DNA from: Halonatronum saccharophilum DSM 13868
GTDB lineage: Bacteria; Bacillota; Halanaerobiia; Halobacteroidales; Halobacteroidaceae
Direction: 5' to 3'
Length of the DNA: 64,000 nt
NCBI RefSeq assembly: GCF_000517025.1
Contig: NZ_KI912091.1
Coordinates: 51,816 to 115,815, forward strand
The notes under the pieces: model-generated
The model's input: only the letters and a program-made list of their open reading frames with translations
Databases searched by the model: none
What the model was told of the DNA's origin: nothing
Program-made: the position numbers and the translations under genes
Shown: positions 1 to 64,000 of the stretch, one piece after another
Numbering within the stretch: the first letter of the stretch is position 1
How the letters are laid out: each line of letters opens with the position of its first letter

Positions 1-1
1 A

Positions 2-148
2 GATAAGTTATGCTGTTCTAAAAGTAATACCAAGTATCATAAGAGTAGGATTTTTGATAAGCTAGGTGTTAACTCTAAAGTTGTAGGCTGTTTTAGAGGG
101 AGTAAGAAGGGGATTGATTTCTTTGGAGGAGATTTGATTATGAGATGA
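2..148 (+). CDS. C-terminal end of a LuxR/NarL-type HTH regulator (5' end outside window)
   Basis: The frame is open from the window edge and ends at TGA 146-148. The visible 48 residues contain NTKYHKSRIFDKLGVNSK, which matches the recognition helix and following helix of LuxR/NarL (GerE-type) DNA-binding domains; the usual form is NTVKYH, so one residue is missing from the helix. The tail after it (VVGCFRGSKK...) is short. The gene lies just upstream of three palindromes of the kind such dimeric regulators bind and of two double-glycine peptides, so it is probably their local regulator. The upstream sensor part cannot be seen. The family call is fairly safe; whether the gene is intact is unknown. 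Confidence 0.6.
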   Translation, partial: DKLCCSKSNTKYHKSRIFDKLGVNSKVVGCFRGSKKGIDFFGGDLIMR

Positions 149-158
149 TAGTCAGAAC

Positions 159-259
159 AGACTACCCATTTGGGTAGTCTTGCAAAAATTATGCACAAAA
201 ACTACCCAAATGGGTAGTGAAAAGTCAATTTCAAGAAAAAGACTACCCTTTTGGGTAGT
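159..259. promoter_or_regulatory. Three phased palindromic operators upstream of the peptide genes
   Basis: Three near-identical inverted repeats are present: 159-180 (AGACTACCCA, 2-nt centre, then its complement), 201-218 (ACTACCCA-AA-TGGGTAGT) and 242-259 (ACTACCC-TTTT-GGGTAGT). Their centres are 40 and 41 bp apart, about four helical turns, so all face the same side of the DNA. Possible -10 elements follow (GATAAT 271-276 or TAGAAT 282-287), which would put the third site at the promoter. This is typical of activator boxes for LuxR/NarL-type proteins, and the end of such a protein lies immediately upstream. Confidence 0.7.
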
Positions 260-345
260 TTACATATCAGGATAATGATGGTAGAATAACTAATGTAATA
301 CTTCTCAAGGGGTAAATATAATAAAAATTAAGGGGGTGAAGGTTA

Positions 346-492
346 ATGAAGAGATTGAATGAGAAAGAATTGATGGCTGTTGATGGAGGGTTTACCATAA
401 CTGCTGGCTTAGTCATAAAATGTCTAGCAGGAGCAGGGGCAGGATCAGGAGCAGGTTTGTATGTCGGACGTAGACTTAATCCAAACAATTAA
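346..492 (+). CDS. Double-glycine leader peptide, candidate bacteriocin/pheromone 1
   Basis: A 48-residue peptide preceded by a strong ribosome site (AAGGGGGTGAAGG). The N-terminus MKRLNEKELMAVDGG is a classical double-glycine leader (LxxKELMxxDGG) of the type cut by C39-peptidase exporters; such an exporter is encoded at 2172. The predicted mature part is 33 residues: a hydrophobic stretch with one Cys, a run of alternating Gly and Ala with GxxxG-like spacing, then a basic end (GRRLNPNN). It shares its leader with the next peptide. The two together resemble a two-peptide class II bacteriocin, but a signalling peptide is equally possible. No known mature sequence was recognised. Confidence 0.75.
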   Translation: MKRLNEKELMAVDGGFTITAGLVIKCLAGAGAGSGAGLYVGRRLNPNN

Positions 493-541
493 TGAGTGAT
501 AAGTGAGGTTAAATTTTATAAGAATACGGAGGTATATAAAA

Positions 542-673
542 ATGAAAACATTAGACAATAAAGAATTAATGAATATTGATGGTGGTGTAGCTATAACTAA
601 AGGAGCACTTTTAGTTGCAGCATGTACTGGACTTGGCTTTATAGGAGGATGTGCTGCTGGAATGACTGAGTAG
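542..673 (+). CDS. Double-glycine leader peptide, candidate bacteriocin/pheromone 2
   Basis: A 43-residue peptide with ribosome site GGAGG about 8 nt before the ATG. The leader MKTLDNKELMNIDGG is nearly the same as that of the upstream peptide. The predicted mature part is 28 residues, hydrophobic and Gly/Ala-rich, with two Cys (residues 29 and 37) that could form a disulfide and a GLGFIGG segment suited to helix packing. It is followed by a strong terminator at 694, so the two peptides form one short transcription unit downstream of the three operators. The function is inferred from the leader and from the C39 exporter nearby. Confidence 0.75.
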   Translation: MKTLDNKELMNIDGGVAITKGALLVAACTGLGFIGGCAAGMTE

Positions 674-693
674 TTATGATAATCATAATATTT

Positions 694-730
694 AGTTAGC
701 AATGTTATATATAACATTGCTAACTGTTTT
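694..730 (+). terminator. Rho-independent terminator after the peptide genes
   Basis: A perfect 16-bp inverted repeat (694-709 with 710-725, starting AGTTAGCAATG) followed by GTTTT. It ends the two-peptide unit. Confidence 0.75.
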
Positions 731-1227
731 AAATTTAGAAGCAGAGAAATAATTAATTAACCTGAATTATTAATGAATTTTCATTTCATTTAATTTAAAA
801 TCAGTTAGTGACTCTTTTTGAAGGGTTATTATTTTTTATTAACTAATATTTTACACAAGGAAGATAGAGTTATTCTATAGCTCTTATTTTAGCTATTGTT
901 TTAGAATTTTTGAGTTATCACAGTTCATTATTTATCATTATTCTAACTGCGGGAGTAATCTTATATTTTCTAAAACAGCATAGAATTATTTTTGATAGTG
1001 GCAACTACTACACAATTTAAACTAAATACATCTCGCTGGTTTAATTACCTGTGAAGCAAGTTTAATAAGTTTTAAACGAATGGTATCCACTAGGTAAAAC
1101 CATATCTTTAAAATAACTTAATAAATTATTGCAATTTAGGGCTAAAAAAAGTTATAAGAGGTTAGTATTTACAATTATACTCTTTTTAGTTTTATTTATA
1201 CAAAAATACATAAGGGATGGGTAACAG
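731..1227. other. Gene-poor stretch with a possible decayed membrane-protein remnant
   Basis: No intact gene is visible. At about 893-1020 one plus-strand frame reads IALILAIVLEFLSYH and continues as a hydrophobic tail to a stop. It is preceded by stops and has no start codon, so it may be the C-terminal remnant of a transporter (chromate-transporter-like ends look similar). The rest is AT-rich without recognisable signals. Confidence 0.3.
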
Positions 1228-1920
1228 ATGGAAAAAGAAGAAGGTGTAATATTATCTACTGATGAAAGTAAAATAGTTCTTTTTGAATTTATTGGTTTTT
1301 GTATAAGTGTTTTATTTTTTTATATTCCATATCTTTCAATTTGGACTGTTGATTTTTCGAAAGTAAATTTAATAAATTTTATTTTATTTATTATTATGTT
1401 ATTTCTAGGAATGCAGACACATGAATTATTACATGGGGTAGGTTTTATTATTTTTGGAAAAGTACAATTGAAAAATTTAAAATTTGGTATAAAATATAAA
1501 GAAGCAATCCTTTATACTCACTGTATTGTTCCAGTAAAGATGAAAGTTTATAGAATAGCAATTTTGTTGCCGGGTATAATATTGGGTGCTATTCCCTCTA
1601 TAGTAGGATTGTTTTTAGGAAATCATTGGTTAGTTTTATATGGGGTAATTATGATTTCTGGTGCAGCAACGGATTTTGTTGTATTTTGGAAAAGTAAAGA
1701 GATAGAATCGCAAGAATATGTTATAGATCATTCTAATAAAATAGGCTTTGAAATAATTAAAGATACAGGAGGTATTGATCATTTTAAAAGAAAAGCCGAG
1801 AAGAAAACAGAAGAAAACAAGATAAAACATGTTAAAAGGGGGATATTAAGTCTAATTATATTATTAATAATTATAATTAGTTTTTATTATTTAGGATACT
1901 TTATTGGAAAATACATGTAA
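1228..1920 (+). CDS. DUF3267-family membrane protein with HExxH motif
   Basis: A 230-residue membrane protein with two N-terminal membrane segments, the motif HELLHGVGF right after the second, two more segments in the middle and one at the C-terminus. The HExxH motif between membrane helices, followed by an LKFGIKYKEA-like strand, is the DUF3267 (putative zincin peptidase) pattern. The charged linker before the last helix is rich in Lys and Glu. It lies between the double-glycine peptides and their exporter, so a part in immunity, leader-fragment clearance or peptide maturation is plausible, but this is inferred from position only. The ribosome site is weak (GGGATGGG). Confidence 0.65.
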   Translation: MEKEEGVILSTDESKIVLFEFIGFCISVLFFYIPYLSIWTVDFSKVNLINFILFIIMLFLGMQTHELLHGVGFIIFGKVQLKNLKFGIKYKEAILYTHCIVPVKMKVYRIAILLPGIILGAIPSIVGLFLGNHWLVLYGVIMISGAATDFVVFWKSKEIESQEYVIDHSNKIGFEIIKDTGGIDHFKRKAEKKTEENKIKHVKRGILSLIILLIIIISFYYLGYFIGKYM

Positions 1921-2171
1921 GTGCTTTTGTTATCTATATATGTAATAAAAGTATAAATGCTAAGTTTGAACCTATGTCAATATCTTGGATACAAAAAACT
2001 GGACATTTATGCACTTTCTCTTAATTGTTTTTTGATTTCTGATTTGATAATTATCTGTCTCAAAATCTATTTATTCTTTATAGAAGAGTTTGTGTTAATT
2101 TATAGATAAAAATAAAGTATTGGTTTAGAGTTGAAAAATTAAAGTTGATATTAAATTTAAGGTGGTTAGAA

Positions 2172-4382
2172 ATGAAAAAGCTAATAAAAAAGATAAAAAG
2201 AAAGTTCAAAAAATACTACGCTATCAAACAACACGACATCACCGATTGTGGTGCAGCTTGTTTGGCGATGATAGCAAAGCATTATGATTTAAAGATTCCA
2301 ATTACTCAGATTCGTGAGATAGCTGGGACGGATAAGCGGGGAACCAATGCTTTGGGGTTGATTAAAGCAGCAGAAGAGCTTGGCTTTTCGGCAAAAGGTG
2401 TTAAGGCAGAGCCTAAGCATCTGATGGAAGAGGTACCCTTTCCAGCAATAGCCCATGTGATCAAGGATGGGTTGATGCATTATGTTGTAGTATACGGGGC
2501 CAACGAAGAAGAGGTAATAGTTGCCGACCCAGCCGAGGGGATGGTCTATTATAAGCCAGAAGATTTCTATCAGATCTGGTCAGGTGTTACAATTTTACTA
2601 ACACCGACAGAAGAATTTCAAACAGGTGACGAAACCACGGGCTTATTTGCTCGCTTTTTTGGGTTGATCCTACCTCACAAAAGGTTATTGATAGAGATAT
2701 TTCTATCATCTATCCTTTATACTTTAATGGGACTAGCAGGTGCATTTTATTTCAAATATTTGATAGATACCGTCTTAGCCGATGGTCTAGTAAGGAATCT
2801 ACATATAGTATCGACAGGTATTGTGATTTTAACCATACTCCAGGTGGCGATGAATGCCTTTAGGAGCCATCTGTTGCTTTATTTGAGTCAGAAGATAGAT
2901 ATTGCACTTATATTAAATTATTATCAACATGTCTTAGAGCTTCCCATGTCCTTCTTTGACTCGAGAAAGGTTGGGGAGATACTATCTCGTTTAAATGATG
3001 CTTCCAAGATTAGAGATGCTATATCGGGGGCAACGATTTCGGTAATGCTAGATACCCTGATGATTCTTGTCGGAGGAATCATCCTTTATATTCAAAGCTC
3101 GACCTTGTTTTGGGTATCGGCAGTTATAATTCCCTTCTACATAGCCGTAGTTTGGAGCTTTAATAAACCCTTTCGTAGAATTCACCGCAAAGAGATGGAA
3201 GAAGCTGCCGATGTGCAGTCTTACTTAGTCGAGTCTGTCTCAGGGGTAGCAACTATTAAGGCCTTCAATGCAGAGCGAGAAGCAAATCTAGAGACGGAAT
3301 CTAGGTTTATTAAATTTATCAAATCAATCTTTAAGGCAATCTTTATGAGAAATGTTCAGTCTTCCTTACAAACAGTACTCACTTCAGTTAGTGAACTAGT
3401 TATCCTGTGGATAGGTGGTTTACTAGTAATTAGAGGAGAGCTGAGTATAGGACAGTTGATTACCTTTAATGCCTTATTGGCTTACTTCTATGAACCGATT
3501 CAAAACTTAATCAATTTACAACCTCAGCTTCAAGAGGCCTTTGTTGCTTCTGATCGTTTGGGAGAGATATTGGATTTAGAGGTTGAAAAAGAAAAAGAGT
3601 CACAGAAGATAAAACCAGATAAGCTTAAAGGTGAGATAGAGATTAAAGACCTTCATTTCCGTTATGGGACTAGAAAGAAGGTCTTAGAGGATATCGGTAT
3701 AGATATAAAGCCAGGTGAGAAGGTGGCTTTAGTTGGAGAGAGTGGTTCAGGTAAGACTACCTTAAGTAAGTTATTGTTAAAGTACTACCTGCCCACAGAA
3801 GGAGAGATATTAATTGATGGTTATAATATCAAAGACCTCTCCTTAGAGAGCTTAAGGGCCAACATCGGTTATGTACCCCAAGATATCTTCCTCTTTAGTG
3901 GAAGTGTGCGGGAGAATATAGCCTTTGGTCTAAAGAATGTGAGTATGGATGAGATAGTCGATGCAGCAAAGAAGGCTCAGGCTCACCAATTTATCAATGA
4001 ACTCCCTTTAAGGTACGATACCTTAGTAGGAGAGAGGGGTTCTAACCTATCAGGAGGTCAAAAACAGAGAATTGCAATAGCAAGGGCAATCCTTAAGAAC
4101 CCAGATATCTTAGTCCTTGATGAAGCAACCAGTAACTTAGATACAGCAACAGAGAGGGCAATCCATAATACCGTCGAGGATATCAGTCAAGGTATCACAA
4201 CTATCATCATTGCCCATCGCTTAAGTACCATAATGCAATGTGATAAGATAGTCGTCTTAGAGAAGGGTAAGATACTCGAGCTGGGTAGCCATAAAGAACT
4301 TATAAAGAAGAAGGGTAAATACTACAACCTATGGCAAGGACAAACCTTAGATAACAAGAAGATAGGAGACGAGGTATCATGA
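2172..4382 (+). CDS. Bacteriocin-type ABC exporter with N-terminal C39 peptidase domain
   Basis: 736 residues in the usual order for this family: C39 cysteine peptidase (about 15-150; catalytic Cys26 in DITDCGAACLAM, His in MHYVVVYG, Asp in ADPAEG), six-helix membrane domain, and nucleotide-binding domain with Walker A GESGSGKTT near 522, signature LSGGQKQR near 626, Walker B ILVLDEATSNLD and switch His IIAHRLST. It cuts double-glycine leaders and exports the mature peptide, so the substrates are most likely the peptides at 346 and 542. ATG 2172 is chosen because AAGGTGG lies 7 nt upstream; a TTG 27 nt earlier has no ribosome site. The stop overlaps the next start (ATGA). Confidence 0.93.
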   Translation: MKKLIKKIKRKFKKYYAIKQHDITDCGAACLAMIAKHYDLKIPITQIREIAGTDKRGTNALGLIKAAEELGFSAKGVKAEPKHLMEEVPFPAIAHVIKDGLMHYVVVYGANEEEVIVADPAEGMVYYKPEDFYQIWSGVTILLTPTEEFQTGDETTGLFARFFGLILPHKRLLIEIFLSSILYTLMGLAGAFYFKYLIDTVLADGLVRNLHIVSTGIVILTILQVAMNAFRSHLLLYLSQKIDIALILNYYQHVLELPMSFFDSRKVGEILSRLNDASKIRDAISGATISVMLDTLMILVGGIILYIQSSTLFWVSAVIIPFYIAVVWSFNKPFRRIHRKEMEEAADVQSYLVESVSGVATIKAFNAEREANLETESRFIKFIKSIFKAIFMRNVQSSLQTVLTSVSELVILWIGGLLVIRGELSIGQLITFNALLAYFYEPIQNLINLQPQLQEAFVASDRLGEILDLEVEKEKESQKIKPDKLKGEIEIKDLHFRYGTRKKVLEDIGIDIKPGEKVALVGESGSGKTTLSKLLLKYYLPTEGEILIDGYNIKDLSLESLRANIGYVPQDIFLFSGSVRENIAFGLKNVSMDEIVDAAKKAQAHQFINELPLRYDTLVGERGSNLSGGQKQRIAIARAILKNPDILVLDEATSNLDTATERAIHNTVEDISQGITTIIIAHRLSTIMQCDKIVVLEKGKILELGSHKELIKKKGKYYNLWQGQTLDNKKIGDEVS

Positions 4383-5530
4383 GAGCAGAGATAGTAAACT
4401 TTGAAGACCTATCAGATAGTAGGGAGATGTTAGAAGCCAAAGAACCCAACTTTATAGCCGTCTTCATCTATGGTTTTTTATTAATAGTACTGATTGCTTT
4501 AGCTTGGATGTGGTTTGGGGAGGTAGACATAGTTGTCAAAGCTACAGGGGTAGTAAGACCAGAAGAGAATATAAGTCTAATTAGAAATATAAACGGTGGA
4601 AATATAGAAGAGATAAATTATTACCAAAATCAAGAGGTAGAAGAAGGGGACTTGTTATATCAGATAGATACACAATCTCTAGAGAATAGAAAGAATAATA
4701 TAAGACGTGATATTAAAAGAAGAAAGGATAATATCAAAAAGCTCAACAAACTAGAAAAAAGTATCAGAGAAGATAAGAACCTACTTAGCCAAGAAGATAT
4801 CAACTACTATAATAGATACCTTGTTTATAGGTCAGGTTATGAACAGCGAAGCCTTGACTATCAACGGGCCAACAATAGATACCAACGAGAGCTAAGCCTA
4901 AGCAGTAACTCAACTACCAGAAGTAGGATCGAAGAGTTAAAATCAGAGTATCGCTATGCTAAGCTTAGTAGAGACTCCTACAGGAGTGAATTTCTCGTTA
5001 ATATCAAAAATGAGATCGAAAATGAAGAGGATAGGCTGACCAGATTAGAAGAAGAGCTTAAAGATATAAAAGATAATATTAGAAGAAGCAGGGTTAGAGC
5101 ACCTATCTCAGGAACAGTTCAGATATTAGAGAGGTTTAACCGAGGTGATTATCTACCAAGTGGGGTAGAGGTCTTGCGAGTAGTTCCAAGTAATAGCTCA
5201 GATTATCGAGTAGAGCTTACAGTAAGAAACGAAGATATCAGTCAACTAGAGGAGGGTCAACAGATAAACTATCGCTTCCTAGCCCTACCTTACAAGGAGT
5301 ATGGAATCTTAAATGGAGAAATCTCAAAGATATCAAGTGATGCCAATATGAGTAGAGTAGAAGAAGGTCTTTATTATAATGTAGAAGCAACCTTAGATGA
5401 TATAAAGCTCTATGATAAACAAGGAGATCCAGCCTTTGTAAGGATTGGGATGTTAAATGAAGCAAGAATAGTAGTTAGAAGAAAGAAGATACTCCATATC
5501 GTCTTGGAGAAATTAGATTTTATATCATAA
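4379..5530 (+). CDS. HlyD-family membrane-fusion protein of the peptide exporter
   Basis: 383 residues: a short cytoplasmic N-terminus, one membrane segment (about 25-48), a biotinyl-lipoyl-like half (VVKATGVVRPEENISLI), a long charged coiled-coil hairpin (about 100-235), the second lipoyl half (VRAPISGTVQILERFNRGDYLPSG) and a beta-barrel part near the end. This is the periplasmic adaptor of type I secretion, joining the ABC exporter to an outer-membrane factor. It overlaps the ABC gene by 4 nt (translational coupling) and is followed by two outer-membrane factor genes, so the cell must have an outer membrane. Confidence 0.9.
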   Translation: MRAEIVNFEDLSDSREMLEAKEPNFIAVFIYGFLLIVLIALAWMWFGEVDIVVKATGVVRPEENISLIRNINGGNIEEINYYQNQEVEEGDLLYQIDTQSLENRKNNIRRDIKRRKDNIKKLNKLEKSIREDKNLLSQEDINYYNRYLVYRSGYEQRSLDYQRANNRYQRELSLSSNSTTRSRIEELKSEYRYAKLSRDSYRSEFLVNIKNEIENEEDRLTRLEEELKDIKDNIRRSRVRAPISGTVQILERFNRGDYLPSGVEVLRVVPSNSSDYRVELTVRNEDISQLEEGQQINYRFLALPYKEYGILNGEISKISSDANMSRVEEGLYYNVEATLDDIKLYDKQGDPAFVRIGMLNEARIVVRRKKILHIVLEKLDFIS

Positions 5531-5578
5531 GTGGTGTAAGTATAAAATAATGGATGTTTTTATATTAGTGTAACTTTG

Positions 5579-5962
5579 TAGTAATAAAGCGTAGCTTTAT
5601 TACTGGTGATGAGTAATCAGTAATGGGTAAAACCTTAAAACCTCAGACCCCATCCCCCTTACGAGTTTCAAGAAACTCTTCATGGAAATTATCTTCACCA
5701 AAGTGATTGTGAAGATAATTTCCCTAAGCCCTTCCCCTTATCTAAGGAGAAGCTGATCTTGGCACGAAGAGTCTTGTTCTTTAGACTCTGAGGGGGGAGC
5801 TACTTTCCCCTTCTCTTCAGAGGAGGAGAGGCTGGTTTTGCACGGAGTGGTCGATAGATCCGAAAGGGGGGTAGGGGGGGTGAGGTGTGAGTTCTTGACC
5901 TTACTCATTACTCTTCACTCATTACCCATTACTAGTGGCACGAAAGTGCCACTATATTACTA
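5579..5962. repeat. Long copy of a MITE-like inverted-repeat element
   Basis: The element starts with a perfect hairpin (5580-5604, AGTAATAAAGC-GTA and its complement) followed by GATGAGTAATCAGTAATGGG, and ends with ACTCATTACTCTTCACTCAT and a second hairpin AGTGGCACGAAAGTGCCACT, so the two ends are roughly inverted copies. The same head and tail occur at 56637-56820 in a shorter form. The middle here (about 5640-5890) is GC-richer and carries further hairpins. No open frame is seen; it fills the gap between the adaptor and the outer-membrane factor genes. Confidence 0.65.
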
Positions 5963-5997
5963 TAATGATTTACTTAAAAATCAGGAGATGGTTTAGA

Positions 5998-7098
5998 ATG
6001 ATAAGCATTAATTCAACAACTAAAAAAAGATTCTTTGAGCTAAAAGTGTTTTTTATCTCTTTAGTATTACTGCAAATCTTATCAATTAAAGTCTATGGAG
6101 AAGAGAAGTCCAACATAGATAAGCTAATTAATCTAGCCTTAGATTATAACTATGACCTACAGATTGCCAAGTTAAACTTGGACAACTCTTCAATCAATTA
6201 TAGAAGAAATAAGAGTAATAACTTATTCTTAGAATCTCGCTATAACTATCTAGAGAATAAACTAGAGGTAGAGGAAGCAAAGAGAGAGTATCTAGAAACT
6301 AAGAATGGAGTTATAATTGATTTAATCTATAATTACCTACAATTAGTAGAAGAGAATATAAATATAGCAGGAAGAGAAAAAAGGGTGGAGCTAGAAGAGA
6401 GGCTCCTTAATAATATCAAAATAGATGTTAAAGGTGGGTATAAAGGAGAAGTAGACCTACTAGAAAAGCAGATCGATTATAATAATGAAGTCTTTGAGCT
6501 AAGAAAGGCAAAGGATGATTATCACTTACTCTTAAGTGATTTAGAAGCAAAGGTAGGGAGCACTAAAGAGGAGATAGAAATAACCGAAGTTAACATTCCC
6601 AAGCTATGGGAATTAACAAAAGAGGATATAGTGGCTATAGCTAAAGCTAACAATAAAACTCTAAAGTTACGAGAAGGGATATTAGAGTTAAGAGAGATAG
6701 ATTTGAAACGGGCCAAGGTAATGGAAGTTTCTAAGTTAGATTTAAAGGAGTTAAGAAATAATAAAGAGATAGCAAAGCTTAACTACAACAAAGAATATGA
6801 TAACGTAGTCAACCAAATTAAAGAGAGCTATGCTCAATTTGAACAAGGGGCTAGAATCTTAGAGTTAAGAGAGAAACAACTAAAACAGATTAAAGATAAC
6901 TATAATATTATAAAAGAGCAAAGAAGTGCAGAGATTAGAAGTCAAAATGATATCTTAGGAGCCCAGATTAATCTAAAAGAAGCCAAATATCACTATCAAG
7001 GTGCCATTACAAATTATTATTTAAGCAAATTAAATTTAATGCAGGTAATGGGCTTAGAGATAGGGGGATTATCCGATGAGAAGCCTTCAAAAGAATAA
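5998..7098 (+). CDS. TolC-like outer-membrane factor 1
   Basis: About 366 residues with a signal-like hydrophobic segment (FFISLVLLQILSIKVYG) and then almost entirely amphipathic helix with heptad Leu and many Glu/Lys/Asn, the character of the TolC/OMF periplasmic helical barrel, including repeated ...LVEENINIAGREKRVELEERL-type helices. ATG 5998 is chosen because AGGAG lies 10 nt upstream; an upstream start at 5935 lies inside the repeat element. The length is on the short side for TolC. It follows the ABC exporter and adaptor genes and overlaps the next gene by 23 nt, so both form one unit and probably serve peptide export. Confidence 0.75.
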   Translation: MISINSTTKKRFFELKVFFISLVLLQILSIKVYGEEKSNIDKLINLALDYNYDLQIAKLNLDNSSINYRRNKSNNLFLESRYNYLENKLEVEEAKREYLETKNGVIIDLIYNYLQLVEENINIAGREKRVELEERLLNNIKIDVKGGYKGEVDLLEKQIDYNNEVFELRKAKDDYHLLLSDLEAKVGSTKEEIEITEVNIPKLWELTKEDIVAIAKANNKTLKLREGILELREIDLKRAKVMEVSKLDLKELRNNKEIAKLNYNKEYDNVVNQIKESYAQFEQGARILELREKQLKQIKDNYNIIKEQRSAEIRSQNDILGAQINLKEAKYHYQGAITNYYLSKLNLMQVMGLEIGGLSDEKPSKE

Positions 7099-8503
7099 GA
7101 TTTTAATAACTTTAATTATAACAATAATCCTTACCCTATCGATAAGAGAAGAGGTCAAAGCCGAAGGGATAACACTTAAAGAGGCCATTGAATGGGGGCT
7201 AAAGAACAATTCCTCAATTAGTCAATTAAAGTATGAGGAAGATAGATTAAAAAGAGAGCTAGCTAAGATCAAGGCTGGATTGGGGTGGCAGGTAGACTTC
7301 TTATCGAGTAAGGTCTATAGAGATTATGAATCAATTTATTTAGACCAGTATGGTCTTACTCAAAAAGAGAGAGAAGAAGAGAAAGAGTTTGGCTTAAGGT
7401 TCCAAGGAAGAAGGTCTTTTCCTTGGGGTTTGAGTATAGAATCAAATCTTTCTTTAATAGAAGAAGACCCTTTTGAATTTGAAGAAGATTTTGACTTTGA
7501 ATTAAATCTAAATCAACGACTATATCCTTTCTTACCTATCGAAGCTATGCAGGAGTATAAAGCTATCCAAAATGAACTAAAAAAACTTAATAAGCAGTTA
7601 GAGTGGGAGAAAGGGTTAAAGGAGATTGAATTTATAGAAGGTTATCTAAACCTTTTAAGGATAAAGGAGAGTTTAGACTTAGCAGAGTTAAATTATAAAC
7701 TGGCTAAGGATAACCTTAATAGAGCCTTAAGGCGCGAAGAGATTGGCGAGGGAGGAAGAAGGCAGAGATTAATTGCTCAGGTTGCTTTAAAAGAAGGGGA
7801 GATAGGTCTTTTACAAGCAAAGAATCGATTTAAAAATGAGAAGAATAGGTGGTTAGAGGAACTTTCTCTCTTAGAAGGCAAAGATATTATTCTATCAGAT
7901 GAAGATAATTATTTAGAAGTGATAAGAGGAGAAATAGATGATTTAAAATTTGATTTTGCTAATCAGATAAAATTATTAGAGATGGCAAAACAAATATCTC
8001 CAACTCTTAAAGCTAAAGATTTAGATAAGAAGTGGCTTATTCAAAGAAGAAAGTGGAATAAAAGAGGAAGACACCCCCAAATTAATTTAAGTGGAGACTA
8101 TGATTATAGGAGTGAAGACTGGGAAATAGGAGTATACTTAAGCTATAATATTTTTGATGGGGGCCAACACAAATTATCGCAAGAAGGTTATGATGAAGAA
8201 TTTAAAAAGCTAGAAGATGAGTACCAGCAATTAGTAAGGAGTTTAGAGCTAGATTTAAAGGAATTAATTAATAGATTAGAAGAATCTAAACTGACCTTAA
8301 AAGAAAAGAGGATGGTCTTAGATAAGAATGACTTGGAGTTGCTTATTCTTAAAGAAGAGCTATCAGAGGGAATAGTATCTAAAATAGAGTTAGAGAAGAA
8401 GAAGATAGAATTTGGGGAAGCAAGGGTCAATTTATTAATTAGTAAAGATAGCTTATTTCTTGCTAAGCTTAGGCTGGTTTATTTTTTAGGTGTTAAGATA
8501 TAG
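7076..8503 (+). CDS. TolC-like outer-membrane factor 2
   Basis: 475 residues, close to normal TolC length. A signal peptide (ILITLIITIILTLSIREEVKAEG) is followed by two structural repeats of long helices, each with beta strands suited to a barrel (RFQGRRSFPWGLSIESNLSL and later HPQINLSGDYDYRSEDWEIG). The sequence INLSGDY...YNIFDGG is typical of the second OEP repeat of outer-membrane efflux proteins. It overlaps the first factor gene, so the two are co-translated. Having two factors with one exporter suggests either a hetero-trimeric channel or use by different pumps. Confidence 0.85.
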   Translation: MRSLQKNKILITLIITIILTLSIREEVKAEGITLKEAIEWGLKNNSSISQLKYEEDRLKRELAKIKAGLGWQVDFLSSKVYRDYESIYLDQYGLTQKEREEEKEFGLRFQGRRSFPWGLSIESNLSLIEEDPFEFEEDFDFELNLNQRLYPFLPIEAMQEYKAIQNELKKLNKQLEWEKGLKEIEFIEGYLNLLRIKESLDLAELNYKLAKDNLNRALRREEIGEGGRRQRLIAQVALKEGEIGLLQAKNRFKNEKNRWLEELSLLEGKDIILSDEDNYLEVIRGEIDDLKFDFANQIKLLEMAKQISPTLKAKDLDKKWLIQRRKWNKRGRHPQINLSGDYDYRSEDWEIGVYLSYNIFDGGQHKLSQEGYDEEFKKLEDEYQQLVRSLELDLKELINRLEESKLTLKEKRMVLDKNDLELLILKEELSEGIVSKIELEKKKIEFGEARVNLLISKDSLFLAKLRLVYFLGVKI

Positions 8504-8511
8504 TGTTGTAT

Positions 8512-8552
8512 AGAGTGGGGTGGCTTTTAAAAGCTATTTTACTCTTGATTTT
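8512..8552 (+). terminator. Terminator of the export operon
   Basis: Hairpin 8512-8545 (AGAGTGGGGTGGCTTTT with AAAAGCTATTTTACTCT, several G-U pairs that work only on the plus-strand RNA) followed by TGATTTTTT. Confidence 0.65.
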
Positions 8553-8574
8553 TTAAAAATATGACTATGGTTAC

Positions 8575-8604
8575 TTGAATTTATACCAAAGAAAGTTGTA
8601 TAAT
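8575..8604 (+). promoter_or_regulatory. Sigma-A-type promoter for the CPBP protease gene
   Basis: TTGAAT (8575-8580), 18-nt spacer, TATAAT (8599-8604), about 50 nt before the start codon at 8657. Confidence 0.6.
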
Positions 8605-8656
8605 TATGGTGTGTATAGAAAATAAATATTATATTTAACAAGGAGGAGATTTTATA

Positions 8657-9538
8657 ATGTCTGAAAGCAAAAAGTTCCCTGGAATTAAAGGATCAATATT
8701 TTTAGTAGTAATAGGGTTAATTTTGATGACCTTAAATAGTATTATAATAGGTGCAGTTATTGGGTTAGTTATGGGTATTAGACTAGGAGCCCAAGGTATG
8801 GCTGTAGAAGAGATCACTCAAATTGTAGATGCAACAATAATGCAGAATATAAATTATGTCGCTATAGGCTCTGCCTTTATAAGTAATCTAATTTTGATAG
8901 CTATAGGGATAAAGAAACAGGCGATAAACTTAAAGGAATTGCTCTTTGAGAATAAGGAGAAGGTTAACTTAAAACTTCTTGCTATTATAGGTCTATCGGC
9001 TATAATACTTCCGCTTTTTGTAGGGGAGATCGTTAACTTCTTCATGCATATATTAGGGGTTTCTTACTCTGAAGTTGAAGGGGTTAGTGAGGTTACAAGA
9101 GGAGTGGTCGGAATTATATTTGGCTTGGTGTTGGCCCCGATATTTGAGGAAATAATATTTAGGGGAATTATATTAGAAGGTTTGTCTACAAGACATTCTA
9201 AGAAAGTATCTATAGTAGTGAGTGCATTATTATTTTCAGCCTATCATTTTAATTTAATTCAACTCCTGCCAACCTTTATCTTAGGTCTCTTCTTAGGTTA
9301 TGTCTATATTAAGACTAGGTCTGTCTTAGTCTGTATCTATGCTCACTTTGTCTATAATATAGTACCAGTACTACTTAGTCAGATAGACTTTGGGGAGAGT
9401 CCAAGTTCAGTACCAGAGCTAGGCTATGAAAATCTTATACTCTTTATAATATCAGGGTTGATATTCTTTGGAGGGGTATTTTTATTGAAAGGGTATTTTG
9501 ATTCAGAAGATGGGATGGGTGAAAGTATAGAGCTATAA
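8657..9538 (+). CDS. CPBP-family intramembrane metalloprotease
   Basis: 293 residues with about eight membrane segments. The three family motifs are visible: FEEIIFRG (Glu-Glu pair with Arg), SAYHFNLIQ (His) and IYAHFVYNI (His/Asn). These are glutamic intramembrane proteases related to Rce1 and to bacteriocin self-immunity (Abi) proteins. The gene has its own promoter and a strong ribosome site (AAGGAGGAG). It sits directly after the peptide-export operon, so immunity to the exported peptides is possible, but the separate promoter and terminator leave that open. Confidence 0.85.
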   Translation: MSESKKFPGIKGSIFLVVIGLILMTLNSIIIGAVIGLVMGIRLGAQGMAVEEITQIVDATIMQNINYVAIGSAFISNLILIAIGIKKQAINLKELLFENKEKVNLKLLAIIGLSAIILPLFVGEIVNFFMHILGVSYSEVEGVSEVTRGVVGIIFGLVLAPIFEEIIFRGIILEGLSTRHSKKVSIVVSALLFSAYHFNLIQLLPTFILGLFLGYVYIKTRSVLVCIYAHFVYNIVPVLLSQIDFGESPSSVPELGYENLILFIISGLIFFGGVFLLKGYFDSEDGMGESIEL

Positions 9539-9696
9539 AGTGCCAATTAAAGCAGAAAGGATTAAGACAGCCTATCAGTTATATATAATGAAAAGAGTTT
9601 TTTAAGATCCTGTCTTTTAACTGGTAACTAAACTAATATTTTACTGATATTCACACTGATACAGACACTAATAATAAAAGGAGATGAAATTGAATA

Positions 9697-12267
9697 ATGA
9701 AAAGAATTCTCTGTTTTCATTTATTAATTGTAGCTGTGATAATTGTGTTGGCTCCCAATGAAGCATCAGCTTCAATATTTGATTGGAGGGTCTATGAAAG
9801 TGAATACTTTACTGTCTTTTATCCAAAAGGGTATGAAGAGCAGGCAAGGGAGACCCTTTATCACTTAGAGAATAATCGAGAGTGGGCAATGGAGTTGACA
9901 GGAAACAGTAGGGATTTTAAGACAAGGGTTGTAGTACAGGATATAGGATTATTAAGTAATGGGTATGCCCAACCAATAACTGAAAAGATTGGGGTCTTTA
10001 CTAATACACCGTCTACCTATAATAGAGTGAATGGACTAGAGAATGGTGAGAGTTGGTTGAGAACCCTGGCTGTTCATGAGTTAGTACATATTAGCCAACT
10101 TAATAATTCCTCAGGATTTATGGGAGGGATGAGTAGATTATTTGGTAATGCATTCTCTCCTAATTTATGGACACCTATGTGGATGATAGAGGGGATAGCA
10201 GTTTATGCAGAGTCTCAAATTAGTCCCTTTGAGGGAAGGCTTAATATGCCTTATTATGATGCTGTAATAGCAAGCAGGGCCAACGCTGGTCAGTTGCCTA
10301 GTCTTTTAGAAGTGGAATATAAGGAGGATTTTTATCTTTATGGGGCTTACTTAATCAATTATTTGAGTAATGAGTATGGTGAAGAGATGTTGGCCCAATT
10401 CTTTAAAAGTCATGGTTATAACGAATGGGGACCTTTTGGTTCACTATTTCCTGAAATAGGAATTGATAAATCAGCTAATATGATATATGGAAAGACCTTT
10501 GTAGAACTCTATGATGAGTGGAGGGAGTATGAAGAAGAGAGGCATAAAGATTGGGAATTAAGTGGTGATGTTATAGTAAGGAGTAATGTTGGCAGGATAA
10601 GAAATCTAGTATATTTTGATAATAACCTATATTACTTTAAATCAAATATAAGCTCTCCTAAATCCTTTGGTACAGGATGGATAACTTCTTTGGTAGAATA
10701 TGATCTTAATAGCGGCAAGGAAAAGATTATCAAAGAGTTCAATGCAGGTACTAACGGAAAACTACAGGTTATTGATGGCAAGGTTTATTACTCTCTTTTA
10801 AATCTGGAGAAAGGTTTTGCTAATACCGATTATTCTGGAATGGGCGTTGTTGCTGACTTATATAGTTATGATTTAGAGAGTGGTAGGGCTGAAAGAGTAT
10901 TAAGGGGTGAGTTTAAGGATTTTATAGTATTAGAAGATGGGGATATTATATATGTTAAGGATACTAAATCTAGATTTGGCTCAGAGATCTGGAGATATTC
11001 TAAAGGAGATAAGGAGTATCTAGGAAGTTTAGATCAGATGCTCTCAGAGATAGAAGTTTATGAAGATCAGTTTATAGTTGTAAGTAAGGAAAATATGAAG
11101 TCTTGGAATCTAAATCATTTAGAGTTAGATAAGTTGGAGCTTGGCCCTATAGTTGAGAGTAATTATACAGAGAAGTCTATCAAAGTTGAAGGGCAAAACC
11201 TTTACTTCACTTCAAGCTATGGTGGTGCTTATGGCATATATCGTTATGATTTAGCTAGTGAAGAGTTATTCAAGGTGAGCGTTGGCCCATATGCAACAGA
11301 TGGGTTGGTAGCTGGAGAGGACCTATATTACGTCGGGATAGATTCTAGTGGTGAAAAGATCTATAGAGATAGTGTAAATGAGGTAGCATATTCCTTTACT
11401 CCTTCTTACTATGGAGATGAATATAGCTTTGAATTGGCCCTTGATGTTGAGGAGGGTGGAGCTTTTGGCAAAAATATGAGTTATTTACTTAAGCCACATA
11501 CTAGAACCCCATTTTCATTGATGGGTGAAGATGCTTTAGGCTTAAATAGCTACTATTTAACTTATCTTGGAGATGTGAACTTTAGTTTCTCTAGTAGAAT
11601 GTTAACTCCTTTAACAATAAACTATTATACTTTTGTTGATGAGAATGAAGATGATGAGAAGGAGCGAGAGCATAATATTGATTTAAATTATCCGTTGTAT
11701 CAGTCTCTAAGTAAAGGTTTATCTTATGTTGATTTAACTTATAGTACAGACTTTAATGATTCTATTCCTGGACTTTATTTTGGATTTTCTTATCCTAGAG
11801 ATAGTATAGGGATGGGGATGTCATATAATATAGACGATGAGTCAGCTAGTCTTTTAGGTGTTTATGAGCATCGTTTCGATAGTAGTTCGATAAGAGTTGA
11901 TACAGCTTTTGATTACAATACTAATGATTATTTAGAGGTTAGAAGATTCGAACTTCCTCGAGAAGAGGAAGGTAATGTATATAGTATTGGTCTAAACTAT
12001 AATCATAAGTTAAGGAAGGTAAGAGATGGGTGGTGGAATCCTAATATTTTTGTAGGCGATTTATATGGGAATCTATTTGTTGATTATGCAGGTGATGGTG
12101 ATAAAAATTTAGGGGCTTATGGATATGAATTAATCTTTGAATTATATGCTTTATCTGGAATGGCAACTTCAAGGAGTAATGCTAGAATAGGGTTTTCCAA
12201 AGCATTAGATGCTGAGTTGGAAGATAATACAGATCTGTACTTCATAATTGACCTTATTGGATTTTGA
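9697..12267 (+). CDS. Exported MA-type peptidase with beta-propeller and outer-membrane barrel
   Basis: 856 residues. After a signal peptide ending at NEASA comes a gluzincin-like peptidase domain with HELVH (127-131) and the downstream Glu in MIEGIAVYAE (~165). Residues about 280-570 are repeated four-stranded blades (IRNLVYFDNNLYYFKS, LYSYDLESG, IYRYDLASEELFKVS), a TolB-like propeller. The last 250 residues alternate hydrophobic and polar strands (LTPLTINYYTF, GLYFGFSYPRDSIGMG) and end in Phe, as outer-membrane barrels do. It is therefore probably anchored in the outer membrane. The substrate is unknown. A terminator follows at once, so it is a single-gene unit. Confidence 0.8.
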   Translation: MKRILCFHLLIVAVIIVLAPNEASASIFDWRVYESEYFTVFYPKGYEEQARETLYHLENNREWAMELTGNSRDFKTRVVVQDIGLLSNGYAQPITEKIGVFTNTPSTYNRVNGLENGESWLRTLAVHELVHISQLNNSSGFMGGMSRLFGNAFSPNLWTPMWMIEGIAVYAESQISPFEGRLNMPYYDAVIASRANAGQLPSLLEVEYKEDFYLYGAYLINYLSNEYGEEMLAQFFKSHGYNEWGPFGSLFPEIGIDKSANMIYGKTFVELYDEWREYEEERHKDWELSGDVIVRSNVGRIRNLVYFDNNLYYFKSNISSPKSFGTGWITSLVEYDLNSGKEKIIKEFNAGTNGKLQVIDGKVYYSLLNLEKGFANTDYSGMGVVADLYSYDLESGRAERVLRGEFKDFIVLEDGDIIYVKDTKSRFGSEIWRYSKGDKEYLGSLDQMLSEIEVYEDQFIVVSKENMKSWNLNHLELDKLELGPIVESNYTEKSIKVEGQNLYFTSSYGGAYGIYRYDLASEELFKVSVGPYATDGLVAGEDLYYVGIDSSGEKIYRDSVNEVAYSFTPSYYGDEYSFELALDVEEGGAFGKNMSYLLKPHTRTPFSLMGEDALGLNSYYLTYLGDVNFSFSSRMLTPLTINYYTFVDENEDDEKEREHNIDLNYPLYQSLSKGLSYVDLTYSTDFNDSIPGLYFGFSYPRDSIGMGMSYNIDDESASLLGVYEHRFDSSSIRVDTAFDYNTNDYLEVRRFELPREEEGNVYSIGLNYNHKLRKVRDGWWNPNIFVGDLYGNLFVDYAGDGDKNLGAYGYELIFELYALSGMATSRSNARIGFSKALDAELEDNTDLYFIIDLIGF

Positions 12268-12290
12268 TCTATTATTAGATGTTTGCTGTA

Positions 12291-12330
12291 AAACAACTAG
12301 ACTAATCATTTAGTCTAGTTGTTTTATTAT
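12291..12330 (+). terminator. Terminator of the MA-peptidase gene
   Basis: Perfect 14-bp stem AAACAACTAGACTA (12291-12304), 6-nt loop, complement 12311-12324, with a T-rich end. Confidence 0.8.
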
Positions 12331-12344
12331 AAAGGAGTGATTAG

Positions 12345-12968
12345 GTGAATTATAACAAGAAAACAGTATTATTAATTTGGATGATTATTTTTCTTATCTT
12401 TTTACCTATTATGATAGGGGTTGGTCTTAAGATAGAGAAGAGTATAATATCTATGATAATTAGTCATGGAGCAATCACCTTCTTCTTAGCGATTAGCATT
12501 GATAATATTTTGGCTAGGAATTACTATGTTCAGTTAGACGGAGGTAAGAAAATCAATGTGGGAATGGATGGTGTAAATAAAACAGTTATAGCTATTATAT
12601 TTATGCTTATACCAATTTACCTCTTTATATTGACAGATGATATAATTAATGAGGGAGTCTTTAATTTTATCTTATATATCTTCTTTATAGGTCTAATTAA
12701 CAATTTAGTAAATGATAAAATTATTATAGGTGATAGGTATTTGATTTATAGTGGTGATTTCGGACTTATATATCGATTTGAGTTGAGACAAGTATTGGCT
12801 TATCGAATTAAGGAGAAGAGGGGAGTTCTTAGAAAAAGAAGGTTAGAGTTATTATCAAAAGAAGGAAGATGGGTAGAGGTGAAGAAGTCTTTAGATAGTA
12901 TTGAGGGGGTAGGATTATTGGAAGGTATGCTCTCGGAAAAGAATATAAAGAAGGAGGAGATTTTGTGA
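12345..12968 (+). CDS. Uncharacterised membrane protein, PH-like C-terminal part
   Basis: 207 residues, not assigned to a family. The start is GTG 12345 with ribosome site AAAGGAG 8 nt upstream. There are four hydrophobic segments (about 10-28, 33-52, 78-97, 103-122) and then a soluble part (VNDKIIIGDRYLIYSGDFGLIYRFELRQVLAYRIKEKRG) whose strand pattern resembles the bacterial PH-like domains that follow membrane helices. The 3' end overlaps the next gene (GTGA), so the two small membrane proteins are co-translated. No function can be inferred. Confidence 0.65.
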   Translation: MNYNKKTVLLIWMIIFLIFLPIMIGVGLKIEKSIISMIISHGAITFFLAISIDNILARNYYVQLDGGKKINVGMDGVNKTVIAIIFMLIPIYLFILTDDIINEGVFNFILYIFFIGLINNLVNDKIIIGDRYLIYSGDFGLIYRFELRQVLAYRIKEKRGVLRKRRLELLSKEGRWVEVKKSLDSIEGVGLLEGMLSEKNIKKEEIL

Positions 12969-13213
12969 GTCCTATTAGTTTATTTATACTTACTTTAGGT
13001 ATAGTCTTTATTCCTAGGGGGATGGGTTTGGCTTTGGAGATATTAGCTTTGGCAGGTATAGGAGCCTTAGGTGCCTTAGTTTCTGAAGGTCTTCAGCGAT
13101 TAATAGGGAAGGAGACGATACTGACCAAAGTGTATACCGGTATTTTAAAGTTGGTCTTTATGGCTATAGTAATTGCTATTATTATCACGTTTATAAAGGG
13201 ATTGATATTTTAA
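12965..13213 (+). CDS. Small hydrophobic membrane protein
   Basis: 82 residues with three hydrophobic stretches separated by a short charged linker (SEGLQRLIGKETILTK). It starts at a GTG that overlaps the stop of the preceding gene, with GGAGGAG just upstream, so it is clearly part of that unit. The family is not recognised; the size and pattern recall small Firmicute membrane proteins such as BofA, but the conserved residues of BofA are not seen. Confidence 0.6.
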   Translation: MSPISLFILTLGIVFIPRGMGLALEILALAGIGALGALVSEGLQRLIGKETILTKVYTGILKLVFMAIVIAIIITFIKGLIF

Positions 13214-13229
13214 TTAGTTTAATTTTCTT

Positions 13230-13259
13230 TTGAATTTAAATCTATAATTAGTATATAAT
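13230..13259 (+). promoter_or_regulatory. Sigma-A-type promoter for the first GerMN lipoprotein
   Basis: TTGAAT (13230-13235), 18-nt spacer, TATAAT (13254-13259), about 47 nt before the ATG at 13307. Confidence 0.55.
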
Positions 13260-13306
13260 AATTATAAGGTAGAGAATATATAGAATATAGAAAGGAAGAA
13301 ACTTAA

Positions 13307-14335
13307 ATGATAAAATTAAAGGTTATTTTATTAGGAATATTGCTTATTTTTCTTATAACTGGTTGTGTACCGCTTCAAGAAGAGGTTGAAGAGTATGGTT
13401 TGAGTGATTATTTTCCTTTTTTAGAGGAGACTATGCTCTCTTATGAGGGGGTAGGAAATGAGTTTGCAGAGCAGGATATCTATTTTGATTTTATTGATGG
13501 TGATAGAGCTCAGATTAGAGTCTTCAATCCTGGTACCTTTGGGATTAGAGTTGTAGAGGTAAGTGATGAAGAGATTAGAGAGGTACTATTTAGAGGAGAG
13601 AGTTATGGTCTGCTGAATCTGATGGAAGTAGAAGGTGATGGGGATATATTACTTAAGACTCCATTAGAGGAAGGGACAAGTTGGACCTTAGAAGATGGAA
13701 GAAGGAGAAGTATATCAGGGGTAGGTATTGAGATAGAGACTCCTTATGAAGATTTTGAAGGGGTTGAGGTTACTACAGAAGCGGAGCATTCAACGGTAAA
13801 AGATTATTATGTAGCTGGAGTTGGCCATGTAAGGAGGGTCTTTGTTGGTGAAGATGGATTTAATGTAGAGACAAATCTTCAAGATATAATAGAGGGTACA
13901 GGAGTTAGTTATCCTGTCAGGTTCTTCTATCCGAATTTTCATAATGAAGAGATTGTATATCTACATAGAAGGGTAGACTTTATGACCAATGATGATATTA
14001 AAAAGATCTTTGAAGGTCATTTGCGTGATCTTCCTTCAGAGGATTTGCACCCTGTTTTAGGGCCAACGGCCCAACTAAATAGTATAGAGGTTGATGAAGA
14101 AGAGAGCCTGGTAAAGGTTGATTTTTCTAGAGAGTTGGTTACCGAGATGAATGCAGGAGCCCAATTAGAAGGGATGATAATTCAGAGTATAGTCAATACC
14201 TTTGGAGATCATTATAAGGTCTCTAATGTAGTTATAACTTTAGAGGGTGAGAGGTATCAATCAGGACATATTGAACTTGGAGAGGGAGAGTTCTTTGAGG
14301 TAGATTTAAGTGAGAGTAGGCCTTTTGAAGAATAG
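13307..14335 (+). CDS. GerMN-domain lipoprotein, paralog 1
   Basis: 342 residues. The lipobox is ITGC (Cys20), so the mature protein is lipid-anchored. Residues about 30-200 form a beta-rich domain without a recognised family. The C-terminal ~120 residues (VRFFYPNFHNEEIVYL ... SIEVDEEESLVKVDFSRELV ... SIVNTFGDHYKVSNVVITLEG) are a GerMN domain, known from spore germination protein GerM and the lipoprotein LpqB. It lies next to a close paralog (14515) with its own terminator between them. Family membership is firm; a role in sporulation or cell-envelope maintenance is inferred from the family. Confidence 0.85.
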   Translation: MIKLKVILLGILLIFLITGCVPLQEEVEEYGLSDYFPFLEETMLSYEGVGNEFAEQDIYFDFIDGDRAQIRVFNPGTFGIRVVEVSDEEIREVLFRGESYGLLNLMEVEGDGDILLKTPLEEGTSWTLEDGRRRSISGVGIEIETPYEDFEGVEVTTEAEHSTVKDYYVAGVGHVRRVFVGEDGFNVETNLQDIIEGTGVSYPVRFFYPNFHNEEIVYLHRRVDFMTNDDIKKIFEGHLRDLPSEDLHPVLGPTAQLNSIEVDEEESLVKVDFSRELVTEMNAGAQLEGMIIQSIVNTFGDHYKVSNVVITLEGERYQSGHIELGEGEFFEVDLSESRPFEE

Positions 14336-14348
14336 AAGGTTGGAAGAT

Positions 14349-14383
14349 AAAAAAAGTAGCAGAATTCTGCTGCTTTTTTATTT
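14349..14383 (+). terminator. Terminator between the two GerMN genes
   Basis: AAAAAAGTAGCAG-AATT-CTGCTGCTTTTTTA: a GC-containing stem with a T run. It is followed by a short run of AGCTGA-type direct repeats (about 14409-14440). Confidence 0.8.
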
Positions 14384-14514
14384 TTGAAGGAAAAAATTTT
14401 AGATTTTTAGCTGAGAGCTGAGAGCTGAAGACTGATAGCTCAAATTGAATTTAAAGTTAGATTTAGGGACATAATAAGAGGAGAAGTTAATAGATTAAGG
14501 GGATGTGATTAGCT

Positions 14515-15555
14515 GTGAAGAAGTTATTAGTATTATTTCTATTATTTATTCTCTTAACTTCTTGTGCTCCTCCTAATAGAGAAGAGGGAGCAGGGGAACC
14601 ACAAAGAGAAGAGTATACACTAGGTGATTATTATCCCTTTTGGGAGGCTACCTTGTTAAGTTACTCTGGTGAAGGGAGTAAGTATGCTGAACAAGAGGTA
14701 TATTTTGATTTTATTAAGGGGGATAGGGCCCAAGTTAGAATTTTTAACCCAGGAACCTATATTGGAAAGATCATAGAAATAGGAGAAGGTGAGATTAGAG
14801 AGAGGGTCTCTATAGGTGAGTTCTATGGTTTGAGGGATATAAGGGATATGAATGGTGATGGTGATATAATATTAAAAGAGCCGATAGAGGAAGGTAATAG
14901 TTGGACCTTAGAAGATGGAAGGAAAAGATATATATCAGGAGTTGATGTAGAGATAGAGACTCCGTTTGATAATTTTAGAGGTATAGAGGTTACTACTGAA
15001 GCAGAGTCATCTACAGTAAAGGATTATTATGTAGGTGGTGTAGGCCATGTTAGAAGTCTCTTTGTAAGCGAGGGGGGACAAGAGATTGAAGTCTTCCTAG
15101 ATGATATAGTTGAAGGAAGAGGAGTAGATTATCCAATTAGGTTCTTTTACCCTAACTTTCATGATGGGGAGATTGTATATGTAGATAGGGGTGTAGAGTT
15201 TAGAACTAATTGGGATATAACTGAGCTTTTTGAAGAGAATCTAAGGGATTTACCTTCTGATGAATTAAGTCCAATGCTTGGGCCAAATGCTGAGATAAGG
15301 TCTATCTCTCTTGATGGTGGAGAAGGTATCTTAGAGGTTGATTTCACTAGATCATTAGTTACAGAGATGAATGCTGGTGCTCAGTTAGAAGAGATGATTA
15401 TTCAGAGTATAGTTAATACTTTAGGAAGGCATTATGGTATGTACCGAGTTTTAATAACTCTAGAAGGCAAAAGATATGAATCAGGTCACATTATTTTAGA
15501 AGAGGGAGAGTACTTTGAAGTAGATGAGAGTGGAGTCAGACCCTTTGAGAATTAA
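14515..15555 (+). CDS. GerMN-domain lipoprotein, paralog 2
   Basis: 346 residues with lipobox LTSC (Cys17), the same beta-rich middle and C-terminal GerMN domain as the gene at 13307; long stretches are nearly identical (YFDFI-GDRAQ, EEGNSWTLEDGR, VTEMNAGAQLE, IIQSIVNT). The start is GTG with AAGGGG upstream. It clearly arose by tandem duplication. Each copy has its own terminator, so they may be expressed differently. The substrate or partner is unknown. Confidence 0.85.
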   Translation: MKKLLVLFLLFILLTSCAPPNREEGAGEPQREEYTLGDYYPFWEATLLSYSGEGSKYAEQEVYFDFIKGDRAQVRIFNPGTYIGKIIEIGEGEIRERVSIGEFYGLRDIRDMNGDGDIILKEPIEEGNSWTLEDGRKRYISGVDVEIETPFDNFRGIEVTTEAESSTVKDYYVGGVGHVRSLFVSEGGQEIEVFLDDIVEGRGVDYPIRFFYPNFHDGEIVYVDRGVEFRTNWDITELFEENLRDLPSDELSPMLGPNAEIRSISLDGGEGILEVDFTRSLVTEMNAGAQLEEMIIQSIVNTLGRHYGMYRVLITLEGKRYESGHIILEEGEYFEVDESGVRPFEN

Positions 15556-15618
15556 TAAATTACTATGTTTTTCAAAGTTAAGACTAAAAAATTTCATATT
15601 TTAAAATGTAGGAAACAG

Positions 15619-15665
15619 CAAATATAGCTAGCAGATCTTAAGATCTACTAGCTATATTTGTTTAG
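15619..15665 (+). terminator. Long palindromic terminator after GerMN paralog 2
   Basis: CAAATATAGCTAG (15619-15631) pairs with CTAGCTATATTTG (15648-15660) and the intervening AGATCTTAAGATCT is itself palindromic. T-rich sequence follows. It may act in both directions. Confidence 0.65.
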
Positions 15666-15753
15666 TAGAAAAAGTTTCTATTAGAGTCTATAGATAATAT
15701 GCTTTTGACCTTTAACTGGTGATTGAAGGTTAAAAGCTAAAGGGCTTAATAAA

Positions 15754-15849
15754 TTACTTCTTACAGGTAGTGAAGCTATAGAAGCCAAGTACTAGTAAGA
15801 TTAATATTAGAAATAAAGTAAAGGGATCTTGTTTGCCTTTTACACACAT
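15754..15849 (-). CDS. 31-residue small membrane protein
   Basis: Minus-strand reading frame with a strong ribosome site (AAAGGAGTG) 6-7 nt before ATG at 15849. The peptide is MCVKGKQDPFTLFLILILLV and continues LGFYSFTTCKK: a short charged head, one membrane helix of about 18 residues, and a Cys-Lys-Lys tail. The size and layout resemble small sporulation-type membrane peptides (YjcZ-like), but the glycine-rich head of that family is absent. It lies in the 450-bp gap before the amylase gene. Supported by ribosome site and coding character only. Confidence 0.5.
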   Translation of the reverse strand: MCVKGKQDPFTLFLILILLVLGFYSFTTCKK

Positions 15850-16024
15850 AATACTCACTCCTTTCTTAGCTACTGATATTATATTCTATGCCCTTATAAG
15901 AAAAAAAGTTAAAAAGAATTAAAGAGGTTATTTTATTGTAATAAAGGATTAAATAAAGAGGGGTTGGAATAGATACATAGAAATATTTAAATAGATTAGA
16001 TTAAATATATTGGGAGTGGTAAAG

Positions 16025-17539
16025 TTGAGAAGGAGCAAGTCTTTTTTAGTTATTATACTTATAGTAGCAATTGTGTTGTCCTTTCAAATTGGTGGAGAGG
16101 CTAGTAATACCCATAGGACATATTATCAGATATTTGTTAGATCATTTTATGATTCTAATGGTGATGGGATAGGTGATTTGAGAGGAGTTACTAAGAATTT
16201 AGATTACTTAGAGGAGTTAGGAGTAAAAGGTATCTGGTTGATGCCTATTATGGACTCTGAAAGTTATCATGGCTATGATGTAATAGATTTTTATGAAGTT
16301 AATTCTGATTATGGGAGTTTAGAAGACTTTAATGAGTTGAGTAAGGAGGCAAATAAGAGAGGAATAAAAGTAGTCTTAGACCTTATGTTAAATCATAGTA
16401 GCTCAGATCATCCTTGGTTTATTGAGGCTAGTTTAGATCATAAGAGCCCATATAGAGATTATTATATCTGGGCCAACGAGGATACAGATACTAATGAACG
16501 ACGTCCTCATGATGGTGCTAGGTTATGGCATAGGACCTTTGGTGGACTATACTATGGATTCTTTTGGGGTGGAATGCCTGACTTTAATTATGAGAACCCA
16601 GCTGTTAGAGAAGAGATGATTGATATAGGCAGGTTTTGGTTAGAGCAGGGTGCTGATGGCTTTAGGCTGGATGCGGCAAAGCATATCTTTCCTGGAGATA
16701 TTCACGAAAAGAATTTGAAATGGTGGAGAGAGTTTAAAGAAGCTATGGAGGAGGTTGATCCTCAAGTTTATCTAGTTGGTGAGGTTTGGGATGAGCCAGA
16801 GGTTGTTGGCCCTTACTTTGAAGCTTTAGAGTCTAACTTTAACTTTATGGTTGGTGAAGAGATAATTAAGGCTTTACAGGATGGTCAAAATCGAGGATTG
16901 GGCGAAAGGATAGACCAGACTTATAGGCTTTATGATAATTTGATAGGTGAGGGTAATTATATTGATGCTCCTTTCATTACTAATCATGATCAAGATAGGA
17001 TGATGAGCCAACTAGATGGTGATATAGACAAGGCAAAGGTCGGGGCTAGTATCTACCTAACTTTAGCAGGAAATCCTTTTATTTATTATGGTGAAGAGAT
17101 TGGGATGACAGGAACCAAGCCAGATGAGAGAATCCGTGAGCCTTTCCAATGGGTTGAAGGTAAAGGTGAAGGTGAGTCGCAGTGGACTTTTGTCTTAAGT
17201 CCAGAGGGTGTATCTGTAGAGAGTCAATTGAATAATCCAACTTCCCTACTCAACCATTATAGAGAGTTGATTGCTTTTAGAAATGATAATCCATTATTAT
17301 ATGATGGTGATTTTGCACCTATAGAGACAGAAGATGAGGTTCTTGCTTATAAGAGGTTTAATGAAGATCAAGAGATCTATATTTATCATAACTTAAGCGA
17401 TGAGATGAGAAATGTAGATATTGAGCACTCTGTTAATGAAAGCAAAATCTTCAACTACCTTAGAAGAGATAGGCTAGTCTTTGAAGAGGGAGGCTTTATA
17501 AGAGTACCACCTTATGGTACAATAATAATTAAGAATTAA
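16025..17539 (+). CDS. Secreted alpha-amylase family (GH13) glycosidase
   Basis: About 504 residues with a signal peptide (FLVIILIVAIVLSFQIGGEA). The GH13 regions are all present: DLMLNHSS (region I), GFRLDAAKH (II, with the nucleophile Asp), YLVGEVWDEP (III, acid/base Glu) and ITNHDQDR (IV). It hydrolyses alpha-1,4 glucans outside the cytoplasm. The C-terminal all-beta domain is complete. TTG 16025 is preferred because GGGAGTGG precedes it at the right distance; a TTG 15 nt earlier lies upstream of that ribosome site. It has its own terminator at 17568. Confidence 0.93.
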   Translation: MRRSKSFLVIILIVAIVLSFQIGGEASNTHRTYYQIFVRSFYDSNGDGIGDLRGVTKNLDYLEELGVKGIWLMPIMDSESYHGYDVIDFYEVNSDYGSLEDFNELSKEANKRGIKVVLDLMLNHSSSDHPWFIEASLDHKSPYRDYYIWANEDTDTNERRPHDGARLWHRTFGGLYYGFFWGGMPDFNYENPAVREEMIDIGRFWLEQGADGFRLDAAKHIFPGDIHEKNLKWWREFKEAMEEVDPQVYLVGEVWDEPEVVGPYFEALESNFNFMVGEEIIKALQDGQNRGLGERIDQTYRLYDNLIGEGNYIDAPFITNHDQDRMMSQLDGDIDKAKVGASIYLTLAGNPFIYYGEEIGMTGTKPDERIREPFQWVEGKGEGESQWTFVLSPEGVSVESQLNNPTSLLNHYRELIAFRNDNPLLYDGDFAPIETEDEVLAYKRFNEDQEIYIYHNLSDEMRNVDIEHSVNESKIFNYLRRDRLVFEEGGFIRVPPYGTIIIKN

Positions 17540-17567
17540 AAAGAAAATGGGGAGATAAACAACTTTA

Positions 17568-17598
17568 AACACTGGGCTTTTTGGCCCGGTGTTATTAA
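17568..17598 (+). terminator. Terminator of the amylase gene
   Basis: AACACTGGGC (17568-17577), 6-nt loop, GCCCGGTGTT (17584-17593), then an AT-rich end. Confidence 0.75.
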
Positions 17599-17641
17599 TG
17601 TTAATATAGATAGTATATAATATTTCTAGAGGTGATGAATA

Positions 17642-18913
17642 ATGAAGAAAAGCAAAGATAACCTATTACATAATAAAGATTTCATCCTCTTGTTTTTGGG
17701 AGGGCTTATATCTAGGTTGGGAAATAGTATTCATTATGTAGCCCTAACTTGGTTTGTTTTGGATACTACAGGAAGTGGTGCTGCTACAGGGACCATTCTT
17801 CTACTATCCAATCTACCTGGTATCTTTATTAGACCCTTTGGTGGTGTAGTAGCAGATAGAATTAGTCGTAAGTTGTTGATCGTTCTTATGGATGTCTTTA
17901 GAGGTATAGTTATTCTCTGGTTAGCTTGGGTGGTTTACAGTGGGGCCGCAACTTTAGTACATTTAGGAGTAGCAACAGTTTTGGTAGCAGTAGGAAGTGC
18001 CTTTTTTGATCCTGCAGTTAGTGCTACAGTTCCTAGCTTAGTTGCAGATCATAATTTAGAGAAGGCTAATTCTATAGAACACTTTAGTTTTAGTTTGACT
18101 GGGGTTATTGGAGCAGCATTAGGAGGTGTTCTAATTGCTATCTTCGGTGTTGCTGGAGTTTTTTTAATTAATGGTGTCAGCTACTTAGTATCGGCCTTTT
18201 CAGAGCTATTCATTAATATTCCAAAGTTGAAAAGAAAGGAAGAAGAGTCCTTTACCTTTATAGAAGATTTTAAATTTGGGATCAAATATTTATTTAATGA
18301 CAGTGATCTTAGAGTTATAATTTTAGGAAGTATAATAATTAATTTTATAGCTGCAGGGACAATTGCAGTAGGTGTTCCTTATATCTTCACTGAGGTTTTG
18401 AAATTTGATAGTAAGCTATTTGGGGTTGGACAATCGATTATGCCAATTGGAGCTGTAGTTGGAGCTCTTCTCTTTAATATCTTACCCAAAGCAAAAAACT
18501 TTCATAGCCTAATGGTTAAGACTAATCTAATAATGGCTTCTGCCTTTATTATTATGGGAGTTATGATATTTCCGCAGGTACTAAATTTCTATAATCTAAC
18601 TTTCATATCTATAGGTATATTAATCTTTTTATTTATATTTGGAATCTCCAATACGATATTACATATACCTCTTCATTCCTTCTTACAAAGGTTGATCCCC
18701 AATGAGTTAAGGGGGAGGATATTTGCTTTATTAGGGACTTTTAGTCAGGGTTTGGTTCCTATATCTATGGCATTAGTAGGCTTCTTAATTGATATTATCA
18801 ACCCTTATGTATTTTTGATTGTAGCAGGTTTTAGCTGGATAATATTGATCTTAGTAGCTAGTAAGAAGTTTGATTTAAGCCATTTAAAGACTGGAGGAGT
18901 GGAGGGTAGATGA
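17642..18913 (+). CDS. MFS transporter (multidrug-efflux-like)
   Basis: 423 residues with 12 hydrophobic segments. The N-terminal half has the MFS loop motif GGVVADRISRKLLIVLMD between helices 2 and 3, and the C-terminal half has the matching ELRGRIFALLG loop. The arrangement and size match the MFS group that includes macrolide-efflux-like proteins (MefA type). The substrate is not predictable. The ribosome site AGAGGTGATGA lies just before the ATG. It stands alone, followed by AT-rich sequence and the aag gene. Confidence 0.85.
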   Translation: MKKSKDNLLHNKDFILLFLGGLISRLGNSIHYVALTWFVLDTTGSGAATGTILLLSNLPGIFIRPFGGVVADRISRKLLIVLMDVFRGIVILWLAWVVYSGAATLVHLGVATVLVAVGSAFFDPAVSATVPSLVADHNLEKANSIEHFSFSLTGVIGAALGGVLIAIFGVAGVFLINGVSYLVSAFSELFINIPKLKRKEEESFTFIEDFKFGIKYLFNDSDLRVIILGSIIINFIAAGTIAVGVPYIFTEVLKFDSKLFGVGQSIMPIGAVVGALLFNILPKAKNFHSLMVKTNLIMASAFIIMGVMIFPQVLNFYNLTFISIGILIFLFIFGISNTILHIPLHSFLQRLIPNELRGRIFALLGTFSQGLVPISMALVGFLIDIINPYVFLIVAGFSWIILILVASKKFDLSHLKTGGVEGR

Positions 18914-19055
18914 GAATTAAGAATTAAAAAACCTTCCGTGGGCACCTTTGAAATTAGAATCGCACGGAGAGTTTTTGTTTTTTAAAAACCCTGAAGGGCA
19001 GGTCCCTGTGCTGCCCTTTATATATGTCATATCCAGAGTGCAAAGGAGTGTTGAG

Positions 19056-19643
19056 ATGAGATTAGATTCAAGCTTTTATAAGAGGGATGGATTAACATTG
19101 GCTAAGGATCTACTGGGAAAGTTATTGGTAAGGGAAGTTGCTGGTGAGAGGATAGTTACTACGATAGTGGAGACAGAGGCTTATCTTGGCCCAAGGGACA
19201 AGGCCTGCCATGCTTATGACAACAAGAGGACTAAAAGAACTGAGGTGATGTTTTGGGAGGGTGGACGAGCCTATGTCTATCTTATATATGGGATGTATAA
19301 CTGTTTTAATGTAGTCGCTTCTAAGGAGGGGATTCCTGAGGCTGTCCTAATTAGAGCAGCAGAGCCTTTGCAGGGATTAGAGACTATTAAGAAGAATAGA
19401 AGTATTAAGTCCAAGAAGATTGAAGATTTAACCAATGGTCCAGGCAAACTCTGTCAAGCCTTGCAGATAGATAGGGAGTTAAATGGATATGATATGGTCT
19501 CTGGTGATGAGATTTATATCTTAGATAGTGATGAGAAGGTAGAGGTAGTGGCTGATAAGAGGATAAATATAGATTATGCCCAGGAGTATAAGGATAAGGA
19601 ATGGAGATTTTATATAGAGGGGAATTCTTTTGTTTCGAGGTAG
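19056..19643 (+). CDS. DNA-3-methyladenine glycosylase (Aag/MPG type)
   Basis: 195 residues, the normal size for the bacterial Aag family. It excises alkylated purines from DNA as the first step of base-excision repair. Seen: FYKRDGLTLAKDLLGK at the N-terminus, catalytic region VETEAYLGPRDKACHAY, the minor-groove intercalating YLIYGMYNCFNVV, IRAAEPLQG and TNGPGKLCQAL. ATG 19056 is chosen because AAGGAG lies 7 nt upstream; the in-frame extension upstream translates a repeat-like intergenic stretch. A decayed fragment of a second copy of this gene lies at 39044, beyond the defence island. Confidence 0.93.
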   Translation: MRLDSSFYKRDGLTLAKDLLGKLLVREVAGERIVTTIVETEAYLGPRDKACHAYDNKRTKRTEVMFWEGGRAYVYLIYGMYNCFNVVASKEGIPEAVLIRAAEPLQGLETIKKNRSIKSKKIEDLTNGPGKLCQALQIDRELNGYDMVSGDEIYILDSDEKVEVVADKRINIDYAQEYKDKEWRFYIEGNSFVSR

Positions 19644-19759
19644 TAATAATATAGTGTCTGTGCCAGTGTGGGTAGAAACTGAAAGATATTAGGCTAAGCT
19701 AGATGATAGTAAAGAGTTATAAGTATAGATTTGAAGATTATTTCAAGGAGGAAATTGTT

Positions 19760-20968
19760 ATGAAAGAAAAACTTGCCGATAGATTAGAAGAGATGGAGAA
19801 TAAAGAGTTAGGAGATTTAATGCGAATTATTGGAAGAGATGATTTAATCTCATTTGCAGGAGGTATCCCTGATCCTGCTGTATTTCCCACAGCTAAATTA
19901 AATAGAATAACTAAAGAAGTATTAGATGAAAAGCAAGAAATCTTTTATCAATATAGCAGCACAGAAGGAGATGATTTATTACGAGATTATCTAGTAGAGT
20001 TTTTAACTAAGGGTGGCCTTAATCCTAAACGGGAGGAGTTGATAGTTACTTCTGGCTCTCAACAGGCCTTGGATTTAGTGGCAAAATTATTTTTAAATCC
20101 TGGTGATAAAATAGTGATTGAAAAACCTGCTTATGTAGGAGCAATTGGGACTTTCAAAAGTTATCAAGCTAAGATAAAAGAAGTTCCTGTAGAAGAAGAT
20201 GGTCTTAAAGTCCAATTGTTAGAGGAATATCTACAAGGGCTTAAAGAGAAAGGAGAGTCAATTAAGTTTCTTTATTCAGTTCCTGATTATTCCAACCCTT
20301 CTGGGGCTCGCTTATCACTAAAGAAGCGAAAAGAGGTCTTGAGATTGGCAGAGGAATATGATTTTTATATTATCGAAGATACTCCTTATAGTGAGTTAAA
20401 TTATTATGATCAGCGATTAGATTATATTAAGAGTTATGATTCTACAGATAGGGTGATCTTATTAGGCTCATTCTCTAAATTTTTTGTACCTGGGTTTAGA
20501 ATTGCGTGGATACATAGTAGCAGTGAATTTATTGAGTTAGCAAGTAAGGCTAAACAAAATACTGATTTGGCATCTGCTACTGCGGGTCAGTTAATCCTTT
20601 GTCAGGCTGGGAAGGAAGGGTTGTTAGGAGAGCAGATAGAGCGGGTGGCAGAGTTTTATCGACCTAGATTAGAAGCTATGAGTGAAGCCTTAGATAAATA
20701 CTTTCCTGCAACAGCAGAGTGGTTTAAACCAAAAGGTGGCTTCTTCTTTTGGGTTAAGCTGCCAGAGGGGTTTGATAGTCGTGATCTTTTAAAAGAGGCT
20801 TTAGAAGAAAAGGTAGCTTTTGTTACCGGTAGTGCTTTTACTGTGGATTCAACTGAGGGTAGTAAATACATACGACTTTCTTTTTCTAATTCTAAGCCTG
20901 AAGATATTGAGAAAGGGATTAAGATCTTGGGCAGGTTAATTAAAGGTTATCAAGATTTAGAGCTTTAA
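19760..20968 (+). CDS. PLP-dependent aminotransferase (class I/II, 2-aminoadipate-transaminase-like)
   Basis: About 402 residues. The pyridoxal-phosphate lysine lies in LLGSFSKFFVPGFRIAW; SGSQQALDL, VPDYSNPSG and YIRLSFSN are the other conserved regions of the fold type I aminotransferases related to LysN and the MocR catalytic domain. No DNA-binding domain is present. The N-terminal ISFAGGIPDPAVFP is typical of the group that acts on branched-chain, aromatic or 2-aminoadipate substrates; the exact substrate is not determined. ATG 19760 follows AAGGAGG; the earlier in-frame ATG at 19703 has no ribosome site. Confidence 0.88.
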   Translation: MKEKLADRLEEMENKELGDLMRIIGRDDLISFAGGIPDPAVFPTAKLNRITKEVLDEKQEIFYQYSSTEGDDLLRDYLVEFLTKGGLNPKREELIVTSGSQQALDLVAKLFLNPGDKIVIEKPAYVGAIGTFKSYQAKIKEVPVEEDGLKVQLLEEYLQGLKEKGESIKFLYSVPDYSNPSGARLSLKKRKEVLRLAEEYDFYIIEDTPYSELNYYDQRLDYIKSYDSTDRVILLGSFSKFFVPGFRIAWIHSSSEFIELASKAKQNTDLASATAGQLILCQAGKEGLLGEQIERVAEFYRPRLEAMSEALDKYFPATAEWFKPKGGFFFWVKLPEGFDSRDLLKEALEEKVAFVTGSAFTVDSTEGSKYIRLSFSNSKPEDIEKGIKILGRLIKGYQDLEL

Positions 20969-21699
20969 AAGAATAAAAATCAAAGGCTTGGGCACTGATT
21001 AGATCTGATAAGAACCGATAAGTTTCTGATTAGAGCATTAAAAATAAGATTAAAAAAGTTCTAAAATCAGATTTAATCTTTGTTAATCTGTGCTAAGTCT
21101 TTGGGTTTGGGGTTTTAATATATAAAGATCAAAGGCATAGACGCTGATTAGATCTGACAAGAGCATAGAGAATAAGAAATGAAAGTTGTTGATTGTAAAA
21201 TAGGCATATGGCGGTTTGAAAATGATAGCTAGACTAAGTTCATCATTTTTGAAGTCAGATCATAAGAATATGAATCCAGAGAAAGCTATGATACTGCTTT
21301 TTCTGGATTTTTTTGTTTATAGTATAGTTATTTTACTGGATAAATTGTAGAAAAAAGGCAGATGAAATTGATTATTAGGGTAAAAATTGGTATAATGTTT
21401 ATTGGTTAGTTTTTACTTTATATAATTTGAGAAGTTAGCTTTTGTTTAATTGTGTAAGTAGGTTTTAGCCGTGTAAATCATTTGTTGGCTTTGGCAATTT
21501 ATAAAGATAGGTGTGATGAACATCTTGAAGATATTTATATGCTAAATGGGAAATAGTTAAAATTTAAGATATGTAAAAATTATATATAATAGTTGAATAG
21601 GTAAGTTTTTTATTAAAAATATAGTAATTTAAATATTTTTTGATAAGATTGTTTAATTTTAATTAAAATAAAGATATTCTATAGAAAGGGGAATTAATT
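20969..21699. repeat. Intergenic repeats at the left edge of the defence island
   Basis: Two imperfect copies of one repeat (20975-21022 and 21126-21165, core ATCAAAGGC...CTGATTAGATCTGA) lie here; a third is at 39177-39205 to the right of the island. The segment 21110-21145 (TTTGGGTTTGGGG, then AATATATAAAGATCAAAGGC) matches 39143-39180 closely. Base composition turns much more AT-rich after about 21,350. No gene is visible, although a hairpin GAATCCAGA...TCTGGATTTTTTTG (about 21272-21316) looks like a terminator. Confidence 0.6.
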
Positions 21700-22128
21700 A
21701 TGGATTCTTTAACTACAGATATATTAAGGCGAATTGTATGGGAATCAATTAAAAAAATAGGAAAAGTAGCTACTAATTACTTGAAAAATGGATTAAGAGA
21801 GTGGATATTAGATGAAGAAGATTATAAAAAGATTGCTAAAGAAATAAATAATGCTCCTGATAGTCTTAAGAAAACAGAAAAATTTTTAGATGATTTTCTT
21901 GATGATAATGAAACTATTGAATAAATAGTAAAAAAATCTAAAAATGAGAATACAATAAATAATAGTCAAACTAAGGATAGTCAAATCATACAGGGAGGAA
22001 ATAGTAATAAACAAGAAAAATATAATAATTCGTTAAATGGAGCTAATATTGCTAGAGATAATGAAGTTAAGGGAGATTTAGTTTTTGGTAATAAAAATAA
22101 ATTTAATGTTTCTACTAAGGGGCAATGA
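21700..22128 (+). pseudogene. Small effector/adaptor: helical domain plus C-terminal motif A, with an in-frame stop
   Basis: The first 74 residues form a helical domain homologous to the N-termini of the proteins at 26050 and 30456 (shared pattern ...VW...K..G......LK......DEEDY..I..EIN..P...K). TAA at 21922 interrupts the frame, but the same frame continues without another stop for 67 codons to TGA 22126 and encodes an Asn-rich linker ending in ARDNEVKGDLVFGNKN (motif A). That motif matches the N-terminus of the next protein. This is the effector-plus-NLR layout known for bacterial amyloid-signalling pairs. The stop is either a nonsense mutation, a sequencing error or a read-through site. 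It has a good ribosome site (AAAGGGG). Confidence 0.65.
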
Positions 22129-22131
22129 TTT

Positions 22132-23490
22132 ATGAGTAATACAAATATAACTAAGGGTAATAAAATAGATGGTGATGTAGTTTATGGTAATAAAATTATA
22201 AATGAATTACCAAAAGAAAATGAGGATTTACCGAGCAAACAAAATTATCATAAAGTCGATAGTTATTTAGAAAGAAAGTGGCATAAGATTAATCAAAAAG
22301 AATCTGATGAAAAGTTATTTTCAGAAGATAAATATTCGAAAAGATTTAATGATATTAATAAAGATTATAAAATTATACTTCTTGGTGATGGAGGTAGTGG
22401 TAAAACAACAGAATTAAAACAAATTGCAGCATGTTTTGCTAGAGAAGAGGCTTCTTTATATCCTTATTATGTAAATCTAGATACTTATGATGATGAAAAG
22501 ATTATTGATTTATTAGATGATAAATTTTGTGGTTGGCGAAATATACCTAGTGATAGATTGTTAATTATTTTAGATGGATTAGATGAAATAGAAAGTAAAG
22601 ATAAATTAAAAGTAATCCGTCGTATCTTATCTTTTACTAGATGTGAACAATACAAAAAAGCTAAGGTTATTATTTCGTGTCGTAGGAATTTTTATAATGG
22701 GATAAATGAGGAGTCTTCAGGAGAATTAAAAGATTTTTCATGTTATTTAGTGGAAAATTTAACTTCAAATCAAATACAAGAATATCTAAATGATAAACTA
22801 GTAAGAAAACAAAAATTTAATGAAGAGATTTATAATAATCAACTTAGTGATTTGTTAAGAACACCATTTTATTTAGTAGCTTTAGTTAATTTATTTGAAG
22901 AAAATGGACAATTACCTAAGAATAAAGCTGATATTTTTGAACAATTATTGATTCAAGATATTAAGTTTGATACAAAGCATTTTATAACGAAGAGAGATTT
23001 AAATGAAGAGAAGCAAGAAATAATTAGATTTCTTGAAGTTATTGCTATTGCTATGAATTTATTAGGGAGAAATTATATTACTAATAATGAGTTTAAAAAA
23101 TTAATTAGTGATAAAGCTACACGTGAATTACTTAAACATTCTAAAGTATGGACTAAAAAAGAAAACACAACTATAATATGGCAATTTAAACATAATAATT
23201 TTCAAGAGTTTCTATCTGCTCAAATTTTTTCAGAACAAAAATTTGAAACTATAAAAAAATGCATATCATTTGAAACAGATTATGAAAATATAAATCCATC
23301 TTGGATAAATACTTTATCTTTTTTAGTCAGTATTCTTGATAGAAATAATCAGTTATTAAAAGAAATATTGAAGTGGGTTGAAGATGTTTCTCCTGAACTT
23401 ATTGTTCAATTTGAAACAGATAAAGTTAATAGAAAGACTAGGATTAAGATTTTTAAGGATATTTTTAATAATTACAAAAGAAAAATATAG
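22132..23490 (+). CDS. NACHT-type STAND NTPase (NLR-like), N-terminal part
   Basis: 452 residues. The N-terminus TNITKGNKIDGDVVYGNKI (motif A) aligns with the C-terminus of the preceding small protein. The NACHT NTPase follows: Walker A LLGDGGSGKTTE (near residue 83), Walker B LLIILDGLDEIES, sensor VIISCRRNF and a helical part with FKHNNFQEFLSAQIF, the usual end of NACHT modules. The frame stops at 23490, but coding sequence of the same character continues in the -1 frame (see 23565). Without it the protein lacks its sensor. It probably detects an invader and nucleates the partner through motif A; that is inferred from the family. Confidence 0.8.
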   Translation: MSNTNITKGNKIDGDVVYGNKIINELPKENEDLPSKQNYHKVDSYLERKWHKINQKESDEKLFSEDKYSKRFNDINKDYKIILLGDGGSGKTTELKQIAACFAREEASLYPYYVNLDTYDDEKIIDLLDDKFCGWRNIPSDRLLIILDGLDEIESKDKLKVIRRILSFTRCEQYKKAKVIISCRRNFYNGINEESSGELKDFSCYLVENLTSNQIQEYLNDKLVRKQKFNEEIYNNQLSDLLRTPFYLVALVNLFEENGQLPKNKADIFEQLLIQDIKFDTKHFITKRDLNEEKQEIIRFLEVIAIAMNLLGRNYITNNEFKKLISDKATRELLKHSKVWTKKENTTIIWQFKHNNFQEFLSAQIFSEQKFETIKKCISFETDYENINPSWINTLSFLVSILDRNNQLLKEILKWVEDVSPELIVQFETDKVNRKTRIKIFKDIFNNYKRKI

Positions 23491-23564
23491 TAATAAATAG
23501 TAGCAAGATTGATTACTATAAATTAGCTCAATTTGGCCAATCTAAGGAGATAATTAAATTTTTA

Positions 23565-25973
23565 TTGGATGAAATAGAAAATACACAAACCGATGAAGTT
23601 CTAGTAACTAGTTTATTATTATTAAAAAATATGAAAATCTATTATAAGCAAAAAGAAAAAGCTAAAAGAATTTTAATGGATAAAATTATTGATAATGAAA
23701 TCCAAGAGGGTATTAAAAGTCATTTGATTAATGCATTAACGAGATTAAATATAAATTCTAAAGATATTGTAGAAAAAGTAGTAAATATTTTTAGAACTTC
23801 TGATAATCAGTCTATACGTTCTAGCTTATATACTTTTCTTTATAGTAGTAATTATTTAGATAAAAATATTAAGGTTTTTTTAGAAGGAATAGCTAATATT
23901 AAAGATAAGCGTAATGATAGTAATAGCTCAATTTTAATTAACGAGGGAATGAATTTAAGAAAGGGCATTGAAAAGGTAGAAACTGTTGAAGGGTTAATTA
24001 AAATACTTGATTATTTTATAAATAATCCACGAGATATTGTTGAGACATATATAGAAGATCATCTTAAAAGTATTGCCAAAAACTGTGTTAATGCTTATAG
24101 TAATAACTTATCAATTTTCAATAAAATTTTAAATCTATTTGTAACTTTAGTTATAAATTATAGTAATAATGAAGCAAAACAATTAATAGTTTTCTTTGAA
24201 GAGACAAGAACTAAGTTTAAAGCCTTTAAAGATGTTTTTGAACAAAGAACTGATGATATAAGTCATTTTAATGCTCTAGCTTTATTAGTAGAAAAAGATT
24301 TTTTTGATTATTTTGTAACTAAATATAAAGAAGGAGCTATTGCAAAAAATGAAGTTTGGTTTTTTCAAAATAGTTTAGATGTAGGTTTATATAAAGACTT
24401 TAATAATTTTATTAATGAGCAGACTGATGATAGTTTTAAAATTAAATCAGCACGAAACAATGAGAAAAAAAGAGAAGAGAGAATGAAAAAAGATATTAAG
24501 TTATTATTTGATAAGGATAAATTCATTGCTGAAATTAGAAAAATATTTGATATTAGTGGAAAAGATGTTCTTAATAGTGATTATATTTGGGGAATATATC
24601 ATGAGAATTATAAGAATAGTTATATTTTGAAGAATCTGGTTATAGAATCAAGCAAAATAGTAGGGGAAGAAGGTATATCATTAGAAAAAGCTATTAAAAA
24701 GATAAATAGTTTAAATTGGGATAGTTATTGTATTAGGCAAGTTTATGATTATTTAAGCAAGGGGACAAGTCTGCCTCTTACTGATGAGCAAGAAGATTAT
24801 ATAAAAAACTGGTGTTATTCTAATATTAATAAAATTAATTTTAAAACTGCATTAAATCAAAATGGAAAGTATAGTTTTAATGAGAATGCAATTTATCTTT
24901 GGTTTTTTTTAAGAAAATTTAATCTTCAGTATTCTAAAAATATCTTGCTTGATATGCTTTCATTTGATTGTTATGAAGGAAATGGTTTTTTGGGGATTGA
25001 ATATCTAGAAGAATACTTAGATAATGAAGATATAAGTGAAAGAGTATTAGATAATTTGAAGAATGGGATTGATGCTGATATTGTTTTAAGAAATCATATT
25101 GATTTTTGTGAAAGATATTCAATTAAAGAAGTTATACCCTATGCTATAAATTCAGTTATAGATGATAAAATAGATAATACAACAAGAAAATCTGCTTTGA
25201 AAACTATCTGTAAACTATCTGATGATAGTTATGATTTAGAAGAAATGATATTTGAAGTAAAAGATGAGTTTAAGTGGACTATGATTCATGAAGTGCTTAA
25301 TTTTATAAAAAAATCTGAAATAGAAGATAATTATTACTATGAAGAATTAAAAGATAGTCTTAAAAATCGTTTGAGAGATATTTTTAAAAGTGAAGATGAA
25401 GAAATTAAAATAAAGGCTGCACAATATTTAATAAAACTTGGTGATTTAGAAAGTTTGAAATATTATGTTGAATGGGTAGATGAATATGGCGAGATTCCCA
25501 AAGATCCAAGGCGTTATGATGATCCCTATTGTTTGTTGTATTTGGAAGATTCAAATGCAGTACCAGAATTAATGAAATTATTGGAGTTATCTTTTAAATA
25601 TAAATTTATAGATAATAGACCTAATATATTAAATAGTAGAATTGAAGAAACTTTAATTAAGATAGCATTGTTAGTAGAAGAAAATTACAATTTAGTAAAA
25701 GAAAGTGTTGGTGAATTTATTAGTAGTTATTCTTCGACTTATGAGAAAGTTACAAATTTACACTATTTTTTAGATAATTTAGAAGAAAAATATCTTTTGA
25801 ATAAAAGTGAAGAAGCATTAAATATTGAAAGTGTGATTGATAAAATGCAAAAGTGGGGTTTTATTAATTTAGTTTTTAATAATCAAGATAATGTTACTAA
25901 TATTAATGTTAAAGGAGATAATAATAGAATTGCTGGAAGAGATCACAAAGAAAATGAAACTAATATATATTAG
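23565..25973 (+). CDS. Helical-repeat sensor part of the NACHT protein, separated by a frameshift; motif B at the C-terminus
   Basis: 802 residues from a poor TTG start without ribosome site; the frame is open from 23472, overlapping the end of the NACHT frame. The junction is a run of five A (23481-23485): one extra A, or a -1 slip, would join the two into a protein of about 1,285 residues, the normal NLR layout. The content is HEAT-like helical repeats (IKAAQYLIKLGDLESLKYYVE). The last residues, TNINVKGDNNRIAGRD (from about 25,895), are motif B, identical in pattern to the motif of the following adaptor. So the intact protein would carry motif A at one end and motif B at the other. Confidence 0.7.
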   Translation: MDEIENTQTDEVLVTSLLLLKNMKIYYKQKEKAKRILMDKIIDNEIQEGIKSHLINALTRLNINSKDIVEKVVNIFRTSDNQSIRSSLYTFLYSSNYLDKNIKVFLEGIANIKDKRNDSNSSILINEGMNLRKGIEKVETVEGLIKILDYFINNPRDIVETYIEDHLKSIAKNCVNAYSNNLSIFNKILNLFVTLVINYSNNEAKQLIVFFEETRTKFKAFKDVFEQRTDDISHFNALALLVEKDFFDYFVTKYKEGAIAKNEVWFFQNSLDVGLYKDFNNFINEQTDDSFKIKSARNNEKKREERMKKDIKLLFDKDKFIAEIRKIFDISGKDVLNSDYIWGIYHENYKNSYILKNLVIESSKIVGEEGISLEKAIKKINSLNWDSYCIRQVYDYLSKGTSLPLTDEQEDYIKNWCYSNINKINFKTALNQNGKYSFNENAIYLWFFLRKFNLQYSKNILLDMLSFDCYEGNGFLGIEYLEEYLDNEDISERVLDNLKNGIDADIVLRNHIDFCERYSIKEVIPYAINSVIDDKIDNTTRKSALKTICKLSDDSYDLEEMIFEVKDEFKWTMIHEVLNFIKKSEIEDNYYYEELKDSLKNRLRDIFKSEDEEIKIKAAQYLIKLGDLESLKYYVEWVDEYGEIPKDPRRYDDPYCLLYLEDSNAVPELMKLLELSFKYKFIDNRPNILNSRIEETLIKIALLVEENYNLVKESVGEFISSYSSTYEKVTNLHYFLDNLEEKYLLNKSEEALNIESVIDKMQKWGFINLVFNNQDNVTNINVKGDNNRIAGRDHKENETNIY

Positions 25974-26049
25974 TGATAGATGCGATTGATAAGCAAGGAG
26001 TGCTATTTAATGATTTTAATAATACTAACAAATTGAAGGAGGAATTAAA

Positions 26050-26460
26050 ATGATAGAAGGAATTACAGCATCATTGCTGGCAACAGCAGTTTGGGAAGCA
26101 GGAAAAAAAGGGGTAGGATTGACAAAGGGGTTTTTAAAAGAAAAATTTGGAGGAAAATTAAATGATGATGACTATATAGAAATATGTGAAGAAATAAATC
26201 AGATTCCAAGAAGCGAAAGGAAGAGTAAAAAAGAAATAGAGGAATTGATTAAAAACAATGAGACTATTTTGGATATTATTAATAATAGTCAAGATAACTC
26301 TACTAATATTAATGTTAAAGGAGATAACAATAAAATTGCTGGAAGAGATTATATAGAAAAGCAGACTAATATAGAAACTCAAAATAATATTACAAATAAT
26401 GGTGGGCAACAAACTAATAATTTCATACAAAATCAAAAGGATGACCCAAAAAAGTCTTAA
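26050..26460 (+). CDS. Small adaptor: helical domain, motif B, ends on a -1 slippery site
   Basis: 136 residues with an excellent ribosome site (GAAGGAGG). Residues 1-77 are the helical domain (VWEAGKKGVGLTKGFLKEKF, EEINQIPRS). Residues about 83-105 carry motif B (TNINVKGDNNKIAGRD), then an Asn/Gln-rich tail with QTNIETQNNITNNGGQQTNN. The last codons are CCA AAA AAG TCT TAA, a canonical -1 slippery sequence in the right phase. The -1 frame is open and leads into an NB-ARC start and the gene at 26541. The same domain order occurs fused in one frame in the protein at 30456. Likely role: amyloid-type signal adaptor, free or as N-terminus of a fusion. Confidence 0.75.
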   Translation: MIEGITASLLATAVWEAGKKGVGLTKGFLKEKFGGKLNDDDYIEICEEINQIPRSERKSKKEIEELIKNNETILDIINNSQDNSTNINVKGDNNKIAGRDYIEKQTNIETQNNITNNGGQQTNNFIQNQKDDPKKS

Positions 26461-26521
26461 CCTCCCTACCAGAGCGAAATATTTATTTCATTGGTAGAGG
26501 GGAGGAGTTTGAGCAGATAGA
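26352..26521 (+). repeat. 170-bp repeat, copy 1 (Asn/Gln tail, slippery site, NB-ARC start)
   Basis: Nearly identical to 35522-35691 with only a handful of differences. It covers the Asn/Gln-rich tail of the adaptor, the slippery site, the hairpin and the first codons of an NB-ARC domain in the -1 frame (NIYFIGRGEEF). It shows that two island modules share a recent duplication or gene-conversion tract. Confidence 0.85.
26437..26505 (+). promoter_or_regulatory. Candidate programmed -1 ribosomal frameshift signal, site 1
   Basis: Elements in order: AAGGA (26437-26441, Shine-Dalgarno-like), the heptamer A AAA AAG (26448-26454) in the zero-frame phase X XXY YYZ, a 6-nt spacer that contains the stop TAA, and a hairpin 26461-26505 with stem CCTCCC/GGGAGG extended by TACCA/TGGTA across a small bulge. 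The hairpin is GC-rich in a very AT-rich island. After a -1 slip the next codons read GTC TTA ACC and the frame stays open to 27302. This matches the layout of the E. coli dnaX signal. Activity is inferred. Confidence 0.6.
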
Positions 26522-26540
26522 AGAAAATACTCTCTTAGCA

Positions 26541-27302
26541 TTGAGTGGAATAAAGCGAGATTTTGTAGAGAATCAGACTAATATTAAGACTCAGATTAAT
26601 AATATAGAAAATAAACAAGTCAAAAAGTTTGTAGATGATTTAGAAACTATAATTGATGGTCGAATAGAGTATATAAAAGAAGACGGAAGATGTTTTATAG
26701 AAGATGATGAAGATATAATTGAGCTTATTGAAGAGAAGGTGCTTGATATAAAAGATGAAATATGTGATGACAGGAATGTTTTAGAATTAATAGAGCAGAA
26801 AATAAAACAAATGAAAGGGTATGAAAAAAATACGGAAGATGGAAAGAAAATGAGAATTAGAACATTACTGAATTTTTTAATAATTTTATCAGCTTGCAAT
26901 AAAGATTATAATATTGAAAAGGAAAAGAAATTATATAAAATTTTATCTACTTTAGATAAAAAAGAGATTAAATTTATTTTATATAATTTGAATAAGACAG
27001 AGCAAAGACATATTAAAAGTGTTGGTGCTAAAATCCTTAAACATTTAAGACGTCATAATTATCATCTTAAAAAAACAGAAAAAATCTTAATTTGTGATAC
27101 CATTTTTCCAGGATGTAGTAATGATTGCGAAAAACCTAAAGAAATATTTTCCAACATCATCAATGATTTCACATATATTAAAGAGAAACATCCTGATTTT
27201 TTTAATAAGGTACAAGGAAATTCAAATTTAATTTGTGGTAATTGCTTATCTCAATTACCTAAATATGAAAGAGCTAAAAAAATATTAAAAGGGATTGATT
27301 AA
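26541..27302 (+). CDS. Chimeric effector: NB-ARC stub and motif tail joined to an ABC-3C-like C-terminal domain
   Basis: 253 residues from a TTG without a ribosome site; the frame is open from 26454, directly at the slippery site, so a frameshift fusion with the preceding adaptor is the most natural start. Its first part in that longer frame is the beginning of an NB-ARC domain (RNIYFIGRGEEF) that breaks off at LSGI, then FVENQTNIKTQINN, a motif tail. The remaining ~200 residues are helical and end in CSNDCEKP ... CGNCLSQLPKYERAKKIL, resembling C-terminal domains of ABC-three-component effectors. The two genes behind it fit that system. Domain assignment is tentative. Confidence 0.55.
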   Translation: MSGIKRDFVENQTNIKTQINNIENKQVKKFVDDLETIIDGRIEYIKEDGRCFIEDDEDIIELIEEKVLDIKDEICDDRNVLELIEQKIKQMKGYEKNTEDGKKMRIRTLLNFLIILSACNKDYNIEKEKKLYKILSTLDKKEIKFILYNLNKTEQRHIKSVGAKILKHLRRHNYHLKKTEKILICDTIFPGCSNDCEKPKEIFSNIINDFTYIKEKHPDFFNKVQGNSNLICGNCLSQLPKYERAKKILKGID

Positions 27303-27303
27303 T

Positions 27304-27882
27304 ATGGGTAAAGAAATTAGTATAAAAGAGTTAGATAAAACTGAGTTTCCAGAAGAAACAAGGGAGTTACATAATGGTGTTTTTTATACTTCGTTTGCTA
27401 TTTTTGTACTTGGAATTGCGATGAATAAAGAAGAGTTAAAATATAAACGGGAAAAATTAGAAGATTTTGTTTTAGGGTTCATTCAAAATAATGAAGAGCT
27501 TATTGATAATTATTTTGATAATCAAGATGTTATTTGGGATGTGTATATTGTATTATTAGTTGATTTTGATCTTGATTTGGCTTCAAAAATAAAAATAGAA
27601 AGTAATCGGCTATATTGCAAAAAGGTTATTTTGAATTATGATGCTGATTTATCTAGAAAAGAAAATCTATCTAAATTAATCTTATTCCAAAATTTGAAAC
27701 CAGAAATGGTAAATACAATTATTAGTGAAGAAAGGTTTAGGAATAATTTGAGTAAAAAAACGAAAGATGAAAAGTTAATTTCGTTAATAAAAGAAAATAG
27801 TTTAGATGAGGCTAATAATTTTAAAATTAACGATATAATTGAAAATTGGTTAGTAGAGGTGGAAAATAAATGTATAAATTAA
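27304..27882 (+). CDS. ABC-three-component-like middle component
   Basis: 192 residues, soluble and mostly helical: YTSFAIFVLGIAMN near the start and IESNRLYCKKVIL in the middle, a pattern (Cys/Arg-Lys followed by a hydrophobic strand) seen in middle components of ABC-3C systems. The start ATG 27304 has AAAAGGG 10 nt upstream; the upstream TTG 27295 would overlap the previous gene. It overlaps the following ATPase gene by 13 nt, so the two are coupled. The identification rests mainly on size and on its place between a small Cys-containing effector and an SMC-like ATPase. Confidence 0.5.
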   Translation: MGKEISIKELDKTEFPEETRELHNGVFYTSFAIFVLGIAMNKEELKYKREKLEDFVLGFIQNNEELIDNYFDNQDVIWDVYIVLLVDFDLDLASKIKIESNRLYCKKVILNYDADLSRKENLSKLILFQNLKPEMVNTIISEERFRNNLSKKTKDEKLISLIKENSLDEANNFKINDIIENWLVEVENKCIN

Positions 27883-30434
27883 AAGAGGTTAATATTAAAA
27901 ATTTCAGAGGCTATAGAGAAGAAAAGATTAAGATACCTAAAGAAGCAGATATTATTTTGCTTACAGGTAATAATGGGTTAGGGAAGACGTCTTTCTTTGA
28001 TGCAATTGAATGGGGAATCACTGGGCAAATTAAACGATATAAACCTCCTAGCAATGAAAGAAATTCAGAATGTTTTCTTAAAAATAAACATGCTAATGAA
28101 CAAGGATATGTAAATATTATTTTTGAAGATGAAGAAGGAAGAGAAGTTTATATAAAAAGAACTACTAAAGAGGATAGAGGAAATGATTATAATCCAGGAA
28201 TACTAGAAATAAATCAGAATTTAAAAGGAGCAATTACAGATATATTGGTTAAGAGTAATAAAGAAAAAGATTTTGAGTTTAATAAATCTTTTAATTTCTC
28301 CCATCTTTTAAGTCAGGAATTAATTAGTGATTTTGTGAGAAATCATGAAACTGAACGTTATTCTGTTTTGAGTAATTTAATAGGGTTTAAAAATTATGAT
28401 GCTTATAGTAAAAAATTAAAGGAATTAAGAAAGGAATGTAATACACAATATAGAGGTTTAGAAAAAGAAAGTGGAGAAAAAGAAAAAGAAGTAATAAAAT
28501 TAAAGGAGAAAGTTAAAAATTTTACTGATAAAGATGGGAAGGATTTAAAAACAAAGTATTCTAAAATTAGTATGGAGATTTCTTTACATAATTCAATTGA
28601 TAATAGTATATTTTCACAAGATGTTATTGATATGGATAAAAATGAGGTTTTAGAAATTTTAAGAGAAGAAAAAAATAATTTAGATAAAAAGAATACTTCT
28701 TATAAAGAAAAGTTAAACAAGATAATTGATTTACAGGAAGGAAAAAAAGATTATAGCAAATGGTGTAATCAACAAAAGAAGTTAAGAAGAATAAAAGAGG
28801 CTTTAGATAAAAAATCTAAAATTAACTTTATAAAGAAAAACTACGAGAGTGATTTGAATGAACAGGAGTTAAAGGTAAAAATTAATAACATAAGTAAAAA
28901 AATAGTTGATTTAGAAGAAATAATTGTAATTATTGAAAAAAAAGATATGAATATAATGGAAAAATTAGACTTGTTAGTAGAGAAAGAAGTTGAAATAAAA
29001 AAACGATTTAATAATAAAATACTTAACTTTGAAGAATTAAATAAAGAAATTAATGATATAAATAAAGAATTAGATGATATTGAGAATAAGATTGAAGAAA
29101 TAAGTAATATAGAAAAGAAACTTTTAGTAGGAGCACACAACTATTTTCTAAAAAATAGTTCAGCTGAAAAGTGTCCAGTCTGTTTTAAAAAAATTGAAAT
29201 TGAAGTGGATGATTTAGTTAGTGATTTAAAAGAACGTCTTGAAAAAGAAGGTGGAAAGTTAATAAAAAATTATTTGGAACAAAAAGAAGATATTGAAGAT
29301 GATTTAGAGTATAATATAAATGAAAGAGATAAAATAAAAGAAAAAATTGAAGATCAATATTTAAAACTTAAGGATGAAGTTTTTAAAGATTATAAAATTA
29401 TACTTGATCTAAAAGAAAAACTAAATGAAAAAATGGATAATATAAAAAAGGTTAAGTTTTATCTACAGGAACTTAATTTGGAAGGAACTTCAGATAATAT
29501 ATTTGATAAATTAAAAGAGATAGAAGCTAAGAATAATAAAGTATTGTTAAATGATAACTATAAAAGATATACTATCAATAATAATAGTGAAAATCTAGGA
29601 CAGTTAACTAATCAATTAGAAAAACTTGATGATAAAATCAATACCTATCAAGTCAAATTACATAATTTAGGAATAGATAACATAAGTGAATTAAAAGACA
29701 CATTTAAAAAAACTGAGGAAAAGATAAGTAAAGTTGATTATAAGATAGAAAAAATTAATGAGATAATTTCTGAATTAGATAGTATTATTAAGGCTATAGA
29801 AGTTTCAAAAGATAACGACAAATTAAAGAAGCTAAAAAAAGAGATTAGTATTATCAAGAAAAAAATAGAGTTTTTAAAGAAAAAGGAAAAAGAATTAAAA
29901 AAGATTGAAAAAGAAGTTCCTACAGTAATTAATGAAATGACAGAAGAAATTTTAAGTCCATATAAAAAATTAGCTAATACTATCTATCAAAAGATTAACC
30001 CACAACCTATTTATACAAGGATGGATTGGGAGATAGATTCAACAGGACATAATAACGGGACTTTGCGATTAAAGATGTATTCTGATGATGGTAAGGAAGC
30101 TAACCCTTCATATATTTATAGTTCTGCTCAGGTTAATGTGATAGTTTTATCGTTATTTTTAAGTTTTGCTCTTCAACAAAACTGGAGTAAGTTAGATGCT
30201 ATTTTTATGGATGATCCTGTTCAAAATATGGATGATATTAATATCTTTTCTTGGATAGATGTTATAAGAAATATTATTTTTAAGAAAGCTAATTCTAAGC
30301 AGATATTTATCTCAACTCATGACAGGAAGTTATCTAATTTTATGAAAACGAAGTTTAGGATGTTGGATGTGTTTGTATTGGATTTTGTAGGTTATGATAA
30401 AACGGGGTCAAAGATAAAGAAAGGTATGTTGTAA
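27870..30434 (+). CDS. SMC/SbcC-like AAA ATPase with zinc-hook coiled coil
   Basis: 854 residues. N-terminal half-ATPase with NFRGYREEKI and Walker A GNNGLGKTSF (near 33-41); two long coiled-coil arms of Lys/Glu/Leu heptads (about 190-430 and 460-690) joined by the hook CPVC (near 437); C-terminal half with the degenerate signature YIYSSAQVNVI and Walker B LDAIFMDDPVQNMD, then STHD. This is the RecF/SbcC group used in DNA repair and in defence systems such as ABC-3C. It overlaps the middle-component gene by 13 nt. Its likely role is sensing or clamping DNA and controlling the effector at 26541. Confidence 0.85.
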   Translation: MYKLKEVNIKNFRGYREEKIKIPKEADIILLTGNNGLGKTSFFDAIEWGITGQIKRYKPPSNERNSECFLKNKHANEQGYVNIIFEDEEGREVYIKRTTKEDRGNDYNPGILEINQNLKGAITDILVKSNKEKDFEFNKSFNFSHLLSQELISDFVRNHETERYSVLSNLIGFKNYDAYSKKLKELRKECNTQYRGLEKESGEKEKEVIKLKEKVKNFTDKDGKDLKTKYSKISMEISLHNSIDNSIFSQDVIDMDKNEVLEILREEKNNLDKKNTSYKEKLNKIIDLQEGKKDYSKWCNQQKKLRRIKEALDKKSKINFIKKNYESDLNEQELKVKINNISKKIVDLEEIIVIIEKKDMNIMEKLDLLVEKEVEIKKRFNNKILNFEELNKEINDINKELDDIENKIEEISNIEKKLLVGAHNYFLKNSSAEKCPVCFKKIEIEVDDLVSDLKERLEKEGGKLIKNYLEQKEDIEDDLEYNINERDKIKEKIEDQYLKLKDEVFKDYKIILDLKEKLNEKMDNIKKVKFYLQELNLEGTSDNIFDKLKEIEAKNNKVLLNDNYKRYTINNNSENLGQLTNQLEKLDDKINTYQVKLHNLGIDNISELKDTFKKTEEKISKVDYKIEKINEIISELDSIIKAIEVSKDNDKLKKLKKEISIIKKKIEFLKKKEKELKKIEKEVPTVINEMTEEILSPYKKLANTIYQKINPQPIYTRMDWEIDSTGHNNGTLRLKMYSDDGKEANPSYIYSSAQVNVIVLSLFLSFALQQNWSKLDAIFMDDPVQNMDDINIFSWIDVIRNIIFKKANSKQIFISTHDRKLSNFMKTKFRMLDVFVLDFVGYDKTGSKIKKGML

Positions 30435-30455
30435 TAATATTAGGAGGGATTTAAA

Positions 30456-33400
30456 TTGAATGATAAAATTAGAGTTTCATTGTTGGCAGAAATTATTTGG
30501 AAGGAAGAGAAAAAAGGTTTAGGAATAACAAGAAAATTATTAAAAAATAAATTTGGGAAGCAGTTGCATGATGAGGATTATATAACAATTTCTGATGAGA
30601 TAAATGAAATACCTAGGAATAAAAAAAAGAGCAAAGAAGAAGTAGAAAAACTTATCAAAAATAACAATGCTATTATGAAGATTATTGATAATAAAAATAA
30701 TTCCACCAATATTAATGTTGTAGGAAATAATAATAGAATTGCTGGAAGAGATTATATAGAAAGTCAAATGAACATAAAAAGTCGAATGAACATAGGAACT
30801 TCTATAAAAAGAGCTACTGTCAAAATAAAAAATGAGAATGATATTAAAATTAGAGAAGAGAAAATCAATAAAGAGTTAACGCCTTTACCAAATAAAAACA
30901 TTAATTTTATTGGTAGAGAAAAGGAATTAAAAGAAATTGATGAGAAAATAAGTGAAAAAAATAGAATAATATCCTTAACTGGTACAGCAGGTATAGGAAA
31001 GACAGCAGTTGCAAATGAATATTTTTATCAAAAATTTGCTGAATACAGTTATATAGGATGGATTAATTGTGAGAATAACTTTAAAGAATCAATCATTAGA
31101 GATATTAATGAAGATAACTTAGGAGTTGTTTTTGAGAATGATGAAAATCTTAATTTAAAATTCAAAAAAATTATTAATAAGTTGGCTAGTTTAGAGCAAA
31201 AAACTTTGTTAGTGCTTGATGAGATAGATGAAGTTAATGAAGCATTACGAGCATTAATGAAATTAGATATTGATTTGATTTTAATTTCAAGGTCTAAATT
31301 AGAAGAATTTATGAATATAACGGAGATAAATATTGGAAGATTAAATAAAGATGAAAGTGTAGAATTATTTTGTGAATATTTTGGAGAGAGTTGTGATAAT
31401 GAATATGTTATGAAGTTAGTTGAATTAACTGAGGGGTATGCTTTAATGATAAAATTATTGGCTACGAATATAAAAACTTCAAGAAATAATTTAGATGATT
31501 TTTATCAGTCATTACTTGAGTTAGGATTTAATTTAGAAAAAGATGATTATAGTAAACGGGAAATATTTGAGTATTTGAAGAGGATATTATATATATTTGA
31601 TTTAAAAGATAAAGAAAAAGATGTTTTGCTTAATTTATCTATTTTGCCTTCAAAACCAATAAAAATTATTGATTTAAAAGGTTGGTTGGGATTAGAAACA
31701 ATAGATGTTATTAATGACCTAGTGGAAAAAGGTTGGTTGCAAGAGATTAACAACAAAGAATCTTATGTTATAATTCATAATGTAATTCAAGAAGTTATTC
31801 GAGAGGAGCAGGAACTTGAATTTTCTAAAATAGAAGATTTAGTAGATGCTATTACTGAGTTATTATCTCTTACTGCAGGCGAGAATTTTTTAAGCAAAAA
31901 AGAATATCTTGATTTGGGAGTATCGATATTAAATCATTGCCAACAAAAGAACATAAAGTTAGCAAATTTAAGTAATATTTTGGGAGTCATTTATCGAAAC
32001 TTAGGAGAAATAGGATTGGCTTTAAAGTATAATGAGAAAGCAATTGAGATAGCGGAAGAAATATTAGATGAGAAAGATCCTAATTTAGCAACTTGCTATA
32101 GTAATATAAGTTTGATTTATCAAGATTTAGGAGAATTAGGATTTGCTTTAGAGTATGCTAAACAGGCAAAGAAGATAAGAGAAGAAGTATTGGATGATGA
32201 TCATCCTGATTTAGCAACTAGTTATAATAATATAAGTATGATTTATAAAGATTTAGGAGAATTAAAATTAGCTTTAAAATATACTAAGAAAGCAAAAGAG
32301 ATAAGAAAAGAAGTATTAGATGATGATCATCCTGATTTAGCAACTTCCTATAATAATATAAGCGTAATTTATCAAGATTTAGGAGAATTAAAATTAGCTT
32401 TAAAATATGCTAAGAAGGCAAAAGAGGTAAAAGAAGAAGTATTGGATGATGGTCATCCTGATTTAGCAACTCCCTATAATAATATAAGTATGATTTATCA
32501 AGATTTAGGAAGATTAGATTTAGCTTTAGAATATTCTAAGGAAGCAATGAAAATATTAGAGGGAGTGTTAGATAAAAAACATCCTAATTTAGCGATTTCT
32601 TATAATAACATAAGTACAATCTATAGAGATTTAGGAAGATTAGATTTGGCTTTAGAATATGTTAGAAAAGCGATAGAGATAGAAGAAGTATTAGATGATA
32701 AATTAGATGATAAACATCCTAATTTAGCAGATTCTTACAATAATATAAGTACAATCTATAAAGATATGTGGGAGTTAGAAAAAGCATTAGAATATGCTAA
32801 AAAATCAGTAAAGATAAGAGAAGAAATACTAAATAAAAATCATCCTAAGTTAGTTAAATCTTATAATGATTTAGCTGATTCTTATAATGATTTAGGGAAT
32901 ATTTATAAAGATAGAGAAGAACTAAAATTAGCTTTAGAATATACGCAAAAAGCATTGAAAATAAAAGAAGAGGTATTGAGTGAGAATCACCCTGAATTAG
33001 CTAAATCTTATAGTGATGTAGGGAAAGTTTATAAAGATAGAGAAAAACCAGAATTAGCTTTAGAATATATGCAAAAAGCATTAACTATGAGGAAAGAAGT
33101 ATTAAATAAAAATCATCCTGATTTATTAGATTCGTATATGGAGACAGGAGAAATATATTATATAAATGCTAATATCAAAAAAGCTGTAAATCACTTAGAA
33201 ACAGGAGTACTGCTTATATTAAATAGCTCTAACAGTAATAAACAAAAAGTTAATTCATATTTAAAAAAGTATATTGAAATCTTAAATGAGATTAAAGATA
33301 AAGATAAAGAAGAGATAGATGAATTTGCAGAAGGTAATTATATTAATACGGTAAAAATTAAAGATTACTTATCAATAAAAGATGTTGAATTAGAAAATTT

Positions 33401-34496
33401 GAAAGATAATAAAGAGATATACTTTTTAGGTGAGAATGGCGACGGGAAGACAATTTTATTACAGGCTATTTTACTTTCTTTTATGTGTGGAGAAGAAAAA
33501 GTGGGATTAATAAATGAATACCTTAAAAATAATTTAGAACCTTTTACATTAGAAGGAAGTGATAGTAATAAATTTAGTTATCGATATTATTATCAAGAGG
33601 ATCATTTGAAAAGTAGGAAAGAAAATTTACTTAATAAATTATTTCAAGTTAGAACTGAATTATTTTTTAATAATATTTTTAGTTATGGTAGTAATCGAAG
33701 CAAAAAACTTAAGAAGTCTAGCAAAAGGGAAATCTTTGAATCTTTATTTACAGATAAATATATATTGAATGATCCAATAGATTGGTTACAAGAAGTTGAT
33801 TATCATGAGCAGTCTAATAAAGATTTTCCAGTATCGCTTGATGATGTAAAGAAGATGGTGAAAGAAATTTTAAATAATAATGTTGAAATTATTAAAGTTT
33901 CTCCTAAAGATGTAGTTTTTAAAGAACGAGGGAATGAAGTTAAGCTACATCAACTATCTAGTGGTTATAAAAACGTTATTATTTGGGTATTAGATTTATT
34001 ATCTAGAATTTTAAGTAATTCTAAAAAAGTTAAGTCATTAAAAGATTTAACAGGGGTCGTCTTGATTGATGAGATAGAAATACATTTACATCCTAAATGG
34101 GAATATAAGATAGTTAGAAATTTAAGGGAATGGTTTCCTAATATTCAATTTATTATTTCAACGCATAGTCCAGTAGTAATCATGGGGGCATCAGAAGATG
34201 CAGTGATTTATAGATTATTTAAAGAAGATGGAGAAACAAAATTAAGTCCTAAGATGAATAGAATGAAAAATGAGATGGCCAATACAATTCTAACTTCCCC
34301 GTTATTTGATTTAGGTACAGCTAGAGCTTTTGGTTCAAAATTGGAGGAACTTAATACGGCAGATGACTATATTTACTCTAAAATATATAAGCGAGTGAAA
34401 AATAGCCTTAATGATGAAAGGATATTTGATGAAGAAGAATTGAATGCGTTTATTGATGAGGAAATTAAAAAGTATGAAAAAAGGAGGGGGGAATAA
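30456..34496 (+). CDS. Helical domain-motif B-NB-ARC-TPR-PtuA-like ATPase fusion (NLR with built-in Septu ATPase)
   Basis: 1346 residues in one frame, start TTG with TAGGAGGG 6 nt upstream. Order: helical domain 1-78; motif B (TNINVVGNNNRIAGRD, ~83-100); NB-ARC NTPase with INFIGREKEL, Walker A LTGTAGIGKTA (~175-184) and LLVLDEIDE; about ten 42-residue kinesin-light-chain-type TPRs (~500-925, pattern YNNIS-IY-DLGEL-LALKY); then a complete second ATPase (~960-1346) with FLGENGDGKT, LSSGYKNVIIW, LIDEIEIHLHPKWEY and STHSPVVI, matching the AAA_21/OLD-like ATPases of PtuA. The HNH gene of PtuB type follows with a TAATG overlap. Sensor, signalling motif and effector ATPase are thus one polypeptide. 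Confidence 0.85.
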   Translation: MNDKIRVSLLAEIIWKEEKKGLGITRKLLKNKFGKQLHDEDYITISDEINEIPRNKKKSKEEVEKLIKNNNAIMKIIDNKNNSTNINVVGNNNRIAGRDYIESQMNIKSRMNIGTSIKRATVKIKNENDIKIREEKINKELTPLPNKNINFIGREKELKEIDEKISEKNRIISLTGTAGIGKTAVANEYFYQKFAEYSYIGWINCENNFKESIIRDINEDNLGVVFENDENLNLKFKKIINKLASLEQKTLLVLDEIDEVNEALRALMKLDIDLILISRSKLEEFMNITEINIGRLNKDESVELFCEYFGESCDNEYVMKLVELTEGYALMIKLLATNIKTSRNNLDDFYQSLLELGFNLEKDDYSKREIFEYLKRILYIFDLKDKEKDVLLNLSILPSKPIKIIDLKGWLGLETIDVINDLVEKGWLQEINNKESYVIIHNVIQEVIREEQELEFSKIEDLVDAITELLSLTAGENFLSKKEYLDLGVSILNHCQQKNIKLANLSNILGVIYRNLGEIGLALKYNEKAIEIAEEILDEKDPNLATCYSNISLIYQDLGELGFALEYAKQAKKIREEVLDDDHPDLATSYNNISMIYKDLGELKLALKYTKKAKEIRKEVLDDDHPDLATSYNNISVIYQDLGELKLALKYAKKAKEVKEEVLDDGHPDLATPYNNISMIYQDLGRLDLALEYSKEAMKILEGVLDKKHPNLAISYNNISTIYRDLGRLDLALEYVRKAIEIEEVLDDKLDDKHPNLADSYNNISTIYKDMWELEKALEYAKKSVKIREEILNKNHPKLVKSYNDLADSYNDLGNIYKDREELKLALEYTQKALKIKEEVLSENHPELAKSYSDVGKVYKDREKPELALEYMQKALTMRKEVLNKNHPDLLDSYMETGEIYYINANIKKAVNHLETGVLLILNSSNSNKQKVNSYLKKYIEILNEIKDKDKEEIDEFAEGNYINTVKIKDYLSIKDVELENLKDNKEIYFLGENGDGKTILLQAILLSFMCGEEKVGLINEYLKNNLEPFTLEGSDSNKFSYRYYYQEDHLKSRKENLLNKLFQVRTELFFNNIFSYGSNRSKKLKKSSKREIFESLFTDKYILNDPIDWLQEVDYHEQSNKDFPVSLDDVKKMVKEILNNNVEIIKVSPKDVVFKERGNEVKLHQLSSGYKNVIIWVLDLLSRILSNSKKVKSLKDLTGVVLIDEIEIHLHPKWEYKIVRNLREWFPNIQFIISTHSPVVIMGASEDAVIYRLFKEDGETKLSPKMNRMKNEMANTILTSPLFDLGTARAFGSKLEELNTADDYIYSKIYKRVKNSLNDERIFDEEELNAFIDEEIKKYEKRRGE

Positions 34497-35251
34497 TGAG
34501 ATTTATTAAAAATAAAGGGACTATCCCTGACTCCTTGAAGTCTGATAAGACTAATGAAATTAGAAAAGAAGTTATTAAGAAGCAATCATATAATAGCAAA
34601 CACAATAATTATTATAAAAAAGATGATATTAAAGAGAAGTTAAAAGGTGTTTATGAAAATAAGTGTGCATATTGTGAGAAATCATTATTGGATTGGTATC
34701 CTAATGTTGAACATTACAGACCAAAAAGTATATATTATTGGCTTATGTTTTCATGGGACAACTTGTTACCTGCTTGTCCACAATGTAATACTAATAAAGG
34801 AGATAAATTCAAATTAAATGGAACAAAAGTTGTTTATGAGGAAGAATTATTAGAAGAGATACATAATGATATTGAAAATTATAATGCTAAGGAAAAACCT
34901 TTGATGATTAATCCAGAAGTAGATAATGTTGAAAATAAGATAAAGTATGAGAAGACTGGAAAGATCAATTCTTATGATGACAGATGTAAGTATACAATTG
35001 ATATTTGTAAATTAAATAGAGATGATTTAGTGGAAAGAAGAAAAAAAGTTTATGATGATTTTGAAAGAAGAGTTGTCAAATTAAAAAAAGAGTTCAAAGT
35101 TGCCACTAAAGAAGAAATCAAAAAAGATATAGAGGCAAGAATTAAGCAAGAAACTTCAAAATTTATAGAGAATGCTTTTAATGAGGGAGTAGAGTTTTTA
35201 TTATTTCGAAGATATATAGCTAAAGAATTTTTAAGTGAGATACTTCGTTAA
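34496..35251 (+). CDS. PtuB-like HNH endonuclease
   Basis: 251 residues. The HNH core is complete: CAYCEK (57-62), NVEHYRPKS, SWDNLLPACPQCNTNKGDKF, with two CxxC zinc knuckles, then INPEVDNVENKIKY and YTIDICKLNRDDL, the pattern of the HNH nuclease of Septu/retron-associated PtuB. Its ATG overlaps the stop of the giant ATPase gene (TAATG) with GGAGGGGG upstream, so both proteins are made together. It likely cuts nucleic acid when the fused PtuA-like ATPase is activated. The C-terminal ~60 residues are helical and charged. Confidence 0.87.
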   Translation: MRFIKNKGTIPDSLKSDKTNEIRKEVIKKQSYNSKHNNYYKKDDIKEKLKGVYENKCAYCEKSLLDWYPNVEHYRPKSIYYWLMFSWDNLLPACPQCNTNKGDKFKLNGTKVVYEEELLEEIHNDIENYNAKEKPLMINPEVDNVENKIKYEKTGKINSYDDRCKYTIDICKLNRDDLVERRKKVYDDFERRVVKLKKEFKVATKEEIKKDIEARIKQETSKFIENAFNEGVEFLLFRRYIAKEFLSEILR

Positions 35252-35273
35252 TATAGAACAGGAGGAAATTGCA

Positions 35274-35630
35274 ATCGAAAAAATCATAGAATGGCTAAAC
35301 AATAATAAAGAATGGGTTTTTAGCGGAATTGGTGTTGGAATAATTACAGGTTTATGGACTATGTTTAAAAGAAATAAGAGAAGTGAAGATGATTCTATGA
35401 ATATCGATGAGAATTCAGGAATAGCTGTAGGAAAAACAGAAGGAGATTTTAATCAGACTAATAATTATGGTTCCGCAACAAATATTAATGGGGATAATAA
35501 CAAAGTTGTAAAAGGAAATAATATAGAAAATCAGACTAATGTTGAGAATCAAAATAATATTACAAATAATGGTGGGCAACAAACTAATAATTTCATACAA
35601 AATCAAAAGGATGACCCAAAAAAGTCTTAA
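35274..35630 (+). CDS. Membrane effector with motif tail, ends on a -1 slippery site (ATC start)
   Basis: 118 residues from ATC 35274, chosen because a perfect AGGAGGA lies 7 nt upstream and the product then begins (M)EKIIEWLNNNKEW VFSGIGV, a common beginning for one-helix membrane effectors. The only standard start is GTG 35235, which overlaps the HNH gene and has no ribosome site. One membrane helix (VFSGIGVGIITGLWTMF) is followed by basic residues, then Asn/Gly motifs (ATNINGDNNKVVKGNN, ENQTNVENQNNITNN) and the same Asn/Gln tail as the adaptor at 26050. The last codons are CCA AAA AAG TCT TAA. Probably a membrane-disrupting effector recruited by its motif. Confidence 0.6.
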   Translation: MEKIIEWLNNNKEWVFSGIGVGIITGLWTMFKRNKRSEDDSMNIDENSGIAVGKTEGDFNQTNNYGSATNINGDNNKVVKGNNIENQTNVENQNNITNNGGQQTNNFIQNQKDDPKKS

Positions 35631-35691
35631 CCTCCCCACCAGAACGAAATATTTATTTCATTGGTAGAGGGGAGGAATTTAAGCAGATAGA
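35522..35691 (+). repeat. 170-bp repeat, copy 2
   Basis: Partner of 26352-26521. It includes the Asn/Gln tail, slippery heptamer, hairpin and NB-ARC start. The hairpin differs at one stem position (CCTCCCC here, CCTCCCT in copy 1) without losing pairing. Confidence 0.85.
35607..35675 (+). promoter_or_regulatory. Candidate programmed -1 ribosomal frameshift signal, site 2
   Basis: Same layout as site 1: AAGGA 35607-35611, A AAA AAG 35618-35624 in phase, 6-nt spacer with the stop TAA, hairpin 35631-35675 with seven uninterrupted pairs CCTCCCC/GGGGAGG and then ACCA/TGGT across a 3-nt bulge. The -1 frame enters an NB-ARC domain (PPERNIYFIGRGEEF) with an intact Walker A. The downstream gene is broken further on, so any present activity is uncertain. 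Confidence 0.55.
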
Positions 35692-36992
35692 AGCTAAGAT
35701 AAAAGAAAAGATTCCCTTAGTATTGAGTGGAATTGGAGGGATAGGAAAGACAGATTTAGCCAAGAAATTTTAATCATCAAAAATCGAATCAATATGATTA
35801 TTTAGGCTGGATTAACTATGAAAGGAACTTTAAAGAATCAATTATTGGAGCTATTAATCCTCAAAGTTTAGGGATTAAGTTTAGAGTACAAGAAAAACTT
35901 GATCAAAAATTTAATCGAGTAATGGCTGAGTTATCTAATTTAAAGGGGAATATTTTATTTGTTGTGGATAATGTTGAAGAGAGTGAAGGAGTAGATCGAT
36001 ATTTAAGAGAATTTACAGGATTAAATATAGACTTGCTTCTAACTTCTAGAAGTAATTTAGAAGGATTTGAAAAATTAGAAATTGAAGAGTTAGCTAAAGA
36101 AAATTGTATAGAATTATTTAAAAAATATTCTCAACCTGACTGTAATCAGGAGTATGTAGAAAAGATAGTAGAACTAGCAGGGTATCATCCTCTAACAGTA
36201 GAATTATTGTCCAGAACTGCTCGTGTAGCTCGTAAAGATTTGGAGGAGTTTTATCAATTGTTGAAGGAAAAAGGTTTTAATCTTAGCGATGTGATTAAGA
36301 AAAGGATAAATACAAGTAGGCATAGAGACTATGATAAACGGGAATTATTTCAGCATTTAAGGAAGGTTTTTGATATATCTAATCTGGGAATAGAAGAAAA
36401 GGTTGTCTTGCTTAATTTATCGATTTTGCCTTCTACTCCTTTAAAAATAAGTAATTTAGAAGAATGGCTGAAGTTAGAGAATACAGATGTTATTGATGAT
36501 TTGATAGCGAAGGGTTGGCTAAAGGAAATATATAATAAAGATACTAGTGATTATTATGTTGTAATTCATAATGTAATTCAGGAGATTGTCCGTGAGGAAC
36601 AGGAGCTTGAATTTTCTAAAGCAGAAAATTTAGTGAAGGCTATTGAGGCGTTATTATATTCATCACCAAATGAAAATCCTTTAGAGAAAAAGGAGTATGT
36701 TAATTTTGGAGTGTCAATATTAGAGTATTGTCGGCAGGAGAATAAAGATTTAGCAAATTTGAGTAATAATTTAGGACAAATTTATAAAGCTATAGGAAAA
36801 TTAGATTTGGCTTTAGAGTATGCTGAGCAGGCAAAGAATATATATAGAGAGGTATTACAAGGTGAGAAACATCCTGACTTAGCAGATTCCTATAACCATA
36901 TAAGTATAATTTATCAGGATCTAGGAAAATTAGATTTGGCTTTAAAGTATGCTAAGCAGGCAAAGGATATATATAGAAGTATTGCAGGATGA
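35624..36992 (+). pseudogene. NB-ARC-TPR NLR, broken (NTPase and first repeats)
   Basis: Starting at the slippery site the -1 frame encodes NIYFIGRGEEF and Walker A LSGIGGIGKTDLAKKF, then stops at TAA 35771. The next frame takes up at once (NHQKSNQYDYLGWINYERNF) and continues through NILFVVDNVEE, LLLTSRSNL, YHPLTVELLS and a winged-helix part to the first kinesin-light-chain-type TPRs, ending at 36992. Its longest piece is 35922-36992, whose apparent ATG is internal. The sequence is homologous throughout to residues 140-560 of the protein at 30456. At least two frame breaks make it a probable pseudogene. Confidence 0.7.
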
Positions 36993-37938
36993 GAAACATC
37001 TTAATCTAGCCACATGTTATAGTAATATAGGACAAGTTTATCAAGCTAAGGGAGAGTTAGAGTTAGCTTTAGATTATGCTGAGCAGGCAAAGGAGATAAT
37101 AGAAGAAGTATTAGGTGAGAAAGATTCTAAATTAGCTACATCTTATGATAATTTAGGACAAATTCATAAAGATATGGGAGAATTAGATTTAGCTTTAAAG
37201 TATGCTAAGCAGGCAAAAGATATAAGAGAAGAAATATTACAGAATGAGAAGCATCCTGATTTAATTCATTCTTATAATAATTTAGGAACAATCTATAAAG
37301 ATATAGGAAAATTAGATTTGGCTTTAAAGTATATTAAGCAGGCAAAAGATATGAGAGAAGAAATATTAGATGAGAAGCATCCTGATTTAATCCAATCATA
37401 TAGTAATATAGGAGCAATTCATAAAGATATGGGAGAATTAGAATTAGCTTTAAAGTATGTTAAGCAAGCAAAAGAGATACACGAAGGAGTATTAAATCAC
37501 AAACATCCTAGTTTAGCAATTTTCTACAATAATTTAGGAACAATTTATTTAGATATGGGAAAATTGAATTTGGCTTTGAAGTATACTAAGCAAGCAAAGG
37601 AGATATGCGAAGAAGTATTAGGGGACAAACATCCTAATTTTTCCGTATACTGTAATAGTTTAGGTCAGATTTATCAAGCTAAGGGAGAATTAGAATTAGC
37701 TTTGAAGTATACTAAGCAAACAAAGGAGATACGCGAAGAAATATTGGATGACAAACATCCTAGTTTAGCAACTGCCTATAGGAATTTAGGGATAATTTAT
37801 TTTGAACAGAGGTCATATGAAGAAAGCATTAAATATTTCAAACAGGCAAAGGAAATTTTGGAATATAATTTTCCGAAAGGACATCCAGACTTAGATAGTG
37901 TTAATGAATTTTTAGGAGTAGTTAGAATATTTACATAA
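36949..37938 (+). pseudogene. TPR array of the broken NLR, third frame
   Basis: Continuation of the TPR array after another frame break near 36,978 (IYR in the first frame, EVLQDEKHLNLATCYSN in this one; two bases appear lost). It carries about seven 42-residue TPRs of pattern SYNNLGTIYKDIGKLDLALK and ends with FEQRSYEESIKYFKQAKEIL and FLGVVRIFT. No effector domain follows, unlike the paralog at 30456. Its start codon lies inside the previous frame and has no ribosome site, so independent translation is unlikely. The DNA of the repeats is closely similar to that of 30456. Confidence 0.65.
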
Positions 37939-38096
37939 GCTTCCGCTTGAGTAGTGCTTATGTAAGTAGTTGGTGATAAAATAATTATCTAGAATTGAGA
38001 ATCCCACAAAATCAAGGTCTATAAATCACTTGTATTATATAAAAATGGGAATAAATAATTATTCTTGAACACAAAAAAAGAAAGGATTTAGCTAAA

Positions 38097-38535
38097 ATGA
38101 AAAAAGCAAATGAAAATTTTTCAGAAAGAATATATCAAATTACTAAGGATAAAGAAATATCTTTCGAGGAACAACTAGATATGTTTTTTTAATTATTTAA
38201 AAGATGCTTTAAAATTTCCTTGTGAGGTAACAGGTATTGAAGATTTTGATTGGGAAGAACCTTATGTATTTGGATTTGGAAGTGATGAAGAATATGAAAA
38301 GTTGAAAAAGAGTCAACCATCTTATGAAGATATATATGAACTTATTGAGATAAAAAAAGATAAATATTCAAAATGGATGCTTTCTTTTAGAGGAGAGGAT
38401 ATAGGAGCTAAAGTGAGACGAAAATCAGATGATAAGATATTTTGGCTTGGATTATCAGAATTAGAAATAACAAATAAAGAAGATGTTAATTATAAAATCT
38501 TAGATGATTATGCAGTTTGGTATGCTAACAGGTAA
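38097..38535 (+). pseudogene. Small acidic protein of unknown function, frameshifted in a T run
   Basis: ATG 38097 with AAAGGA upstream opens a frame (MKKANENFSERIYQITKDKE) that stops at TAA 38190 after a run of T. Removing one T joins it to the frame that runs to 38535: FNYLKDALKFPCEVTGIEDFDWEEPYVF and on to DDYAVWYANR. The combined 145 residues recall small proteins with an FPC/FPF segment after an E..DM..YL helix, often labelled calcium-binding, but no function is known. It is AT-rich like the island and is its last gene. Confidence 0.6.
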
Positions 38536-38807
38536 AAATAATTATTGACTTAAAGTTGAGTTAGTATGGATTTTTAGAATTTGGCCAATATAAAGAGAAA
38601 GATTTGGAGAGGGAAGGTTCAATTTTTAGTAGAAGTGTATGATTGTTTTGGCTCTTCGCTATTTAATGTAGTTGTGAAGAGGTATATTTTCTGCTAATTG
38701 TAATTAGAAATTTTAATATGTCAGTATATTTATTAAATAAATGCTTTAGGTGAGTCAAATTTAGCCTTACCCCATTTTTTCTTTTATTTTTCAGCAGATT
38801 ATTATTA

Positions 38808-38840
38808 ATCCCTCTTGATTACAAGAGGGATCTTTATTTT
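38808..38840 (+). terminator. Terminator-like hairpin at the island end
   Basis: ATCCCTCTTG (38808-38817), loop ATTA, CAAGAGGGAT (38822-38831), then CTTTATTTT. Confidence 0.7.
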
Positions 38841-39043
38841 AAAATCATTCTTGAATATTATTATCATTTCAACTAAAATTATTATAAAGGTTTAATAAAG
38901 AGGTAAAATAATCACAGTTGATTTACTTTTATTGAGTAGATAAAAAATAACGAGGTGATTAATCATGGGCCAACTTCAATTAAAAGAAGGATTAAAAGGA
39001 CTTATTTAGTGGTTGAAGATTTAAAAGTTTTAAATAAGTCTTA

Positions 39044-39125
39044 ATAAGAGCAATAGAACCTTTGCAGGGATTAAAGGTTATCAAGAAGAAATAGAGATAT
39101 TAAGCCAAAGCAGATTGAAGGTTTT
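39044..39125 (+). pseudogene. Decayed fragment of a second aag gene
   Basis: The DNA matches aag from about 19,357 on: ATAAGAGCAATAGAACCTTTG and CAGGGATTA against the matching aag bases, translating to RAIEPLQGLKVIKKK; with one base removed it continues RDIKPKQIEGFK, the counterpart of RSIKSKKIEDLT. One base insertion and a missing upstream part show decay. It sits between the island and the right-hand repeat, while the intact aag lies left of the island. Confidence 0.75.
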
Positions 39126-39139
39126 AAAAAAATAAAAAA

Positions 39140-39240
39140 GTTTTTGGGTTTGGGTTTTTAATATATAAAGATCAAAGGCAGTTGCGCTGACTAGATCTGA
39201 CAAGAGCCGACTAAGGTCCGACAAGGCATAAAGAATAAAA
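39140..39240. repeat. Right-hand copy of the island-flanking repeat
   Basis: TTTTTGGGTTTGGGTTTTTA and the following AATATATAAAGATCAAAGGC match 21109-21146; the next part (CTGACTAGATCTGACAAGAG) matches both left copies. A hairpin of ACTAAGGT/ACCTTAGT type follows (about 39219-39262). Confidence 0.7.
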
Positions 39241-39402
39241 AAGGTTTAGTCAGACCTTAGTCATCTTTTAGTCTAAGGTCTTGTCTGTGTAAATGATTTT
39301 GCTTTAAGGTTTTCGCTGATAGCTAAAAATATTGATTTTTATACTAATCTTTTGATATATTATAAAAAGGAGATTATAAGATTATAATTAAGGGGGAAAA
39401 TA

Positions 39403-40281
39403 ATGAAGAAGGTAGATCTACATATACATACCAGTCATAGTGATGATGCAGATTTATCTCCTAAAGAAATAGTGGAGATGGCAAAGGAGAAAGGCTTATC
39501 TGCAATAGCAATAACCGATCATAATGTGACATCTGCGGTGGATGAGGCACTAGCAGTAGCTGGTGAATTAGAGGTTATCCCAGGTGTTGAGTTTGATACC
39601 AATTATGGTGACAATACTCTTCATATCTTAGGTTATTATTTGGACTGGAAGTCTCCTAAGATAGATGAGATGCTTGATGGTATGGAAAAGGCTAAGAAGG
39701 AGCAGTTTTATGGCAGGATAGAGAAATTGCAGGAGTTAGGGTATTCTATAACAGCTAATGAGGTTTTGGAGAAGTCTGATGTCTCTATACCTTTAGGTGG
39801 GTTTATCGCAGAGGTACTTTTGGCAAAGGAGGAGAACAAAGAGGATCAAAGGTTACAGACCTATTATAGTGGGGAGAAGAGTGATCAACCTTATTTTAAC
39901 TTTTATTTAGACTTCTTTAAACCAGGTGCTATAGCTGAGATTCCTTGCTGGAAGCCTGATGCTAAGGGTACAATTGAGTTGATCAGAGAATTAGGGGGAG
40001 TTGCTGTGTTGGCCCATCCAGGATCTACTTTAGATCCATTAGATGAAGAGGTAATAGATGATTTAATGGAAGCGGGTTTAGAAGGATTAGAAGTTTATAG
40101 TACCTACCATAATAAAAAAGAGATGGAAGAGTGGTTAAGAGTTGCTCAGAAAAAAGAATTACTAGCAACAGCAGGAAGTGATTTTCATGGCCATTTAAAG
40201 CCTAAAATAGATCTAGGTGGAGTACCAGAAAATGATTATACAATAATAGAGAAACTAAAAGAGCTAAGGAGTGAAGGATAA
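39403..40281 (+). CDS. PHP-domain phosphoesterase
   Basis: 292 residues. The metal motifs of the PHP superfamily are clear: DLHIHTSHSDDADLSP at the N-terminus, ITDHNVTS, IPGVEFDT, VLAHPGST, YSTYHNKKE and GSDFHG. The size and order fit the TrpH/RNase AM (YciV) group, which hydrolyses short nucleotide or 3',5'-bisphosphate substrates. The ribosome site is AAGGGGG. The stop overlaps the start of hslO by one base (TAATGG), so the two are coupled. The substrate is not certain. Confidence 0.88.
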   Translation: MKKVDLHIHTSHSDDADLSPKEIVEMAKEKGLSAIAITDHNVTSAVDEALAVAGELEVIPGVEFDTNYGDNTLHILGYYLDWKSPKIDEMLDGMEKAKKEQFYGRIEKLQELGYSITANEVLEKSDVSIPLGGFIAEVLLAKEENKEDQRLQTYYSGEKSDQPYFNFYLDFFKPGAIAEIPCWKPDAKGTIELIRELGGVAVLAHPGSTLDPLDEEVIDDLMEAGLEGLEVYSTYHNKKEMEEWLRVAQKKELLATAGSDFHGHLKPKIDLGGVPENDYTIIEKLKELRSEG

Positions 40282-41159
40282 TGGAAAAGGATTATTTAAT
40301 TAGAGCAATTACTACAAATAAAGAGATTAGGGCTTTGGCTATTAGATCAACAGATTTAGTTAACAAAGCTCAAAAATCACATCAGACTACACCAGTAGCA
40401 ACAGCAGCTTTAGGTAGAGCGTTGACTGGAGGGTTATTAGTAGCTAATTTACTTAAGTCAGGAAGTGAGATAAGTTTGACAATCTCTGGAGATGGCCCCT
40501 TAGGCAGAGTTGTTGTTAATGCTAACTATAAAGGTGAAGTTAGAGGATATGTAGGGAATCCAAACCTTGATTTTATGGTCAATGATGCGGGGAAATTAGA
40601 TGTAGGTGGTGCTATTGGTAATGGGAGTCTAACTATTAAGAAGAATTTAGGGTTAAAGGAGCCTTATCAAGGGAGTATACCTTTGATTTCAGGAGAGATT
40701 GGTGATGACTTAACCTATTACTTTACTAAGTCTGAGCAAACTCCTTCTGCAGTAGGGTTGGGTGTTTTAGTAGATAAAGATTTATCGGTAAAAGCCTCAG
40801 GTGGATTTCTGATTCAGTTACTACCAGATGCTAGTGAAGAAACTATAAGCAAATTAGAAGAGAATTTAAGTCAGGTAAATTCTATAAGTTCTTTGATTGA
40901 AGATGGAGTAAGTCCAGAAGGTATATTAGAGAAATTATTAGAAGGATTTGATTTTAGAGTTTTGGCTAAGGCTGATGCCCAATTTAAGTGCAAATGTGAT
41001 CGAAATAGAGTTGGGGCTTTAGCTGCTAGCTTAGGAGAAGACGAGTTAAAGGATATCTTGGAGAAAGAGGGCCAAGTAGAGATTAGATGCCATTTCTGTG
41101 GTGAATACTATAGGTTCTCTAAAGAGGATATGGATGCGATATTAAGTAATAAAGCATAG
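40281..41159 (+). CDS. hslO: Hsp33 redox-regulated chaperone
   Basis: 292 residues, full length. Hsp33 is a cytoplasmic holdase switched on by oxidation. The N-terminal core shows HQTTPVATAALGRALTGGLL and the conserved VRGYVGNP; the C-terminal redox switch has the four zinc cysteines in FKCKCDRNRV and IRCHFCGEYY. The codon for the start overlaps the stop of the PHP gene. The stop codon lies inside a small hairpin repeat (41145-41169), a member of the family found elsewhere in the window. Confidence 0.96.
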   Translation: MEKDYLIRAITTNKEIRALAIRSTDLVNKAQKSHQTTPVATAALGRALTGGLLVANLLKSGSEISLTISGDGPLGRVVVNANYKGEVRGYVGNPNLDFMVNDAGKLDVGGAIGNGSLTIKKNLGLKEPYQGSIPLISGEIGDDLTYYFTKSEQTPSAVGLGVLVDKDLSVKASGGFLIQLLPDASEETISKLEENLSQVNSISSLIEDGVSPEGILEKLLEGFDFRVLAKADAQFKCKCDRNRVGALAASLGEDELKDILEKEGQVEIRCHFCGEYYRFSKEDMDAILSNKA

Positions 41160-41169
41160 CTTTATTACT
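41145..41169. repeat. Hairpin repeat AGTAATAAAGC-ATA-GCTTTATTACT
   Basis: An 11-bp perfect inverted repeat with 3-nt loop. It overlaps the last codons and stop of hslO. The same hairpin occurs at 5580-5604 and 56638-56662 and, imperfectly, near 48,311. Confidence 0.75.
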
Positions 41170-41226
41170 GGCTATGAGTGGTGTGTTTGTGTTGTGAGAT
41201 AAAAAATAGAAAGTTTTATAAAGTTT

Positions 41227-41265
41227 AAAACAATTCTAGTTTTTAAGCTTAGGGTTGTTTTAGCT
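41227..41265 (+). terminator. Weak terminator candidate after hslO
   Basis: AAAACAA ... TTGTTTT with an interrupted stem, followed after a few bases by a T run. Confidence 0.35.
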
Positions 41266-41342
41266 GTGATTTTTTAAAGGTGTTGAATCAGCTTATGGCA
41301 CACAGCACATAGCTTACAGCTTAACTGTAGGGAGGTGTTTAA

Positions 41343-42812
41343 ATGGATAATTTGCTTACCATAATTAGTTTATTAGGATCTTTATTAATACTTTTAGGAA
41401 TAATATTATTTATTCCATTAATACTGAGTTTGGTTTATAGAGAAGGGTTATTTTGGGTATACCTATTTCCTTCTTTATTATCGTTAATAGTAGGGTATAT
41501 ATTGCGGGGGAAGGGTAGGGGTAGTAAGATATCATTATCAATGGGAATGATTATCTGTGCTTTGGGTTGGATTGTAATTTCATTGGTTGGGGCATTGGTA
41601 TTTTATTTGGCCCTTGATTACTCTTATGTAGATTCACTCTTTGAGACAGTAAGTGGATTCACTACAACTGGAATTACAGTCTTTACAGGCTTGGATAATC
41701 TTCCGAAATCTATTCTTTTTTGGCGTTCTTTGATTCAGTGGTTTGGAGGTTTGGGATTCTTAACTTTCTTTTTAGTTGTTACCTTTAGAGGACAATCAGG
41801 ATTATTTCAATTATTTACTGCTGAAAGTCATAAGATTGATATGGCTCGTCCTGTACCTAATATTTTTAAGACAGTTAAAATTTTATGGGGTATATATTTA
41901 ATATTTACAGTATCAGAATTTATCATTTTAAGTTTCTTAGGTTTGTCATATTTTGATGCTATTAATCATTCACTAACTACTTTATCAACTGGAGGATTTT
42001 CTACCTACGATGATAGTATTGCTCACTTTGCTAATGCTGGATATGAAAACTATAAGCAGATAGAGTATGTAATTACATTCTTTATGGCATTAGGTGGGAT
42101 TAATTTCTTGGTGCATTATCAGGTTCTTACAGGAAAGTTAAATAGTTTGTGGAAGAGCTTAGAAATGAAGTATTTTTGGGGTATAATATTTGGTGGAACA
42201 GGCCTTATACTAATTAATCATTATCTTAACTTCCCCTTTCTATGGGCTGATTTTGAAGAAAGTTTTCGAAAGACAATTTTTCAGGTAGTATCACTTCTAA
42301 CTACTACAGGTTATGGAACAGAAGATATTAATTCGGCTTTCTTCCCATCATTTTCCAAACAGATATTTTTAGTATTTATGTTTACTGGTGCTTGTGTCGG
42401 TTCTACTTCGGGGGGATTTAAATTATTTAGAATTGGAATTTTAGGAGGGTTATTTAAAAGAGAGATACGCAAGATATATAGTCCTAAAGGGGCGGTATTG
42501 CCTGTAGTGATTGATGGCAATATAATACCAGATGAGGAGATTTTTAGAATAGTATCAATCTTTTTTAGTTGGCTATTTTTGATCTTAGTAGGTGGCGGTA
42601 TTACTGCTCTGGCTTCTGATTTACCTGCTTGGAATTCTTTTTCTGGTATCTTTTCAGCCTTGGGTAATATTGGGCCTTTTTATTTTAGTGTAGAGAAGAT
42701 GCAAGAGTTATCTGATTGGATAAAGATTACATACATATTTGCTATGTTGGCCGGTCGTTTGGAGATCTTACCACTATTTATTATCTTTAATAGAAGAGCT
42801 TGGAGGGGGTAG
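41343..42812 (+). CDS. trkH: TrkH-family potassium uptake membrane subunit
   Basis: 489 residues with about ten membrane segments. The four selectivity loops are visible: VSGFTTTGITVFTG, TTLSTGGFSTYD, LTTTGYGTED and GSTSGGFK. It forms the ion pathway of a Trk/Ktr-type K+ uptake system with the cytoplasmic regulator encoded 3 nt downstream. The ribosome site AGGGAGGTG precedes the ATG. K+ uptake of this kind fits a halophile or osmotically stressed organism. KtrB is the close alternative name; the length favours TrkH. Confidence 0.92.
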   Translation: MDNLLTIISLLGSLLILLGIILFIPLILSLVYREGLFWVYLFPSLLSLIVGYILRGKGRGSKISLSMGMIICALGWIVISLVGALVFYLALDYSYVDSLFETVSGFTTTGITVFTGLDNLPKSILFWRSLIQWFGGLGFLTFFLVVTFRGQSGLFQLFTAESHKIDMARPVPNIFKTVKILWGIYLIFTVSEFIILSFLGLSYFDAINHSLTTLSTGGFSTYDDSIAHFANAGYENYKQIEYVITFFMALGGINFLVHYQVLTGKLNSLWKSLEMKYFWGIIFGGTGLILINHYLNFPFLWADFEESFRKTIFQVVSLLTTTGYGTEDINSAFFPSFSKQIFLVFMFTGACVGSTSGGFKLFRIGILGGLFKREIRKIYSPKGAVLPVVIDGNIIPDEEIFRIVSIFFSWLFLILVGGGITALASDLPAWNSFSGIFSALGNIGPFYFSVEKMQELSDWIKITYIFAMLAGRLEILPLFIIFNRRAWRG

Positions 42813-42815
42813 AGA

Positions 42816-43481
42816 ATGTATATAATAGTTGCTGGTGGAGGCGTTGTAGGGCGTAATTTGATTAAGCGTCTTGCTGAGAAACATGATGTAGTACTAATTG
42901 ACTTAGATCGAGATATTTGTGAAAGGGTTTATTCTAGTTACGGAGCTATTAGTATATGTGGAAATTCTACGAATATAAATGTATTAAGGGAAGCAGGAAT
43001 TGAAAAGTGTGATGTAGTAGTTAGTGTTATGAGAAATGATGCCGATAATTTAGCCTTTTCCTTGTTAGCAAAAAATTATGGTGTAGAACAAATTATGGTA
43101 AGGATGAGGGATCCAGAGTACAAGAGTGCCTATAGGATGGCAGGTGCTACTACAATTGCAGGGATTGTAGATATGATGGTTGAGGATTTTGTCTTAGATA
43201 TAGAGCAGCCTGATGTTAGGAAATTATTTGCTTTAAGCGGTGGTAAAGCAGAGATATCAATTCTTACCCTGCCTAAAGGTTCATGGTGCCATGGGAAGAC
43301 TATATCTGAATTAGTTCGAACAGAAGGTTTTCCTGACAATATATTGATTGCTGGACTTTATAATGAAGAAGATGATCTATTTACAATACCAAAGGGTGAT
43401 ACTATTATAAAGGAGTTAAATCAGTTATTTTTAGTAGGTGCAGCAGATAATATAACCAAGGCTGCTAAGATGTTGAGATAG
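42816..43481 (+). CDS. trkA: TrkA-family NAD-binding regulator of K+ uptake
   Basis: 221 residues: an RCK/TrkA-N Rossmann domain (VAGGGVVGRNLIKRLAEKHD, IDLDRDICERV, CGNSTNINVLREAGIEKCDVVV) and a TrkA-C domain (ILTLPKGSWCHGKTISEL ... LFLVGAADNI). It is a single RCK unit, as in KtrA-type proteins, rather than the doubled E. coli TrkA. It binds nucleotides and gates the membrane partner encoded immediately upstream. Ribosome site GGAGGGGG. Confidence 0.92.
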   Translation: MYIIVAGGGVVGRNLIKRLAEKHDVVLIDLDRDICERVYSSYGAISICGNSTNINVLREAGIEKCDVVVSVMRNDADNLAFSLLAKNYGVEQIMVRMRDPEYKSAYRMAGATTIAGIVDMMVEDFVLDIEQPDVRKLFALSGGKAEISILTLPKGSWCHGKTISELVRTEGFPDNILIAGLYNEEDDLFTIPKGDTIIKELNQLFLVGAADNITKAAKMLR

Positions 43482-43516
43482 GATTATGGTTGATTAGTAT
43501 TAAAAGGAGGTATCTT

Positions 43517-44497
43517 ATGTGGGTTATAGATAGTGTTAAAGTTTTATTATCTAAAGATAATAGGTTATTTAGAAGGGCCAACGAATCAAAGTATCTACCA
43601 AATGCTTTTGTATCTTTGTTGATAATTATCTTGTTATTGATGATCTTTCCCATTATACCAATTATCCTGTTTAATATAGTAACAAATATTTTTTTAGATG
43701 GATATGGAAGTATCTTTGATTATATATTCTTGCGAGCTCAATTTCTAGATTCACCTATGTTCTATTCTTTAGGAGAATCCCTATATTTATTACTTCCTTT
43801 TGGTGGGATGATAGTAGGGGTATATCTTTGGGTTAGGTTTGTAGAAAGAAGAGGGTTTAAGTCTTTAGGCTTTGAAGGGGTCAACCCTTTGAAGAAGTAT
43901 ATTAATGGATTTATTTTTGGAGCAGCTTTGATGATACTTTCTGTTATTATTCTTGCTACACTTGGCCTAGTAAGTTTGGAGGCTAGTGGCTTAGACCTTT
44001 ATGGGCCAAGAATTTTTATTGCTATCTTTATAATTTTATTGGCTTGGGTAGTGCAGGGGGCAGCTGAGGAGATTTTAATAAGGGGCTGGCAGATGCCTAC
44101 CTTAGGTGCTAAGTATACCCCTGGTTTTGCCTTTGTCTTTTCTAGTCTTATCTTTGCTATTATGCACATCTTTAATGCTAATGTTACCTTAATATCTCTT
44201 ATCAACTTGGCTTTGATTGGCTTTTTATTTGCTTTTTATGCTTTAGGAGAGGAAAGGCTGTGGGGAGTCTGTGGTTTTCATACAGCTTGGAACTTTGTTC
44301 AAGGTAATATCTTTGGTTTAGAGGTAAGTGGTATGGCAAGTTCGGTTAGTTTACTTCACCTTTCAGTCAATGGATCAGAGGTGATAACTGGAGGTTACTT
44401 TGGCCCGGAAGGTGGATTGGTTGTCACTTTTATTAATATAATTGGTATTTTGTTCATTCTATGGATCAACCGTAGCAAAGCAGAGGTATCCTTATAA
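43517..44497 (+). CDS. CPBP-family intramembrane protease
   Basis: 326 residues, about eight membrane segments. The family motifs are AAEEILIRGWQMP (Glu-Glu...Arg), FAIMHIFNANVT and CGFHTAWNFVQGN. ATG 43517 follows AAAAGGAGG with 6 nt spacing; a start 27 nt upstream lies before that ribosome site. It follows the Trk genes closely but the function is independent as far as can be seen. A strong bidirectional terminator follows. Confidence 0.87.
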   Translation: MWVIDSVKVLLSKDNRLFRRANESKYLPNAFVSLLIIILLLMIFPIIPIILFNIVTNIFLDGYGSIFDYIFLRAQFLDSPMFYSLGESLYLLLPFGGMIVGVYLWVRFVERRGFKSLGFEGVNPLKKYINGFIFGAALMILSVIILATLGLVSLEASGLDLYGPRIFIAIFIILLAWVVQGAAEEILIRGWQMPTLGAKYTPGFAFVFSSLIFAIMHIFNANVTLISLINLALIGFLFAFYALGEERLWGVCGFHTAWNFVQGNIFGLEVSGMASSVSLLHLSVNGSEVITGGYFGPEGGLVVTFINIIGILFILWINRSKAEVSL

Positions 44498-44513
44498 GTT
44501 ATTAAATTATGAA

Positions 44514-44558
44514 AAGAGGGGATGGTTAAGTTAACTTAACCATCCCCTCTTCTTTTAT
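44514..44558. terminator. Strong palindromic terminator after the CPBP gene
   Basis: A perfect 38-bp palindrome (44514-44551) whose arm begins AAGAGGGGATGG, flanked by AAAA and TTTT. Confidence 0.85.
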
Positions 44559-44673
44559 AAAGGATAACGATAAGTTATCTAGAATAAATTATATATGATA
44601 TAGGTAAAATTATATTGTATCTTTTTCTCAGTATAGCTATAAGCTTAAATAAAATACTTGGAGTTGATATAAG

Positions 44674-45279
44674 GTGATAAAAGCTATTCTTTTTGATTTA
44701 GGTGAGGTAATTACTCAAACCAAATTTGAAAATGTATTAAAAAAGTATAGTCAGATTTATGGATGGAAAGTTGATGATTTAAAAGAAAGGATATTTTCTA
44801 AAGAGTATGAATTATTGTTAACAGGAAAAATGAGCTTAAACCAATTTATAGATTATTTGAATGAAGGTTTTGGACGTGTAGATAGAAGAGAATTAGATCA
44901 GTTTGTAATGGAATATTACCAGGCAGAGGTTTTAAAGGATGGGATGAAGGAAACCTTAGCAAATATAAATATGAATATAAAACTGGCTTTGATTACTAAT
45001 GATATTGGTTTGTTAGATAATAAATTAAAAAGGCTTCAAATTGATGGTATATTTGATATTATTATTAATTCACATAATGTAGGATATTTAAAGCCTAATA
45101 TAGAAATTTATGAGTATGCACTTAATCATTTAAAAGTATCAGGTAGTGAATGTTTATATATAGACAATAATCCTAAAGCTTTGGAGATAGCTTCTAGATT
45201 AGGAATAAGAACTTTAGACTTTAAAGGGGTTAAAGAATTAGAGGAGCGGCTAAAGTCGTTAAATTTAATAAATAAATAG
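44674..45279 (+). CDS. HAD-superfamily hydrolase (subfamily IA)
   Basis: 201 residues with the HAD motifs: FDLGEV (motif I in the DxG form seen in the YihX-like subgroup), LALITND (motif II), the Lys in VGYLKPNIEIY (motif III) and CLYIDNNPKAL (motif IV). The cap is the small four-helix type. It is probably a sugar-phosphate or nucleotide phosphatase; the substrate is unknown. The start is GTG with GGAG upstream. The following lipoprotein gene begins 19 nt later, so they may be one unit. Confidence 0.85.
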   Translation: MIKAILFDLGEVITQTKFENVLKKYSQIYGWKVDDLKERIFSKEYELLLTGKMSLNQFIDYLNEGFGRVDRRELDQFVMEYYQAEVLKDGMKETLANINMNIKLALITNDIGLLDNKLKRLQIDGIFDIIINSHNVGYLKPNIEIYEYALNHLKVSGSECLYIDNNPKALEIASRLGIRTLDFKGVKELEERLKSLNLINK

Positions 45280-45298
45280 CAGGAGTGGGGGGATTAAG

Positions 45299-46978
45299 AT
45301 GAGGAAAATTTTGGTCTTTATATTATCTCTTGTAGTTATGTTAACTGTAGTTGGATGTAAAGATGATGATAAGTTAAATGGTGGTCAAAATGGACAGGTA
45401 GTTAATGAGAGTATTGACCTTTTAAAAGAGTTTAGAAACTTCAAAGAAGAAGTGAAAAAACTTAGAGGGGTACAAGGAAAAGAGGAATTAATTGATGATA
45501 TTATTGATAAAATGGGAGAAGGTAGCTTTCCTTTAGTTCAAGGAGAGGATGTTATCTTTTTTTATAGAGGCGATGTAGGAGAAGAAGTTTATTTATTAAG
45601 TGATCTAAGCAATTGGCAAAAGATTAATATGAATAATTTGGACAATACTTCTTTATATTATGTACAACTTAAAATAGACCCTAAGTCAAGCTTTGAATAT
45701 AAGTTTTGGGTTGATGGGGAATTCAAAGCTGATTCTTTAAATAGCCTAAAAGTTGCTAATTATCAATTTGAAGAAAGTAATCAAGTAGTTATGGAAAAGT
45801 ATGATCTTAAAGGTTATTGGGTAGAAAGGGAAGGTGTTGAGAGAGGTAGTATAAAGGATATTAGTATCGAAGATATGAATATACAACTTTATTTACCCTT
45901 TGATTATAATAAAGATGAAAATTATTCAGCAATCTATTTTCTCGGCAATGAATATCTAAGTTATGGAAAAGCAGTTAATACCCTAGATAATTTAATTTAT
46001 TCTAAAGAGGTGGATGGGGTTATTGCTATATTTATTCCTTATAATCACCTGTTATCTTATAATGATAAGGAGAGGATAGATATTCTTAAGGGTTTAGTGC
46101 CTTATATTAGTGACACTTATAATGCGATTAAAGATCAGATTATAGTGTCTAATTCTAACTTAGCTTCTCTAGGTGCTAGGGCTTCTTTGGAGGGGGAGGG
46201 GCTAATAGACAAAGTAGTTCTTCAATCCCCAATAGTAGATAGAAATCTCTTAACATTGATTGAAAAAGGTGATAATAAGGGATTAGAGTTTTATATAGAT
46301 TGGGGCATCTTTAATTGGGACTCTAATTTTAATAATACTCTTGATCTTTTGCATAAGTTAGAAGCTTTTGATTATTCATATACCTTCAGAAAACATTATA
46401 GTGGTAATGGATGGGCCAACTGGCGTGAAGGTCTATCTTATGCTTTAGATTATACTTTAAATGACCTAGATGATAGTTTTGAAAAGAGTATAATTATAGA
46501 AGAGGACTTTAAAAGGGATTACCCTAGGTATTTAGATGATGTTGATAACTACTCATTTAGTGGTAAGCGGGGAGAAGAGTCATATATTATTAAGTTTAAC
46601 AAGAGCTCTATTATGGGCTTAGATAACTTTAATTTCAAGAGCTTCTCTTTGGAATTAGACTTTAGTTTTATTAATCAGGGGCCTTTTGCTTTAATATTAA
46701 AAGGGGAAGATATCTATACCCTACATTTTAGTAAAGAAGAACTGACTTTACTTAAAGGTAAAGGTGATTTAATTTATCAAGGGGAATTTGATTCTAATGA
46801 AGAGTTAATTAATTTAGAGTGGAAGGTTGAGGGGGAGAAGTTGGCCCTTTATGTGCAGGAGGAAAGGTTAGTAGATGTAGCATATTCAACTTTAACAAGT
46901 AACTATCTATCTTTCTTTGGTGATGAAGGGACCAAGGTAAGCTTATCTAGATTTAAGGTAGAAGAGAGGTTAGACTAA
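45299..46978 (+). CDS. Lipoprotein with CBM48-like and esterase-like domains
   Basis: 559 residues. Lipobox VVGC (Cys20). Residues about 80-180 form an E-set/CBM48-like module (VIFFYRGDVGEEVYLLSDLSNW, FEYKFWVDGEFKAD). Residues about 190-380 resemble the enterochelin-esterase group (IQLYLPFDYNKDENYSAIYFLG, YISDTYNAIKDQIIVSNSN, GNGWANWREGLSYAL), but the expected GxSxG nucleophile elbow reads SNSNLASLG, so catalysis is doubtful. The last ~150 residues are beta-rich, like a LamG/jelly-roll module. It is likely surface or periplasmic and carbohydrate-related. It converges on the next gene with only 3 nt between stops. Confidence 0.75.
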   Translation: MRKILVFILSLVVMLTVVGCKDDDKLNGGQNGQVVNESIDLLKEFRNFKEEVKKLRGVQGKEELIDDIIDKMGEGSFPLVQGEDVIFFYRGDVGEEVYLLSDLSNWQKINMNNLDNTSLYYVQLKIDPKSSFEYKFWVDGEFKADSLNSLKVANYQFEESNQVVMEKYDLKGYWVEREGVERGSIKDISIEDMNIQLYLPFDYNKDENYSAIYFLGNEYLSYGKAVNTLDNLIYSKEVDGVIAIFIPYNHLLSYNDKERIDILKGLVPYISDTYNAIKDQIIVSNSNLASLGARASLEGEGLIDKVVLQSPIVDRNLLTLIEKGDNKGLEFYIDWGIFNWDSNFNNTLDLLHKLEAFDYSYTFRKHYSGNGWANWREGLSYALDYTLNDLDDSFEKSIIIEEDFKRDYPRYLDDVDNYSFSGKRGEESYIIKFNKSSIMGLDNFNFKSFSLELDFSFINQGPFALILKGEDIYTLHFSKEELTLLKGKGDLIYQGEFDSNEELINLEWKVEGEKLALYVQEERLVDVAYSTLTSNYLSFFGDEGTKVSLSRFKVEERLD

Positions 46979-46981
46979 GGG

Positions 46982-47506
46982 CTATCTTCTTTTGATATTA
47001 AGGTTTTTAGAAGGAATATCTTTGGTATAGATAAATTCTGCTTTGAATTGACCCTGGTATTCTTCAAAGGGGATAGTAATGGCAATATCTTTTAATCTCT
47101 CCCAGAAGTGATTAGATATTTGATATTCTTCATTGAGTTTTAGAATTTCATCAGCAATTTGGTGAGGGAAGGCATAAAGTTTCGTTAGGTCAAGTTTGTT
47201 GATCTTTACTTCAATATGGGTCTCTTCTTTAATCATCTCTCCCCAGAAATATATACCCAATGGGCGCTTTACCTTCTGATCGATAAAGGAGGTAGTACCC
47301 CTTGGGTTTTTAGCATTTATTAGGCCTTCTTTCTTTATTTTTGCAAAGGCTTCTTTTTTATATCTCTTCTTCTCTTCTCGAATAAAATGATAAAGTTTAT
47401 CAGGAACTAATTCTTCTTTGGGAGTTTGATAGTATAAGCCTTCTAGTTCTAATAATTTATTCTCTTCTTCGATGGGTAGAAGTTTTTTCTTTTCAGTTTT
47501 TAACAC
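46982..47506 (-). CDS. Uncharacterised soluble protein
   Basis: 174 residues on the minus strand, start GTG at 47506 with AAAGGAGG 8 nt upstream. Rich in Lys and Glu. The middle (LYHFIREEKKRYKKEAFAKIKKEGLI, RGTTSFIDQKVKRPLGIYFW) has the LYHF...I...GLI...YFW spacing seen in some small ADP-ribosyltransferase-like folds, but key residues cannot be confirmed, so no function is given. It is the only minus-strand gene between 16 and 59 kb and lies between a lipoprotein gene and nadD. Confidence 0.6.
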   Translation of the reverse strand: MLKTEKKKLLPIEEENKLLELEGLYYQTPKEELVPDKLYHFIREEKKRYKKEAFAKIKKEGLINAKNPRGTTSFIDQKVKRPLGIYFWGEMIKEETHIEVKINKLDLTKLYAFPHQIADEILKLNEEYQISNHFWERLKDIAITIPFEEYQGQFKAEFIYTKDIPSKNLNIKRR

Positions 47507-47610
47507 TTATGCTACCTCCTTTTTTATTTTAGTTTATCCAAATTAGCTACTATTTATAATCAATAGATTGGCTTTGGGTCAGTAAAAAGCCTGTTTGGGT
47601 CAAATTTAAC

Positions 47611-47637
47611 TTGAGAGAAAGGGAAAGTTGATATAAT
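47611..47637 (+). promoter_or_regulatory. Promoter candidate for nadD
   Basis: TTGAGA (47611-47616), 15-nt spacer, TATAAT (47632-47637), 46 nt before the start; the short spacer makes it moderate. Confidence 0.4.
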
Positions 47638-47682
47638 ATATATAGTATACTTACGATAAATCTTATATTAGGAGTTGAAAGT

Positions 47683-48288
47683 ATGGCTGAAGATAAAAAA
47701 GGGATTGGGATTATGGGAGGAACTTTTGATCCAATTCATAATGGACATCTATTGACTGCCCAGTGTGCAGCTTATCAACATAATTTAGAAAAAGTTATTT
47801 TCGTACCATCAGGAAACCCACCTCATAAGACAGAAAAGAAGATTACAGATGCCCAAGAGAGATATGTAATGGCTTTATTGGCTACTATGAGTAATCCAAT
47901 CTTTGATGTATCTAGAATTGAGATTGATCGGGAAGGACTGTCATATACTGTAGATACAGTAAGAGAGTTTAAAAAGATATATCCAGATAGAAAGATATAT
48001 TTCATAACTGGAGCTGATGCTATATTAGAGATATTTACGTGGAAGAATCCAGAAAAACTATTAGAGGAGACAGAGTTTATTGCAGCAAGTAGGCCAGGTT
48101 ATTGCCTGTCACAGCTAGGTCAAAAGATATATGATTCTTATCGAGAGACAATACATCCTCTACAAATACCGGGACTAGCTATCTCATCTACTGATATAAG
48201 AGCAAGAGTAGAAGAGGGACGTCCAATAAAGTATCAGTTACCAGAAAGCATAGAAGCTTATATTAAAAAACATAATCTATACAGATAG
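47683..48288 (+). CDS. nadD: Nicotinate-nucleotide adenylyltransferase
   Basis: 201 residues, normal length. It adenylates nicotinate mononucleotide in NAD synthesis. The nucleotidyltransferase signature GGTFDPIHNGHLL is at the N-terminus, with FVPSGNPPHK, ISSTDIRARVEEGRPIKYQLP near the end; ISSTxIR is the second conserved site. In many Firmicutes nadD precedes yqeK; here a DEAD-box helicase gene is interposed. Confidence 0.95.
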   Translation: MAEDKKGIGIMGGTFDPIHNGHLLTAQCAAYQHNLEKVIFVPSGNPPHKTEKKITDAQERYVMALLATMSNPIFDVSRIEIDREGLSYTVDTVREFKKIYPDRKIYFITGADAILEIFTWKNPEKLLEETEFIAASRPGYCLSQLGQKIYDSYRETIHPLQIPGLAISSTDIRARVEEGRPIKYQLPESIEAYIKKHNLYR

Positions 48289-48819
48289 GATTAAGGGCTG
48301 GTAGAGATTGTAATAATAAAGTGTAGCTTTATTACTATATTTCTTTACTTTTTAGTAAGAAGATGATAAGGTAAATGTTGGCTATACTATTAAATAGATT
48401 ATCATATTCGAGGCAGATGAGCTATTCTTATATTATTAAAGGGGAAAGGAAGGAATTTTAGATTTAAAGAGAAAGCTTTGGTCAATAAGTTAACTATTAT
48501 GTCAATTCTATTTGTATTTAAATGATAGTTGAGACCAATACTACCAAATCGACTTGGATTGTGGCATTAAGTTTTGTGCTTTGATTGGTTAAGAGATTTA
48601 AAGGATATAAAAATCCTTTGAGTCTAAATGTCGCATTATAGGAATAGATAATTAATGCTAAGATATTAATAATAAATAAAAGTGAAGTTAGTATTCTAAG
48701 TTATAAAGTCAATTTAGGTTATAATTTAAATAAAATTTTAAAATGGTTATTTTTTATCCTAATAATTGTAATACTATATAGTGAAGAAGCTAACGAAATA
48801 AAAAAGGAGAGTTTAAAAT
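48289..48819. other. Long gap and probable 5' leader of the helicase gene
   Basis: No gene is seen. An imperfect member of the TAATAAAG/CTTTATTA hairpin family is at about 48311-48336. The rest is AT-rich. A long untranslated leader is common for cold-inducible DEAD-box helicase genes, but no defined structure can be claimed. Confidence 0.4.
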
Positions 48820-50403
48820 ATGGAAAAGAAGAAATTTGAAGAGTTAAATATATCTAATGATATAAAGAGGGCAGTCTCAGATATGGGCTTTGAGGAGGCT
48901 ACTCCGATTCAAAGTCAGGCTATTCCTCATATACTAGATGGAAGAGATGTTATTGGTCAAGCTCAAACAGGAACTGGAAAAACTGCTGCTTTTGGTATTC
49001 CAATTTTAGAGATGATTGATGAAAGAATCAATGCACCTCAAGCGTTAGTTTTATGTCCAACAAGGGAGTTAGCTATACAGGTATCTGAAGAATTAAAGAG
49101 ACTTTCTAAACATATGAGAGGTGTTAGAGTACTACCTATTTATGGAGGTCAATCTATTAATCGTCAGATTAAAGCTCTAAAGAAGGGTGTACAGATTGTA
49201 ATAGGAACTCCGGGTCGTTTGATGGATCATATGAGAAGAAGAACTTTGAAGTTAGATAATATAAATAAAATCATCTTAGATGAAGCTGATGAGATGTTAA
49301 ATATGGGCTTTAGAGAAGATATCGAGACAATATTAAAAGGGCTTAATAATGGGATACAGACAATATTCTTCTCTGCTACAATGCCTAGAGCTATTTTGAA
49401 CTTAAGAAAGAAGTATCAAAAGAACCCAGAATTGATCAAAGTAGTTCATAAGAAATTAACAGTTCCAAGTATCGAACAAGCTTACTTTGAGGTGAAAAAG
49501 AGAGATAAGTTAGATGTATTATCTCGACTGATAGATATGTATAATCCTAAGCTTTCTATTGTCTTTTGTAATACAAGAAGACAGGTTGATGAGTTGGTAA
49601 TTCAATTACAAGCTAGAGGTTATTTTACTGATGGACTACATGGTGGTTTAAATCAACCTCAAAGAGATAGAGTTATGGGCAAATTTAAGAATGGTACAAT
49701 TGAAGTTTTAGTAGCTACTGATGTAGCAGCTCGTGGAATTGATATTGATGATGTTGAGGCAGTATTTAATTATGATATTCCTCAGGATGAGGAGTATTAT
49801 GTCCACAGAATTGGTAGAACTGGTAGAGCAGGTAGAACTGGTAGGGCCTTTACTTTTGTAGTAGGTAAAGAGATCTATAAATTAAAGGATATTCAAAAGT
49901 ATACTAAGACTAAGATAAAGAGAAGGTCAGTACCTTCAGCAAGTGATGTAGAGGAGATTAAAGCTAATCTATATCTTGAGAATGTAGCTGAAGTATTAGA
50001 TGCCGGCAAATTATCTAAAGAGATTAAGTTTATTGAAAACTTAGTAGAAGATGACTATACAGCAATAGATATTGCTGCTGCACTATTAAAGTTGGCCCTT
50101 GAGGATACCGCTAAAGAGGATACTGACCTTGAGGATGAGTTTAGAAATACTGGTGCAGAGCCTGGTATGGTAAGGTTGTTTGTTAATATTGGAAAGAAAC
50201 AAAAGATAAGTCCAGGTGATGTAGTGGGAGCAATTGCAGGAGAAACCAATCTTCCAGGAAGTATGATTGGATTAATTGATATTTATGATAGATATACTTT
50301 TGTAGAGGTTCCAAGAGAGCATGCTAGAGAAGTGCTTAATGTAATGCAGAATAATAGAATAAAAGGTAACAATATAACTATGGAGCCTGCTAACCCAAGA
50401 TAA
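48820..50403 (+). CDS. DEAD-box RNA helicase (DeaD/CshA/DbpA type)
   Basis: 527 residues. All helicase motifs are visible: GFEEATPIQSQAIP (Q), AQTGTGKTAAFG (I), PTRELAIQ (Ia), TPGRL (Ib), DEADEML (II), SATMP (III), VFCNTRRQVDEL (IV), DVAARGIDI (V) and HRIGRTGRAG (VI). The C-terminal ~75 residues (MVRLFVNIGKKQKISPGDVVGAIAGE) form the DbpA-type RNA-binding domain. It unwinds RNA in ribosome assembly or RNA decay, in the cytoplasm. The ribosome site is AAAAGGAG. It forms its own unit with a terminator. Confidence 0.95.
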   Translation: MEKKKFEELNISNDIKRAVSDMGFEEATPIQSQAIPHILDGRDVIGQAQTGTGKTAAFGIPILEMIDERINAPQALVLCPTRELAIQVSEELKRLSKHMRGVRVLPIYGGQSINRQIKALKKGVQIVIGTPGRLMDHMRRRTLKLDNINKIILDEADEMLNMGFREDIETILKGLNNGIQTIFFSATMPRAILNLRKKYQKNPELIKVVHKKLTVPSIEQAYFEVKKRDKLDVLSRLIDMYNPKLSIVFCNTRRQVDELVIQLQARGYFTDGLHGGLNQPQRDRVMGKFKNGTIEVLVATDVAARGIDIDDVEAVFNYDIPQDEEYYVHRIGRTGRAGRTGRAFTFVVGKEIYKLKDIQKYTKTKIKRRSVPSASDVEEIKANLYLENVAEVLDAGKLSKEIKFIENLVEDDYTAIDIAAALLKLALEDTAKEDTDLEDEFRNTGAEPGMVRLFVNIGKKQKISPGDVVGAIAGETNLPGSMIGLIDIYDRYTFVEVPREHAREVLNVMQNNRIKGNNITMEPANPR

Positions 50404-50426
50404 AGATATAAATAATAGGTAATAGA

Positions 50427-50494
50427 GAATAAAGGATAAAGGTATAGATTTTGATTCTAAATTAATCTATTCATTATTCTTTATTCGCTTTTTT
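50427..50494 (+). terminator. Terminator of the helicase gene
   Basis: GAATAAAGGATAA and the later TTATTCTTTATTC form the stem; GCTTTTTTATTT follows. Confidence 0.6.
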
Positions 50495-50538
50495 ATTTAC
50501 AATAAATTATCAAGCGAAGTTAAAAAGAGGTGTTTTCA

Positions 50539-51096
50539 ATGAAAGAAGAGAAAGCTATTGAAATTTTATCTCAAATGATAAGTGAAGATCGTTTAAAACA
50601 TACTTTAGGAGTTAGGGATACAGCAATAAAATTAGCAAAGATTCATAGTGTTGATCAGGAGAAAGCCCGTTGGGCTGCTTTGTTACATGATTGTGCTAAG
50701 GGGATCCCCAATAATATCCTATTGAAGAAAGCAGAAGAATTTGCTATAGTGATAGATGATATTTATAAAAAAGTTCCTGCTTTGTTGCATGGTCCTGTAG
50801 GTGCAGAGATTGCAAAGAATAAATTTAGAATAGAAGATGAAGAAATTTTAAGAGCAATAAGTTGCCATACTTTAGGAAGTGAAGAGATGAGCCAATTAGA
50901 TAAGGTTATCTTTTTAGCCGATTTTATTGAGCCTAATCGAAACTGTGAAGCTATAGAAACTTTAAGAGAAAAGGTGAAGGGAGAGTCTTTAGATAAAGGA
51001 GTTAGAATGGCTTGTGAAAATACAATAAGATATAATTTAACTTTAGGAAGAATTATTCATCCACAAACTATATTGACTAGAAACTCTTTAATTTAG
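50539..51096 (+). CDS. yqeK: HD-domain hydrolase of the YqeK family
   Basis: 185 residues. The HD motifs HTLGVRD, LLHDCAKG, HGPVGAEIAK and LADFIEPNR are those of YqeK, which hydrolyses diadenosine tetraphosphate. ATG 50539 is chosen over GTG 50530 because AAAGAGG directly abuts the GTG. The gene leads the conserved order yqeK - LCP protein - rsfS with small gaps, so the three form an operon. Confidence 0.93.
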   Translation: MKEEKAIEILSQMISEDRLKHTLGVRDTAIKLAKIHSVDQEKARWAALLHDCAKGIPNNILLKKAEEFAIVIDDIYKKVPALLHGPVGAEIAKNKFRIEDEEILRAISCHTLGSEEMSQLDKVIFLADFIEPNRNCEAIETLREKVKGESLDKGVRMACENTIRYNLTLGRIIHPQTILTRNSLI

Positions 51097-51111
51097 AGAG
51101 GAAGTGAAATT

Positions 51112-52308
51112 ATGTCCCTTAAATCTAAGACTTTCAGGATAATTGGTCTGGCTTTAATAATTTTTTTGGTGGTTTTTGGGACAGGTATCTTTGGTTTTAA
51201 TTTGTTCTCGCCTTTTAGAGATCAATTTGAAGATGAAGATTTAGAAGAAGTGATAAAAGAGGATAGAACTCTTAATTTTCTTTTATTAGGTATTGATTCA
51301 GCTCATAACGGAGATAGTAGAGCTGATACTTTAATGATTCTTAGTTTAGATTTAGATTCTAATAAAGCTGGAATAATATCTATTCCACGAGATACTAGAG
51401 TTAAACTTTCTGGCAGAGATCATCATAGTAAGATTAATACTGCTTATGCAGAAGGTGGTCCCTCTTTAACTAAGGAGGCTGTAGAAGGTCTATTAGAAAC
51501 AGATGTGGATTATTATTTAGAGCTAGATTATCAAGGTTTTATAGAAATTGTAAACAGCTTAGGTGGAGTTGAACTAGAGATAGAGCAAGATATGTATTAT
51601 GTAGACCAAGCAGATGATCTATATATTAATTTAAAGGCGGGGAGAAGAAGACTAGATGGTGAAGAGTCTTTAGACTATGTTCGTTATAGAGAAGAACTCT
51701 TTGCTGACATTGGAAGGATAGAAAGACAACAGAAATTCTTAGAGGCAGCTTTAGATGAAGCTATGAAGTTTAGAACTATACTAAAGGTTCCAGAGTTGGT
51801 GCAGATTATTAACCGGAATGTTAGTACAGACTTAGGTTTAAGTCGAATGCTTCAGTTAGGTTCTTTTTTATACAACTTTGAAGAAGATAATTTAGAGATG
51901 TTGACCTTGCCAGGAGACCCTAGATACATTAGCGGTGTTAGTTACTGGTACCCTCATAAGGATGAGATAGAGCTTTTAGTAGATTCCCTAGTTAGAAATA
52001 AGTATTATTTTAATAATTCCAAATTGAATCTTCGTATCTCAAATGGGAGCGGCCGAGTTGGAGTTGCTAGAGGTTTTGCTAATATCTTAGGTGAGCAAGG
52101 ATATACTGTTGAAGGTATCGCTAATGCTGATCGCTATGATTATTCGAAAACTTTAGTTTTTGCTCCTGAAGATAAGGCAGATGATCTTAGGTCTTTAGTT
52201 GAGTATTTAAACGCAGATTTGAGATTAGAAGAAGAGAGAGCTCTGATTGAAGTTATTATTGGAAAAGATATAGTTGAACGCAAGATAGAACAAGGTCTTT
52301 TTAGTTGA
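51112..52308 (+). CDS. LytR-CpsA-Psr (LCP) family protein with LytR_C domain
   Basis: 398 residues. One N-terminal membrane helix, then the LCP domain (LNFLLLGIDSAHNGDSRADTLMIL, IISIPRDTRVKL, INTAYAEGG, RRLDGEESLDYVRYR) with the phosphate-binding arginines, then a C-terminal LytR_C domain (NLRISNGSGRVGVARGFANIL). LCP enzymes transfer polymers from lipid carriers onto peptidoglycan at the outer face of the membrane. The ribosome site is GAGGAAGTG; it is in operon with yqeK. Confidence 0.92.
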   Translation: MSLKSKTFRIIGLALIIFLVVFGTGIFGFNLFSPFRDQFEDEDLEEVIKEDRTLNFLLLGIDSAHNGDSRADTLMILSLDLDSNKAGIISIPRDTRVKLSGRDHHSKINTAYAEGGPSLTKEAVEGLLETDVDYYLELDYQGFIEIVNSLGGVELEIEQDMYYVDQADDLYINLKAGRRRLDGEESLDYVRYREELFADIGRIERQQKFLEAALDEAMKFRTILKVPELVQIINRNVSTDLGLSRMLQLGSFLYNFEEDNLEMLTLPGDPRYISGVSYWYPHKDEIELLVDSLVRNKYYFNNSKLNLRISNGSGRVGVARGFANILGEQGYTVEGIANADRYDYSKTLVFAPEDKADDLRSLVEYLNADLRLEEERALIEVIIGKDIVERKIEQGLFS

Positions 52309-52356
52309 ATATAGAATAATTAATATATAGAATGATTAGAGTTATGAGGAGGTATT

Positions 52357-52698
52357 TTGATAGTGGAAAGCAAATTAGTTGAAAAAATTGTAGAAGCAGC
52401 ACAAGATAAAAAAGCTGAAGATATTGTAGTTTTAGATGTTAGAGGGATCTCTATATTGGCTGATTACTTTATCATCTGTAGTGGTAGTGCTAATACTCAA
52501 GTTAGAGCTGTAGCTACTTCTATTGAACATAGGCTTGAGGATGAAGAGGTCTATGTTGATAGAAAAGAAGGGTTAGATGGAGGTCGTTGGGCTGTCTTAG
52601 ATTATTCTGATGCTATAGTTCATATCTTTCACAAGGATGAAAGGGAGCATTATGATTTAGAAAGACTATGGGGAGATGCAAAGAGGATTGAAGTTTAA
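52357..52698 (+). CDS. rsfS: Ribosome silencing factor
   Basis: 113 residues, full length. RsfS binds ribosomal protein L14 and blocks subunit joining. Conserved: DIVVLDVRGISILADYFIIC, GLDGGRWAVLDYSDAIVHIF and YDLERLWGDA. The start is TTG 52357 or GTG 52363, both after AGGAGG; the longer form is given. It is the last gene of the yqeK operon, followed by a strong terminator. Confidence 0.95.
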   Translation: MIVESKLVEKIVEAAQDKKAEDIVVLDVRGISILADYFIICSGSANTQVRAVATSIEHRLEDEEVYVDRKEGLDGGRWAVLDYSDAIVHIFHKDEREHYDLERLWGDAKRIEV

Positions 52699-52733
52699 TT
52701 TTAAGGCGAGCCTTCTCGCCTTAAAATTCTTTT
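52697..52733 (+). terminator. Terminator of the yqeK-rsfS operon
   Basis: AATTTTAAGGCGAG (52697-52710), loop CCTT, exact complement 52715-52728, then CTTTTC. Confidence 0.88.
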
Positions 52734-52744
52734 CTTAAAAGCTC

Positions 52745-52773
52745 TTGACAAAGGGAATATCTTATCTTATAAT
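52745..52773 (+). promoter_or_regulatory. Consensus sigma-A promoter before tRNA-Ala and leuS
   Basis: Exact TTGACA (52745-52750), 17-nt spacer, exact TATAAT (52768-52773). It is the best promoter in the window. Its transcript would run through 130 nt of leader, the tRNA, the T-box and leuS. Confidence 0.9.
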
Positions 52774-52782
52774 GATTATTGT

Positions 52783-52990
<208 letters not shown>

Positions 52991-53107
52991 AAAATTTCAA
53001 TTATAATACGCGATGAAATTTTTGGTGTTAGGTCATCGAGGCCGTCACACCACAAAATTTCAATTATTAAGTAATGGAAATTTTGTGATTGTGCTAATAT
53101 ATCAATT

Positions 53108-53179
53108 AGGGTGGTACCGCGAGAAAGAACTCTCGTCCCTAGTAAAGAATTATTTCTTTATTAGAGACGAGGGTTTTTT
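53108..53179 (+). promoter_or_regulatory. T-box antiterminator/terminator of leuS
   Basis: The T-box sequence AGGGTGGTACCGCG is at 53108-53121. The terminator stem is 53132-53171 (CTCGTC...GACGAG with long inner pairing), followed by a run of six T. Uncharged tRNA-Leu would stabilise the antiterminator and allow leuS transcription. The segment between the tRNA and the T-box is short (118 nt) and holds two similar hairpins (52986-53027 and 53051-53087). Confidence 0.88.
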
Positions 53180-53267
53180 ATAGATTTAGGGAATAATATT
53201 TTAAGAAGTTTGATTTTAATTATAAAGTATACATAAACTAACACTAAGTTAAAGGGGTTGTTGATAG

Positions 53268-55742
53268 ATGATGGGAATGTATGATTTTAAAAATATTGAA
53301 CCTAAGTTACAAAATAGGTGGGAAGAAGATGGGATATATAAAAGTGAGGTTAAAGGGGATAAACCTAAATATTATGTTTTAGAGATGTTTCCTTACCCTT
53401 CAGGTAATCTACATATGGGTCATGTTAGAAATTATTCTTTAGGGGATGTATTTGCTCGTTTTAAGAGGATGGAAGGTTATAATGTTTTACATCCTATGGG
53501 TTGGGATTCTTTTGGTTTGCCAGCTGAGAATGCGGCTATTAAGCATAAAATTCATCCTAATAGTTGGACTTGTGATAATATTGATAATATGAGAAAACAG
53601 TTTAAGATGATGGGGTTGAGTTATGATTGGGATAGGGAGGTAGCTACCTCTAATCCAGATTATTATAAATGGACTCAGTGGTTATTTTTACAACTTTATA
53701 AGAAAGGCTTAGCTTATAAGAAGAAAGCTCTTGTTAATTGGTGTCCAAGTTGTAGTACTGTTCTTGCCAATGAGCAGGTAGTAGATGGAGAGTGTGAGCG
53801 TTGTGATAGTGAAGTTATAGATAAAGATTTAGAGCAATGGTTCTTTAAGATTACTGATTATGCTCAAGATCTATTAGCAGACCATAAACTACTTAAGAAT
53901 TGGCCTAAAAGGGTTAAGACTATGCAAGAAAACTGGATAGGTCAAAGTGAAGGAGCTCGGATTAAATTTGAGATTAAAGGTAGTGATGAGAAATTGGAGG
54001 TTTTTACTACAAGGCCAGATACTATCTATGGAGCAACTTATATGGTGTTGGCCCCTGAACATCCTTTGGTAGAGGAATTGGTCAAAGGAACGGAAAAAGA
54101 AGGGGAGGTTATGGCCTTTATAGAGAAGATGAAAGGTCAAGAAGAAGAAGAGAGAACGGATGGAGATGCGCCTAAGCTAGGACTTGATACAGGGATTAAG
54201 GCAATTAATCCTTTAAGTGGTGAAGAGATTCCTGTAATGATTGCTAATTATGTTTTGATGGGGTATGGAACTGGAGCTATTATGGCTGTTCCTGCTCATG
54301 ATCAAAGAGACTTTGAATTTGCTAAAAAGTATGACTTGCCAATAAAAGTAGTTATCCAACCTGAAGGTGAAGATTTTAATGGAGATGACCTGAAGGAGGC
54401 CTATACAGAAAACGGTAAGGTAGTAAATTCAGATATTTTAAATGCTTTGAATGTTAAAGAAGCAATAGATAAGATTATAGATTATTTAGAAGGTGAAGGT
54501 ATAGGTAAGAAAGAAGTCAATTATCGATTACGGGATTGGTTGATATCTCGTCAAAGATATTGGGGAACTCCAATTCCAATGATCTATTGTGATAGTTGTG
54601 GAGTTGTACCTGTACCTGAAGAGGACCTTCCAGTTGAATTACCTACAAATGTTGAATTTACTGGAGAGGGCCAATCACCTTTAGCCACTATAGAAGATTT
54701 TGTTAATACTACTTGCCCAGAGTGTGGAAAGAAGGCAAGGCGTGAAGTTGATACTATGGATACTTTTGTAGACTCTTCATGGTATTATCTAAGGTATACT
54801 AGTGCAGATCTTTCGGATAAGATTATCGATAAGGATAGGGCCAACTACTGGATGAATGTTGATCAATACATTGGTGGAATTGAGCATGCTATCTTACACC
54901 TACTTTATGCTCGTTTCTTTATGAAGTTTATCAGTGATCAAGGTTTAGTAGATTATAAAGAGCCTTTTGATGATCTTTTGACCCAAGGAATGGTGCTTTT
55001 AGATGGAGCTAAGATGTCTAAGTCTAAAGGTAATATTGTAGATCCTTTAGAGATTCTTGATAATTATGGTGCCGATGTAGCCCGTTTATTTATTCTATTT
55101 GCAGCACCTCCAGAGAGAGATTTAGATTGGAATGATGAAGGTGTTGAGGGAGCTCAAAGGTTCTTGAATAGGGTTTGGAGATTGGTTTCTGAACACATTG
55201 ATTCTCTAAAAGAAGCAAAGAGCAATTTTGAACTAAGTAATAAAGAAGAAAAAGAATTAAATCGTCAACTTCATTTAGCTATAAAGAGCGTGACTGTTGA
55301 TGTAGGTGAGAGAAAACAGCTAAATACAGCAATTAGTTCTATTATGGAGTTGGTAAATGCAACTTATAAATATCTAAGTGAAATTGATGAGCTTAACTAT
55401 TCGCTCTTAAAAGAGGTAGTGGAATCAGCATTATTACTATTAGCTCCTTTTGCTCCACATATGACTGAAGCTCTTTGGGAAGAGCTAGGTCATCAAGAGA
55501 GTATACATCTAGCAACCTGGCCTGAATTTGATGAGGAGGCAACTAAAAAAGATGAAATAGAGATAGTTGTTCAAGTTAATGGAAAGGTAAGGACCAAGAT
55601 AGAAGTTTCTGCCCAAGTTTCTAAAGATGATCTATTAGCTTTAGTTAAAGAAGATGATAAAATTAAGGAGTATTTAGAAGATAAAGAGATAATTAAAGAG
55701 ATTGTAGTTCCAAAAAGATTAGTTAATTTAGTTGTAAAATAA
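53268..55742 (+). CDS. leuS: Leucyl-tRNA synthetase
   Basis: 824 residues, full length class I synthetase. [16 protein letters not shown] holds the HIGH-type motif, the [22 protein letters not shown] zinc insert is present, the editing domain shows [20 protein letters not shown], and KMSKSKGN is the KMSKS loop. The C-terminal anticodon-binding and LeuS-specific domains are complete. It charges tRNA-Leu and is controlled by the T-box upstream. The start is given at the first ATG after AAAGGGG; a second ATG follows directly. Confidence 0.98.
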
Positions 55743-55751
55743 ATAACTTAA

Positions 55752-55792
55752 AAGGTCTTGTATCCTAATAAGGACAAGACCTTCTTTATTTA
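55752..55792 (+). terminator. Terminator of leuS
   Basis: AAGGTCTTGT (55752-55761) with ACAAGACCTT (55774-55783), inner TCCT/AGGA, then CTTTATTT. Confidence 0.8.
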
Positions 55793-55951
55793 TAATTAAT
55801 ATTTTTAAAGGGAGAATGAGTTTTATGTAGAAGTAATAATAGGCTAGTTGTTATTATTTTATTAACAAGCTATTTTGCTAAAACTAAATTATATAAGGGT
55901 TAAATCTTAAATCGTTGTAAAGAAGACTAATTTTGGGAAGGGGTATAGAGT

Positions 55952-56575
55952 GTGGTTAAATATATAGTTTTTGATTTTGATGGGACCCTAGCAGATTCAA
56001 TGGGCATTGGAGTAAAGGTCTTTAACCAGATGGCTGATAAGTATGGTTTTAAGAAGCTTAAAGATGGTAATATTGAAGAGCTAAGGGGCTTGTCAGTTAT
56101 AGAAAAGTGTAAAGCTGTTAATGTTCCTATATATAGATTACCCTTTTTAGCATTAGAGTTTCAGAGAATATTTAAAGAATCTCTTAGTGAACTTAGGCTA
56201 TTTGATGGTATTAGGAATATGTTGACTTCTTTAGAAGAAAAGGGGTATAAATTAGCTATTATTTCATCAAATGCTGAAGAGAATATTAGAGAATTTTTAG
56301 AAGGTGAAGGGATATTAGATAGCATAGAAGAGATATTCTCCTCTAATAATATCTTTGGTAAGGATAAGGTGATAAAAAAATTCTTGAAAAAGAATAAACT
56401 TAATAGTTCTGAGATAATCTATGTAGGAGACGAAGAAAGAGATATTCAAGCTTGTAAGAAGATTGGAGTTGAGATTATTTGGGTATCTTGGGGTTTTGAT
56501 TTATTGAAGGCTGTAGAGAAAGAGAACCCAGATTATATAGTTCATAATCCAAGTCAGATATTAGATATAGTATAA
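55952..56575 (+). CDS. HAD-superfamily hydrolase, phosphoglycolate-phosphatase-like
   Basis: 207 residues. Motif I VFDFDGTLADSMG, motif II LAIISSNAEE, motif III Lys in FGKDKVIKKFLKK, motif IV IYVGDEERDIQA and the final SWGFDLLKAVEKENPDYIV, typical of the Gph/PpaX group. It is a cytoplasmic phosphatase, probably of phosphoglycolate or pyrophosphate-like substrates. Start GTG with GGAAGGGG upstream. A stand-alone gene between leuS and the competence genes. Confidence 0.87.
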   Translation: MVKYIVFDFDGTLADSMGIGVKVFNQMADKYGFKKLKDGNIEELRGLSVIEKCKAVNVPIYRLPFLALEFQRIFKESLSELRLFDGIRNMLTSLEEKGYKLAIISSNAEENIREFLEGEGILDSIEEIFSSNNIFGKDKVIKKFLKKNKLNSSEIIYVGDEERDIQACKKIGVEIIWVSWGFDLLKAVEKENPDYIVHNPSQILDIV

Positions 56576-56582
56576 TTAGATT

Positions 56583-56620
56583 AGATCTTGTACCTAAAGG
56601 TATAAGGTCTTTTTGTTTTT
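56583..56620 (+). terminator. Terminator of the HAD gene
   Basis: AGATCTTGTACC, loop TAAA, GGTATAAGGTCT, then TTTTTGTTTTTT. Confidence 0.75.
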
Positions 56621-56636
56621 TAGAAGTTAAACAATA

Positions 56637-56820
56637 TAGTAATAAAGCGTAGCTTTATTACTGGTGATGAGTAATCAGTAATGAGTAATGGGTAAAACCT
56701 TAAAAAACAGAAACCCCTTTGTTACCTAAGACTTATAAGAGGTTTTGAGATTTTGACTTTACTCATTACTCTTCACTCATTACCCATTACTAGTGGCACG
56801 AAAGTGACACTATATTACTA
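56637..56820. repeat. Short copy of the MITE-like element
   Basis: Head hairpin 56638-56662 identical to 5580-5604, followed by GGTGATGAGTAATCAGTAAT, and the same tail as the long copy (ACTCATTACTCTTCACTCAT, then AGTGGCACGAAAGTGACACT and TATTACTA at the end). About 184 bp with roughly inverted ends, no coding capacity. Confidence 0.75.
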
Positions 56821-56875
56821 AAAAGTAGTAAAAATCAAGTATAAAAATATCTAATTCGGGTAAGATAATTTCCGG

Positions 56876-57487
56876 GTGATGTGGATGTTTAGAATAAATA
56901 AAATTGAAGATGGGATTTTGCTAGTACTTATAGTCTTTATAATTGGAGCGAGTATTTTTTTGTTGCTTGGTGATGGTGTGTTTAGAAGTGAAGATAGTAT
57001 AGAGATTAGGAGTAGTATTGAAAAAGAGAATTCAAACATTAAAGATGTCGAGGAGAAGAGATCAACTCTTCCTAAAGAAGTGGCTAAGGAGATTCTTGTT
57101 CATATAGGAGGAGAAGTAGATAATCCAGGTGTTTATAGGCTAAAAGAGGGGGATCGGCTTTATCAATTGGTAGAGAAAGCGGGCGGGCCAACAGCCAAAG
57201 CTAATCTTGATTTAATAAATCTTGTAGATGAGGTTAGAGATGGCGGTAAGGTTATCATACCTTCTCAGGGTGGTGGAAGCAGTGGTGATGCTTTAGGACT
57301 GGTTAATATTAATAGTGCTACAGCTAATGAACTTGAAACTTTAAGCGGCGTTGGCCCAGCTACTGCTGGGCGGATAATAGACTATAGAAATAAAGTTGGT
57401 GGCTTCGACTCTTTAGAAGATTTAATGGAGGTTTCAGGGATAGGAGAGAGGACCTATGATAGACTCAAAGACCAGATTACCTATTGA
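56876..57487 (+). CDS. comEA: ComEA-type DNA-binding competence protein
   Basis: 203 residues: one N-terminal membrane helix (LLVLIVFIIGASIFLLLG), a SLBB domain (ILVHIGGEVDNPGVYRLKEGDRL), a Gly/Ser linker and a C-terminal pair of helix-hairpin-helix motifs (VNINSATANELETLSGVGPATAGRIIDYR, GGFDSLEDLMEVSGIG). It binds incoming double-stranded DNA at the outer face of the membrane. The start may be GTG 56876, ATG 56879 or ATG 56885; no clear ribosome site separates them. It overlaps comEC by 32 nt. Confidence 0.93.
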   Translation: MMWMFRINKIEDGILLVLIVFIIGASIFLLLGDGVFRSEDSIEIRSSIEKENSNIKDVEEKRSTLPKEVAKEILVHIGGEVDNPGVYRLKEGDRLYQLVEKAGGPTAKANLDLINLVDEVRDGGKVIIPSQGGGSSGDALGLVNINSATANELETLSGVGPATAGRIIDYRNKVGGFDSLEDLMEVSGIGERTYDRLKDQITY

Positions 57488-59810
57488 TTTAAAGACTAGA
57501 CCCTTAGTTTTAATCTTTATCCTGATGGCATTAGGACTAATTAGTGCTTCTTATATAGGTGTAAATAAAAGTTTAATTAATGCAACTAAGATTTTGGTAA
57601 TCCTCTTAAATTTAATAGGATTATATTCTTATAGGAGAAGGTTGAAGTGGAGGAGAAGCATAATCTATATCTTGATCTTCTTACTTTCTTTTATATATCT
57701 ACAACAATTAGAGTTAGGATGGGAAAATGAAGAGCTTGGAAAGGTTATTGGAGAGGAAGTCAGCTTAAGGGCCAAGGTTGTTGATGTCGAGGTTAATGAT
57801 AGAGGAATAGAGTATCTAATTGAAGATATCATGGTTGGAGATCTAATGAGTAAGCGACGGGTTCTAGTCTCTAATTGGGATGGTGAAAAAGAGCTTTCTT
57901 ATGGAGATATAGTTGAAATAGATACCCAATTAAGGTTGGCTCCGACTAAGACAAATCCAGGTTCTTTCTCCTATCGGGATTATTTAAAGGGAGAAAATAT
58001 CTATGCTAGGGCGAACATAAGTAGGGATAGAGGGTTGAGGGTTTTGGCTAATGAAGGTGGTATTATCTCTAAGTCCATCCGGGAGCTTAGAAGGAGAATG
58101 GAGATTAGTATAGATGATTATTTTCTATCTCCTTATAGCGATATCTTAAAAGCCCTTCTTCTTGGTAGGGGTAATTTACCCCAGGATATTAATGATAATT
58201 TTAGGGAGTTAGGGTTGAGCCATATCTTAGTTATTTCAGGTTTTCATATGGGGCTTATATCATACTTTATTGCTCTTATATGCAAATGGTTGAAATTATC
58301 AAAAGCGTTAACCTTACTTATAACAATATCTACCCTATTTTTCTATCTAGGTTTAACAGGTTTTGGGCTGTCTAGTGTAAGAGCAGTTATTTTAATTACT
58401 TTAATATTAATTGCTAATTATCTGGGTAGAAGAATAGATCTCTATAATATTTTAGCGGGAGCAGGGATTATTATTTTATTAATAGCCCCCTATTCCCTCT
58501 TTAAGGTAAGTTTTCAATTATCTTTTATAGCTGTTTTATCTATAGCTTATTTAAGTCCAGTAATTGAGAAAGTTTTACCTATTAAAAAGGGAAAGGTTAA
58601 GAAAATTCTAGTAGCTACTACTGCAGCCCAATTGGGCTTGTTACCTGTTTTGGCTTATTACTTTTATGAAGTTTCCTTTTTAGGTATAGTTGCTAATCCC
58701 ATAATTATGCCTTTGGTTTCAGTTTTAATCTGGTTGGCCCTGCCATTTTTAATTCTGGCAACAATTTCTTTTCCTTTCTTAGCAGGTATATTGGCTTTTT
58801 TAATGAGAGGGATATTAGTCTTTGTATTAGAATTAGTTAATCTGTTAGCTAGTAATTTTAGTTTGTCTCTTTTGATAGGACGTCCTAATATACTCCTTAT
58901 AATTCTTTATTATCTAATAATCTACTATATATCTAAGCTATTAAGACCTGTAGTTATACCTTATGCAAAAGATTATTCTAGATACAATAAGGTATTGATA
59001 GCATCTGTTATTTTATTTTTAATAGTTCAGTTTGGTTTTACTTTCAATAGGGATCTGAAGCTCGTCTTTTTTGATGTTGGAAATGGAGATGCTATCTATT
59101 TTGAAACTCCTAATGGCAGAAGAGGGTTGATAGATGCTGGTGTATATGGAAGAGAGGTAGTATCTTATTTAAGGAGTAGAGGGGTTAGAAGTTTAGATTT
59201 TGTATTTATATCTCATTTTCACTTAGATCATGCTGGAGGGATAGTAGAGGTGTTAGATGAGTTTGAAGTCGATAAATTATTTTACCCTCCTACATTAATA
59301 GCTAATCAATTAGAGGATACAGTGTTAGAGTTGGCTTTGGATAGAGAGGTATCTATTTATGAGTTGATTGGTGGTGATAAGCTTAAAGTTGATCCTATAA
59401 AAATTAATGTTTTAGGGCCAACATACCCTTTGATTCAAGATAGTGCAGCCAACAATAATTCTTTGGTCTTTCGTTTTAATTATGGTGATTTTAAGGTTTT
59501 ATTCACCGGTGATTTGGAGTTAGAAGGAGAAAGAAGGGTGTTAAAGGAGTATGAAGATTATGATCTGGCAAGTACTCTTTTAAAAGTAGGTCATCATGGT
59601 AGTGTTACTTCAACTTCAGAGAAATTTTTAAGTAGTGTTGGCCCGAAATTGGCAGTTATTCAAGTAGGAGATAATACCTATGGTCATCCAAGTCCTTTAG
59701 TTATAAGTAATTTAAAAGCTAGTGGAGCCAAAGTTTTAAGAAATGACCAAGACGGAGCAATAACTGTCTTTAGTGATGGAAGAAGTTATAGATATAAAAC
59801 ATTTAAGTAG
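57456..59810 (+). CDS. comEC: ComEC/Rec2 DNA-uptake channel with beta-lactamase-like domain
   Basis: 784 residues. An N-terminal DUF4131-type part, the membrane competence domain with LSHILVISGFHMGLIS and GFGLSSVRAVILI, and a C-terminal metallo-beta-lactamase domain (FFDVGNGDAIYFETPNGRRGLIDAG, SHFHLDHAGG, FTGDLELEGE, LKVGHHGS). It is the channel for single-stranded DNA import. It overlaps comEA, with GGAGAG upstream of its ATG inside the comEA end. The membrane and nuclease parts both look intact. Confidence 0.95.
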   Translation: MIDSKTRLPIDLKTRPLVLIFILMALGLISASYIGVNKSLINATKILVILLNLIGLYSYRRRLKWRRSIIYILIFLLSFIYLQQLELGWENEELGKVIGEEVSLRAKVVDVEVNDRGIEYLIEDIMVGDLMSKRRVLVSNWDGEKELSYGDIVEIDTQLRLAPTKTNPGSFSYRDYLKGENIYARANISRDRGLRVLANEGGIISKSIRELRRRMEISIDDYFLSPYSDILKALLLGRGNLPQDINDNFRELGLSHILVISGFHMGLISYFIALICKWLKLSKALTLLITISTLFFYLGLTGFGLSSVRAVILITLILIANYLGRRIDLYNILAGAGIIILLIAPYSLFKVSFQLSFIAVLSIAYLSPVIEKVLPIKKGKVKKILVATTAAQLGLLPVLAYYFYEVSFLGIVANPIIMPLVSVLIWLALPFLILATISFPFLAGILAFLMRGILVFVLELVNLLASNFSLSLLIGRPNILLIILYYLIIYYISKLLRPVVIPYAKDYSRYNKVLIASVILFLIVQFGFTFNRDLKLVFFDVGNGDAIYFETPNGRRGLIDAGVYGREVVSYLRSRGVRSLDFVFISHFHLDHAGGIVEVLDEFEVDKLFYPPTLIANQLEDTVLELALDREVSIYELIGGDKLKVDPIKINVLGPTYPLIQDSAANNNSLVFRFNYGDFKVLFTGDLELEGERRVLKEYEDYDLASTLLKVGHHGSVTSTSEKFLSSVGPKLAVIQVGDNTYGHPSPLVISNLKASGAKVLRNDQDGAITVFSDGRSYRYKTFK

Positions 59811-59814
59811 TAAA

Positions 59815-59891
59815 GTGTAAGTGTCGGTGTCTGTGGCAGCAAAGTTAAGAACTTAGATCTTAACTGACACTAATACTGACACTTACACTAG
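59815..59891. other. Interrupted inverted repeat between comEC and the LysM-CAP gene
   Basis: AGTGTAAGTGTC at the left end pairs with GACACTTACACT at the right end; an inner GTTAAGA/TCTTAAC hairpin lies between. The position between two convergent genes suggests a bidirectional terminator, but the T runs are poor. Related GTGTCTGTG sequence occurs near 19,655. Confidence 0.5.
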
Positions 59892-59914
59892 AAATAAAGC
59901 TAAGCTTTAATTCT

Positions 59915-60652
59915 TTACGGTCTAATGAACATTTGTACCCAGTAGGTGTTACCTTGTCCGTCTTTGGCAAGACCAACACCGATATAGGTAAATTCTTCGC
60001 TTAAGATGTTTTCTCTGTGTCCAGGAGAATCCATCCAAGCATCCATTACTGCTTGTGCTGTAGGTTGGCCCTGTGCTATATTTTCACCTGCTGCAGTGAA
60101 TTGAACATTAAACTCTTGTAGCATCTCAAAGGGTGAGCCATAGGTTGGAGAAGTATGAGCAAAATAGTTATTGTCTCTCATATCTTCTGCCTTGGTTCTT
60201 GCCACATTAGATACTTGACCGTTGTGTTTGTATGGTTCTAACCCATATTTTTCTCGTTCGATATTTACTAATTCTACTACTTGAGCTTCCATTGTATTAA
60301 TATCTTCGGTAACCTCAACCATTCTCTCTTCTTCTGGTTGAGGTTCAGGTCTTCTTTGCTCTTCTCTTTCTTCTGGCTGAGCATCTCTTTGTGGGGTCCT
60401 TCTTGTAGGTGTTCTAGGGATAAAGACTCTATCTCCTGGAAATATTAGATCTGGGTTTCTAAAGTGTCTATTAATAGCCAAAGTATCTCTAAAATCAGCC
60501 TGGTGGTTTTGACAGATTGACCAGATTGAATCTCCACTTCTCACTGTATAAATATCATAATCTTCATTATCTTGAGCCCAAGAAGATGTAGGGTTTACTA
60601 ATGATATAAATGTCAAAATTATCAACACTAAAATAATATCTCTTTTTTTCAT
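59915..60652 (-). CDS. Exported LysM-CAP domain protein (SafA/YkwD-like)
   Basis: 245 residues. Signal peptide ending SSWAQ, a LysM domain (YTVRSGDSIWSICQNHQ ... FRNPDLIFPGDRVFIP), a Pro/Glu/Arg linker and a C-terminal CAP/SCP domain (VVELVNIEREKYGLEPY, NNYFAHTSPTYGSPFEML, AGENIAQGQPTAQAVMDAWM, SPGHRENILS, YIGVGLA). LysM binds peptidoglycan or spore cortex; such fusions occur in spore-forming Firmicutes. Ribosome site AAAGGAG. The spore-protein genes follow upstream on the same strand, each with separate signals. Confidence 0.9.
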   Translation of the reverse strand: MKKRDIILVLIILTFISLVNPTSSWAQDNEDYDIYTVRSGDSIWSICQNHQADFRDTLAINRHFRNPDLIFPGDRVFIPRTPTRRTPQRDAQPEEREEQRRPEPQPEEERMVEVTEDINTMEAQVVELVNIEREKYGLEPYKHNGQVSNVARTKAEDMRDNNYFAHTSPTYGSPFEMLQEFNVQFTAAGENIAQGQPTAQAVMDAWMDSPGHRENILSEEFTYIGVGLAKDGQGNTYWVQMFIRP

Positions 60653-60679
60653 ATAATTCTCTCCTTTTTATACAAAATT

Positions 60680-60708
60680 AAATGAGCGGTGATTATCACC
60701 GCTCATTT
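60680..60708 (-). terminator. Terminator of the first spore-protein gene
   Basis: AAATGAGCGGTGA, loop TTA, TCACCGCTCATTT; read on the minus strand it is followed by a T-rich end. Confidence 0.78.
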
Positions 60709-60732
60709 ATTCAATTTTCAGTTTTGTTTTAA

Positions 60733-61032
60733 TTATCCTTGAGGTTCAAAAGAACCAGCTTTTTGAGTCAAATTATAGTTGTTATTATTGTTAGTTGTAG
60801 CTTGAGCTTGAGGAGTAGAACCATTAGCCAAGTTATTCTCATATTGCTCAACCATTTTTTTAACCATTTGTCCTCCAACAGAACCGCACTCACGAGAGGT
60901 AATGTTACCCCAATATCCAGATTGATACTCTTGAGATACATTAAGCTCTTTAGCAGCCTCTAATTTAAATTTATCCATTGCTTGTAAAGCCATAGGGTTA
61001 ACTAATCTATTACTACCGCTTCTGATACTCAT
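60733..61032 (-). CDS. Alpha/beta-type small acid-soluble spore protein, copy 1
   Basis: 99 residues. The DNA-binding core is typical: ALQAMDKFKLEAAKELNV and GYWGNITSRECGSVGGQMVK. It coats DNA in the dormant spore. The C-terminal ~30 residues (PQAQATTNNNNNYNLTQKAG...) are an Asn/Gln-rich extension not found in usual proteins of this family. Ribosome site AAAGGAG before the ATG at 61032. It is one of three tandem copies with nearly identical leader regions. Confidence 0.95.
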   Translation of the reverse strand: MSIRSGSNRLVNPMALQAMDKFKLEAAKELNVSQEYQSGYWGNITSRECGSVGGQMVKKMVEQYENNLANGSTPQAQATTNNNNNYNLTQKAGSFEPQG

Positions 61033-61072
61033 TTTTTCATCTCCTTTTATAGTTATAGTTTAATTTATTTAA

Positions 61073-61393
61073 TTATCCTTGAGGTTCAAAAGAACCAGCT
61101 TTTTGAGCCAAATTATAGTTGTTATTATTGTTAGTTGTAGCTTGAGCTTGAGGAGCCGAACTATTAGCTTGAGGAGTAGAACCATTAGCCAAGTTATTCT
61201 CATATTGCTCAACCATTTTTTTAACCATTTGTCCTCCAACAGAACCACACTCACGAGAGGTAATGTTACCCCAATATCCAGATTGATACTCTTGAGATAC
61301 ATTAAGCTCTTTAGCAGCCTCTAATTTAAATTTGTCCATTGCTTGTAAAGCCATAGGGTTAACTAATCTATTACTACCGCTTCTGATACCCAT
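61073..61393 (-). CDS. Alpha/beta-type small acid-soluble spore protein, copy 2
   Basis: 106 residues with the same core as copy 1 and a longer Asn/Gln/Ala extension (one extra block ANSSAPQA before the shared end). The ATG 61393 has AAAGGAG upstream; the longer upstream frame reads intergenic sequence. The identity with copy 1 at the DNA level is very high, showing recent tandem duplication. It belongs to the spore DNA-protecting proteins, made late in the forespore. Confidence 0.94.
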   Translation of the reverse strand: MGIRSGSNRLVNPMALQAMDKFKLEAAKELNVSQEYQSGYWGNITSRECGSVGGQMVKKMVEQYENNLANGSTPQANSSAPQAQATTNNNNNYNLAQKAGSFEPQG

Positions 61394-61427
61394 TTTTTCA
61401 TCTCCTTTTATAGTTATAGTTAAATAA

Positions 61428-61643
61428 TTAATTATTAGCCAAGTTATTCTCATATTGCTCAACCATTTTTTTAACCATTTGCCCCCCAACAGAACCACAC
61501 TCACGAGAGGTAATGTTACCCCAGTATCCAGATTGATACTCTTGAGAGATGTTAAGCTCTTGGGCAGCTTCTTGCTTAAATTTATCCATTGCTTGTAAAG
61601 CCATAGGATTGACTAATCTATTACTTCCACTTCTGATACCCAT
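61428..61643 (-). CDS. Alpha/beta-type small acid-soluble spore protein, copy 3
   Basis: 71 residues, the usual length of the family, with core AMDKFKQEAAQELNI and GYWGNITSRECGSVGGQMVK, ending NNLANN; it has no Asn-rich extension. ATG 61643 follows AAAGGAGG with 8 nt spacing; the GTG 9 nt upstream abuts that site. It is probably the ancestral form of the three tandem genes, since the other two equal this one plus the tail. Confidence 0.95.
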   Translation of the reverse strand: MGIRSGSNRLVNPMALQAMDKFKQEAAQELNISQEYQSGYWGNITSRECGSVGGQMVKKMVEQYENNLANN

Positions 61644-61868
61644 TTTTTTCACCTCCTTTATTGCTTTGTACTATTATTGTGACCTTATTCTCCCTACTTA
61701 TACTAGTAATTTTTGTTTCCAAATCAAATAAGTGAGACTTATATCATAGTCTGGAACAATGATAATTAAAATTTAATTTTAATTATATATTTAAATAATA
61801 GTTACTTTTATGTTAGAATAACTATGTGGACTAATCTATAATTTAATTTTGCAAAGGTGGTATTAAGA

Positions 61869-62894
61869 ATGCAATATGATGGTATATTAAAAAATAATAT
61901 CGAAGATCTGTCATCTATATATTTAATTTATGGTGATGATAAATATTTGATTGATGAATTTATTGATAAATTTGTAGAGAAATTTGTATCGGAGGATTTT
62001 AAAGATTTTAATTTGAACTTTTTAGAGGAGAATGATTCTTTAGTAACAACATTAATTAATGCTGTTAAGACTCTTCCTTTTATGGCACCTAAGAGAATAG
62101 TAGTAGTAAAGACTTATGATTTATTTTCTAAGAAACCAAAGGATGGGGAACAACTATATAAGTTAATAGGTGATTTTCCAGATAGTACAATCTTATTACT
62201 TTTAAGTTATAATAAACCTAATAAAAGGTTAAAATTATTCAAAGAAATCAAAAAGAGTGGTGAAATTTTAAAGTTTGAAGGTTTGAAATATAAAAAGTTG
62301 GATCAGTGGATAGAAAATAAAGTTAGAGATTTAGGTTGGGATATAGATAAAAGAGGAGTCAAATTATTAGAAGAAGCTTTTAATAATGATCTGTTAACCT
62401 TAGATAGTGAATTGAATAAGGTTATGGCTTTTGTAGGAGAGAAGAAGTTTATAACTAAAGAAGATATAGAGATGGTTATAAGTAAGGATTGGTTAATTAA
62501 AGAGAATATTATCTTCGATTTTGTAGATGCAATAGGTAAAAGAGATACCTCAATGGCTTTAAATCTCCTATCAGATATACTTAGAGAGGGTAGTGACCCA
62601 AAACAGATATTAGGAATGATTGCTCGTCAGATCAGGCTTATGTTACAGAGTAAGTTGCTATCTAATAAGGGCTTTAGTGCTGAGCAAATTTCTAAAAAGT
62701 TAAAACAACATATTTATCCAATAAAGAAGTGTTTGAGGCAGAGTAACAACTTTTCTATAGAAGCTTTAGAGAGGGCATTAGAGAGAATATTTGAAGCTGA
62801 CTGTAATTTGGTAACAGGTGCAGAGAGGGAGTTAGAGATGGAGCTTTTAGTGATAGGCTTAAATCGAGATTTAAATGAAGATTTTGTTTCTTGA
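61869..62894 (+). CDS. holA: DNA polymerase III delta subunit
   Basis: 341 residues, full length. The clamp-loader delta subunit opens the sliding clamp during replication. Conserved: YLIYGDDKYLIDEFIDKF, LPFMAPKRIVVVK, LLTLDSELNKVMAF, IFDFVDAIGKRD and DPKQILGMIARQIRLMLQ. ATG 61869 is chosen because AAAGGTGG lies 9 nt upstream; the GTG at 61857 lies inside it. It converges with rpsT; both share the palindromic terminator between them. Confidence 0.94.
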   Translation: MQYDGILKNNIEDLSSIYLIYGDDKYLIDEFIDKFVEKFVSEDFKDFNLNFLEENDSLVTTLINAVKTLPFMAPKRIVVVKTYDLFSKKPKDGEQLYKLIGDFPDSTILLLLSYNKPNKRLKLFKEIKKSGEILKFEGLKYKKLDQWIENKVRDLGWDIDKRGVKLLEEAFNNDLLTLDSELNKVMAFVGEKKFITKEDIEMVISKDWLIKENIIFDFVDAIGKRDTSMALNLLSDILREGSDPKQILGMIARQIRLMLQSKLLSNKGFSAEQISKKLKQHIYPIKKCLRQSNNFSIEALERALERIFEADCNLVTGAERELEMELLVIGLNRDLNEDFVS

Positions 62895-62896
62895 AA

Positions 62897-62938
62897 TAAT
62901 AAACCCTGATTCCTCTTAAGAGGAATCAGGGTTTATTA
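62897..62938. terminator. Bidirectional terminator between holA and rpsT
   Basis: A perfect 42-bp palindrome (half-site ends GATTCCTCTT) centred at 62917/62918, serving both convergent genes. Confidence 0.88.
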
Positions 62939-62945
62939 AGTATTA

Positions 62946-63212
62946 TTAAGCAGTAAGCTCGTTAAATCTTCTATCTAATTGAGATTTTTTACGAGCAGCA
63001 TTATTTTTATGGATAATACCTTTACCAGCAGACTTATCAATCATCTTCTTAGCAAAGATTAATCTTTCTTTTGCTAATTCAATATCATTAGCTGCTAATG
63101 CTTCGTCAAAACGCTTAATAGCAGTTTTAAGCTTTGATCTTCTTACCTTATTTACTGCAGTCTTCTTTTCAATGATTCTAATTCTCTTTTTAGCGGATTT
63201 AGAAGTTGCCAT
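62946..63212 (-). CDS. rpsT: 30S ribosomal protein S20
   Basis: 88 residues, the normal length. S20 is a three-helix protein binding 16S rRNA: ATSKSAKKRIRIIEKKTAVNK at the N-terminus, MIDKSAGKGIIHKNNAARKKS at the C-terminus. ATG 63212 has AAAGGAGG 8 nt upstream; the in-frame ATG 9 nt earlier overlaps that site. The holA-rpsT neighbourhood is common in Firmicutes. Confidence 0.97.
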   Translation of the reverse strand: MATSKSAKKRIRIIEKKTAVNKVRRSKLKTAIKRFDEALAANDIELAKERLIFAKKMIDKSAGKGIIHKNNAARKKSQLDRRFNELTA

Positions 63213-63938
63213 TACAGTCACCTCCTTTTAATTCTTTCTTTATCTAAATTTGTAGCCGTAGCGACCTGTAACAAAAGAATTTTATCATATAATCAGTTAA
63301 AAGGCAAGGGGTTTTTTAGGAGAGGGGCAGCAAAAGCAGTATCGAGTTAAAAAAGAAATGGTAGCTCTGCCCACGAAGGGTTTTTGCTTTTTAAAACCCT
63401 GAGGGATAGATAAATTGAATATGGTTATAGAATTTGCACGTAAAACCTGATGGGCTTGCCCTCAGGATGTAAGTGTTATTTTAAAAGTAATTCGATATTA
63501 TTTTTAAAATAGGACATACTATTAATAGTTAAGGTAAATCTAACAACTGAATATATGGAGTTGCAATAGGAATTGAAGTGATAATTAAGCTCCTCTATTG
63601 CGTAAAATATTCAAGGTATCAGAATTCCTTAATCGTCAGCCTACGAGTCTAAACATCAACCTACGGGTTTTAAAATTCAAAAACCCTTCGTGAAGGTCGT
63701 AAAAACCACATCTACTCTTCGTGAAAACCATAAAAACCATATCTACCGTAGGGCGTACGGGATTCTAAGCCTCTGGAGAAACTGTAAGACCTAATTTCTT
63801 ACTTAATACTTGATATTAAGCAGAAATAGGCTCGTTTCTAGGAATGAGGAATCCACGCGGGCTTGCCCCGTGGAACGTCAATATAAATTATAGTAATATA
63901 TAGAATTATAATCTAGTGAAGAAAGGGGTATATTAAAT
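63213..63938. other. Long intergenic region with repeat fragments
   Basis: No gene is visible. After the rpsT upstream region come GC-richer fragments (CCCACGAAGGGTTTTTG, CTTCGTGAAGG, GCCTACGAGT, CCTACGGGTT), similar to the stretch before aag (18,930-19,020), and a hairpin CCACGCGGG-CTT-GCCCCGTGG near 63,853. They look like degenerate intergenic repeats. Confidence 0.5.
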
Positions 63939-64000
63939 ATGCGAGGATGGATAGGAGCAATAGTTAGGTTTATCGTTTCTGCTTTTGTATTGTTAGGGAT
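63939..64000 (+). CDS. Start of a membrane protein, possibly holin-like (cut by window end)
   Basis: ATG 63939 with GAAAGGGG upstream begins MRGWIGAIVRFIVSAFVLLG, an amphipathic start followed by a membrane helix. Proteins of the phage-holin-4-2/YvlD type begin in this way, but only 20 residues are visible, so the family is a guess. Confidence 0.45.
   Translation, partial: MRGWIGAIVRFIVSAFVLLG

What the first reader, a model, noticed from the sequence alone, without database searches (positions are those of the whole stretch)
26437..26505. Textbook-like -1 frameshift signal between an amyloid-motif adaptor and the next effector frame
The adaptor's last codons are CCA AAA AAG TCT TAA. The heptamer A AAA AAG is in the exact phase used for -1 slippage, an AAGGA lies upstream, and a GC-rich hairpin starts 6 nt downstream in an otherwise AT-rich island. 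The -1 frame is open for over 840 nt, while the next gene has no ribosome site or good start of its own. A programmed frameshift that makes both a free adaptor and an adaptor-effector fusion would be a new way to set sensor/effector stoichiometry in bacterial NLR-type immunity.
Basis: partly seen in the sequence, partly recalled or inferred. Interest (0 to 1): 0.9.

Follow-up and report, generated by a model that had tools for sequence, protein, structure and literature searches.

The report
Shift-prone junction in recombined defence operon
A real ribosome-slippage-type signal sits at the end of a small bacterial immune adaptor gene, but it lies in a gene fragment shared with a broken neighbouring gene, so it may be a mutation scar that leaks some fused protein rather than an evolved two-product switch.

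Summary
In detail: A_AAA_AAG in phase (26448-26454), AGGA upstream, TAA at 26458, a stable hairpin (core 26461-26505), and an open -1 frame to 27302 lacking a good start. The interpretation needs revising. The -1 frame is not an NLR effector: it begins as a truncated NB-ARC start, continues as half an amyloid-like motif, then becomes the C-terminal component of an ABC-3C (Lamassu-type) operon whose middle component and SMC-like ATPase follow intact. The same heptamer-stop-hairpin block recurs at 35481-35693, before an NB-ARC/TPR gene with at least two further frame-breaking indels. Other defence genes here carry A-run indels or a nonsense codon. One more adenine would fuse adaptor and component in one 417-aa frame. 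The paralogue at 30456 has adaptor plus NB-ARC in one frame; a sister operon (G281) has separate genes without the heptamer. No orthologue was found, so conservation is untestable. The genome has only tRNA-Lys(UUU), so slippage should occur. I favour a recombination scar with incidental, leaky frameshifting (0.50) over a selected programmed frameshift (0.32). The apparent wiring of an ABC-3C complex to an amyloid adaptor is the more novel part.

The parts
26050..26460 (+). Adaptor: HetE-N domain plus C-terminal amyloid-like motif (free, 0-frame product, 136 aa)
   Evidence: Pfam HetE-N 4e-11, above cut-off; NCBIfam GapS6a-like 1.3e-12 but below its cut-off; SD -12.4 kcal/mol
26438..26441 (+). 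[quoted passage not shown]
   Evidence: sequence; spacing rule PMC4066793
26448..26454 (+). A_AAA_AAG heptamer in -1 phase
26458..26460 (+). 0-frame stop TAA
26456..26513 (+). Downstream stem-loop (core 26461-26505)
   Evidence: -19.6 kcal/mol, z -2.85; core -18.6; pairing kept in the second copy
26454..26549 (+). -1 frame: truncated NB-ARC start VLTSLPERNIYFIGRGEEFEQIEENTLLALSGI
   Evidence: alignment with copy 2; blastp match to 30456 protein, 37.5%, E 1.5e-4
26551..26612 (+). Half of an amyloid-like motif (KRDFVENQTNIKTQINN) at the start of the ABC-3C component
   Evidence: repeat D7; match to adaptor motif 51.7%, E 0.007
26541..27302 (+). C-terminal component of the ABC-3C operon (ORF from TTG; open in the -1 frame from about 26421)
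   Evidence: 30% identical to the G281 component over its length, E 3.5e-25
27295..27882 (+). ABC-3C middle component (ATG at 27304 possible)
   Evidence: Pfam MComp1 1.5e-8, above cut-off
27870..30434 (+). SMC/Rad50-like ATPase (LmuB-like)
   Evidence: PADLOC LmuB 6e-88; 35% identical to G281 ATPase
35235..35630 (+). Copy 2 adaptor with hydrophobic N-terminal segment and amyloid-like motif (start GTG 35235 or ATT 35268)
35618..35624 (+). Copy 2 of the A_AAA_AAG heptamer
35626..35683 (+). Copy 2 of the stem-loop
   Evidence: -21.2 kcal/mol, z -4.94, 0 of 200 shuffles
35624..37938 (+). Broken NB-ARC/TPR gene: -1 frame to a T4 run at 35768-35771, back to the adaptor frame, then shifted again near 36980
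30456..34496 (+). Intact paralogue: HetE-N, amyloid-like motif, NB-ARC, TPR and PtuA-like ATPase in one frame

Best explanation
The junction is a recombination scar. A block of about 180-210 bp, also present in front of the NB-ARC/TPR gene at 35624-37938, now joins a HetE-N/amyloid adaptor to the C-terminal component of an ABC-3C (Lamassu-type) operon. With seven A's the two would form one 417-aa LmuA-like protein. With six A's the frame is one base short, so most ribosomes stop at TAA and release the free adaptor. Because the run is A_AAA_AAG with a stem behind it, and the cell reads AAG with tRNA-Lys(UUU), a fraction of ribosomes should slip -1 and make the fusion, which would keep the intact middle component and ATPase supplied with their partner. 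Shown: anatomy, duplication, NB-ARC remnant, ABC-3C identity, single tRNA-Lys type, decay of neighbouring genes. Inferred: that the frame break is a mutation rather than a selected device, and that slippage occurs.
For: A second copy of heptamer, stop and hairpin (35481-35693, 90% identical) lies in front of a gene with two further indels. The -1 frame starts as NB-ARC. Decay nearby: in-frame TAA inside HetE-N at 21922; NACHT/HEAT apparently split by a -1 shift at an A5 run without a slippery heptamer; ABC-3C ATPase at another locus of this genome split by A-run indels. Control: 42 ABC_tran matches in the genome, one with an internal stop and two partial, so the assembly is not generally frame-broken. 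G281 sister operon: separate genes, component with its own ATG, no heptamer. No orthologue in 59 class or 398 phylum genomes.
Against: The downstream fold ranks second of 64 AAAAAAG sites and first in the copy and is rare among synonymous recodings with island codons (5/5000). All four differences between the copies keep the pairing, though with two sequences this is weak. The -1 frame stayed open through a 12-nt in-frame deletion, and component, middle component and ATPase ORFs are intact. Copy 2 needs one lesion fewer if its A6 was never a lesion.
Confidence: 0.5

Rival explanations
1. Selected programmed -1 frameshift: ribosomes slip at A_AAA_AAG with help from AGGA and the stem, giving a fixed ratio of free adaptor to adaptor-ABC-3C fusion. 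The signal may first have served the NB-ARC gene and been carried over with the block.
For: Heptamer, SD-like element, stem and spacing all fit; strongest two folds of 64 sites; tRNA-Lys(UUU) only; no good independent start for the component; intact ABC-3C ORFs; pairing kept between copies.
Against: No orthologue shows conservation; copy 2 is in a broken gene; frame breaks without slippery heptamers nearby; G281 does without it. Unclustered frame breaks in bacterial genomes are mostly attributed to errors, indels or gene overlaps (PMC3711429).
Confidence: 0.32
2. The component is made independently: termination-reinitiation or coupled initiation at TTG 26541, or at AUA 26517 behind the GGGGAGGAG sequence that the stem hides until the adaptor is translated.
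For: Strong SD (-14.9 kcal/mol) 9 nt before AUA 26517 and within reach of the stem; the G281 component starts on its own ATG and overlaps its adaptor gene.
Against: AUA is a very poor initiator (general knowledge); TTG 26541 has a weak SD and lies 80 nt past the stop; the SD-like run is also present in copy 2, where it is NB-ARC coding sequence.
Confidence: 0.1
3. Assembly or sequencing error: the true sequence has A7 and one continuous gene.
For: A-run differences are typical errors; several defence genes here seem to lack one A.
Against: The same A6 is read in two separate copies; housekeeping genes with A runs are open, and ABC_tran matches are nearly all unbroken; copy 2 also has a T-run insertion and a 2-nt deletion.
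Confidence: 0.08

Closest known systems
ABC-three-component (ABC-3C) / Lamassu defence systems
   Same: Gene order: C-terminal component, middle component (MComp1), SMC/Rad50-like ATPase (LmuB-like)
   Different: LmuA usually carries an enzymatic N-terminal effector domain (PMC10586767). Here and in G281 no enzyme domain was found; the component shares an amyloid-like motif with a small upstream adaptor (HetE-N here, one hydrophobic segment in G281)
dnaX / IS3-type -1 programmed frameshift signals
   Same: A_AAA_AAG, SD-like element, stem 6 nt downstream, tRNA-Lys(UUU) only
   Different: No conservation between species could be shown; the site lies in a recombined fragment shared with a broken gene
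Bacterial amyloid signalling sequences (BASS) linking NLRs and effectors
   Same: Small protein with a C-terminal amyloid-like motif beside receptors (NACHT, NB-ARC) carrying a similar motif
   Different: The partner here is an ABC-3C component rather than an NLR; motif not assigned to any BASS family
Corrective frameshifting or slippage at indels in A runs (PMC5009743)
   Same: A frame broken in an A run may be partly rescued by slippage
   Different: The run is A6, short for transcriptional slippage (A9 runs and longer are the documented cases); a ribosomal heptamer with a stem is present instead

Membership tests
Programmed -1 ribosomal frameshift | Slippery heptamer in -1 phase before the 0-frame stop | tested here: met
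Programmed -1 ribosomal frameshift | Stimulators at suitable spacing | tested here: met
   stem at 6 nt; AGGA within the 6-17 nt range of PMC4066793
Programmed -1 ribosomal frameshift | AAG decoded by tRNA-Lys(UUU) | tested here: met
   74 tRNA genes; only Lys-TTT found
Programmed -1 ribosomal frameshift | Site conserved in independent orthologues | tested here: inconclusive
   no orthologue found; only a near-identical paralogous copy
Programmed -1 ribosomal frameshift | Both products made in a functional ratio | not testable with these tools
   needs reporter assays or mass spectrometry
ABC-3C / Lamassu | SMC/Rad50-like LmuB ATPase | tested here: met
   PADLOC LmuB 6e-88
ABC-3C / Lamassu | Middle component | tested here: met
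   Pfam MComp1 1.5e-8, above cut-off
ABC-3C / Lamassu | LmuA with an enzymatic effector domain fused in frame to a C-terminal domain | tested here: not met
   no enzyme domain found; the component matches only G281, not the LmuA proteins of L016/L018
BASS amyloid signalling | Shared motif on neighbouring proteins | tested here: met
   adaptor, HEAT C-terminus, 30456, and the G281 adaptor/component pair
BASS amyloid signalling | Match to a defined BASS family or fibril formation | not tested
   no BASS profiles in the libraries; fibrils need experiment

The most novel reading that the evidence does not exclude
A selected programmed -1 frameshift makes, from one message, both a free HetE-N/amyloid adaptor and an adaptor-ABC-3C fusion, so that the SMC-type sensor complex carries a built-in amyloid seed at a fixed ratio to the soluble adaptor pool.
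Probability: 0.32. Interest if true: 0.8.

Novelty: new variant of a known kind. Interest (0 to 1): 0.45.

Why it matters
If the frameshift is selected, it would be a new way to set the ratio of soluble adaptor to sensor-bound adaptor in bacterial immunity. Even if it is incidental, two operons (here and G281) suggest that an SMC-type ABC-3C complex can be wired to a separate amyloid-motif adaptor instead of a fused enzyme. The two copies of the block also show how NLR and ABC-3C genes exchange parts within one island.

Tried and rejected
Orthologue searches in the family (8 genomes), class (59) and phylum sample (398), plasmids, phages and viral contigs gave no orthologous junction. Structure prediction of the ABC-3C component from two sequences failed (mean pLDDT 39.7), so no fold search was made. 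No solved structure is a convincing relative (best E 0.22). The LmuA proteins of L016 and L018 could not be aligned with this component (hhalign probability 3% or less). Transcriptional slippage was considered unlikely because the run is only A6 (A9 and longer are the documented cases, PMC5009743). The hairpin as a terminator was rejected: no T run follows. The hairpin as a mere by-product of the LPxRNxxFIGR coding motif is only partly enough. The flanking 70-nt repeat was tested as an attachment site and rejected: it has 22 dispersed copies. No Rfam family matches here.

Full report
1. The observation. The adaptor ORF 26050-26460 ends CCA AAA AAG TCT TAA, with A_AAA_AAG at 26448-26454 in -1 phase, AGGA at 26438-26441 and a stem-loop whose core spans 26461-26505. 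The -1 frame is open from about 26421 to 27302. No ATG or GTG lies near its beginning: the first canonical start is TTG 26541 with a weak SD match, and the one strong SD-like run faces AUA 26517.

2. How unusual it is. The heptamer as DNA is common here (64 against 52.7 expected), and it is in phase 8 times in the window's ORFs. A -1 frame break inside an A run ending in G tends to create this heptamer, so the heptamer and the frame break are not independent evidence. The stem is the unusual part: among all 64 AAAAAAG sites in the window the two strongest 60-nt downstream folds are this site (-19.6 kcal/mol) and one other, at 35618 (-21.2). Synonymous recoding of the -1 frame peptide matches the observed stability in 5/5000 cases with island codons, 67/5000 with housekeeping codons and 983/5000 when its own codons are permuted. 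The stem is therefore rarer than the coding sequence requires, but largely accounted for by its local G+C content.

3. A second copy. The other site belongs to a duplicate of the same block: 26311-26523 and 35481-35693 are 90% identical, with about 95 bp around the heptamer identical. Copy 2 sits at the end of a different adaptor, with a hydrophobic N-terminal segment. Its -1 frame is an NB-ARC start with the P-loop (VLTSPPERNIYFIGRGEEFKQIEAKIKEKIPLVLSGIGGIGKTDLAKKF). That frame is broken again at a T4 run (35768-35771), which returns it to the adaptor frame, and once more near 36980, where 2 nt are missing. Copy 2 is thus a broken NB-ARC/TPR gene. The four differences between the two stems all keep the pairing; two of them change the amino acid in the -1 frame.

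4. What the -1 frame is. In copy 1 it begins with the same NB-ARC start, cut before the P-loop is complete (VLTSLPERNIYFIGRGEEFEQIEENTLLALSGI), then half an amyloid-like motif (KRDFVENQTNIKTQINN), then a domain found elsewhere only in G281, a genome of another family in the same class. Middle component (MComp1) and LmuB-like ATPase follow, both intact. The operon is of the ABC-3C/Lamassu kind, in which LmuA normally joins an N-terminal effector to a C-terminal domain (PMC10586767). A seventh A in the run would give exactly such a single protein of 417 aa: HetE-N, amyloid-like motif, linker, C-terminal component.

5. Comparisons. The G281 operon has a 73-aa adaptor with a hydrophobic segment and an amyloid-like motif, then a 255-aa component with its own ATG overlapping the adaptor's end and its own amyloid-like motif, and no slippery heptamer. 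The paralogue at 30456 has adaptor and NB-ARC in one frame. No orthologue of the junction was found in the family, class or phylum sample, or in plasmids, phages or viral contigs. Conservation, the usual proof of a programmed frameshift, cannot be tested.

6. The neighbourhood. The first HetE-N adaptor (21700) has an in-frame TAA inside the domain. NACHT (22132-23490) and HEAT (to 25973) appear to be one gene split by a -1 shift at an A5 run that is not a slippery heptamer and has no strong stem; that they were one gene is inferred from frame and order, and the match to the long NACHT protein of L018 is weak in the HEAT part. Another ABC-3C ATPase of this genome is split at A runs. In contrast 42 ABC_tran matches across the genome show one internal stop and two partial matches. 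Defence genes here are decaying, and the assembly is not generally broken.

7. Would it slip? A_AAA_AAG is among the most shift-prone heptamers in E. coli, and species with only tRNA-Lys(UUU) should behave likewise (PMC4066793). All 74 tRNA genes found in this genome were examined; only Lys-TTT occurs. Some -1 frameshifting is therefore expected whatever the evolutionary history. This rests on E. coli rules and was not measured.

8. Judgement. The block moved between an NB-ARC gene and the ABC-3C operon, and its A run is one base short of a single frame in both places. The simplest account is a recombination scar with an indel, read through at some level because the sequence happens to be shift-prone (0.50). 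A selected programmed signal remains a serious rival (0.32): the stem is strong, it is kept in both copies, the downstream genes are intact and there is no other good start. Independent initiation (0.10) and assembly error (0.08) are less likely. These weights are my judgement, not computed probabilities.

9. Novelty. The frameshift claim is unproven. The better supported new element is an ABC-3C operon whose C-terminal component has no enzyme domain that I could detect but shares an amyloid-like motif with a small upstream adaptor, seen in two operons. I know of no description of this arrangement, and the few papers searched did not mention it; that search covers open-access papers only.

Noticed in passing
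21700-22128: First HetE-N adaptor is interrupted by an in-frame TAA (21922) inside the HetE-N domain; the frame continues to a motif (GDLVFGNKN) resembling the N-terminus of the following NACHT protein (GDVVYGNKI).
   Followed up: partly
22132-25973: NACHT and HEAT ORFs look like one NLR gene split by a -1 shift at GAAAAAT (about 23480-23490); the HEAT end carries the same amyloid-like motif as the adaptor at 26050.
   Followed up: partly
30456-35251: One ORF joins HetE-N, amyloid-like motif, NB-ARC, TPR and a PtuA-like ATPase, followed by an HNH-type (PtuB-like by eye) gene: an apparent fusion of an NLR with a Septu/retron-type module.
   Followed up: no
L027 (G000:C8:610500-620000), 2178-6830: Second ABC-3C operon in the same genome (515-aa first component, 242-aa middle component) with its ATPase split into three ORFs by indels in A-rich sequence.
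   Followed up: partly
21095-21164 and 39138-39207: 70-nt repeat (90% identical) at both edges of the AT-rich island; 22 dispersed copies in the genome, so probably an intergenic repeat family rather than attachment sites.
   Followed up: yes
35235-35270: Copy 2 adaptor has a strong SD (AGGAGG) in front of ATT 35268 rather than a usual start; GTG 35235 is the only canonical in-frame alternative upstream.
   Followed up: no
L029 (G281:C32), 3791-4360: A middle-component gene (MComp1) with no recognisable ABC-3C component or ATPase ORF beside it.
   Followed up: no
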